Source: a virus
Virus record (IMG/VR): IMGVR_UViG_3300046010_014297
Coordinates: 1-38,540 of that record
Reading direction: 5' to 3' (one strand)
DNA: 38,540 nt
Under the pieces are notes generated by a model. That model was not told the origin of the DNA, did no database searches, and saw nothing but the letters and a program-made list of their open reading frames with translations. Shown here one piece after another: positions 1 through 38,540 of this stretch. The position numbers were made by a program, and so were the translations under genes. The number at the start of each line of letters is the position of its first letter. Positions within the stretch are counted from its first letter, which is position 1.

Positions 1-972
1 ATACAAGTTTCCACTTGTCATATGTATATGGTCACCGTCAGCCGCTGTTGGATATATTAATAACTGTTGATTGGCAGTAGTTCCACCTATTGGTTTTAAA
101 GCAATAGCACTACCACTAAGTGATTGGTCTGGAATGTTGGTTTCATAAACAATACTGCCTAATGGTAATGTCAAGTTACCATCAACACCAAATGTCCATT
201 GTGCCGAGGCGTCTACAAGGTTGTTGGTATTGACGACAATGTTACCAGTGTTGGCCAGTTTCACATACTTGTTGTCATCGCCAAAGTATTGATCAAAATA
301 AGTGTTGTTACCAGTGTCAAGGTGTATGTGTGTGGCAACATCACCACCACGCACTCGCAGGTATTGTAAATTGCCCACACTTTCAGTACCCGGAGCCAGG
401 TACAGGCCACCACTGCCATCCTGGGAACCAGTGCCTACAACAGCCTGATTGCTAAAGGTCACATTGCCAGTACTGACAGAGATGCCAGTCAACTGACTAC
501 CATTGCCAAGGAAGTAGTTGGCTGTGATGTTACCAGTGGTTGATACAGTAGTATTGCTGTTATTAGTTAAAACTGCATTGCCGTTGACTGTGAGCACATT
601 GCCTGCGGTCATGCCCATGGACACGCCACCGATGTATATGGTGTTGTTGGCCACCCAAAGATTTGCCCAGTAGTTGGTTGAATTGCCCAGGCTATGAGTG
701 CTGTTACCGTTGGGTATGATGTCGCCTACCAGTCCTGCGTCCAGGAACCCGGCCACTTGTGTGTTGCCATAACTGCCGGCCGAGGTCAACAGCGTGAGCT
801 GTCCGGCTGTGTTGCCGATATAGGGTGTGGGTGGATCTGTGGTGAGGTCTACTACCATTTCACCGGGTCTGGCGTTGCCGTCGTAGTTGGCCAGGGTTTC
901 CTGGGCATTGTCTTTCATCACTGTGCGGCTGATGCCGGTTATGTTGCTGTAGGGTGGGGGTGAATTGGCCAT
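1..972 (-). CDS. Partial fibre-like virion structural protein (3' end outside window)
   Basis: This minus-strand reading frame is open from an ATG at 972 to the left edge, 324 codons with no stop, so its C-terminus is missing. The N-terminus reads MANSPPPYSNITGISRTVMK, followed by a Gly/Asn/Thr-rich beta-type sequence with the segment NITANYFLGNGSQLTGI. From memory, such segments recur in fibre-like and other large structural proteins of aquatic T4-like phages. A stretch reading HIHLDTGNNTYFDQYFGDD follows further on. There are no membrane segments and almost no Cys. It sits downstream of the HNH gene and has its own late promoter 4 nt before the ATG. There is no Shine-Dalgarno sequence. A role in host contact or decoration is inferred from composition; the exact family is unknown. 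Confidence 0.75.
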   Translation of the reverse strand, partial: MANSPPPYSNITGISRTVMKDNAQETLANYDGNARPGEMVVDLTTDPPTPYIGNTAGQLTLLTSAGSYGNTQVAGFLDAGLVGDIIPNGNSTHSLGNSTNYWANLWVANNTIYIGGVSMGMTAGNVLTVNGNAVLTNNSNTTVSTTGNITANYFLGNGSQLTGISVSTGNVTFSNQAVVGTGSQDGSGGLYLAPGTESVGNLQYLRVRGGDVATHIHLDTGNNTYFDQYFGDDNKYVKLANTGNIVVNTNNLVDASAQWTFGVDGNLTLPLGSIVYETNIPDQSLSGSAIALKPIGGTTANQQLLIYPTAADGDHIHMTSGNLY

Positions 973-976
973 GCTG

Positions 977-984
977 TATTTATG
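977..984 (-). promoter_or_regulatory. T4-type late promoter CATAAATA, leaderless spacing
   Basis: Read on the minus strand this is CATAAATA, one base from the T4 late consensus TATAAATA. Four bases (CAGC) separate it from the ATG at 972. The TAA stop of the HNH gene (980-982) lies inside the element. Confidence 0.6.
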
Positions 985-1723
985 CACGGTGGCGGCAAAG
1001 GTCTCCGTGGAATCTGGGATAGGTGTTTACAGCTATCTGTTGATCGCAATGTGGGCACAGCTTCTTCTCACGCTTGCTGCCACGGATAGCATCGGCTTTC
1101 TTTTGTACAGTTTCTGCTGACTGCTTACGACCGATGGCTTTTTCACGCATTTTTTTACGAGTATCTTCGGTTATTTTTACACCGTACCTATTATTGTTCT
1201 CGCCTTGCTTTGCTGCAGACATATTGGCTCGCCATTCATCTGAGAATGGCTTTCTTTTACGTCCTGTAATGGCCGCTTTTTGTTTTTCTTTTTCATCTAG
1301 TGGTTGCACTCTGCCTGTATTAGCCTCACTTATACGTTGGCGAGCTTCCTCGCTATGAGTCTTTCCCCACATACCATTTCCTTTACCAGTTACTTTAACC
1401 GATTGTATAATTGCATATTCTTGTTTAATATTCTCATATACTCTGGCTGTAATTTTAGTTTTGTATCTGTGTTGCCCGATCTTTTCTGCTCTCATCATCC
1501 TCAGTGCATAGACCATTTTTGCTCTATCCTCACCTGAGTTCATTTTAACTAACAGCCAATGGCATATGAAATGTTCTCTTGCTGTAAGGTCCACTAGATT
1601 ACCAGTATCGTCGGTGCCGCCGAGGCTACGCGGTATAACGTGATGTTTTTCTGTATAGCAATCTAGTATGCAACCACGAGCCCGATTTGTAATATTTTGA
1701 TACCAAGTTTGATATTTGTTCAT
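980..1723 (-). CDS. HNH homing-type endonuclease with NUMOD3-like motifs
   Basis: This 247-aa protein contains an HNH core near residues 25-60 (EKHHVIPRSLGGTDD, then GNLVDLTAREHFICH), with H27/H28 and N42 as likely metal and catalytic residues. Residues 118-138 (MWGKTHSEEARQRISEANTGR-like) and about 185-220 resemble NUMOD3 DNA-binding motifs. The C-terminus has a CPHC...CRH zinc-finger-like end. The start at 1723 is chosen because a late promoter ends 5 nt upstream; the longer open frame would run back through a terminator and into gp23. Free-standing HNH genes are common mobile elements in T4-like phages. This one lies between gp23 and a fibre-like gene, with a terminator before it, consistent with an inserted element that carries its own promoter. 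Confidence 0.85.
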   Translation of the reverse strand: MNKYQTWYQNITNRARGCILDCYTEKHHVIPRSLGGTDDTGNLVDLTAREHFICHWLLVKMNSGEDRAKMVYALRMMRAEKIGQHRYKTKITARVYENIKQEYAIIQSVKVTGKGNGMWGKTHSEEARQRISEANTGRVQPLDEKEKQKAAITGRKRKPFSDEWRANMSAAKQGENNNRYGVKITEDTRKKMREKAIGRKQSAETVQKKADAIRGSKREKKLCPHCDQQIAVNTYPRFHGDLCRHRA

Positions 1724-1728
1724 AATAG

Positions 1729-1736
1729 TATTTATG
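1729..1736 (-). promoter_or_regulatory. T4-type late promoter CATAAATA for the HNH gene
   Basis: CATAAATA on the minus strand, followed by CTATT and then the ATG at 1723. The 5-nt gap would put the predicted start of transcription at or next to the A of ATG. Confidence 0.6.
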
Positions 1737-1778
1737 TTTGTTAATACAATATAACATATTATAGGAAAAATAGTCAAC

Positions 1779-1804
1779 AAAAAACCTGCCGAAGCAGGTT
1801 TTTT
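1779..1804. terminator. Bidirectional rho-independent terminator after gp23
   Basis: AAAAAACCTGC and GCAGGTTTTTT form a perfect 11-bp stem around a 4-nt loop. On the minus strand the loop is TTCG, an exceptionally stable tetraloop, and the stem ends in six Ts. It lies 23 nt past the gp23 stop and should end the head-gene transcript. The T-run on the other strand means it can work in both directions. Confidence 0.9.
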
Positions 1805-1826
1805 GATAATACACAATACTAATCGA

Positions 1827-3038
1827 TCAACTAAACGACAGATTGCTGACTGCAATTTCACCCACATAATCTCCGGCGTTACCGAACGAAGATGCTGTGT
1901 TCGTGAGCTCTATGTACCCGTAGCGGGTCATAAAGCTGACCACTGGTTCGAATGTTGTAGGATCAAGTACAACACCGCTGCTCATCAGTGGAATGTATGG
2001 GCAGTAGAACGCAGGAGCGTCAGCCTCTGAGCTACCTTTATAGCCAACCAGAACAGGAGTTGTATCTGAAGCATAGCTATCAACGAACACACGCATAGCG
2101 CCGTTCAGTGTACCAACAAACTTGGTGTTGGTAGGTGCTTCAAAAGTACCTTCTGTAGTGCGGGCAAAAGCTGAAGTAGTGGCGCTCTGGAGCACTGTAA
2201 GTGCAGCAGAGCTAACAACTGCGTAGTTACCAGCGCCGCGGCGTGTGCGTTGGGCGATCAAGTTTGCCATGCGGTTGATAAGAACAGCAAGAGCAGCATG
2301 TTCGTCGCCAACGAATGTAGCGGTGCCGGACACTGTGGCCTGGTTATAGGTAAACTCTGTGCTGGCCAGGCTGCGAAGGCTCAGGAGGATCTCCTGGTCA
2401 ATCTCAGCGGTGATCTCTTGAGCAAGAGCGGCCATGATTTCAGCCTCGACGTCAATGCCGTGCATGGCTTGTGCGTCTTGAGCGGCTTCAAAAGTCCAGC
2501 GAGCCTGCAGTTTACGAGTTTTAGCTTCAACCGCCTGTTTCAGGATCTGGACGGAAATCTGACGACCGCCTGAACCTTCCAGAGTGGTTGTATTAGCCCC
2601 ACCGTAGATTGATTGACTGGATGAAACCACACCAGCAGTCACTGAGCTGGCAGTGGAGTAAGCAGTGGCAATTTTGAATGGGCTCAATGCTTCTTCGCCG
2701 GCCACTGTGCTGGTAGCAGCAGCAGAGGTATCGGTCATGGTATTGGCATATCGTACACGCAGTGTGTGAATTTGTCCAACTGGACCGGTCATTGGTTGCA
2801 CGCCCACTAATTCATTGGCAATCACAGTGGGCATAACACGACGGATCACTGGAAGAATCACTCGATTCAGTGTAGCGATATTGCCTGCTGCGGTTGAGCC
2901 GCTGCTGGCATTCTCTTTAAGGTACTTACGGGTGTTTTCAAGAATCACACCCATACTGTTGCGACGACTGCCTTTTAGACCTTCTAGCAAGGCTTCTTTG
3001 GTTTCGCCCCAACGATCTTCTAGTAAAACATTTGACAT
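1827..3038 (-). CDS. 23: Major capsid protein gp23-like
   Basis: This 403-aa protein is a T4-type major capsid protein; it forms the hexamers of the head shell. The strongest signature is the block around residues 56-95: LNRVILPVIRRVMPTVIANE, then LVGVQPMTGPVGQIHTLRVR. The conserved C-terminal half includes a TRYGYIELT-like segment. It is shorter than T4 gp23 (521 aa), as is usual in aquatic relatives, probably through reduction of the insertion domain. The N-terminal ~45 residues are charged and contain several sites matching the gp21 cleavage consensus (L/I)-X-E, for example L40-K41-E42 just before NASSG, which is an inferred processing point. The start is supported by AAGGAGA 8 nt upstream. 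It is last in the gp67-21-22-23 gene run and is followed by a strong terminator. Confidence 0.96.
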   Translation of the reverse strand: MSNVLLEDRWGETKEALLEGLKGSRRNSMGVILENTRKYLKENASSGSTAAGNIATLNRVILPVIRRVMPTVIANELVGVQPMTGPVGQIHTLRVRYANTMTDTSAAATSTVAGEEALSPFKIATAYSTASSVTAGVVSSSQSIYGGANTTTLEGSGGRQISVQILKQAVEAKTRKLQARWTFEAAQDAQAMHGIDVEAEIMAALAQEITAEIDQEILLSLRSLASTEFTYNQATVSGTATFVGDEHAALAVLINRMANLIAQRTRRGAGNYAVVSSAALTVLQSATTSAFARTTEGTFEAPTNTKFVGTLNGAMRVFVDSYASDTTPVLVGYKGSSEADAPAFYCPYIPLMSSGVVLDPTTFEPVVSFMTRYGYIELTNTASSFGNAGDYVGEIAVSNLSFS

Positions 3039-3051
3039 TTATTGTCTCCTT

Positions 3052-4149
3052 TTAGTTAAGCCCTGCCAGGCGTTTGATTTCTATCACATTTTGACGACTG
3101 TCGATGTGATTTTCTTCTTTGCTTTGGGCAGATTTATTACCGGTTATTGAACTCACAGACTCCTTGATAACTGTTTTGTTGGATCTCTGTTCGGCCAATA
3201 CTGCCGGTAAATACTTTTCGAAAGCTGACTTCAATCGAGAAGTTTGAACGCTTTCTAACAAATTCCGCATGATAGTTTGTTTTTCCTGATTGAGCGGAGC
3301 CAGTAAATCTTCCATGAGTTGATTTCTTTGATTCGTTTCTTTCAGTGTGCGAATTTGTTGTTCACGATTTTCAACCAGCACACGCATTTGCTGATTGTGT
3401 TGGGTGGTCTCTTCCAATTGTCTAGTCTTGGCTGCGATCACATTGTGTAATTTGCGTAATTCGGCTCGCTCATTGAGATGAGTAGCGCCAAATTCAGCAG
3501 CATAGGCTTCGAAAATACGACGACCAAAATTGTTCTCACGAGCAACTTTGATATCCTCGTATAATTGGTTGAGTTCGCTCTTTAGATGTCGGCTGACAGC
3601 TTCATTGGTTTTTGCCGCAGACTGTTTGACAAATCTGGTTTGCAGATCGGTCAATTTTTCACGAGCCTCTGCAACCAATCGAACTTTGGTTTCAACTAGA
3701 TCTCGTTTGTCTTGAGCAAATTCAGTGATTTCTTTGGCCAACTGATGCACCACAAAGTTTTCGAGTTTTTCTATTCCTTTGCTGTGCACATTACGATCTT
3801 CACGCAGTTCTCCCAGTTCCTCGGCCAACTTTTTTGTCATAAATTGATTGAACTTTACAACATTTTCTTTCAGTTTGGCCTGCGAACGAACACGATCTTC
3901 GACAATGGCAGTTTTTTCTTCTTGCAATTGTTGAATTTCATGTTGAAGTCCGTCGGTGATCATACGATCAAGAGCTTCCACCATTACTGATTTGTCATGC
4001 TCATATCGCTGTGCGAATTCCTCACGAAGTTCGGCTTTCAGCGTTTCGCGGGCTTCATTAATTTTGGATTCCCAAGCTTCGTTGAGCTCTCGACTGATGT
4101 CCTCATTAATGAGTCCGCTATCAAGTAACGGTTTGATAGCATCTAGCAT
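3052..4149 (-). CDS. 22: Prohead scaffolding core protein gp22-like
   Basis: This 365-aa protein is almost entirely charged alpha-helix, rich in E, K, R and Q, with long coiled-coil stretches (for example residues 20-180 and 235-300). This is what is expected of the internal scaffold on which gp23 assembles and which the protease later degrades. It starts MLDAIKPLLDSGLINEDI. T4 gp22 is 269 aa, so this is a longer version. Its ATG overlaps the end of gp21 by 7 nt, and AAAGGGGA precedes it. It ends 13 nt before the gp23 ATG. Family assignment rests on order (21-22-23), composition and coiled-coil character. Confidence 0.9.
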   Translation of the reverse strand: MLDAIKPLLDSGLINEDISRELNEAWESKINEARETLKAELREEFAQRYEHDKSVMVEALDRMITDGLQHEIQQLQEEKTAIVEDRVRSQAKLKENVVKFNQFMTKKLAEELGELREDRNVHSKGIEKLENFVVHQLAKEITEFAQDKRDLVETKVRLVAEAREKLTDLQTRFVKQSAAKTNEAVSRHLKSELNQLYEDIKVARENNFGRRIFEAYAAEFGATHLNERAELRKLHNVIAAKTRQLEETTQHNQQMRVLVENREQQIRTLKETNQRNQLMEDLLAPLNQEKQTIMRNLLESVQTSRLKSAFEKYLPAVLAEQRSNKTVIKESVSSITGNKSAQSKEENHIDSRQNVIEIKRLAGLN

Positions 4150-4808
4150 ATCTTTTCCCCTTTCAATTTAAGATCCTTAATCAAACGATTGATTTCGTCT
4201 TTTAAGTATCTTTTTACTTTTGTGTCAGCTCCAACTTCCTTGGCTATCTCCAATACACGATGTCCGTACTTCATGTTCATAAGTCCCTCGTATATGGCTT
4301 TGGGATAAGCATTGGGTGCACTGGGCTGAGCCACTACATCTACAGTGACTATTTCAAAATCACTGACATGTCCTGTACGGTCGTCGACATTACCACTGCC
4401 ACGACTGCTAACCCCTAACTTGACCCCACTGTCTAACATGGTTTTGACCAGTTGACCCATTGGGGTTGGTAATATTTTCAATTTTCCATAACCGCATGGC
4501 CCATCCATCCACATTTTGTCAATGGTATGACTGACACGGTCAAGATTGATTTTTAAATCATCAGGATGATCGACTTCGCCCAATACTGAATACCCGGTCT
4601 CCAACTGCTTGTTAATGGTATTGACAGCATTGCTGATTTCATGAACTGGATAGACCCGCTCATTGGCATTTTTGACTCCACCCTGTATACAGATACCTTC
4701 CATATACAGGGTTTGTCCTCGACCATCAGGAGCATCTTCACTCAAGACACGAATCTTGGCCTGTGTGAAATTCAAATGCTCTCTGAGATACTGTTGATTT
4801 TTAATCAT
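4143..4808 (-). CDS. 21: Prohead core protease gp21-like
   Basis: This 221-aa serine protease matures the prohead by cleaving the scaffold, gp23 and other head proteins in T4-like phages. The visible catalytic motifs are H81 in GEVDHPDD, the serine in GVSSRGSG (S134/S135), and a conserved acidic segment FEIVTVDVVAQPSAPNA with D157. Length matches T4 gp21 (212 aa). The gene lies 3 nt after gp67-like and overlaps gp22 by 7 nt, so the head assembly genes are probably translated from one message. Confidence 0.95.
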   Translation of the reverse strand: MIKNQQYLREHLNFTQAKIRVLSEDAPDGRGQTLYMEGICIQGGVKNANERVYPVHEISNAVNTINKQLETGYSVLGEVDHPDDLKINLDRVSHTIDKMWMDGPCGYGKLKILPTPMGQLVKTMLDSGVKLGVSSRGSGNVDDRTGHVSDFEIVTVDVVAQPSAPNAYPKAIYEGLMNMKYGHRVLEIAKEVGADTKVKRYLKDEINRLIKDLKLKGEKIC

Positions 4809-4811
4809 TGT

Positions 4812-5630
4812 TTACTGCTTTGGAAACGGAGTCTTGGTATTCACACCAGTGGCCTGTGCAAGATGAGGCTTGGGAGCAGCTTCTTGCTTGACTGTGGTTC
4901 GTGCCGGAGCATTCTGCACATTAGTGATTAAATCTTTAGTTGTCGGTGCAGGCCTTCCCTGTGCAGTATCGCCAGTCATTTTAACAGGATGTGCCATTGC
5001 CCCTCTGGCACCACTATTGGCTGCCACAGTGCTGTGTTTGTTGACACTGCCTTCTTCACTGGTCACAGCTTTGGGTGCTGCCTTAAGATTTATGGCCTCT
5101 CCCATGGGCATTTTCATGCCTTCTGTTTCAAACTCAGCATCAACGACTTCCTTATTTGATTGATCTTGGCCTGATAGATATTGATCAAGCAATTCCTCAA
5201 TATCGGACAAGATGTCTAACTTAAGAGTCTCGTTATCGCCGTTGGATACTGTTTCTGTGTCTATGTCTTCTTCGTTGCCCATGTCCATGGGCATTTTCAT
5301 GCCTTCCGTATCTTCCATGTCTTCCATGTCTTCCATGTCTTCCATGTCTTCCATGTCTTCCATGTCTTCCATGTCAGCAAGATCATCTTCTTCGGACAGC
5401 CCTTGCTCATCAACGCTGACATCGTCTATGAGATCATCAGCTTGATCGCCACCCATGGAATGACGGCCCTCGTCGTACTGATCCATACGGCCCATGGCAT
5501 CATCTTCTTTCATGAGATTTTCATAGATCTCACGACTTTTTTCGACAACTATTTGATGAAACAGTTCTCGAGCCTTTTGCTCTTCATCATTGATCACATA
5601 CTCGATCAATTGCTCAAAACGATTTTTCAT
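4812..5630 (-). CDS. 67: Prohead core protein gp67-like, with acidic MED repeat
   Basis: This is a 272-aa acidic protein. Its first ~42 residues (FEQLIEYVINDEEQKARELF, then HQIVVEKSREIYENLMKED) resemble the N-terminus of T4 gp67 (LIEAIKSNDLVAARKLF...). gp67 is an internal prohead core component that is processed into peptides. T4 gp67 is only 80 aa with an acidic tail. Here the acidic part is expanded, with seven MED triplets at about residues 86-106, and the motif TEGMKMPM occurs twice. The C-terminal third is basic/Ala/Pro/Thr-rich and probably disordered. The start has AAAGGAG 10 nt upstream. It is first in the run to gp21, gp22 and gp23. The assignment to gp67 is inferred from the N-terminal match and position. 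Confidence 0.8.
   Translation of the reverse strand: MKNRFEQLIEYVINDEEQKARELFHQIVVEKSREIYENLMKEDDAMGRMDQYDEGRHSMGGDQADDLIDDVSVDEQGLSEEDDLADMEDMEDMEDMEDMEDMEDMEDTEGMKMPMDMGNEEDIDTETVSNGDNETLKLDILSDIEELLDQYLSGQDQSNKEVVDAEFETEGMKMPMGEAINLKAAPKAVTSEEGSVNKHSTVAANSGARGAMAHPVKMTGDTAQGRPAPTTKDLITNVQNAPARTTVKQEAAPKPHLAQATGVNTKTPFPKQ
5311..5373. repeat. 9-bp tandem repeat (seven perfect copies) coding MED
   Basis: TCTTCCATG is repeated seven times without a mismatch; on the coding strand it encodes Met-Glu-Asp. Perfect identity at third positions points to recent slippage expansion, so copy number may vary between isolates. Confidence 0.95.
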
Positions 5631-5677
5631 TAATCTGACTCCTTTAGTTGGGGGTTAATGGAATTAATATACTGCTA

Positions 5678-5685
5678 TATTTACA
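5678..5685 (-). promoter_or_regulatory. Late-promoter-like TGTAAATA upstream of gp67-like
   Basis: TGTAAATA on the minus strand, 47 nt before the gp67-like ATG and just past a terminator. This leaves a leader with an AAAGGAG ribosome-binding site, so it probably drives the gp67-21-22-23 message. The same TGTAAATA variant is found before the gene at 11871. Confidence 0.5.
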
Positions 5686-5693
5686 AATATAAT

Positions 5694-5723
5694 AAAAAAA
5701 ACAGCCTTTTAGGCTGTTTTTTT
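5694..5723. terminator. Bidirectional rho-independent terminator
   Basis: ACAGCCT-TTT-AGGCTGT is a perfect 7-bp stem flanked by A-run and T-run tracts that extend it. It has U-tracts in both directions. It ends the portal/73-aa transcript on the minus strand. Confidence 0.9.
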
Positions 5724-5741
5724 GAGTATTTTAATGTTTTT

Positions 5742-5963
5742 TTACATAGCGGGCGGTGCAGCCGGTGGTGCATATTGCATTCTAATGTTTTTTAATTTTT
5801 CTGCATACTCGGTCATTTTTAAATCATTTAATTTACGCAATTTTCTCAATTGCAATAAAGTTAATTTTGATTTCCGCAGATCACCCAGTCTGGGTTGACT
5901 GTTGTCATCTTTGACATCTTGATAGGCAGATGGATTTCTGTTGTATAATTCGTTCAATATCAT
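5742..5963 (-). CDS. Small conserved-looking head-cluster protein, 73 aa
   Basis: MILNELYNRNPSAYQDVKDD opens a 73-aa basic protein with a helical middle (LTLLQLRKLRKLNDLKMTEY) and a Pro/Ala-rich tail (APPAAPPAM). Its position between portal and prohead core genes and its own consensus late promoter support a real late gene. I cannot name a family. By position it could be a small prohead or portal-associated protein, but the gp67 signature is in the next gene, not here. The ATG is 5 nt after TATAAATA, with no Shine-Dalgarno sequence. Confidence 0.8.
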   Translation of the reverse strand: MILNELYNRNPSAYQDVKDDNSQPRLGDLRKSKLTLLQLRKLRKLNDLKMTEYAEKLKNIRMQYAPPAAPPAM

Positions 5964-5968
5964 AATAT

Positions 5969-5976
5969 TATTTATA
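5969..5976 (-). promoter_or_regulatory. Perfect T4 late promoter TATAAATA, leaderless spacing
   Basis: Exact TATAAATA on the minus strand, then ATATT and the ATG at 5963. The portal gene stop TAA (5972-5974) lies within the element. Confidence 0.75.
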
Positions 5977-7813
5977 TCGGAGACGGTGTTCCGGGTGATG
6001 CACTGGGCGGTGCAGCCGGTGGAGGTATGGCTGCTGGGGCTGCGCCAGGTGGTACTCCGGCTCCACCTGGTGGTTCTATGGCACCACCTTGATCAAAGTC
6101 CCCGGGCTGTAAATTGGCCATTTCCTGTCCTAGATCAATGTCAGACTGTAATCCCCCGGGTGTAATGCCGATTGATCTAAGATCCTGTCCTGATGATTGT
6201 TGTAGTTCAGGTTCGCTGCGTTCTTCGCGCCACATTTCTTCATTCTTTTGAATTTCTTCTAAACTCAAACCAAGAAATCTTTCTAAAGCAAATCGCTTGC
6301 TGATATAAGGATAGGCTTCCATGGTTTGAAATACACTGACTCTGACTCCGTCTAATTCGCTTTGGCGATAACTGGCAAAATTTTGTGGAGCACAGAAAGA
6401 TATTTTAAACAATCCACTATCGATATTGAAACCGCGCCACCGCATGAACATCTTGAACTCTTCATCCAGTTTCTGACTCAACAGTGCCTGTAGTCTTTCG
6501 CAATATTGATTAAATCTGTATTCCTGAATCAATGCAGTGCCTACTCGTCCATCACTGAGTGGACGCTCACTGTCGTCGGGTCCTGTGGGCAAATAACTAC
6601 TGGGCACTCTTAACCCCCGAGCCATTTTGTTGTTGAAATACTTGAGATCGTCAATTTCGCCCAGCTGCTGACCGCCTTGTAATACATCAACACTGCTGCC
6701 TCTACCGCCTTCGCCCACCGGAAAGAAAAAGTCCTCACCTATGCTGAGCGGATTATAAGAACTGTCCATCATGCTTTGTCCACCGCCATTATAAGTGGGT
6801 ATGCGGCGCTGATGCATTTCATTTTTGACCCGCTCCACAAATGCCATGGCCATATGACTGGGCATGTTGCCCACATCGATTTTAAACACTCTACGCTCGG
6901 GTGCTCGTTGTACACGATAAATCAATATGGCATCTTCCAACAGTTCTTTCTGTTTGAATACTTTAAAAATGTTTTCTAGTATACTACGACCAAAAGGCCA
7001 AAATGTATCCAGCCCCTCATTTAAACTGAGATGTATGACATGTTTGGCATCAATACAGGTTTCGTTAACTGCACGAGTAAATCTACTTTGATTGTCGTAG
7101 GCCTGATTGGGCATGGAATAAGCTGTGCTGGCCATATAGCCGCCGGTGGGAGGATTGACCATGAAATCAGTGGTGGTCTTGGCTGCCACTGTGAGATTTT
7201 GAAAGTTGGGGTTGATATCACGGATGATGTATTGTTCGGGTCGTTTGCCTTCACTTTCGTTGACAATCACACGACTGACTTTGCTCATGTCTACCCAAAA
7301 TAACTTGAAATTTTCCGGATCTCGAACAAAAACTTGATCTCCATATTTGATGGTATTTCTAAATAATTTAAATATTCTCTGATCTAATTCGTTGAGTTTA
7401 ACCCATTGCTGTAATTGTTTTTTAATGATTTCGATTTCGTGATCAGTTGGATTGTCTAAAAATTGTATTTCAAAAGGTGTTTTATTTTGTTCATTTAATT
7501 GTGTACTAAATTCAGCAATGATATCCAAACAAGCATTGATCTCGCTGTCCGAATCCATATTTTCATATTGGTTATATCGTTCAATTCTGTTGGGGTGACC
7601 GGAATAAACCTCGGGCAATCGACTGGCATAATTTTTAAAACTAAAATCTGTTTCAGCATAGCCTGGACCTCGGCCATCATTTTTTCTGTATCCTGGTAAT
7701 CCTTGATCACGACCACCATTGATTGGACTTAGCCTACCACTAAGATCGGCTACTTTAAAATATTTACGCCATCCGCCGTTTGGTCCATTGCGTCCGTTTG
7801 TTGATTCAGCCAT
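5972..7813 (-). CDS. 20: Portal vertex protein gp20-like
   Basis: This 613-aa protein is a T4-type portal, the dodecameric ring at the packaging vertex that joins head and tail. Signature blocks are RLPEVYSGHPNRIERYNQYE with MDSDSEINACLDIIAEF (residues ~65-105), LIYRVQRAPERRVFKIDVGN with MPSHMA (~300-325), and PVGEGGRGSSVDVLQGGQQL followed by GEIDDLKYFNNKM (~370-400). Length is close to T4 gp20 (524 aa), with a longer Pro/Gly/Ala-rich C-terminal tail. The start at 7813 is the first ATG after a late promoter, with TTAGGGA about 9 nt upstream. In T4-like genomes gp20 precedes 67/21/22/23, as here. Confidence 0.96.
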   Translation of the reverse strand: MAESTNGRNGPNGGWRKYFKVADLSGRLSPINGGRDQGLPGYRKNDGRGPGYAETDFSFKNYASRLPEVYSGHPNRIERYNQYENMDSDSEINACLDIIAEFSTQLNEQNKTPFEIQFLDNPTDHEIEIIKKQLQQWVKLNELDQRIFKLFRNTIKYGDQVFVRDPENFKLFWVDMSKVSRVIVNESEGKRPEQYIIRDINPNFQNLTVAAKTTTDFMVNPPTGGYMASTAYSMPNQAYDNQSRFTRAVNETCIDAKHVIHLSLNEGLDTFWPFGRSILENIFKVFKQKELLEDAILIYRVQRAPERRVFKIDVGNMPSHMAMAFVERVKNEMHQRRIPTYNGGGQSMMDSSYNPLSIGEDFFFPVGEGGRGSSVDVLQGGQQLGEIDDLKYFNNKMARGLRVPSSYLPTGPDDSERPLSDGRVGTALIQEYRFNQYCERLQALLSQKLDEEFKMFMRWRGFNIDSGLFKISFCAPQNFASYRQSELDGVRVSVFQTMEAYPYISKRFALERFLGLSLEEIQKNEEMWREERSEPELQQSSGQDLRSIGITPGGLQSDIDLGQEMANLQPGDFDQGGAIEPPGGAGVPPGAAPAAIPPPAAPPSASPGTPSPI

Positions 7814-7861
7814 TTAATTTTTCCCTAACATAAAAACTCATTGGGTTTTCTCAATATTTTT

Positions 7862-7869
7862 TATTTATA
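7862..7869 (-). promoter_or_regulatory. Perfect T4 late promoter TATAAATA for the portal gene
   Basis: Exact TATAAATA on the minus strand, 48 nt before the portal ATG and 1 nt past the stop of the tape-measure-like gene. It gives a normal untranslated leader. Confidence 0.75.
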
Positions 7870-7870
7870 G

Positions 7871-10141
7871 TTAAGCACGCTGATATCTCAACATATCTTT
7901 GTTTAGATTATTATTCATCCGCATCATATCCACTAGATCATCTAATCTTTCAGTCTGTACTGCCATGATTTCGCCCAGTCTTCTCAAATTCTCATTGAAC
8001 CCAGGCATTTCAATGGGTATACTTCTACCACCAGCTAACGGGATCACTGCTTCTGTGCCATGTAAAGTGGCTCTATACCCGCTGGAGGGGCCAGACAGAA
8101 TGTTGCCATATCTCGATCCCAATGTGTCAATGACATCAGATCTGGATATAGTGGCTCGATTATTTGGGTATCTTGATTGACCGTTTTCCATAGGAAAAGA
8201 TGCAAACAATTTTGTTAATCTATCTGCAAATTCTGTGCCGGTCAATGATCCCTGTAGATATTCTTGATATCCGTACATGTTCAATAATGCAGCAGCAGCT
8301 TTGTCTTGGCCGGCTACATCAAACATGTCAGTCTCTCGTATATCTCGTCTATCAATCAACATTTGCAGTGTGGCCGGTATGATCTGATATTTGCCCGCTG
8401 CGGTACCTAGACCTCTTCGATATCGATCATTTTGCAAAGCCAATACTTCTTGTACAGTCATCGATGTCAAATTGGGTATAATATCACCGCCATACATGAT
8501 ATTAGGAGTATTATTACTTTCGGCCCTGGCAGCCAATTGAAGTATTTCTCCAATTGTGGCCTTATCAGCTCTTTCTGGCGCACCGCCTAGGCCGGGTTGT
8601 GATCTCGGTGGCGCCCCGCTGCCGCCACCGGGTGAATAACCTCCTTGCGCGCCAAAAGGAGGTGCTGAACCTAGGCCACTTCCACCACCCCCACCACCAC
8701 CACCTCCGCCACCGCCCGATGGCACAGCAGTTCCTCCCAATTGATCAGGAGAAACTCCTAATGTGTTGGCCACAAAGTTGACAACGGCATTTACAGCACC
8801 GGCAAATTTATTGACTGCTATTGCAGCATATGGCAATGCTTGAAAAGACAATATATTGATTCTTCTGTTTAATAGTTCTAATTCTTTGTTAGCACTTACA
8901 AAATTATTGGTTAATTTATTTTGTTCGCCTTGTTGCGCTTCTCTTATGGTTGTTAATTGATTTTCTAAATCTGTTTGATCTTTGATTGCTAGATTGGCCA
9001 ATCTAGTTTGATCAGTGGCTCTCAAATAAACTCCAGATGCATCACCTCCTACACGAGCAAATCGATCTACCACTGTTTCGAAATTTTTAGCAGATCCAGA
9101 CAGTCGTTGTAGAGCCTGTATGTCATTGATCCTACCGGATTGAAGATCGTCTATGACTCGTTGAGCTTCTCCTCCGGTACTTTGAATCAATTTTACTGCT
9201 TCTGCAGTACCGGGAAACCCTGACATCAAATCTCTAAAACCTTGAGCTGCATCTGCACTGACCAAAGTTCCCAAGGCTTGGCTGGTATTTTGAATTTGTT
9301 TGGCCAACTCGCCCTGGCCTGCTCTTTCCATTTCTCGTATGGATGCACCAAATATACCTTCTCGTAATTCTGCTTCTCGTTGCTCTCGTAATTGTTTGGC
9401 ATTGGCACCAGTTATCTTGCTTAATCTATCCATTTCCAATGCCAAATTTTTAGTACCGTCGGTCAGTGATTGTTCAGTTATCAACTGATTTCTTCCCAAT
9501 AACACCTGTTGTCTGGCATATGCAGCACCACTTTCCACAATATCATCAGTATTCAAGCCCAACTTACGCATGGAATCGCCCAAAGTCGATGCAGGATTGG
9601 CCAATTTTCCCACGGCTTTGAAAAATGTTGTAGAACCTGTACTGACTATGCCACCAAACTGTGCAAAAGTTACACTGTTTTCTAAAATTGTTTTACGAAA
9701 ACTCTGTAGGCTTTGGCCCGATTGCACAAATTGCTCGCCGATGCCTTCTATGTTTGTTGCAGTCAATGCACCCACTCGACCCAGATCAGTAAAGATATCA
9801 CCTACTTCATCAAGTTGATCAATGACAAATTTTGTTGCAGTAGCAGTGGCTTTGACCCCTTGGTCTACAATGGCCCCCACATAGGGTATTGCCCGTGCCA
9901 ATTTGCCCAATGTGCCAGCTGCTGAATCCACAACGGTGTTTAAATTGTTGAATTTGGTACTGCCTCTGCCCACACTGTTGACAAAGGATCCAGTGGCACT
10001 GGCCATGTCTAGAACCGAGTCACGCAGTCCTTTGGCAAAGTTCTTTAACCTATCAGATGAATCAGTGGTATCTTGACCAAAAAGACGCATGATGCGTCGT
10101 AGTTCTTCTATCTCACGATTGAAATCATCAATATTATTCAC
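7871..10141 (-). CDS. Tape-measure-like tail protein with lysozyme-like domain
   Basis: This 756-aa protein starts at GTG 10141; the frame is closed just upstream. Residues 1-460 are mostly helical with short hydrophobic stretches (residues 80-125, 430-465), typical of tail tape-measure proteins. A run of 12 Gly (476-487) and a Gly/Pro linker follow. Residues ~528-650 look like a lysozyme-type hydrolase: LAARAESNN with E541 as likely catalytic acid, then TSMTVQEVLALQ, TAAGKYQIIPATLQMLI and FDVAGQDKAAAALLNMYGY. The motif LHGTEAVIPLAGG near 693-705 is common at tape-measure C-termini. It therefore probably carries the peptidoglycan-cutting activity for DNA entry, which T4 has in gp5; the gp5-like protein here shows no such domain. 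It could instead be a separate tail lysozyme. There is no clear Shine-Dalgarno sequence. Confidence 0.75.
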   Translation of the reverse strand: MNNIDDFNREIEELRRIMRLFGQDTTDSSDRLKNFAKGLRDSVLDMASATGSFVNSVGRGSTKFNNLNTVVDSAAGTLGKLARAIPYVGAIVDQGVKATATATKFVIDQLDEVGDIFTDLGRVGALTATNIEGIGEQFVQSGQSLQSFRKTILENSVTFAQFGGIVSTGSTTFFKAVGKLANPASTLGDSMRKLGLNTDDIVESGAAYARQQVLLGRNQLITEQSLTDGTKNLALEMDRLSKITGANAKQLREQREAELREGIFGASIREMERAGQGELAKQIQNTSQALGTLVSADAAQGFRDLMSGFPGTAEAVKLIQSTGGEAQRVIDDLQSGRINDIQALQRLSGSAKNFETVVDRFARVGGDASGVYLRATDQTRLANLAIKDQTDLENQLTTIREAQQGEQNKLTNNFVSANKELELLNRRINILSFQALPYAAIAVNKFAGAVNAVVNFVANTLGVSPDQLGGTAVPSGGGGGGGGGGGGSGLGSAPPFGAQGGYSPGGGSGAPPRSQPGLGGAPERADKATIGEILQLAARAESNNTPNIMYGGDIIPNLTSMTVQEVLALQNDRYRRGLGTAAGKYQIIPATLQMLIDRRDIRETDMFDVAGQDKAAAALLNMYGYQEYLQGSLTGTEFADRLTKLFASFPMENGQSRYPNNRATISRSDVIDTLGSRYGNILSGPSSGYRATLHGTEAVIPLAGGRSIPIEMPGFNENLRRLGEIMAVQTERLDDLVDMMRMNNNLNKDMLRYQRA

Positions 10142-10156
10142 GGCTGTTTTGGTTCA

Positions 10157-10164
10157 TATAAGTA
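10157..10164 (+). promoter_or_regulatory. Late-promoter-like TATAAGTA for the gp26-like gene
   Basis: TATAAGTA is one base from TATAAATA and lies 23 nt before the ATG at 10188, which has TTAGGT as ribosome-binding site. It sits 5 nt from the opposing element at 10170-10177. Confidence 0.5.
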
Positions 10165-10169
10165 TAATT

Positions 10170-10177
10170 TATTTATG
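10170..10177 (-). promoter_or_regulatory. Late promoter CATAAATA for the tape-measure-like gene
   Basis: CATAAATA on the minus strand, 28 nt before the GTG start. Its predicted transcription start falls at the plus-strand element at 10157-10164, so polymerase binding at the two sites should be mutually exclusive. Confidence 0.55.
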
Positions 10178-10187
10178 GTTAGGTCAA

Positions 10188-11030
10188 ATGCATTATTCTG
10201 ATAATCCACTCAAAAAGTATTTTAGACAACCCAGTATATACATAAGATTGCCCAGTCAAGGTGCTTGGTACGAACCCAACAGCATTGTCATGCCGCCCAA
10301 TGGCGAGTTGGCAGTATTGCCCATGACTGCCAACGATGAAATCACTAGTCGTACTCCGGATGCCTTGTTCAACGGATCGGCTGTGGCTGATATTGTGGGT
10401 AGCTGTATACCTTCAATTAGAAATCCCTGGAGTATACCCAGCATCGACATCAACACAATTTTAGTAGGCATAAGAATTGCCAGCTATGGGCATGTCATGA
10501 CCATCGACAGCGGTTGTCCAAAATGCGGACACAATCATGAATATGAATTAGATCTACGAGTAATAGCCGACAACATCAAATGCCCGGACTACAATAAAAA
10601 ACTGTTGGTAGACAATCTGCAGATATCTTTTAGACCGTTGAGTTACAAACAGATCAACGACAGTAATATATTGCAGTTCGAAGATCAAAAATTAATGCAA
10701 GTGATCAACCAAAGCGACATAGACAGTCAGGAAAAAATCAAAACCATATCTGACAGTTTCAAGAAAATCACAAAGTTGACCATGAGAGCCATATCCATGT
10801 GCGTTGCCAGTATAGAAGGTCAGGATTTCAAAGTCACTGAACAAAATCATATTTTAGAATACTTGGAAAATTGCCATAAAACCAATTTCAATCTCATAAG
10901 AGATCACATCAGCGAATTGAAAAAAATCAACGATTTTGATTTGCTAGACATAACCTGTATGCAGTGCTCGCATCAATACAAACAAGAATTTGTTTTAGAT
11001 ATTTCAAATTTTTTCGAAACCAACTCTTAA
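10188..11030 (+). CDS. 26: gp26-like baseplate hub / tail assembly protein, zero-frame product
   Basis: This 280-aa protein starts at ATG 10188 (MHYSDNPLKKYFRQPSIYIR); the frame's upstream extension overlaps the tape-measure gene and is rejected. The N-terminal pattern (P-S-I-Y-I-R-LPSQG-A-W-Y) matches the T4 baseplate-protein family that includes gp26. In T4, gp26 is needed for hub assembly, and from memory it is absent from the cryo-EM baseplate model. Two CxxC pairs, C110/C113 and C257/C260, could form one zinc site. The end of the gene has a slippery TTTTTTC and a stem-loop, and the adjoining -1 frame is open for another 76 codons with no good start. This product is therefore probably one of a pair. 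It is next to the tape-measure-like gene but divergent. Confidence 0.75.
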   Translation: MHYSDNPLKKYFRQPSIYIRLPSQGAWYEPNSIVMPPNGELAVLPMTANDEITSRTPDALFNGSAVADIVGSCIPSIRNPWSIPSIDINTILVGIRIASYGHVMTIDSGCPKCGHNHEYELDLRVIADNIKCPDYNKKLLVDNLQISFRPLSYKQINDSNILQFEDQKLMQVINQSDIDSQEKIKTISDSFKKITKLTMRAISMCVASIEGQDFKVTEQNHILEYLENCHKTNFNLIRDHISELKKINDFDLLDITCMQCSHQYKQEFVLDISNFFETNS

Positions 11031-11062
11031 ATCTCAACTCAGAGCAGATTTCAAAGTTGGTT
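11009..11062 (+). promoter_or_regulatory. Candidate -1 programmed ribosomal frameshift signal
   Basis: T TTT TTC (11009-11015) lies exactly in the X-XXY-YYZ register of the gp26-like frame. It is followed after 2 nt by AACCAACT (11018-11025), which pairs perfectly with AGTTGGTT (11055-11062). Inside, AAATCT (11029-11034) pairs with AGATTT (11046-11051). The zero-frame stop TAA (11028-11030) sits in this stem-loop. A -1 slip leads straight into the downstream open frame. The short spacer (2 nt) is below the usual 5-9 nt. Confidence 0.65.
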
Positions 11063-11245
11063 GATCGATTCGAAAAAGAAGTCAAATCCATAAAAAAAGA
11101 ATTGATAAAGTTTTGCTGGTACATGCGTGGCGGGCTGACCTACTCTGAAGCACTGGAGTTGAGTTCTCAAGAAAGAGTGATTGTGTCGGAATTGATCACT
11201 GAAAATTTAGAGACCACCAAAAAAAGTGGCATGCCTTTCTTTTAG
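11015..11245 (+). CDS. -1 frame extension of gp26-like (tail-chaperone-like C-terminus)
   Basis: This is the open frame entered by the predicted -1 frameshift: 76 residues beginning RNQLLNLNSEQISKLVDRFE and including KFCWYMRGGLTYSEALELSS and ITENLETTKKSGMPFF. The shifted product would be 352 aa. The frame has no ATG; its only upstream start is a GTG at 10964, deep inside the gp26-like gene, and a TTG near 11056 would cut into the conserved-looking part. From memory, a similar WYMRGG-type small protein follows the gp26-like gene in aquatic T4-like phages. Frameshifted pairs next to a tape-measure gene are the hallmark of gpG/gpGT-type tail assembly chaperones in other phages, so a chaperone role is plausible. 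Its stop overlaps the stop of the convergent gene. If frameshifting is wrong, it may be translated from the GTG or a non-standard start. Confidence 0.65.
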   Translation, partial: RNQLLNLNSEQISKLVDRFEKEVKSIKKELIKFCWYMRGGLTYSEALELSSQERVIVSELITENLETTKKSGMPFF

Positions 11246-11871
11246 ACCAACTGCCAGATTGTCTGACCAAAATTTTCAGGTTCTATACCAAAGAACAGAC
11301 ATTTCCATTTGCTCTGCTCGAAAAAATCTAAATGTTCCCATTGATGTCGTTTCCGATAAATTCGCTGTGCCCAGTCATGCCAGTCGGCGTTGAGAAACAC
11401 AGGTTCAACGCGAGATTTTAATTCTTGATACTGATCATAATCAAAAAAATCATATTCAAAATGTATAATTTCAAATATGACACCCTGTGTGTCCACATAT
11501 TCTATGGCAAAATCAACACCCCATTTGGGACGAATTTGCAGTAATCTATGGTAAACAGGATACTGCCGAGACCACTGCTGCAACTGTTCGGCTGCTGCCT
11601 GCCTATAGCCCTTTCTCCATAATAAAAAACTGTGATTGAGAACCACACCTTCCACTGTGGGTTCTTGCAGTATCCAATCTAATTTTGTGGCATTATCATA
11701 GTGGCTGTGATCGTTATTGGCTTGTTGATAGTGTTTTTCCAAGGGGCAAAGTTCAAAGCCATTGACAGAAAACAATTGAACTTGATCAGCACCATGTGCA
11801 ATGTTATATTTTATTGAATCACAGTAATAGCCGTTTGGTGATAATTGATTTGTTGATAAACTCAGTTTCAT
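11242..11871 (-). CDS. Hypothetical late protein, 209 aa
   Basis: MKLSLSTNQLSPNGYYCDSI starts a 209-aa protein rich in aromatic residues, W, H and Q, without signal peptide or membrane segment. Notable parts are KWGVDFAIEYVDTQGVIFEI followed by IHFEYDFFDYDQY, and a Trp-rich tail (WHDWAQRIYRKRHQWEHLDF). I do not recognise the family. A late promoter ends 5 nt before the ATG. The stop codon overlaps the stop of the plus-strand frameshift ORF. Read-through from the plus strand would make antisense RNA to this gene up to the terminator at 11912-11942. Confidence 0.75.
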   Translation of the reverse strand: MKLSLSTNQLSPNGYYCDSIKYNIAHGADQVQLFSVNGFELCPLEKHYQQANNDHSHYDNATKLDWILQEPTVEGVVLNHSFLLWRKGYRQAAAEQLQQWSRQYPVYHRLLQIRPKWGVDFAIEYVDTQGVIFEIIHFEYDFFDYDQYQELKSRVEPVFLNADWHDWAQRIYRKRHQWEHLDFFEQSKWKCLFFGIEPENFGQTIWQLV

Positions 11872-11876
11872 ATCAC

Positions 11877-11884
11877 TATTTACA
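11877..11884 (-). promoter_or_regulatory. Late-promoter-like TGTAAATA, leaderless spacing
   Basis: TGTAAATA on the minus strand, then GTGAT and the ATG at 11871. It repeats the 5-nt gap seen at 1729, 5969 and 12822. Confidence 0.5.
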
Positions 11885-11892
11885 CACTGTAG

Positions 11893-11942
11893 AGAACTGC
11901 TGTGCAGTTCTAGGACTTCACTGTCGTTCAGTCCTGTTTTTT
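11893..11942 (+). terminator. Tandem hairpins ending in a plus-strand terminator
   Basis: AGAACTGC-TGT-GCAGTTCT (11893-11911) is a perfect 8-bp hairpin. It is followed at once by AGGACT...AGTCCT (11912-11935) with G and six Ts, a plus-strand rho-independent terminator. It would stop transcripts coming from the gp26-like gene before they reach the structured RNA region. On the minus strand neither hairpin has a U-run. Confidence 0.7.
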
Positions 11943-11943
11943 A

Positions 11944-12296
11944 CTTGGTTATACTGTTATTCTTCTTAGATACTCATCTAGATTAAGTGGTCATACTTGC
12001 CCGTTGCCGGGCAAGGTCAACAGGTTCTCATCTGAGTAGCGCAGTCATTTGTGTAAGAAGATTTGTTTTTCAACAACGGAGGCGGTTGTGCTGTACCCCC
12101 TACTTCAGCCTTGTCTCACAACGGAACACCCTGAACCCGACACAAATCCAAGTCAGTGATGCTGCGGTTGCATCTTTTTCGCAGAGCCGCAATCCTTTAA
12201 GCCTGAGTTAGCTCTAAAACTTTGACACCCAAGATCCACCGGCCACGAGCACTATCTCGGCTGGTTCAATGGGGTTGAGCCCTGGTATCGCTCAAC
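11944..12296 (-). ncRNA. Candidate structured non-coding RNA, class unknown
   Basis: About 350 nt without a credible gene, visibly richer in G+C than its surroundings and full of perfect pairings. CTTGCCCG/CGGGCAAG (11996-12015) is an 8-bp stem whose minus-strand loop is GCAA, a GNRA tetraloop, which favours minus-strand transcription. GTTGAGC/GCTCAAC (12274-12296) overlaps the stop codon of the upstream nuclease gene. TGCGG/CCGCA plus TGC/GCA form a hairpin at 12163-12191. GTTGT/ACAAC with GCTG/CAGC pair within 12085-12122. ATTTGTGT (12047-12054) pairs with ACACAAAT (12140-12147), and GGTTC (12023) with GAACC (12133), which would cross as a pseudoknot. It could be co-transcribed from the late promoter at 12822. 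I could not match it to tRNA, tmRNA, group I intron or RNase P by eye. Confidence 0.55.
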
Positions 12297-12816
12297 ACAG
12301 TGTCTGACAACTGATATTTTTTACTGATTGATGATTTTGTGCAAAAAAGCTATCGCAATCGGTTATGATCCAAATGCCTGATTGATGATTATGATATATT
12401 GTGTGATTTGTGATTTGAAAATGTGATTGCCATATTTGTTGAAATGCCACAAATGTGCCTTTGTGATTGAATTTCATGAATAAAATGTTGAAATCGCCTG
12501 GGTCAGCTACAGTCAAACATTGTTCAATCCATGAATCCAGGTGCCTGATGTTGCCTTTGAGTAGTTGATGAAATGGAAAATCTTGATAGTTTTTACATTC
12601 GCAATTGAATTTATTCCAATCGTCCGGTGGAACAATGTCGCCTTTGAATGATTTGGTTTGATTCTCATCCAGAAATTGTCTTCTGATCTGATTACGCCCA
12701 CCAATGAATGCTCCGGAATGTGGAACACGAATAAAGGATTCTTGATAGAGTTCGCTGAGAAATTTGGCAACTTCTCTTTCGTATCCGGAACCTTTATTTT
12801 TACTTTTTGATGGCAT
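12292..12816 (-). CDS. PD-(D/E)XK nuclease, Holliday-junction-resolvase-like
   Basis: This 174-aa protein has the full PD-(D/E)XK pattern: E13 in GYEREVAKFL, the RVPHSGAF segment, D60 in GDIVPPD, and E73/K75 in NCECKNY, followed by FHQLLKGNIRHLDSWIEQC. This layout resembles archaeal-type Holliday junction resolvases and related phage nucleases. It follows gp46 by 33 nt and so belongs to the recombination cluster, where it may process branched or broken DNA with gp46/47. Cleavage specificity cannot be told from sequence. AATAAGTA ends 5 nt before its ATG, giving it a late-promoter-like element of its own. Its stop codon lies inside the first hairpin of the candidate RNA. Confidence 0.85.
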   Translation of the reverse strand: MPSKSKNKGSGYEREVAKFLSELYQESFIRVPHSGAFIGGRNQIRRQFLDENQTKSFKGDIVPPDDWNKFNCECKNYQDFPFHQLLKGNIRHLDSWIEQCLTVADPGDFNILFMKFNHKGTFVAFQQIWQSHFQITNHTIYHNHQSGIWIITDCDSFFAQNHQSVKNISCQTLC

Positions 12817-12821
12817 AGATA

Positions 12822-12829
12822 TACTTATT
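12822..12829 (-). promoter_or_regulatory. Late-promoter-like AATAAGTA, leaderless spacing
   Basis: AATAAGTA on the minus strand, then TATCT and the ATG at 12816. It differs from TATAAATA at two positions, so it is weaker evidence, but the 5-nt gap matches the other sites. It could also supply the downstream structured RNA. Confidence 0.4.
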
Positions 12830-12849
12830 ACACTGACAAAATAGCTGTA

Positions 12850-14604
12850 TTATTCTTCAAAGCTATAGCTGGTAAAACCGTTGCTTTTTATGACTTTTAA
12901 CACATTACTGACTCGTCCCACCAACTCATCTCTGTGACTGACCAGCCAAATACTTTTGTTGCGCTCTCGACACATCATTTTTAACAGTGCCAAACTGGCT
13001 TCTACGCCTTGTGTGTCCAGTCCGGAATCAATCATTTCGTCTATGAACAATAAATTAATGGGTTGATATAGACTTTCCCAGACATCTCTAAAAGCCCAAC
13101 TCATACTGAGTATGAGTCTATTTCTTTCGCCACGGCTGAGATTATCAAAATCTAATTCCCGCCCCAGTTCTTCTATACTGACTGAAAGATCGTTTTGAAA
13201 TTTGACTATGTGTGGTAATCCGATTCTTTCGAGATAATAGGTCAATCTTGAATTCAAATAAGCCAGATTCTGATCTATGATTTTTTTTCTTACAAAACTA
13301 TCTTTGCTGGTCAATAATTTCAACAAAAAGTCTTGATGTTCCTGTACTCTGGTATGATAGTTAAGCATATCATATGATATGACCTGCATGGCAGTATTTT
13401 CCATGTCTACTATTTGTTCGGTGTAGGGATTGACTGCAGTGGTACGAGTTTCTAGATCTTTTTTAAGTTGATCAAGTGTGTTTTTATGATTTAATGCCAA
13501 TTCTATGTTGTCATAAAATACTGTTGGTTTTTCGGGCAGAGTACCAATATTGTCTATAGTGGCAAGATGCTCGATTTTCTGTGTTTCGTTACTTAAAATC
13601 TGCAATGCAGTTTCTTGTAATGTGCGCTCTCGAGATTTTCTTATTGTCGATTGTGTTTGATCGTGTATGTCGTTTCCGCAGGCATAGCATTTGTGTTGGG
13701 CCAATGCAGCCAGTTCTTTTTCTATTTGTGTGATCAGTTTTTGTTGTTTGACATTGTCTCGTTCGATCTGCTCAATCCATGTTTTACATTGTTTAATCTG
13801 TTTGGACTTGTCTTCGTACTCAACGAGATTTCTATGTGCTTGTATTTCTTTGTCGATATCAATTTTGTCAAGTTCTTCAATGGCCAACACTAATTGATTG
13901 ATTTCTTCTTGTTGATTGGTCTGCCAGGTCGACTGACGCTTTTTCAGTGAGTCAATTTGCTCTTGTATTTTGCGATTGGATTCTATGATTGCACGGATAC
14001 GAAATTCTTCTTGCATGATGGAATCTCGTGTTTCCTTGTTGAGTTCTTTGATCCGTTCTGCTCGTTCACTGAGCAAAGTAATGCCCAATAATTGTTCAAT
14101 TATGGACCTTTGATCATTGCTACGCAAACTAAGAAAAGGTTCAGTGTAGGTGTTCAATGTCAAGATATGCTTGAACATGTCGTGACTGATGCCCAGCATT
14201 TGTTCTATGTATTCTTGAGTTTCTCGACTGTCGCCTTGTGCATCGTCAACAATTTGTTGTTCTTCGTTGTCAACATAAAACTTCAATATGTTGGGTTTTC
14301 TACCTCGAACAATTCTGTAGTTTTTTTCATTGATGGAAAAATCCAAGCCCACTAACATATTTTTGGCATTGGTTTTGTTGACTAAGTTATCTCTGCGAAT
14401 ATTACTCAATGCTTGACCATATAATGCATATGACAATGCATTGATAGCAGTGGTTTTTCCTGTACCGTTCCGTGATCCGTCGCCGCCTAGATCTAGATTT
14501 TCTCCCAATACCAGTGTGAGATCGCCGCGATCAAAATCAATAGTCTGAGCAACATTACCTATGCTCATGAAATTTTTTAGAGTAAGAGTTTTGAGTTTGA
14601 TCAT
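12850..14604 (-). CDS. 46: Recombination endonuclease ATPase subunit gp46-like (Rad50/SbcC type)
   Basis: This 584-aa SMC/Rad50-type ATPase has Walker A NGTGKTT (residues 46-52), a zinc-hook-like CxxC in HKCYACGND (C306, C309) between two coiled-coil arms (~180-300, ~315-440), ABC signature LSRGERNRL (489-497), Walker B LLFIDE (518-523) and H-loop SHRDE (556-560). With gp47 it resects DNA ends for recombination-dependent replication and host DNA breakdown. Length is close to T4 gp46 (560 aa). The ATG is 3 nt after the gp47 stop, pointing to coupled translation. Confidence 0.95.
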   Translation of the reverse strand: MIKLKTLTLKNFMSIGNVAQTIDFDRGDLTLVLGENLDLGGDGSRNGTGKTTAINALSYALYGQALSNIRRDNLVNKTNAKNMLVGLDFSINEKNYRIVRGRKPNILKFYVDNEEQQIVDDAQGDSRETQEYIEQMLGISHDMFKHILTLNTYTEPFLSLRSNDQRSIIEQLLGITLLSERAERIKELNKETRDSIMQEEFRIRAIIESNRKIQEQIDSLKKRQSTWQTNQQEEINQLVLAIEELDKIDIDKEIQAHRNLVEYEDKSKQIKQCKTWIEQIERDNVKQQKLITQIEKELAALAQHKCYACGNDIHDQTQSTIRKSRERTLQETALQILSNETQKIEHLATIDNIGTLPEKPTVFYDNIELALNHKNTLDQLKKDLETRTTAVNPYTEQIVDMENTAMQVISYDMLNYHTRVQEHQDFLLKLLTSKDSFVRKKIIDQNLAYLNSRLTYYLERIGLPHIVKFQNDLSVSIEELGRELDFDNLSRGERNRLILSMSWAFRDVWESLYQPINLLFIDEMIDSGLDTQGVEASLALLKMMCRERNKSIWLVSHRDELVGRVSNVLKVIKSNGFTSYSFEE

Positions 14605-14607
14605 ATA

Positions 14608-15624
14608 TTATAAACTTTGATAGATTTCCAGCAGCAATCTGCTGTCATAAAATTCACTGTCTATACTGGTGATTTGATCTACTACAATCTGATCAACACT
14701 TTCAAATTTGATATCACCTGGTGCGATATCTTGATTGAGATCGTGTGTTTTGTTTGGTATCAATGACATTTCGCGTAAATTGTACTGTGACACAAAAGTT
14801 TCCTTGATAAAATTGGCTTCTTCGTAGCTGATGGCAATGTCCAAACTGACTTTGACATGCATCTTGGGTTTCAACAAGTCGGCTGCATGATCCAACAAGT
14901 CAGCTAGACCAAAAATTTTATAGATGGGCTGTTCGGGCCAGGCATGATATTCTGGTTTTTGACCCCAATTTAATATCATACAACCTCGCTGATCATCGTT
15001 GACATCTGAATAATTATGTGGAAAACAATTGCCAATATAGGTAATGTTATTTTTTGATTGTCTTTTATGAAAATGCCCAGTAAATACTTGATCAAAATTA
15101 TGAAAATGTTCTCTACGAACTTGTCCATGATCTGGCATTTCGATCATGGCATTCATCAAGTAACCTGGCAATTCAAAATGTCCAAACATGTATTTGGCCT
15201 TCATTTTGGTGATCTTTTTGTAATCATCACCAACTAACCAAGGTGCGATCACCACATCATCTTGTTGAAACCAGTCATTGCAAATCACAATATTGGGCAA
15301 GTGTCGCGCCCAGGCCACACCATGTATATCTCTGCGATCTCGATAGTATAAGTCATGGTTGCCGGGTATAAAGTAAAACCTGTCAAATGCAGCACTGAGT
15401 TTTTCCAGTGCCTGCAAAGAAAACTGTAGCGTCTGTAAATTTATACTAGCTCTGTGATTGTGCCAATCACCAAGAAAGAAACCAGTTTCACATTTTTGTT
15501 CTTTGGCCAATTCAATGAACCATTCGATGAATTGTTCGCAGTCTTGGTTGTGTGTCAAACTGTTGGATTTAAGACCGAAATGTATATCGGTTATTACTGC
15601 GGCTTTTTTAAAAAGATTCGACAT
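14608..15624 (-). CDS. 47: Recombination endonuclease nuclease subunit gp47-like (Mre11/SbcD type)
   Basis: This 338-aa metallophosphoesterase has the Mre11 metal-binding motifs in order: ITDIHFG (D13, H15), LGDWHNH (D53, H55), IPGNHDLYY (N89, H90, D91), FGHFE (H149) and FTGHFHKRQ (H184, H186). It forms the end-processing complex with gp46. Length matches T4 gp47 (339 aa). Its ATG follows the gp55 stop with no gap (TAAATG), so translation is probably coupled to gp55. Confidence 0.95.
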   Translation of the reverse strand: MSNLFKKAAVITDIHFGLKSNSLTHNQDCEQFIEWFIELAKEQKCETGFFLGDWHNHRASINLQTLQFSLQALEKLSAAFDRFYFIPGNHDLYYRDRRDIHGVAWARHLPNIVICNDWFQQDDVVIAPWLVGDDYKKITKMKAKYMFGHFELPGYLMNAMIEMPDHGQVRREHFHNFDQVFTGHFHKRQSKNNITYIGNCFPHNYSDVNDDQRGCMILNWGQKPEYHAWPEQPIYKIFGLADLLDHAADLLKPKMHVKVSLDIAISYEEANFIKETFVSQYNLREMSLIPNKTHDLNQDIAPGDIKFESVDQIVVDQITSIDSEFYDSRLLLEIYQSL

Positions 15625-16491
15625 TTATAAATTATCAGAATTGTGGCCAGACAGCATACCCTGTCTGGTATAGCTGGGGTTTAGTCCATTGATTTCTAAA
15701 ATATCATCTCGAATGTTTTGCATTTTTTTCTCGATGTTGAGTATTCTAGTAAATGAGTTGGTAATAGTAGCAGTAAAATATGCAAATGGATTACTGCTTT
15801 TGCTTTCGTCAAATTGTAGACCAATTTGACTTAACTGTAACAGTGCCTGCCCTTTCATTTCTTCGTTGTAGGTATAACCGCGCCAATTGCTTCTTGTGGC
15901 ATATCGTTCACAGAGTTTAACAAACATTTCGGCTAATCTGCGAGTCATTTGACCATGGTCTTTACTGAATGAACCATGATCTAGATCGCCGCACCAATGA
16001 CTTTTGCCCACAATATAGGGTATGCGATGTTCGTTGACCCTATAATGAAAAAACGGTGGAAAATTTAGCCGAATGTGTACCCCGTCGGTGACAAGTTGTT
16101 CTACAATTTCTTGATCTTCGTTTTCTGTGGGATCCTCTAGTTCCAGGATGTCTTCTATTCTTCTTTTTTTAGCAATGGTTTTGGGAGTTTTCTTTTGTGC
16201 AAGCGGTATATGTTCCCATGTTGTGACACGAAAAACCAAATCAGTTATAGCAATTTTTTTTGGATCCAGAGTTTCGCCTGTTTCTCTACGAATTCTTTCA
16301 ACGCGATTCTTTTTGGCTTCGGCGATAGTTCTCGTATTGATCTTGGTAACCGATGGTAAAATTATATCATACATATGATCTTTTACTGAATCACTGAACA
16401 CACAATAGCTATTTTTACTTAGATGTATTTCTTTTAGTATATCTCTATTATTGAGATAGTTTACTTTTTTGGGTATAGCAGTCAATGTCAT
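15625..16491 (-). CDS. 55: Late-transcription sigma factor gp55-like, with large insertion
   Basis: This 288-aa protein matches T4 gp55 (185 aa) at both ends. The N-terminal KKVNYLNNRDILKEI (8-22) corresponds to T4 YNYVNNKELLQAI. The C-terminal sigma-region-2-like part (~183-265) has RGYTYNEEMKGQALLQLSQI, then GLQFDESKSSNPFAYFTATI and an RILNIEKK-like segment. About 150 residues between them (27-180) have no counterpart in T4. gp55 recognises TATAAATA in T4, and similar elements are frequent in this window. The start at 16491 has AGGAAA about 9 nt upstream. It heads the gp55-47-46 gene run. Confidence 0.9.
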   Translation of the reverse strand: MTLTAIPKKVNYLNNRDILKEIHLSKNSYCVFSDSVKDHMYDIILPSVTKINTRTIAEAKKNRVERIRRETGETLDPKKIAITDLVFRVTTWEHIPLAQKKTPKTIAKKRRIEDILELEDPTENEDQEIVEQLVTDGVHIRLNFPPFFHYRVNEHRIPYIVGKSHWCGDLDHGSFSKDHGQMTRRLAEMFVKLCERYATRSNWRGYTYNEEMKGQALLQLSQIGLQFDESKSSNPFAYFTATITNSFTRILNIEKKMQNIRDDILEINGLNPSYTRQGMLSGHNSDNL

Positions 16492-16513
16492 TTATATGTT
16501 TTTCCTATTGGGT

Positions 16514-16543
16514 ATTATATTATATATGGTACTGCAAAATCAA
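16514..16543 (-). promoter_or_regulatory. Possible sigma70-type promoter for the gp55-47-46 cluster
   Basis: TTGATT (16538-16543) and TATAAT (16514-16519) on the minus strand are 18 nt apart, a good fit to host sigma70 boxes. Expression of gp55 before late transcription would need a promoter of this kind. The region is AT-rich, so chance matches are possible. Confidence 0.4.
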
Positions 16544-16567
16544 CAGTTAAATAGGGTTTTTGTCTAC

Positions 16568-16575
16568 GGTAAATA
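16568..16575 (+). promoter_or_regulatory. Late-promoter-like GGTAAATA for the baseplate operon
   Basis: GGTAAATA lies 22 nt before the ATG at 16598, leaving a short leader with TAGGA. A second TAAATA copy (GTTAAATA, 16546-16553) lies 14 nt further upstream. The same GGTAAATA precedes gp25. Confidence 0.45.
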
Positions 16576-16597
16576 GTATTAGGACAAAATACTTATT

Positions 16598-18607
16598 ATG
16601 ACTTATGTTTCTCCACTTCAGCAAAAGGTTGATTTATATCTTGACTTGCTCAATCAGGGTGTGCCGCAGGCACAGGCATTACAACAGGTAGGATCAACCT
16701 TGGCAGAATTATCGGCCAGCGGATTGGATTTGACTCCCCCAGCAGAACTACGGGCCACAATTGAAGCCGCAAATCGACAATTAGACAATTATGTGAGACA
16801 AGTAGATGAAGCTCGGGCAAAAGGTTTACCAGATCCGCCACCGCCCCCGGGGTACAGTTTGCCAGGGCAAACTGTAACTGCAAACAGTGGTTTTACTACT
16901 AGATCTATTGCTACAGAGCGGGCCGGGCCCACAAATCTGGAAGTTAATCCCAGTAATGTACCTGTTGCTCAATCGGCAGATAGTGCTCTATTTGTAAGAC
17001 CGGGATCAAACAGTACCGCACCTGCTGTACCTACCACAACCAATGACAATAGCAGCTTCTTAACACCAGGCACAACCAGTACAGCAGCGGCTGTGCCAGT
17101 TGATCCAGCTTTTGGCACAGCCGGTGCTGGAAATTTAACTGCTGCACAATTGCAATCTGGTGTGATAGTAAGAAATTTTACAGCCAATGCCAATTATCAA
17201 CAGGTACAGTTTAATAATGAAGAAAGACGGAGAATTATTCAAGAATATCAGGCAAATGGCAAATCGACTGCTGAGGCTTATCAAGATCCCAGATATCGGG
17301 CATTGGTTGCAGATGGCCAAAGACTGAGTCAACAAGTAGATGCAGGTAGTACTGTGGAGTCTGCTGATCAGTTTAGACAAACATCATTGGCATCTGGAGA
17401 CTCGGTAGCCCCGGCTGATGGCAGAATAGCCACCAATACTCCAGTTCAAACAGACATCCCAGCACAATCTGCCTCTCGATCAATTCAGGCCGCACCTGTT
17501 CCAGTACCTGCAACTGATGTTGCCATAGCCCAACTTAGCGAGCGAGTTGATCGACCTGTCGAACAGACCCCATTTAATGGCACATTCAGTGCCACTTTTG
17601 ACCCCGAAACTCAGTCATGGGGGGTATGGGACAATCAAAAGGGAGTATTTGAAGCAACTGGGCTAACTCAATCACAAGCTGAGCGTGATGCAGCTGAACG
17701 ATCAGGCGGAGGTGCTCGAAAATCACCGCCTGTTGCCAATCCCATTTTAGCAAGCGCAGCAGCCAATCAGGCCAACGGCGAGAGACAAAATGCAACTTTA
17801 CAACTAGCTAGACAGCAACAAAGCATTAGAGAACAGCGGGGACAACAAAATCAAGGAGATTGGCGTGTTAAATTAAGATTGGCACCGGGTGCAAGCTATC
17901 TTTACAAGGCCAATGATCCGGGCATTCTTTGGCCACTGATAGAAACCGACGGTGTAATATTTCCCTATACACCAAGAATAGATACCAGTTATCGAGCAGT
18001 CTACGATGCTGTAGATCTTACACACAGCAATTATCGTGGATATTTTTATCGCAACAGTTATGCGGATTTTGTACAGCTACAAGGAACATTTACTGCTCAA
18101 GACACCTTCGAGGCCGAATACTTGTTGGCAGTCATTACTTTTTTTAAATCTTTGACCAAAATGTTCTATGGACAAGATGCTCAAAGAGGCAGCCCACCGC
18201 CCTTGGTATATCTAACTGGTCTTGGAGAATATCAATTTTCAGAACATCCCTGTGTCGTGACACAGTTTAACTACAATTTACCAGATAATGTTGACTATAT
18301 CAGAGCCAGAATAGCCAATGTCAATGCCACAAATCTAGTCACAAGAAGAAATCCCAAAAATGCACCCAGTAATCCCATAAGTAGTGTAATACAACGATTG
18401 GCCAGTTTGGGCAAAAATATCAAGCCCGGAGCAGTTAAAAGTCCGCCTTCGCCTCCCACCCTGGGCAAAGATAACCCTACTTATGTGCCCACTAAAATAG
18501 ATATCAGCCTACAGTTATTACCGATGCAATCACGAAGACAAGTCAGTCAACAGTTTAGTTTACAGAACTTTGCCAATGGCAATCTCATCAAAGGAGGATT
18601 TTGGTAA
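16598..18607 (+). CDS. Virion structural protein, probable baseplate/tail-tube-end component, 669 aa
   Basis: The first ~420 residues are Ala/Gln/Pro/Thr-rich and probably flexible, after a helical start (LQQKVDLYLDLLNQGVPQAQ). The folded part is C-terminal (~425-600): WRVKLRLAPGASYLYKANDP, VIFPYTPRIDTSYRAVYDAV, HSNYRGYFYRNSYADFVQL, FFKSLTKMFYGQDAQRG and LPDNVDYIRARI. From memory, this pattern (FPYTP..., a Tyr-rich middle, KMFYG, PPPLVYL) recurs in uncharacterised structural proteins of aquatic T4-like phages near gp53/gp5. The C-terminus ends FSLQNFANGNLIKGGFW. A gp48/gp54-like tube-end role is possible but not shown. It is first in the baseplate operon and overlaps the next ATG by 1 nt. Confidence 0.75.
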   Translation: MTYVSPLQQKVDLYLDLLNQGVPQAQALQQVGSTLAELSASGLDLTPPAELRATIEAANRQLDNYVRQVDEARAKGLPDPPPPPGYSLPGQTVTANSGFTTRSIATERAGPTNLEVNPSNVPVAQSADSALFVRPGSNSTAPAVPTTTNDNSSFLTPGTTSTAAAVPVDPAFGTAGAGNLTAAQLQSGVIVRNFTANANYQQVQFNNEERRRIIQEYQANGKSTAEAYQDPRYRALVADGQRLSQQVDAGSTVESADQFRQTSLASGDSVAPADGRIATNTPVQTDIPAQSASRSIQAAPVPVPATDVAIAQLSERVDRPVEQTPFNGTFSATFDPETQSWGVWDNQKGVFEATGLTQSQAERDAAERSGGGARKSPPVANPILASAAANQANGERQNATLQLARQQQSIREQRGQQNQGDWRVKLRLAPGASYLYKANDPGILWPLIETDGVIFPYTPRIDTSYRAVYDAVDLTHSNYRGYFYRNSYADFVQLQGTFTAQDTFEAEYLLAVITFFKSLTKMFYGQDAQRGSPPPLVYLTGLGEYQFSEHPCVVTQFNYNLPDNVDYIRARIANVNATNLVTRRNPKNAPSNPISSVIQRLASLGKNIKPGAVKSPPSPPTLGKDNPTYVPTKIDISLQLLPMQSRRQVSQQFSLQNFANGNLIKGGFW

Positions 18608-18906
18608 TGAGCACTTATAATTCCACCAGTCCTTATTACCTGACAGGTATCAATCAATTTTATCTAGACGTGATGGTAAATCGATCTTTGCCAAAAGAGT
18701 CTGATGACGAAGTAATTGTGATCAATCAAACTTATCAGTATAGACCTGATCTGTTGGCATTTGATCTTTACAACAATTCGGGTCTATGGTGGGTATTTTA
18801 TCAACGAAATCCCAATACTTTGACCAAACCGCCATTTGATTTCAGTGTGGGGAAAACAATCTTTTTACCAAAAATCAACACCTTGAAATCAGTATTGGGA
18901 TTTTGA
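18607..18906 (+). CDS. 53: Baseplate wedge gp53-like, short LysM-like protein
   Basis: This 99-aa protein starts at ATG 18607 within TAATG, with AAAGGAGG ideally placed upstream; this is preferred over the in-frame TTG at 18601. The core YQYRPDLLAFDLYNNSGLWW followed by VFYQRNPN and FSVGKTIFLP has the LysM-like layout found in T4 gp53, which bolts neighbouring wedges together in the baseplate. T4 gp53 is 196 aa, so this is a minimal version. Its place just before the gp5 region matches the T4 order 53-5-6. Confidence 0.75.
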   Translation: MSTYNSTSPYYLTGINQFYLDVMVNRSLPKESDDEVIVINQTYQYRPDLLAFDLYNNSGLWWVFYQRNPNTLTKPPFDFSVGKTIFLPKINTLKSVLGF

Positions 18907-18909
18907 TAA

Positions 18910-21894
18910 ATGGCATCCGAATCAAACACATTTCGTTTTGTCCGTAACAATAGACCCATCACTGTCACTGTTACTGCCACTAGAAATTCGCAAGGGCAAG
19001 TTGTTTATACTGTCACTGACAGTGACGGAAGAACAATTTTATTAAATGGTACTCTTGCTGCCTTGTCGACCAGATTGCAAGGAATCAGCAGCAATCCTGC
19101 TGATCAAACTGTGGTGGCTCAAGCCATTGACTGGGCCACCAGAGCCGACAGCAATTTGCAGATTCCAGTTGCTCAACCAACTCCAGCCACAAACTCTGCT
19201 GCACAACAAGCCGAAATAGAAGCCAGAGGTGGAGCAATAGATGCTGTGCCCAATCCGGCACCCAGCAATGCCATTGTGACACCGACTGGATCGCCTACGG
19301 AACAACCGGCTAGAACAGTGACTGCCACTGAATCTCAAGCACCCAACGGTAACACTGTGGTAAATCGAGGTCAACTCATACTGGTGCCCAGCGATGATTT
19401 TAATCAACCAGTTGGTCCCAGTGGTGATCAACCGGGTGCAGCAGCAGGAAATGAAGACAGTCAACAAAATAGTGTGCAGAGAAGAGTGGATTCTCTATAT
19501 TTGCAGAATCAAACAGTCACACCACAACTAAACATTTTAGACAAGTATGCAAGTTATACCTACAACATCAGTGTATATCTAATGTCACCGCAGAGTTATA
19601 AATCTTTTGTAACCAGTAAAAGAAAATTTTTTGAAGCAAACACTTTACTGTTTCAAAGTGGTGGAGCTCCTCCTGCAGTTGATTTAATTGGGTATGACAA
19701 TCAAGTAGACTCAAGCGGTAGCTTAACTATAAAGTACCCGATACCGTCTAAAAACCCATATTTCGCACAAGATTTTTTCATAGACAATGTAGAAATCAAA
19801 AATATAATCTCGGGCAAAGGACAAGGTAGTGCACACAATAGTTCATTGTTAAATTTTACTGTCACTGAGTATAACGGAATAACATTGTTACAAAATCTCG
19901 ATAGAGCAGTGATAGACTATATCTACAAGGGAGACCCCAAACTTAAACTGGCACTACAACAAAACCCAGATCTAGGAACCTGGGGTAGTCAAATTTACAT
20001 GATGGCCATAAGATTTTACGGCTACGACGACAATGGTAATTTAGTGGCCGGAGGCACAAACAGTCCAGACTTTCAATCAGACCCACAAGCAGTAGTGGAA
20101 AAATACATCCCATTTGTGGTAAGAAACATCACATTTAAAGTGGGAAATCGTGCCGTGGAATATCAATGGGATTGTGCCAGTCCTGCCACCATGATAAACA
20201 CCGGTCCCAATTTTGCCACTGTGCCTTATAACTGTCAACTATCTGGCAAATCGTTGTCAGATGCACTGGGTGGATCTTTGCAAACAGTCTATCAACCAAT
20301 TGATGAACGACGCGAAGCGCAAACACAACCCAATGGTGTTCCGGATAATCGAGATGTGCAGCCCATTGATTATGGTCAAGCGACAAAGGACATGCAGGGC
20401 ACTCCGTTAACAGGAACTGGAATGGGATTACCACAAGCCTTGGCCAGTACCACTCCACCGCAAACTGGTGCCAGGCCCGCTGCCCCGCCTAAAATTGATG
20501 CCAAACGATCTACCTCTGAGACAGTCACACAAGGACTGATGGCAGCAATGAATAGATATCAACAAGAAATCTTGAATTTAGGACAAATTCAAATAGCCAA
20601 TAGATACAGTGTTGAATTTTCTAGCCCAGTTTTAAGCGATGCAAAATTGACTTATCGTGGCCGTGTCGATCGAGATCTTGCGCCAACAGCCGATTCGGAC
20701 AATCCCAGAAATTTATTGACTGAAACACAGGCCGTGGATCTGGACAAGAAAATTTTTAGTGTGACAGCGGGTCAACAATTGGTCCAGGTCATTGAAATGC
20801 TGATCCGAAATAGCACTTATATTTCAGATCAACAGTTGGTTATAATAGATCCAAAAACTGGAGTGCAGACTCCTAATCCAGGGCGAACCAAGAATCTTGC
20901 TTGGTTTAAGATCAACATGACTGCTACTCCCATTGGCTATGACTTTAAAAGAAAAGATTATGCATGGGATATAAAATATATAATCAGCGAATACAGAATT
21001 GTTTTGCCTCAAACGGGTTATTTCCCCATAGTCGATTTTCCGGGATTTCACAAGTCTTATCCATATTGGTTCACTGGTGAAAACACAGCCATTATAAATT
21101 TTGAGCAGAAATACAATTTTCAGTATAGTCGAGTGCTGTCGGGCGGCATACTGACAGATTCAACCTCGGCCAACTATCAGGATTTTGGTAAAACAGTTTT
21201 TTATCCAAGAAGTGGACAAAGCACACAGGGTGGTCCTCTTAGAACCAATGAAGCTGCTGCAAATGCAGCTGATTATTTTTATAGTCCAGGCGATCAGAAA
21301 ACTGTTGAGTTAGAAATAGTGGGGGACCCAGCTTGGATATTTCAAGGTGAAGCATCGGGATCTTTTAATTTACAATTAGCCAATGTCAATCCATTTTTGC
21401 CCGATGGTACCATAAATGTTGACTATGGGCAGATATTTTTCGAAATCAGCTGGAACAGTCCTGAGGACTATGATGTCAACGGCAATGGACTTATAAATCC
21501 CATCAAAAATATCACACAGACTGGCAATGCAAAATTAAATACTGGGATACCCAAACAAAGTTATGCATATGGTGCTAGAACTTGTACCAGTATATTTCGC
21601 AGAGGTGTTTTTACGCAAAATTTAGATGGATATTTGGTTATAAAAAATCTTAATTCAAAAATTAATTCAGACAATCAAAGAGAAATTGTGCGTCAACTTG
21701 TGTCGAGTGACATACAACTATTAAACAGGGTAGCCCCTGACATAGCCCGTGAAGAAAACGCCAGAGCTGATAGAGCATTGGTCGCACGAGTGACCGCAGC
21801 TGGCAGATCAACCACAGTGCCCCCACCACAATCGCCTGCCAGTTCTGTACAGCCCGATTCAAAAACTAACCAAAATATGGCAAAGGACGCATAA
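18910..21894 (+). CDS. Large baseplate/hub-associated structural protein, 994 aa
   Basis: The ATG is 3 nt after the gp53-like stop, and the gene ends in a TAATG overlap with gp5-like, so it is part of the same message. The N-terminal ~190 residues are polar and low-complexity (Gln, Asn, Pro, Thr). The central part (~200-470) is folded, with YASYTYNISVYLMSPQSYKS, SSLLNFTVTEYNGITLLQNL and IPFVVRNITFKVGNRAVEYQ. A second folded part (~560-930) includes IQIANRYSVEFSSPVLSDAK and WFKINMTATPIGYDFKRKDY. The tail is again low-complexity. I do not recognise the family. No gp27 homologue is otherwise visible here, so a hub role is possible by position, but it is unproven. Confidence 0.75.
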   Translation: MASESNTFRFVRNNRPITVTVTATRNSQGQVVYTVTDSDGRTILLNGTLAALSTRLQGISSNPADQTVVAQAIDWATRADSNLQIPVAQPTPATNSAAQQAEIEARGGAIDAVPNPAPSNAIVTPTGSPTEQPARTVTATESQAPNGNTVVNRGQLILVPSDDFNQPVGPSGDQPGAAAGNEDSQQNSVQRRVDSLYLQNQTVTPQLNILDKYASYTYNISVYLMSPQSYKSFVTSKRKFFEANTLLFQSGGAPPAVDLIGYDNQVDSSGSLTIKYPIPSKNPYFAQDFFIDNVEIKNIISGKGQGSAHNSSLLNFTVTEYNGITLLQNLDRAVIDYIYKGDPKLKLALQQNPDLGTWGSQIYMMAIRFYGYDDNGNLVAGGTNSPDFQSDPQAVVEKYIPFVVRNITFKVGNRAVEYQWDCASPATMINTGPNFATVPYNCQLSGKSLSDALGGSLQTVYQPIDERREAQTQPNGVPDNRDVQPIDYGQATKDMQGTPLTGTGMGLPQALASTTPPQTGARPAAPPKIDAKRSTSETVTQGLMAAMNRYQQEILNLGQIQIANRYSVEFSSPVLSDAKLTYRGRVDRDLAPTADSDNPRNLLTETQAVDLDKKIFSVTAGQQLVQVIEMLIRNSTYISDQQLVIIDPKTGVQTPNPGRTKNLAWFKINMTATPIGYDFKRKDYAWDIKYIISEYRIVLPQTGYFPIVDFPGFHKSYPYWFTGENTAIINFEQKYNFQYSRVLSGGILTDSTSANYQDFGKTVFYPRSGQSTQGGPLRTNEAAANAADYFYSPGDQKTVELEIVGDPAWIFQGEASGSFNLQLANVNPFLPDGTINVDYGQIFFEISWNSPEDYDVNGNGLINPIKNITQTGNAKLNTGIPKQSYAYGARTCTSIFRRGVFTQNLDGYLVIKNLNSKINSDNQREIVRQLVSSDIQLLNRVAPDIAREENARADRALVARVTAAGRSTTVPPPQSPASSVQPDSKTNQNMAKDA

Positions 21895-23414
21895 TGGCAG
21901 AGAATATCGAACGCAGCACAGGAAGGCCACGCGAGTTTAAATTTGATCGCGGAGGAGTACCCAGTGAAATGGGCCCCTATGTGGGCATTGTGACCAATAA
22001 CATCGATGTGACCAGATCGGGAAAATTACAGGTCTATATTGAAGAGTTTGGTGCCATTGATAAACAAGGCAAACCGTTGCTCACTGATAAAACTTTATGG
22101 AAAACTGTGAAATATGTGTCGCCTTTTTACGGTATCACTCCGGTAGCACAGGCCAGCGACAACGGACCAGGCCAATACCCAGGCAATCAACAAAGTTATG
22201 GAATGTGGTGTACCCCACCTGATGTAGGGGTCAAAGTTCTATGTTTTTTTCCTGCAGGTGATGCCAACGATGGCTACTATGTTGGTTGTATACCCGAGAC
22301 CGGGCTGACACATATGGTACCAGCTGTTGGTGCCACAACAAATTTTGTCTACAACAACAAAACACAGCAAACATATTTTGGCAATGCCACACTGTTGCCA
22401 GTCACTGAATTAAATGACAACAGTGTGGCGAATGCCAACAATCCTAAGTTTTTTAATCAACCCAAACCCATACACAGTTATCAGGCAGCAGCCTTTTTTC
22501 AACAGGGTCTTATCAATGATCCAGAGCGTGGGCCAATTACCAGCAGCAGTCAGCGAGAAACTCCCAGTGCAGTTTACGGCTGGAGCACGCCTGGAAGACC
22601 CATATATCAAGGAGTAAAGTCTGATCAACTCAAAGAAAAACTGCTGCAAGATCGAGTTTTACCCCAAGATGTGGCCATAAATGGCCGTGTGGGTGGGCAT
22701 AGTTTTGTCATGGATGATGGCGATCTGGAAGGCAATAACAATCTAGTAAGAATCAGAACCAGTCAAGGCCATCAAATTACCATGAGTGACAGCGGTAACT
22801 TTTTTTATATCACTCATGCCAATGGGCAAACTTGGATTGAATTAGGTGCTCAAGGCACAGTGGATGTTTTTTCTACCAACAGCATTAATTTAAGAACCAA
22901 CGGCGACATAAATTTTCATGCTGATAGAGATGTCAATATCTTTGCTGGCAATAATTTCAATGTCAAGGCCGAAAAGGAAATCAACATCGGCGGGGTAAAA
23001 AAAGTAAAAATTGCCAGTGACAAAGATGTCAATTTATATTCTGGTACTGTATTGGGAATAAAATCCCAAGGTACTCTTGCAATGAGCGGTGCCATAGGTA
23101 GCTTCAGTTCAACAGGGCCCATGACCATCAAAGGTAAACCGATTTTTTTGAATGGCCCAGCAGCTATACCTGTATCTACTCCCAAACTATATCCTAAAAT
23201 TTTATTAGATGATACCACTTACAATTATAGTACAGGTTGGCAAGTCAAGCCCGGGGGGTTGACCAGTATAGTCAGCAGAGCACCAACACACGAACCCTAT
23301 CCCTATCACAATGCCGGTGTTGATGTCTCGGTCAAATTAGAACCAACACCACCGGGACCTCCGCCCACGGCTGTGCCTGTGCCGGAAGGGTGGTCAATTG
23401 AGATTAAATCATGA
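21894..23414 (+). CDS. 5: Tail spike gp5-like (OB fold plus beta-helix, no lysozyme domain)
   Basis: This 506-aa protein is the central needle of the baseplate. An OB-fold-like domain sits at ~25-150 (YVGIVTNNIDVTRSGKLQVY, MWCTPPDVGVKVLCFFPAGD, DGYYVGCIPETG), as in gp5 and VgrG. A linking part has HSFVMDDGDLEGNNNLVRIR and QGHQITMSDSG. A beta-helix of short repeats follows (~305-420): INLRTNGDINFHADRDVNIF, AGNNFNVKAEKEINIGGVKK. T4 gp5 (575 aa) has a lysozyme domain between OB fold and helix; nothing like it is seen here. It ends with a Pro-rich segment. Its stop overlaps the next ATG (ATGA). Confidence 0.88.
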   Translation: MAENIERSTGRPREFKFDRGGVPSEMGPYVGIVTNNIDVTRSGKLQVYIEEFGAIDKQGKPLLTDKTLWKTVKYVSPFYGITPVAQASDNGPGQYPGNQQSYGMWCTPPDVGVKVLCFFPAGDANDGYYVGCIPETGLTHMVPAVGATTNFVYNNKTQQTYFGNATLLPVTELNDNSVANANNPKFFNQPKPIHSYQAAAFFQQGLINDPERGPITSSSQRETPSAVYGWSTPGRPIYQGVKSDQLKEKLLQDRVLPQDVAINGRVGGHSFVMDDGDLEGNNNLVRIRTSQGHQITMSDSGNFFYITHANGQTWIELGAQGTVDVFSTNSINLRTNGDINFHADRDVNIFAGNNFNVKAEKEINIGGVKKVKIASDKDVNLYSGTVLGIKSQGTLAMSGAIGSFSSTGPMTIKGKPIFLNGPAAIPVSTPKLYPKILLDDTTYNYSTGWQVKPGGLTSIVSRAPTHEPYPYHNAGVDVSVKLEPTPPGPPPTAVPVPEGWSIEIKS

Positions 23415-25006
23415 ACAAGTTTGAAATTGTTTTTGACGGAGTAACCTATGTGGTACAGGGACCGGACGGATCGACTGCAGATCAAGCCAGAGCAGTTTTT
23501 GACCAACAGCTGGCCACTGGTAGTTTGACAGTATTGGAGTCTGGACAAGTTTTAGATTCTACCACACAGGCTTCGCAGGGTCTGGCCAGTGCAGTATCTC
23601 AAATCGAATTCGCTAATTTACAAAAATCACTACAACAAACTACCATACAGACAAATTTGTCTGAGATTTCTGTGGAAAAGCCAATCAACACAGCCAACTT
23701 TATCAAACAAGGTGCAACGAATACATCTGTGGGTCAATTGACTACATCTGTGGTGCAGGGATTAATGAGTCAAACAGCAAAAAATGTCAATCAACCCAGT
23801 GCAGAAATATCAAATGCATTGGGGTTGGGCAAGTTTGGATTAAATGCACAGCAATTAGAATCGCAGGGTTTTATTAAACCGGCAGTAGCAGCCATGGTTA
23901 ATAAAACCAATGATTTGGTGTCTACTTTATCTAGTCCCACAGTATGGACTGGCAAGATGGGCATACAAAGTATAGAAGATGTTTTAGAAAATGAAAAAAT
24001 GCAAAACAGCATTCAAGAAAGCCTGATGACCAGTGCACAACAGCAATTGGAAAAAAATGGAACCATACAAAATCTAATCAACGAAAAAGAAGTGGCTGCT
24101 GTGATCAATACTGCTGCCAAGTACGGTACAAACACAGCAGTGAATTTAATCAAGGGACAGTTGGGAGGCGATTCTGCTGCTGTGATAAGTGGTTTTGCCA
24201 AATCCAGCGAATTTTCGGCCGCATTCGGAAAAATAGCCGAAAGCCCCAACAATGTGAATTCGGTCATTTCTGGACTGACCGGTAATGTCAGTAAAACAGC
24301 TGAGCAATTGAACTCGAACTTGACAAAAAACATTTCGTCTGGGGTCAATGATCTAGTGGGCGGGGTCAGTGGAAAATTATTAGGCACTGTCAGTGGTCTT
24401 TCCAGTGGGCTGGTCAACAAATTAACTGGGTCTCTGGGCGGTGGTATTGTGGGAGGTGTTGCTGGACAACTGACCGGTCAGGTGGCAAATAGGTTGATCG
24501 GTCAGGCAGCTACACAACTACAAGGCGGCATCGGTCAAATTACCGGCGGTATTACATCAGGGCTGGGATCGATCACCGGAGCAGTAACCGGTAAACTGGG
24601 AGAAATTACCAGCAGTATCAGCGGATCAATTTCCGGTGCATTCAATAACATTACCAGCGGATTTGCCAATCCTGGTCAATTGGCCAATCTTGATCTCGGA
24701 GATATCAATAATGTCACAGGAGCGATAGGCAATACCGGCGTATTGAGTTCAATCGGGGGGCAACTCAGCTCAGTGTTCAGCGGAATATCAAGTGAAGTAT
24801 CCAAGCTCGGTGGTGCATTAAATAATTTTGGCGGAATCAGCATTATTGGCGCATTTGCTGGACTGGGCGGTGGCAATGCATTACAGGCTGGAGTCAAACA
24901 GGCCAAGGCAGTTTATAATACTGTGAATAGAAAATCTTTAGATGCTTCATTTAAAAACATTGTAGGGGATGACAAAGTACCAGGACCTGAATACACAAAT
25001 TTCTAA
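23411..25006 (+). CDS. Hub-operon protein with Gly-rich amphipathic repeats, 531 aa
   Basis: It starts inside ATGA with gp5-like, implying coupled translation. Residues 1-60 form a compact start (MNKFEIVFDGVTYVVQGPDG). Residues ~140-230 are helical with LGLGKFGLNAQQLESQGFIK and SPTVWTGKMGIQSIEDVL. Residues ~300-500 consist of repeated Gly/Ser/Thr/Ile/Leu-rich segments such as GQLTGQVANRLIGQAATQLQ and GGITSGLGSITGAVTGKLGE, with a period of about 4 and 7-11 residues, resembling membrane-active or stacked-helix sequences. I cannot name the family. Being encoded directly after the spike suggests a spike partner or a protein ejected into the envelope; this is inference. Confidence 0.75.
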   Translation: MNKFEIVFDGVTYVVQGPDGSTADQARAVFDQQLATGSLTVLESGQVLDSTTQASQGLASAVSQIEFANLQKSLQQTTIQTNLSEISVEKPINTANFIKQGATNTSVGQLTTSVVQGLMSQTAKNVNQPSAEISNALGLGKFGLNAQQLESQGFIKPAVAAMVNKTNDLVSTLSSPTVWTGKMGIQSIEDVLENEKMQNSIQESLMTSAQQQLEKNGTIQNLINEKEVAAVINTAAKYGTNTAVNLIKGQLGGDSAAVISGFAKSSEFSAAFGKIAESPNNVNSVISGLTGNVSKTAEQLNSNLTKNISSGVNDLVGGVSGKLLGTVSGLSSGLVNKLTGSLGGGIVGGVAGQLTGQVANRLIGQAATQLQGGIGQITGGITSGLGSITGAVTGKLGEITSSISGSISGAFNNITSGFANPGQLANLDLGDINNVTGAIGNTGVLSSIGGQLSSVFSGISSEVSKLGGALNNFGGISIIGAFAGLGGGNALQAGVKQAKAVYNTVNRKSLDASFKNIVGDDKVPGPEYTNF

Positions 25007-25009
25007 TAG

Positions 25010-25017
25010 GGTAAATA
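25010..25017 (+). promoter_or_regulatory. Late-promoter-like GGTAAATA, leaderless spacing for gp25
   Basis: GGTAAATA, then CACT and the ATG at 25022. The 4-nt gap equals that at 977-984 and leaves no room for a ribosome-binding site. Confidence 0.5.
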
Positions 25018-25021
25018 CACT

Positions 25022-25396
25022 ATGACTACTTTTATTGGTTTTAGTACCATCGACAAAAACAAAAAATTTACATTAGTTGACTTCGAACTTATTAAACGAG
25101 ATCTATTAAATGCCTTTAATATTAGACAGGGGCAATTGCCAGGCAGGCCAGATTATGGTACTAAAATTTGGGATTTTGTATTTGAAAATCTAACACAGCC
25201 AGTAGAAGCTGTCATGATTGAGGAAATACAAAGAGTAACAGGAGGTGATCCTAGAATATATTTGCAATCAGTAAATCTTTACCCACAGGACAACGGTATA
25301 CTGCTTGACATAGAAATCACAGTGGTCCCTAGCAATACTTCTGAAACACTGTCTATATTTTTTGATCAAATTCAGAGAAATGCCAGTTTTATATAA
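25022..25396 (+). CDS. 25: Baseplate wedge protein gp25-like
   Basis: This 124-aa protein matches the gp25 (IraD/Gp25-like) family by length (T4: 132 aa) and by motifs: LIKRDLLNAFNIRQGQLPGR followed by PDYGTKIWDFVFEN, then IEEIQRVTGGDPRIYLQSVN and GILLDIEITV. gp25 sits at the wedge core next to gp6 and gp53 and contacts the start of the sheath. gp6 follows, as expected for a wedge module. Confidence 0.95.
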   Translation: MTTFIGFSTIDKNKKFTLVDFELIKRDLLNAFNIRQGQLPGRPDYGTKIWDFVFENLTQPVEAVMIEEIQRVTGGDPRIYLQSVNLYPQDNGILLDIEITVVPSNTSETLSIFFDQIQRNASFI

Positions 25397-25416
25397 ACCA
25401 TGTAGATAATTAAAAC

Positions 25417-25424
25417 GATAAATA
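25417..25424 (+). promoter_or_regulatory. Late promoter GATAAATA for gp6
   Basis: GATAAATA is one base from the T4 consensus and lies 23 nt before the gp6 ATG, in the 51-nt gap after gp25. Confidence 0.55.
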
Positions 25425-25447
25425 TCTTTTAACAAAGACAAACCATT

Positions 25448-28400
25448 ATGGCACGAACTACAAGACAAACAGTGATTTTTGGAGTCGAGGATTGGAAAAG
25501 AATTTATCAGACTTTTCGAGAAGCTGACTTTCAAAGCTATGATTTTGAAACACTGAGAAAAAGTTTTGTAGATTATCTAAGACAATACTATCCTGAAACA
25601 TTCAATGACTATATAGAAAGCAGTGAATTTATTGCTTTATTGGATGTAATTGCCTTCATGGGGCAAGCACTGGCATTCAGAAACGATTTAAATACCAGAG
25701 AAAATTATTTAGATACAGCAGAAAGACGAGACAGTGTGGTCAGACTGGCAAATTTAGTTGGTTACACCCCCAAACGAAACACTGCAGCACAGGGCTATCT
25801 CAAAGTTTTCAATGTACAAACTACTGAAAATGTAATTGATTTCAACGGTATTAACCTCAGCAATATCACAATAAATTGGAATGATCCCACCAATCTCAAC
25901 TGGCGCGAACAATTTAATGCCATTATAAATGCAGCATTGGTAGACAGTCAAAAAATAGGCCGCCCCGGCAATAGACAAAACATAGTCAATGTATTAACTG
26001 ACGAATACAGTATTAATCTAGTACCGGGATTTTTACCAATAGTGGGTTATAATTCCACTGTGGATGGTGTACAAATGCCATTTGAAGCGGTGAGTGTGAC
26101 CAGTGCCGGAGAAGATTATATCTATGAAGTCAGTCCTTCACCCAATGCAGTCTTTAATATATTGTATCGCAATGACAGAATGGGATTTGAAAGTGCCAAT
26201 ACCGGCTTTTTCTTTTATTTTAAACAGGGTGTATTGACCAATCAAGATTTCAATCTGTCTGAACAAATCACTAACCAAACAGTCAATATTAATATTGAAG
26301 GAATTAATAACGAAGATAAATGGTTGTTTCAACTAGACGATGTGGGCAATACCACTGAAGAATGGCAATTTGTAGACAATGTGTTTGCTGGTGCAGTGGA
26401 ACAACTTGATCCTGAACAAAGAAAACTGTTCAGTGTGACCAGTAGAGTCAACGATCAAATTACCTTGGTTTTTGGAGATGGTGTATTTAGTGCAATACCA
26501 GTGGGATTTTTTCGATGTTATGTTCGAGCCAGTAATGGACTGAGATATATTATCAATCCCGAAGAAATGCAAAGTGTTTCCATTCCTATAACTTATATCA
26601 GCAGAACAGGACAGACCGAAACCATTACCTTTACCTGCGGCATAACTCAACCAGTCAGCAATGCACAGCCCAGAGAATCCATTGCTGAAATTAAACAGCG
26701 TGCACCTGCGAGATATTATACACAGAATCGTATGGTAAACGGAGAAGACTACAATAATTTTCCGTTTACTTTGTACAACAGCATTATTAAAAGCAAAGCT
26801 GTAAATCGTGCCAGCATAGGAACCAGTAGATGGTTGGATTTAGTTGACAACACTGGCAAGTATTCCAGCACCAATAGTTTCGGCAGTGATGGTGCATTAT
26901 GGGAAGACAATCAATTGCCCACATTCAGTTTTACTTGGTTGACACAAAATGACATAGCCAATGTGATCAATAATCAAATTGAACCCACGATTATCAGAGA
27001 TGAGTTCACGCAGTTTTATTATGAAAATTTTCCAAGACCATCATTGACTTCGCTGAGTCTGACTTGGCAACAAAGTACCACTTTGTACAACGAGACCACT
27101 GGGTATTTCGTCGATGGCGCAGGAACACCTGTGCCAGTTGGTATTTCCAGTAGTACCAATACAAAATATATTGTGCTGGGTAGTTTAATCAAATTCCAAG
27201 CACCCAATGGACAATATTTTGACAATGAAAATAAATTACAAGTAGGTAGCCCTTCTCAAGATGGGGACAAATCTGTATTGTGGGCCAGTCCAATCAGCAT
27301 AATTGGGGATGGCACAAACAACGGTCAAGGCAATTTAAGCAATGGATTGGGGCCGATCACCATCAATGATTTTGTGCCCACTGGTGCTATACCAGTGCAG
27401 GTGATTCCAGTTTTGATCACATCACTGCCCACTTCAGTTATTAATTCCATCATAGATCAAATTGTGCTTTTTAGAAATTTTGGGCTGGGTTACAATAATA
27501 TCACTTCAACATGGTATGTGATAACCAATACAAATCTGGCAGTCGACGCTGAATTTAGTTTGGCCAATGCACAGAGCACAGCAGGCACCAACAGCGATGC
27601 CAGTTGGCTCATGCAATTTATTGTGTCCGGTGATACCTATACTGCATCAACAAGATTTTTAGTCTATGGATTTGGTAGTGTACTTCAAACAAGATTCTTT
27701 TTCGAAACCAATCAAAATATCTATGATCCACGAACTGGTACTACCATAAAAGATTTTGTCAAAGTATTACGATCTAATTCGCAACCAGACAGTAATCAAA
27801 GTTTGACCACAGACTACCCATTGAGAATAATAGCACAACCTGTGCTCAGTGACGGATTGGTTGATGATTTTCAAGTCAATGTCAGCTATGAGGACAGCGA
27901 TGCCGACGGCATTGCCGATGATCCAGACTTTTTTTACGAAATAGTTGACCCTGCCACTAATCCTGTCTACAAAACTGTATTCTTTGAAAAAACTGTGGAC
28001 TTTGACAATCTAGAAAGATATTTATTGGTGTCATATGACAGAGTTTATAGAGATTTGCCCACATTAACAAGTATAGAATTAGTCAAGGAAGAATTTGACC
28101 CAGGGCAGGTATTCTATGCCTATGCTCAAGTGACCAATACTGGTTCGGTGGGAGCTTTTTATCTGATCACTGTGGTCAATGACGAAAAAGTATTGGTCGA
28201 TGTCAGCAGCGAATGGATCGTCAAGACTGGTAGACAAAACTTGTATTATCAATACAGACACAATGCTCCGTTGACTTCAAGAATTGACCCGGGTACAAGC
28301 AATATCATTGATTTGTATGTGGTGACTCAACAATACTACATTGCCTATCAAAACTGGATCAGAGACACAACAGGCACTGTGATTGAGCCTCAACAGCCCA

Positions 28401-28873
28401 CAATAGATGAATTGTCCACTGCATATAAAAACTTGCAAAACTACAAAATGATCAGTGACAACATTGTTCTTAACAGTGTGACTTTTAAACCGCTGTTTGG
28501 AGAAAAAGCAGCCGAAAGTCTAAGAGCTACTATAAAAGTTATCAAAGCTGTCAACAGTAATGCCAGCGACAGTGCCATAAAGAATTTGGTTGTAAATAAT
28601 CTCAATGATTATTTCACTATAGATAAATGGGATTTTGGTGCTACCTTTTATTTCAGTGAATGTGCTGCTTACATCCACAGAAATATGGGAGGTATAGTCA
28701 GCAGTGTGGTAATTGTGCCATTAAATCCAACAAAAAGTTTCGGTGATCTCTACGAAGTAAGAAGCGCACCTAACGAAATTTTCGTGAATTGTGCCACTGT
28801 AAATAATGTCGAAGTGATATCTGCTTTGACCAGCACCAACATAAGAACTGCACCGGGCAGCGGGGTAATTTAA
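25448..28873 (+). CDS. 6: Baseplate wedge protein gp6-like, enlarged
   Basis: This 1141-aa protein has a gp6 (baseplate-J-like) N-terminus: WKRIYQTFREADFQSYDFET, FNDYIESSEFIALLDVIAFM followed by GQALAFRNDLNTRENYLDTA, and RDSVVRLANLVGYTPKRN. The region NRMVNGEDYNNFPFTLYNSI (~430-450) is another family block. In T4, gp6 (660 aa) forms the dimeric ring that holds the wedges together. This protein is about 480 residues longer, the extra length lying in the middle and C-terminal half (~480-1000). It ends in a TAATG overlap with the giant gene, implying coupled translation. Confidence 0.9.
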   Translation: MARTTRQTVIFGVEDWKRIYQTFREADFQSYDFETLRKSFVDYLRQYYPETFNDYIESSEFIALLDVIAFMGQALAFRNDLNTRENYLDTAERRDSVVRLANLVGYTPKRNTAAQGYLKVFNVQTTENVIDFNGINLSNITINWNDPTNLNWREQFNAIINAALVDSQKIGRPGNRQNIVNVLTDEYSINLVPGFLPIVGYNSTVDGVQMPFEAVSVTSAGEDYIYEVSPSPNAVFNILYRNDRMGFESANTGFFFYFKQGVLTNQDFNLSEQITNQTVNINIEGINNEDKWLFQLDDVGNTTEEWQFVDNVFAGAVEQLDPEQRKLFSVTSRVNDQITLVFGDGVFSAIPVGFFRCYVRASNGLRYIINPEEMQSVSIPITYISRTGQTETITFTCGITQPVSNAQPRESIAEIKQRAPARYYTQNRMVNGEDYNNFPFTLYNSIIKSKAVNRASIGTSRWLDLVDNTGKYSSTNSFGSDGALWEDNQLPTFSFTWLTQNDIANVINNQIEPTIIRDEFTQFYYENFPRPSLTSLSLTWQQSTTLYNETTGYFVDGAGTPVPVGISSSTNTKYIVLGSLIKFQAPNGQYFDNENKLQVGSPSQDGDKSVLWASPISIIGDGTNNGQGNLSNGLGPITINDFVPTGAIPVQVIPVLITSLPTSVINSIIDQIVLFRNFGLGYNNITSTWYVITNTNLAVDAEFSLANAQSTAGTNSDASWLMQFIVSGDTYTASTRFLVYGFGSVLQTRFFFETNQNIYDPRTGTTIKDFVKVLRSNSQPDSNQSLTTDYPLRIIAQPVLSDGLVDDFQVNVSYEDSDADGIADDPDFFYEIVDPATNPVYKTVFFEKTVDFDNLERYLLVSYDRVYRDLPTLTSIELVKEEFDPGQVFYAYAQVTNTGSVGAFYLITVVNDEKVLVDVSSEWIVKTGRQNLYYQYRHNAPLTSRIDPGTSNIIDLYVVTQQYYIAYQNWIRDTTGTVIEPQQPTIDELSTAYKNLQNYKMISDNIVLNSVTFKPLFGEKAAESLRATIKVIKAVNSNASDSAIKNLVVNNLNDYFTIDKWDFGATFYFSECAAYIHRNMGGIVSSVVIVPLNPTKSFGDLYEVRSAPNEIFVNCATVNNVEVISALTSTNIRTAPGSGVI

Positions 28874-31800
28874 TGTCTTTGAAAACAGTTGATTTTTTAC
28901 CAGAAATTTTTCAAACTCCTGTCAATAGGCAGTTTCTGTCTGCCACACTTGACCAATTAACACAAGAACCGGAATTTAAAAAGACACAAGGATACATTGG
29001 TAGAAGAGTTGGTCCCGGTGTTAACCCCAGCGACAGATATGTCATAGAATTAGATAAAACCAGAACAGATTATCAACTTGAACCTGGTGTGGTTTCGTTG
29101 GATCAAGATAGATCAGTGATTAAAGATGTGATAACTTATCCTGGGCTACTGGATGCATTAAAACTACAAGGTGCTGATATTACACAGGCAGATAGGCTTT
29201 ACAACAGTGAATACTATGCCTGGGATCCATTTATCAATGTTGATAAATTTATCAACTTCAGTCAATATTATTGGTTACCAAACGGACCGGATGCCGTAGA
29301 CATCAGCTCAACTGCAATTCCATTGACTGATGATTTCATTGTGACCAGAACTGACAGGGGCTATGAATTTTCTGGATTGGCCGGAAATAGGCCCACAATT
29401 TATCTACTGCGCGGCGGCACTTATACCTTTCAACTAGATCAAGCACCCAACAACTTTTGGATACAGTTAGAGCCTGGTATCAATGGTACCCTGGCTGCCA
29501 CCCCCAATATTTCCAGTAGAGATATATTGGGGGTGGACAATAACGGCATCAACAATGGCACCATAACTTTTACAGTTCCTGCAGCTGATGCTCAGCAATT
29601 TTACTATGATCTGCCTTTACTGGGATCTGTGGATCTATTGACCACATCATTGTCTTTGGAAGATATCAACAATGTATATCTTTCCGAATTTTTAACTGCT
29701 AACCCACAAGGCATTGATGGTATTACAAGTTTAGATCAAAAAACCATAGTGTTTACCACTGATCAAGGATGGATTTTAACTACAAGATTTGATCCTCTTG
29801 CACAATTGCCTGTCAATAACGGATTACCTGGCAGCTTCGATAGTTTGCTGTTTGATCAAGCCACACAGGTGCCTTTTCAAGATCGTTATAACATCTGGAA
29901 AATTGTCTACAATTATGACACTGACAACAATATCTTTTTGACTGTGGAACCCTATCAGACAATTTCTGTTTATGACAAAGTAAATATTCTTTTCGGGCAA
30001 CAGTGGAGTAACACACAATGGTACAAAAACAACAGCGAATACCTGGAAAAAATTCCCCTGCTGTCAGCAGTGTTTAATACACTCTACTACCAGGATGCCA
30101 CCAATCCCAATTTCTTTGGCGTAATTAAACTGATTACTTCAACCAGCAACGACACAATTTTCATCAATGACATTTTGGGTAAACCAAACTACACCAGCCC
30201 AACTGGAGTGGTTTTCACCAACAACTTAAAAGTAATATTTCGTGGTTCGGTGGTGCCAGACAGTTATCAAAATAATGAATATTATGTTGCTGGAGTGGGA
30301 ACAGCTATTCAACTGTTACCGGTCATTGATTATATTACACCAGAAATTTACATAGACAGCACAGAACCCAACCAACCGCTAAGACCAGATTACTTGTTGA
30401 TGGCACTGGACAGTCCTAGTCTTAATCCTTGGTCTAGAACAAATAGATGGTTTCATGTTGATGTCATCAACGCCACTGCTGAATACAATAATTCTACCCC
30501 TGACTTAAACAATGAATATAGAGCCAAAAGACCTATTTTAGAATTTAGAGGTGGAATACAACTGTACAACATGGGCACACAGGCATTGCCCCCGGTCAAT
30601 ATTGTTGATTTCACTACCACAGATGCACTGTCTCAAGTAAATGGGCAACCCAGTTACACAGTTGATGGATATACTTTTGAAAATGGCAGCAGAGTGATAT
30701 TTGCAGCAGACACTGACAATAATGTGAAAAATAAGATTTACACTGTGTCATTTATTGAACCCACTGGAGACAGCAGTTCTGAGGTAATTTTGTTGACGGA
30801 AGCAAACACAGTTTTGACTAATAATTGTGTGGTGTCGCTGGACGGAAGTATCACACAAGGAAAATCCTATTGGTTTAACGGCCTTGACTGGATTATAGCA
30901 CAACAAAAAAATTCCATTAATCAAGCCCCATTGTTTGATGTCTATGACTTGTCCGGTATTAGTTACAGTGATCAAGAAGTTTATGTCAGTTCAAATTTTG
31001 TCGGTAGCAAGATTTTCAGTTATCAGATTGGTGTGGGAATAGACGATCCCATACTGGGATTTCCGTTGGGATATCTCAGTTTAAACAACATCGGTGACAT
31101 TGTCTTTGACAATAATTTTTATACTCAAAGTTTTGTCTATGTAGGCAATCAACAGAGTCAAACTCTAAAAATCAGCAATGGTACTCTAAAAGAATATAGC
31201 GATAGAACAAACTATACACCCAGAATAGGTTGGCAAACCGCTGCTACTCGTAGTCAGATTTATCAGCAATTTAGTTTTAAATATGATCCCACACAGCCTT
31301 TGATTTTAGATATTGAAGTCTTGAATCAATTGGACATAGACGTGCCAGTATTGAAAATCTATGTGGAAGGAGTATATCAAATACCGGGAACATTTACCTA
31401 CACAACACAGATTAATAATACTACAATCACACTGTCCAGCACAGATATACCCACCGACGCTTTGATAGAAGTATTGGCTTTGAGTAATCAACCCAGTGCA
31501 TATGGTTTTTATCAAATACCTGCCAATTTACAAAATAATCCATTTAATGAAAATTCGTCAACATTTACTTTGGGCACTGCTAGACAGCACTATGAAAGTA
31601 TTGCAGAAAATCTAAACGATTTTGCCGGTGACATCAACGGTGCCAATAATATCAGAGACTTGGGCAATGTGTTGCCCTATGGGTTGGTTATAAATCAACA
31701 AAGCTCACCGTTGACTTTGGCGGGATACTTTTTTAGAAGCAAGCAGTTTAATATATTTGCTGCATTAGATTACAACAGTAGAGAATATGAAAAAGTCAAA

Positions 31801-34800
31801 GCACAAATTTTAAATTTGGCTGCGACCAATGACTATACCAATCAGACTATTCCGAATATACTGAACGACATATTGAGTCAACTGGGATTTGACAAGACCA
31901 GTGCCAGCCCATTTTATTGGTCTGATATGTTGCCTTTCAGCAATGTCTACACAGAAACCAATTATACCATCACACCTGTCAGCCTGAATGTTTTTGACAC
32001 CATACAGACTTATAACTTTACCAGTGCAAATTATTTGGGTTTGATAGTCTATCTAAACAATGTACAATTGATCAAAGGCATAGATTATACAGTGGGCGTA
32101 GACTCGCCCACAATAACTGTGACAACAACACTGTCTGTTGGTGATGTTTTATCTATTAGAGAATACACTACCACTTATGGCAGTTTTATTCCAAATACAC
32201 CAACTAAATTAGGACTTTATCCTGCCACTGTGCCTGAAATTTACCTAGACACTACCTATATAGAACCCACATTGGTAATCAGAGGGCACGACGGTTCTAT
32301 CACTGTGGCATTTGAAGATTTCAGAGACGATTTGTTATTGGAATTTGAAAAAAGAATTTATAACAATTTAAAATTGGACAATAATCCGGTCCCTATAGAT
32401 GCAGCCGATGTAATACCTGGTCAATTCAGAACCACAGATTATAGTTTGGAAGAAATAACAAGCATATTGGCACCTGACTTTTTCAGTTGGATTGGTTGGA
32501 ATAGACTGGATTTTAGCACACAGAACTTCATTCAATCAAATAAATTCAGTTATAATTATGCTCAATCTCAAAATAAATTAAGTGGACAGGCATTGGGCAT
32601 AGGCGCTTGGCGAGGCATATATAATTATTTTTATGATACAATTTACCCCAATACCCGTCCATGGGAAATGTTGGGATTTTCGGTGGAACCTACTTGGTGG
32701 ACTGATCAATATGGTCCTGCACCTTACACAGCTGGTAATTTGGTATTGTGGGACGATTTGGCAGCCGGTCTAGTCAGAGATCCTGCTGGTACTTATGTAA
32801 TTGAAAAATATCGCAGACCTGATCTAAACAAAGTTATACCTGCTGGATCTGAAGGTCAATTATTGAGTCCGTTTTACAGTGTGGTTGCAAGTTATGACAA
32901 AAACAGTTTTGTGCAGCAATGGATATTTGGTGATGACGGGCCAGCGGAAAATGCCTGGAGAACCAGCAGTGCTTATCCGTTCAGTGTCATGCGATTGTTG
33001 GCCTTGACCAGACCGGCTGAATTCTTTTCGCTGTTTGCTGATAGAGATTTATATAGATTCAACAACGAATTTGATCAATATTTATTGAATGACAGATTTA
33101 GATTAAATGCCAGTGGAATACAAATCTATGGCAATGGTGTCAGCAAAGCCAGTTATATCAACTGGATTGTTGATTTCAACCAACAATCGGGATTGGACAG
33201 CACCACAATACTGACAGAAGATCTCAGTTCATTGGATGTGAGATTATGCTATAGATTTGGTGCCTTTACTGCCAAAAATCTATTGCAGATTTTCACTGAA
33301 AAAAGCAGCCCGCAGAGCACCAACAGCGGATTGTTATTGCCCGATGAAAGTTATAATTTATTTCTTTACAAGAATGTTCCATTTGATCGAGCAACCTACA
33401 GCAGTGTGATCATACAAAAAACTGCCAATGGTTACAGTCTATACGGCTACGGAACAACTAAACCTTATTTTGAAATACTGGCAAGTCAAAATGTTGGCCC
33501 ACCACTTCCGATTACTGCTGGTGGGCGGACAGTCAACGTGAGTGTCAGTCACACCGACACAGTTATACAAATCCCCTATGGTTATGAATACACCACTACC
33601 AGTGGTGTGGCCGATTTTCTTATCAGTTACGGCGCCAGACTGCAATCGTTGGGTTTTGAATTTACAGAATATCAAAATGGTTATGTGTTGGACTGGCAAC
33701 AAATGGTCAAAGAGTTTTTATATTGGGATTCCCAAGGATGGGGCATCAATAGTGTGATCAATCTCAACCCATCGGCCGATCGGTTGGTTGTAGAAAGACC
33801 CTATGCCATAGTGGACGATGTCAGTGTTCAAACACAGGAAAATCTCATCCTGGATCAGGAAAAATCTCCGCTCACAACAAAAAATCTAATTGTCGATAGA
33901 GACAACAATAGATTCACTTTGACAACCACAAATAATCAAACTGTCAATTATCTCAATGTAAATTTAGTTAACTATGAAAATATCTGTGTGCTGGACAATC
34001 GTAGCATTTTTGCTGATCTAATATATGATCCCGCAACTGGTGCCAGACAGAGCAGATTAAAAATTGCAGCAATTACAAGTCTAAACTGGTTGGGTCAACT
34101 CAATGCGCCGGGGTTCATTTTAAATCAAGACAATATTCAAAATTGGGAACCAACAAAAAAATATTCCAAAGGAGAAATAGTTGAATACAAGAATTTATAT
34201 TATAGTGCAAACACAATAATCCAGCCCAGCGAAACTTTCAATTACAATCTATGGAAAAGAAGCGACTATACTGAAATTCAAACAGGATTATTACCTAACT
34301 TGCCCGACAAAAGTGATCAGTTGGCCAATAGCTATGATGTATATAATGCCAACCTAGAAAAAGATCAAGACATATTCAGCTATGGCCTCATTGGGTTTAG
34401 GCCAAGACAGTATATGACTGCCCTGAATTTAAATGATGTCAGTCAAGTAAATCTGTATAGACAATTTTTAGGAACCAAAGGAACTATCACTTCTGCAGAA
34501 ATTTTTTCCTTTGCAGATTTGGGCAAAGGAGTGGCACAATTTGATATCTACGAAAATTGGGCAATACAAAAAGCCACATACGGCAGTAATGCCAATCGGA
34601 GTTATTTTGATTTACAATTAAATCGAGCTAACTTGACTTCAAATCCTGCCACAGTGCAAATAATCAACCCAGGCCAATCCAGTATCGCTGATCAAACCAT
34701 ACAGGTTGAAAATATTTGGAAATCTAGCTACTTAATAACCGATCCCAACATATTGCCTACTAGAGAAATGTTGCCTCCTGCTGCAGGTTTCCCCAGTGCA

Positions 34801-37800
34801 GGTTTTGTGAATTTCGACGATGTTGATTTTACTGTGTTTAGTTTAGATGACCCAACTGCGTTGAATCCCTACCTCGGCGAGCTCAATGTGGGTAAATTGA
34901 TTTGGGTGGCCAAAGTAAACAATTATGATTGGGATGTATATAGAATATTTGGCATAGCCAGTTCAGTCATAGCAGTCAGAGATAATTTAGATGGTACTGC
35001 ATTGGTGCTGTTTAATCAAAATCATGGGTTAACCAGAGATCAAAAAATAATTATTAGATATTTTGACAGTAATATCGACGGTGTCTATAGAGTGCTGTCA
35101 GTTCCCAGTCCCAATACCATTATCATTGCCTATGTATTTGTAAACCTCAATCAAACGGTCATAACTGGTACAGGAGTGGCCTTTAGTTTACAAAGTTGCA
35201 GAGTGACACAGGCCAGCGATATCATAGATCAACCATACGCAAATGAATTGACAACCGATGCCAAAATTTGGATTTCTAATTCAACGCAGCCCTGGCAGGT
35301 ATTAGAAAAACAAAAAGTGTTTATCCAAGGACAATCAATTTCGGCAGAAACACCTAGTGTAGACAGTTTATATGGGGTCAGTGCTGCTCAATCACAACAG
35401 GGACTCTATGCCTATATAGGAAGCCCAGCATATTCTTCCAATGGCGGTGTTTATACCTATGTTAAAAATAATTTTGGATCTTATATTAACAACAGTCTAA
35501 TTGAGTGCAATGCAGTGGGCACACAAGATTTTGGTCGCAGTGTCAGCATAGGCAATATTGACTACAGTGCCATTGGTGCTCCGTTGAGTGACATAAATGC
35601 CATAACAAATATGGGATTGGTTGCTGTGATGAACAAAGTGACTGGCAGCAGCACATTTGAATTTTCTCAAATTTGTTTACCAGTTGACGATCTTGGCGAA
35701 TCTGCTGAGTTTGGAAAAAGTGTAGTTATCAGCACTGATGAACGGTGGATGTATATCGGTGCACCTGGTATCAACAGTGTGTATGCATTTGCTCAAGTAC
35801 CGGTTCAATTGCAGTCAGTGGCATATAAAACAGACAGCAGTATTTTATCATATAATTACGACGACAGCATTGTCATTGACAGTACCAAACCAAATCAATT
35901 AGTGGTTATTCTTGACAATCAATTATTGAATTTGAGTGATTATTCTGTAGGCGCCAGTAACATAGTTTTAAATGTGGCACCAGCTGATGACCAAATATTG
36001 ACTATAAGACGCAGATTTATCTATGGTTTTTATGGAACTGGCACAGCCAGCTATTTGATCGGTGATTATCTATATACTGCCGTTGATATCTATTCTTTTA
36101 TTGTTACCATAAATGACATTCTACAACGACCGTTTTTTGATTATACCTTTAATAATGCCACCAAACAAATAACATTTTCTTCCAGTAAATCTGTCAGTGA
36201 CAATATCATAATTCGAGCAAAAACATACTATCAGTATGTGGACAAACTAGAACCGCCTATTTCGGTGGCAGGATCTGGCTTTGGTCAAAACATCGATTGC
36301 AGTATCGACGGTTCACAAATTGTGATAGGCGCCAAAACCGATACTGTAGACTCCATCAGCGATGTGGGTGCAGCCTATGTTTTCGAAAGAACAATTGAAA
36401 GATTTGTTGTGGATGATGCAAATCAAACTCTATACACAACCACAGTTAATTTCAATACACCTATCACAGTCAAAGTCAATGACACTATTTTGATCAATAC
36501 TGATTATAATATCGGTGGAAATTTCACTGTCACAGGTGCCAACACCATTGATATTGACTATCCACTACAAGTCGGCGATATGATTGAAATCAGCATCAAT
36601 GGTTTCAATTATCTAGAAAAATTAACAGCAGAGAATCCGCAACAGTATTCGGAATATGGTTCTGCAGTGAAAATCTGTAATAGAAGTTGCAGTGTTTATG
36701 TTGGGGTACCTGGAAACAATGGAGAAACACCACAACCGGGTCAGGTTGAACGAATAGTCAACCAAGCTAGAATGTACAACACCATTTCTGCCACAGTGGC
36801 CAATCCTGTTTTGGCAGCTGGTGACAGTCTCAGAGTCAACAACATTAATGTTGTTGTTCCTGGCATTTGGTCATCGGCCAGCAGTTATCAATTTGCCACT
36901 GTGGTACTGACTTTAAATGCCGGCATTTACAGTGTATATCAAGCTTTACAAGATGTTCCAGTATCTACTCCGATATCCGACACTGACTATTGGGAATTGA
37001 AAACCACCAGTGTCTTGGCTGCCATAATTAATCTAATAGGTTTTGAATATCAAGTCAATGCTTCGGTTCCTAATGTCAAAGCCAGCATATCAGACAACAT
37101 TACTATTAAACCCAATGGTGTATTAAAAACATATTCCATCGACAATGCATATCAAAATGTCACATCCTATACTGCATTGGTTTATAAAAATGATATTTTA
37201 CAAATCGAAAATGTAGACTATACAATTAATCTAGTTACTAAAACAATAACTTTTACCACACCTCCGCCTTCAACAGCAGATATCCAAGTTGTTACCGGTG
37301 TGCTCACATTGTCCTTGATCAATGACACTGTTAATCGAATGAACGAACTACAGATCGGGCTGGGTCTTGTCAATTCAACAAATGTCTACACAGCATTGGG
37401 ACTAGAACTTTTTGTGCAGACACAGACAATACTCAGTCCCAGGCCACTAGTATCTGCAAGATTTGGCGAATCGATCAGCATCGAAAACAGCTCAAATATA
37501 TTGGTAATCGGTGCACCCCGTGATTCATCTTATATACCCATGACTTTTGATGGAGGAGATACTTATTTCGATGGGTTGGCCACTAGTGTATATTCCCAGC
37601 CCAACGAAAGCGGTGCAGTGTATACCTTTGATTTACTATCAAGTCAATCCAGCAGCATAACTAATCCAGATCTGTTTGTATTTGGACAACAGATCTATCC
37701 TGCTGCCGGATTACAAAGTTTGGATAAATTTGGACAAGTGGTTGACTATACTGCAAATTCTTTACTAGTTACCAGTCCGGGCAATGACCTGGGCGACAGC

Positions 37801-38540
37801 ACTCTGAGTGAATTGAACTATGGAAGATTTAACACTTTTGTAAATTCCAACAATAGTCCAGCTTGGACAGTGATCAGAGAAGAAACTCCTGTTGTTGACA
37901 TAAAATTAATCAACAATGCCTTTGCTTATGATTTACTACAAAGTCCAGGCACTGACTTTTTTGATTTTATTGATCCATTACAAGGAAAAATACTGGGTGC
38001 AGCAAGACAAAACATAGATTACATAGGTGCCATTGATCCTGCTGCCTATAATGTGGGGCCGGTTAACAACTATGGTCGACGATGGAATGGCACTCAATTA
38101 GGAAAAATTTGGTGGGATACTACCAATGCAAGATTTATTAATCCCAATCAGGATAATATACAGTATGCTGCAGCAAGATGGAGTCAACTTTTTCCTGGCA
38201 GTCAGATAGAAGTCTATCAGTGGACAGAAAGTGAAGTACCTCCTGCACAGTATACCGGTCCGGGTTTCCCTAGATCGTTGTCTTCGTTCAATGCCATAGG
38301 GTATGTTGATGCATCCGGAGTAGTCAGAACCAACTATTATTTCTGGGTCAGGGGCAATACTTTTGTTGAATCAGCAAAGGCAAAGACTCTAAGTACCTCT
38401 GCTATAGAAAGATACATATCTGATCCCAAGTCATCTGGCATTCCGTATTTGGCTTTTTTAAATGCCAGTAGTTTTGCTATCTATAACGGCGAGAGCATAA
38501 TAAATGCACAAGACACTATTTTATCAATAGAATTTGATAA
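28873..38540 (+). CDS. Giant baseplate-linked structural protein, gp7 position, partial (at least 3222 aa)
   Basis: The frame opens at ATG 28873 (MSLKTVDFLPEIFQTPVNRQ) and runs to the right edge with no stop. It directly follows gp6 as gp7 (1032 aa) does in T4, but I see no clear gp7 sequence match. The N-terminal part has a YNSEYYAWDPFINVDKFINF block followed by SQYYWLPNGPDAVD. Residues ~1130-1480 form another folded region with TRPWEMLGFSVEPTWWTDQY, APDFFSWIGWNRLDF and LLALTRPAEFFSLFADRDLY. At least six ~40-residue beta modules (VYLNNVQLIKGIDYTV type) are scattered along it. Residues ~2166-2992 carry seven FG-GAP-like repeats. No membrane segment is visible. Long size and beta-rich repeats suggest a peripheral baseplate or fibre-like arm, perhaps host-binding; this is inferred. 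Confidence 0.85.
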   Translation, partial: MSLKTVDFLPEIFQTPVNRQFLSATLDQLTQEPEFKKTQGYIGRRVGPGVNPSDRYVIELDKTRTDYQLEPGVVSLDQDRSVIKDVITYPGLLDALKLQGADITQADRLYNSEYYAWDPFINVDKFINFSQYYWLPNGPDAVDISSTAIPLTDDFIVTRTDRGYEFSGLAGNRPTIYLLRGGTYTFQLDQAPNNFWIQLEPGINGTLAATPNISSRDILGVDNNGINNGTITFTVPAADAQQFYYDLPLLGSVDLLTTSLSLEDINNVYLSEFLTANPQGIDGITSLDQKTIVFTTDQGWILTTRFDPLAQLPVNNGLPGSFDSLLFDQATQVPFQDRYNIWKIVYNYDTDNNIFLTVEPYQTISVYDKVNILFGQQWSNTQWYKNNSEYLEKIPLLSAVFNTLYYQDATNPNFFGVIKLITSTSNDTIFINDILGKPNYTSPTGVVFTNNLKVIFRGSVVPDSYQNNEYYVAGVGTAIQLLPVIDYITPEIYIDSTEPNQPLRPDYLLMALDSPSLNPWSRTNRWFHVDVINATAEYNNSTPDLNNEYRAKRPILEFRGGIQLYNMGTQALPPVNIVDFTTTDALSQVNGQPSYTVDGYTFENGSRVIFAADTDNNVKNKIYTVSFIEPTGDSSSEVILLTEANTVLTNNCVVSLDGSITQGKSYWFNGLDWIIAQQKNSINQAPLFDVYDLSGISYSDQEVYVSSNFVGSKIFSYQIGVGIDDPILGFPLGYLSLNNIGDIVFDNNFYTQSFVYVGNQQSQTLKISNGTLKEYSDRTNYTPRIGWQTAATRSQIYQQFSFKYDPTQPLILDIEVLNQLDIDVPVLKIYVEGVYQIPGTFTYTTQINNTTITLSSTDIPTDALIEVLALSNQPSAYGFYQIPANLQNNPFNENSSTFTLGTARQHYESIAENLNDFAGDINGANNIRDLGNVLPYGLVINQQSSPLTLAGYFFRSKQFNIFAALDYNSREYEKVKAQILNLAATNDYTNQTIPNILNDILSQLGFDKTSASPFYWSDMLPFSNVYTETNYTITPVSLNVFDTIQTYNFTSANYLGLIVYLNNVQLIKGIDYTVGVDSPTITVTTTLSVGDVLSIREYTTTYGSFIPNTPTKLGLYPATVPEIYLDTTYIEPTLVIRGHDGSITVAFEDFRDDLLLEFEKRIYNNLKLDNNPVPIDAADVIPGQFRTTDYSLEEITSILAPDFFSWIGWNRLDFSTQNFIQSNKFSYNYAQSQNKLSGQALGIGAWRGIYNYFYDTIYPNTRPWEMLGFSVEPTWWTDQYGPAPYTAGNLVLWDDLAAGLVRDPAGTYVIEKYRRPDLNKVIPAGSEGQLLSPFYSVVASYDKNSFVQQWIFGDDGPAENAWRTSSAYPFSVMRLLALTRPAEFFSLFADRDLYRFNNEFDQYLLNDRFRLNASGIQIYGNGVSKASYINWIVDFNQQSGLDSTTILTEDLSSLDVRLCYRFGAFTAKNLLQIFTEKSSPQSTNSGLLLPDESYNLFLYKNVPFDRATYSSVIIQKTANGYSLYGYGTTKPYFEILASQNVGPPLPITAGGRTVNVSVSHTDTVIQIPYGYEYTTTSGVADFLISYGARLQSLGFEFTEYQNGYVLDWQQMVKEFLYWDSQGWGINSVINLNPSADRLVVERPYAIVDDVSVQTQENLILDQEKSPLTTKNLIVDRDNNRFTLTTTNNQTVNYLNVNLVNYENICVLDNRSIFADLIYDPATGARQSRLKIAAITSLNWLGQLNAPGFILNQDNIQNWEPTKKYSKGEIVEYKNLYYSANTIIQPSETFNYNLWKRSDYTEIQTGLLPNLPDKSDQLANSYDVYNANLEKDQDIFSYGLIGFRPRQYMTALNLNDVSQVNLYRQFLGTKGTITSAEIFSFADLGKGVAQFDIYENWAIQKATYGSNANRSYFDLQLNRANLTSNPATVQIINPGQSSIADQTIQVENIWKSSYLITDPNILPTREMLPPAAGFPSAGFVNFDDVDFTVFSLDDPTALNPYLGELNVGKLIWVAKVNNYDWDVYRIFGIASSVIAVRDNLDGTALVLFNQNHGLTRDQKIIIRYFDSNIDGVYRVLSVPSPNTIIIAYVFVNLNQTVITGTGVAFSLQSCRVTQASDIIDQPYANELTTDAKIWISNSTQPWQVLEKQKVFIQGQSISAETPSVDSLYGVSAAQSQQGLYAYIGSPAYSSNGGVYTYVKNNFGSYINNSLIECNAVGTQDFGRSVSIGNIDYSAIGAPLSDINAITNMGLVAVMNKVTGSSTFEFSQICLPVDDLGESAEFGKSVVISTDERWMYIGAPGINSVYAFAQVPVQLQSVAYKTDSSILSYNYDDSIVIDSTKPNQLVVILDNQLLNLSDYSVGASNIVLNVAPADDQILTIRRRFIYGFYGTGTASYLIGDYLYTAVDIYSFIVTINDILQRPFFDYTFNNATKQITFSSSKSVSDNIIIRAKTYYQYVDKLEPPISVAGSGFGQNIDCSIDGSQIVIGAKTDTVDSISDVGAAYVFERTIERFVVDDANQTLYTTTVNFNTPITVKVNDTILINTDYNIGGNFTVTGANTIDIDYPLQVGDMIEISINGFNYLEKLTAENPQQYSEYGSAVKICNRSCSVYVGVPGNNGETPQPGQVERIVNQARMYNTISATVANPVLAAGDSLRVNNINVVVPGIWSSASSYQFATVVLTLNAGIYSVYQALQDVPVSTPISDTDYWELKTTSVLAAIINLIGFEYQVNASVPNVKASISDNITIKPNGVLKTYSIDNAYQNVTSYTALVYKNDILQIENVDYTINLVTKTITFTTPPPSTADIQVVTGVLTLSLINDTVNRMNELQIGLGLVNSTNVYTALGLELFVQTQTILSPRPLVSARFGESISIENSSNILVIGAPRDSSYIPMTFDGGDTYFDGLATSVYSQPNESGAVYTFDLLSSQSSSITNPDLFVFGQQIYPAAGLQSLDKFGQVVDYTANSLLVTSPGNDLGDSTLSELNYGRFNTFVNSNNSPAWTVIREETPVVDIKLINNAFAYDLLQSPGTDFFDFIDPLQGKILGAARQNIDYIGAIDPAAYNVGPVNNYGRRWNGTQLGKIWWDTTNARFINPNQDNIQYAAARWSQLFPGSQIEVYQWTESEVPPAQYTGPGFPRSLSSFNAIGYVDASGVVRTNYYFWVRGNTFVESAKAKTLSTSAIERYISDPKSSGIPYLAFLNASSFAIYNGESIINAQDTILSIEFD
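35368..37848 (+). repeat. Seven FG-GAP/integrin-type beta-propeller repeats in the giant protein
   Basis: Repeats begin near residues 2166, 2219, 2279, 2470, 2595, 2864 and 2953 of the giant protein. Examples are FGKSVVISTDERWMYIGAPG, FGQNIDCSIDGSQIVIGAK with VGAAYVFER, and FGESISIENSSNILVIGAPR with SGAVYTFDL. Each has FG/YG, a short strand, then IGAP/VGVP/TSPG. Several end in a GAxYxF-like strand. Seven is the blade number of integrin-alpha propellers. Between blades 3 and 6 the repeats are separated by inserted beta modules. Confidence 0.7.

Follow-up and report, generated by a model that had tools for sequence, protein, structure and literature searches.

The window analyzed here, a stretch of viral DNA of 38,540 nucleotides, represents part of a T4-like phage genome (38.5 kb), with gp20 (portal), gp46, gp47, and a gp55-type late sigma factor recognizable. 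A gp55-gp47-gp46-PDDEXK operon on the minus strand is followed by a structured RNA on the same strand, with the surrounding genes organized as follows.

12850-16491, minus strand: gp46-gp47-gp55 operon, upstream of the RNA
12292-12816, minus strand: PDDEXK_15 nuclease (RusA-like resolvase family in PHROGs), the upstream gene
11892-12304, minus strand: the whole noncoding RNA element, 5' end at 12304 and 3' end at approximately 11892, as delimited by nhmmer relatives and covariation
11242-11871, minus strand: 209-amino-acid open reading frame (ORF) that separates the RNA from the baseplate gene and matches nothing in Pfam or PHROGs
10089-11030, plus strand: baseplate-hub-like gene

The preliminary description had placed a gene-free, G+C-rich RNA at 11944 to 12296. 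Its location is correct, the interval holds no convincing gene, and the G+C content is indeed elevated (about 0.50 to 0.52 in the stretch versus 0.32 to 0.40 around it). The limits, however, were drawn too tightly, as the real element extends about 50 nt further at the 3' end and 8 nt further at the 5' end. Of the two neighbors it was said to lie between, a nuclease gene and a late gene, the former is the PDDEXK nuclease, whereas the 209-amino-acid ORF intervenes before the baseplate-hub-like gene. This ORF is absent from every large protein cluster of related loci. Elsewhere in the window, an HNH homing endonuclease with NUMOD3 repeats (980-1867, minus strand) lies among minus-strand genes near the portal gene, and a giant ORF of at least 3,222 amino acids (28873-38538, plus strand) runs off the window end.

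An Rfam search, proposed earlier as a check, matched no family, including ordinary classes such as the group I intron. At gathering thresholds, Rfam 15 gave 0 matches in the window and in 12 loci from jumbo phages, and neither a group I intron nor a tmRNA was found by Rfam or ARAGORN. A relaxed Rfam search of the window and its jumbo-phage relatives returned chance-level matches only; sX14, TtnuCD34, mir-2941, and PinT were discarded as such. The folding energy of the single sequence is ordinary (z of -1.04 on the minus strand and -0.94 on the plus strand). Stems in a single sequence thus prove nothing, and the proof has to be comparative.

Related loci were fetched via the gp46 and PDDEXK proteins and searched with nhmmer, using the minus strand of 11872-12320 as the query. 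The element is present in most fetched loci, on the gp46 strand; in two of them (L070, approximately 9630-9944, and L068, approximately 9072-9386), the RNA lies opposite to the gp46 strand, unlike in all other gp46 loci. Iterated nhmmer searches yielded 101 loci, window included, and a pattern derived from the most conserved stretch retrieved at least 120 further viral loci, with the element in 119 of these. The total amounts to at least 220 loci from large T4-like phages or viral contigs, while the RNA occurred in 0 of 81 pattern matches to bacterial genomes, among the matches listed. From 220 loci, 172 near-complete elements were obtained, 124 of which are non-redundant at 93% identity. Where the sequence downstream of gp46 extends for 4 kb or more, the RNA is present in 39 of 43 loci, and only 31 of 220 loci have an ORF of 70 amino acids or more inside the element. 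Aquatic phages carry a single copy per contig, and the sequences preceding their RNAs showed no promoter motif. When these RNAs were compared to named phages by blastn, only chance matches resulted; a covariance model was needed to find relatives there.

In 197 of 204 loci, the upstream gene points the same way as the RNA, and in 160 of 192 the next downstream gene converges on it, although in the window itself the next downstream ORF is co-directional. The prevailing arrangement implies that the RNA ends a transcription unit and is not the 5' leader of the following gene. The upstream neighbor is either a SegE GIY-YIG or a PDDEXK_15 nuclease, almost never both and sometimes neither, and an obligatory functional link to one nuclease was rejected because of this variation. 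The two unrelated nucleases seem to substitute for each other, and endonuclease VII takes the place in jumbo phages. In addition, SegE GIY-YIG-like proteins are labeled "NAD synthetase" in several phage records (H55, H56, H58, H62, and H63), apparently a misannotation. Neither the window nor any of 37 loci contained a tRNA gene.

Pairwise column statistics on the 124-sequence alignment revealed many helices, listed here in 5'-to-3' order together with the other segments of the RNA.

12224-12304, minus strand: helix P1 (12304-12300 with 12228-12224); in its three best pairs, 14 to 34 of 118 sequences have changes on both sides
12163-12191, minus strand: hairpin P6, GGCUCUGYGAAAAAGAUACAACC type (outer 12191-12187/12167-12163, inner 12183-12181/12171-12169)
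12127-12161, minus strand: hairpin P7; covariation z of 8 to 14; the weakest helix, 57% paired
12048-12146, minus strand: long-range helix PK2 (12146-12140 with 12054-12048); both-side changes in 11 to 29 sequences per pair
12085-12122, minus strand: pseudoknot helix P8 (12122-12117 with 12090-12085); 94% paired, both-side changes in 5 of 6 pairs
12057-12106, minus strand: helix P9 (12106-12103 with 12060-12057); 97% paired, both-side changes in 4 of 4 pairs
12078-12100, minus strand: pseudoknot helix P10, GGGGGU/GCCUCC (12100-12095 with 12083-12078); 98% paired
12063-12076, minus strand: hairpin P11; covariation z of 15 to 17, 86% paired
12027-12033, minus strand: repeat copy 1, AGAUGAG, preceded by a constant CUC
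11996-12015, minus strand: hairpin P12, CUUGCCCG GCAA CGGGCAAG, with a repeat copy on either side; hairpin conserved, loop variable
11973-11979, minus strand: repeat copy 2, AGAUGAG, preceded by a constant UCU
11936-11972, minus strand: A-rich linker after repeat copy 2, with little structure
11893-11935, minus strand: 3'-terminal hairpins P13 (11935-11912) and P14 (11911-11893); covariation z up to 26

At its 5' strand, P1 reaches into the final PDDEXK codons. P6 holds the best-covarying pair of the alignment (z of 28.7) and is 90 to 97% paired, the P7 loop takes part in PK2, and P9 encloses P10 and P11. P8 crosses both P9 and P10, which makes the core a pseudoknot; the first P10 pair changes from GC to AU in 26 sequences. 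Toward the 3' end, P14 is paired in 85 to 100%, and the linker averages 44% A across relatives, and 104 of 124 sequences have AAAA within the 70 nt that follow copy 2.

In a separate core alignment of 53 sequences, core pairs are formed in 88.3% of cells, compared to 72.3% with shuffled partners and 39.5 to 50.7% with slid partners. Cells changed on both sides number 299 (99 shuffled; 32 to 74 slid), and the core covariation score equals 0.411 (0.143 shuffled; 0.051 to 0.108 slid). The homologues therefore covary strongly in a comparison of the kind that the preliminary description had advised, and at the level of covariation the predicted fold, including the crossing P8/P10 pseudoknot, is proven. 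Two of the elements read earlier from the single sequence recur in it: the long-range 8-bp helix between 12047-12054 and 12140-12147 corresponds to PK2 and is paired more often than independent columns predict, and the 8-bp minus-strand stem with a GCAA loop is P12, at 12015-11996. The GGTTC/GAACC pseudoknot exists in the window, but in the 124 relatives it pairs no more commonly than independent columns would give. The crossing pair named at that stage was thus the wrong one, and the real pseudoknot and a 7-nt repeat had been missed.

With the covariance model of the aquatic-type core (R1), matches that were weak yet spanned the full length were obtained in Pectobacterium phage CBB and Agrobacterium phage Atu_ph07, in each case within an annotation gap. 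Sequences matching the CBB region occur in 31 named jumbo-phage records, and divergent members occupy annotation gaps in isolated jumbo phages, including CBB, GAP32, 121Q, Munch, and others, with about four to five copies in each of the seven genomes examined. R1 matches 21 of 28 jumbo loci at the expected place. These RNAs have the same crossing P8/P10 core. The start of P10 was set by comparing four offsets and keeping the best, which hardly ever differed between loci; so placed, P10 forms its pair in all 120 of 120 cells and shows compensatory changes. One jumbo paralogue sits in the slot seen in the window, after gp46/endonuclease VII and before the baseplate hub. The model matched nothing in PA5oct, T4, Melnitz, S-SRM01, and phiN3, where its sensitivity is too low to exclude divergent copies.

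Six RaK2-like genomes each carry five copies on the same strand, with gaps spread more evenly than random (P of 0.001 to 0.02), though these genomes are related and the even spacing is largely one observation. In CBB, GAP32, 121Q, Kae01, and XaC1 (L361, L381-L384, and L421-L439), copies lie 47 to 94 kb apart, except for one 34-kb gap in XaC1. A phage promoter of the TGAAACG/TATAAT type, a class described for CBB (PMC5259590), lies just upstream of several jumbo copies; none was found for the aquatic type. Many jumbo copies also have a terminator-like hairpin with at least six T residues between repeat copy 1 and the G-rich hairpin that follows (L382, L383, L384, L422-L424, L428, L429, L432, and L433). 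The cumulative GC skew turns upward near the gp46-adjacent RNA copy in CBB (about 132 to 175 kb) and Munch (about 132 to 182 kb). Such a sign change occurs near only one of five copies and is confounded by a shift in gene direction at the same place.

The element almost certainly represents a previously unclassified class of structured RNA of about 400 to 600 nt in T4-like large and jumbo phages. This bears out the proposal of a large phage noncoding RNA of a new class, given the lack of Rfam matches, the strong pair covariation including a pseudoknot, and the at least 220 viral loci. The class is defined by a predicted P8/P9/P10 pseudoknot core plus a 7-nt word, a hairpin, and the same 7-nt word again, both of which are seen in the aquatic and jumbo types. 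Literature searches, with most subscription journals outside their range, found no account of such an RNA; large phage RNAs are known as a kind, and the class and its self-matching repeat are new as far as these searches reach.

This self-matching repeat is the most informative feature of the RNA. The strongest non-pairing signal in the alignment is the identity between the two 7-nt words flanking P12: in weighted sequences, copy 1 equals copy 2 at 0.86 to 0.96 for six of seven positions, versus 0.46 to 0.69 by chance, and the seventh position hardly varies. Among phages, the words vary (AGAUGAU, AGAUAAU, GGAUGAA, AACAAAA, ACAUGAA, and others), and the spacing between copies ranges from 49 to 94 nt. 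A tree built without the repeat columns places 92 changes in copy 1 and 89 in copy 2; in 65 cases, both copies undergo an identical change on one branch, compared to approximately 6 expected coincidences. Thus the sequence of the words is free to drift, yet each word remains a copy of the other. Standard covariation tools seek base pairs only, and co-evolving identical words are an unusual signature that they do not report.

The jumbo RNAs also have two equal words, around a G-rich hairpin. The word is CGUCAR in all 22 jumbo copies in which both words were read, and AUGAAUR, again matching itself, in Atu_ph07. CGUCAG is common to all five copies in CBB and GAP32, while in Kae01 one paralogue has CGUCAG twice and two others have CGUCAA twice. 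A neighboring U/C position is likewise matched within a copy and differs between copies of one genome (CBB, GAP32, 121Q, and Kae01). As the words match within each RNA although paralogues in the same genome differ, the constraint appears to act in cis. No third RNA segment in the alignment covaries as a complement of the words, and complements of a phage's own word are depleted inside its RNA relative to the words of other phages (exact, 0 versus 2.7; with G-U pairs, 13 versus 25.5), implying that internal pairing of the word is avoided. Since the RNA itself holds no complement, the natural candidate for a complementary strand is the template DNA of the gene encoding that RNA. Pairing of copy 1 with the template at copy 2 is possible only if the words are identical, so that identity combined with freedom of sequence is what such pairing would predict.

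On these grounds, we tentatively propose, as a reasonable possibility, that the transcript hybridizes through copy 1 to the template DNA at copy 2, which would make the element a candidate replication-priming RNA. In its folded state, the RNA would offer copy 1 to the template strand at copy 2, where it would seed a persistent RNA-DNA hybrid (R-loop) that may prime replication or open the DNA for it, as in ColE1 RNA II and T4 oriF/oriG. The five evenly spaced, same-strand jumbo copies could then be several origins. The multicopy layout, the promoters upstream of several jumbo copies, and the A-rich linker after copy 2 are consistent with priming. Against it, 7 nt offer little length for a stable hybrid, aquatic phages have a single copy per contig and no promoter motif upstream of the RNA, the GC skew changes sign near only one of the five jumbo copies, and the terminator-like hairpin after copy 1 in many jumbo copies would stop most transcripts before copy 2. 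The broader claim, of a new class of replication-priming RNA in T4-like and jumbo phages, in which a large folded transcript would use a freely evolving, self-matched word to locate its template some tens of bases further on and would mark about five evenly spread jumbo-phage origins, is put forward with doubt.

The precedents cited for priming, namely, the rG/dC interaction of ColE1 and the R-loops formed from middle-mode promoters at T4 oriF and oriG, are taken from two reports (PMC4412123; PMC5043065). As described there, ColE1 RNA II is a structured transcript of approximately 550 nt that serves as the replication primer of the plasmid and can function only when part of the transcript hybridizes to the template strand at a more downstream position (PMC4412123, PMC5043065). 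This requires a sense-sense (direct) match between two places in the DNA, and the two co-evolving copies provide one, a transcript segment being equal to a downstream non-template segment. Both systems thus have a structured transcript and a direct match, but the new RNA has no sequence or Rfam similarity to RNA II, which uses a G/C stretch where a freely varying 7-nt word is found here. The likeness is one of analogy, not homology. For T4 oriF and oriG, one of the reports describes a middle-mode promoter and an RNA primer for leading-strand synthesis (PMC4412123). The new RNA likewise belongs to T4-type phages; it differs in that T4 origins consist of a promoter and an unwinding element, and that the model matches nothing in T4. 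We know of no conserved large RNA fold for T4 origins.

The same two words could instead be landing sites for one partner acting in trans (a small RNA, an mRNA leader, a tRNA loop, or a protein) whose sequence changes between phages, the RNA being a sponge, scaffold, or guide. The freedom of the word from internal pairing agrees with this, as do the CGUCAG shared by all five copies in CBB and GAP32 and the presence of two identical sites, which is typical of sponges and dimer-binding RNAs. Still, neither the word nor its complement is enriched within approximately 6 kb of the RNA (181 loci), nor are the hexamers in the CBB and Munch genomes, and a shared partner does not predict that Kae01 paralogues should differ and yet match themselves, or that the U/C position should do so in four genomes. 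We consider a trans partner unlikely. An RNA acting through its shape, either as a homo-oligomer or as a ribonucleoprotein scaffold in which the repeats form symmetric contacts, would account for the elaborate conserved fold with its pseudoknot and would resemble the cages of GOLLD and ROOL, phage RNAs that assemble alone according to passages of one report that mention no self-matching repeat (PMC12286853). The new RNA shares with these their large, ornate, phage-encoded, and pseudoknotted character, but is shorter, has a different core, and matches none of the Rfam models; it is not a member of GOLLD, ROOL, or OLE. GOLLD and ROOL also often adjoin tRNA genes, which the new RNA does not in the window and 37 loci. 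Since identical single-stranded words do not pair with each other, a shape-based role leaves their free drift with retained identity unexplained and seems improbable.

Recombinase overlap regions of 6 to 8 bp must match while allowing any sequence, much like the words, and slippage is favored by hairpins between short direct repeats. The repeat could therefore be a strand-switch or crossover element, its identity serving polymerase hopping or recombinase crossover and the hairpin segment being skipped or excised. Inverted recombinase arms are absent around the words, though, the flanks are unequal (CUC versus UCU), 49 to 94 nt between copies is short for DNA looping, and no locus lacking the segment was noticed among the loci read, and this, too, seems improbable. 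Type III antitoxin RNAs (ToxI) are also phage related and combine pseudoknots with repeats; there, tandem repeats of approximately 35 nt lie beside a toxin gene, whereas here two 7-nt words surround a hairpin and no toxin gene was recognized near the RNA. Finally, an unannotated gap near nuclease genes might hide something ordinary, such as an overlooked gene, the remnant of an intron, a tmRNA, or a leader resembling a riboswitch. The scarcity of ORFs inside the element, the lack of an Rfam or tmRNA match, and the convergent downstream gene in most loci speak so clearly against this that we regard it as very improbable.

The element is a large conserved RNA without a known relative, widespread in environmental T4-like phages and in cultured jumbo phages of Escherichia coli, Salmonella, Cronobacter, Erwinia, and Pectobacterium. 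Its presence in cultured phages, such as the 121Q-like Escherichia phage Sharanji, whose recorded host is the E. coli K-12 strain MG1655, makes it directly open to laboratory testing. If the priming proposal is true, it would explain how RaK2-like jumbo phages begin copying their 350-kb genomes.
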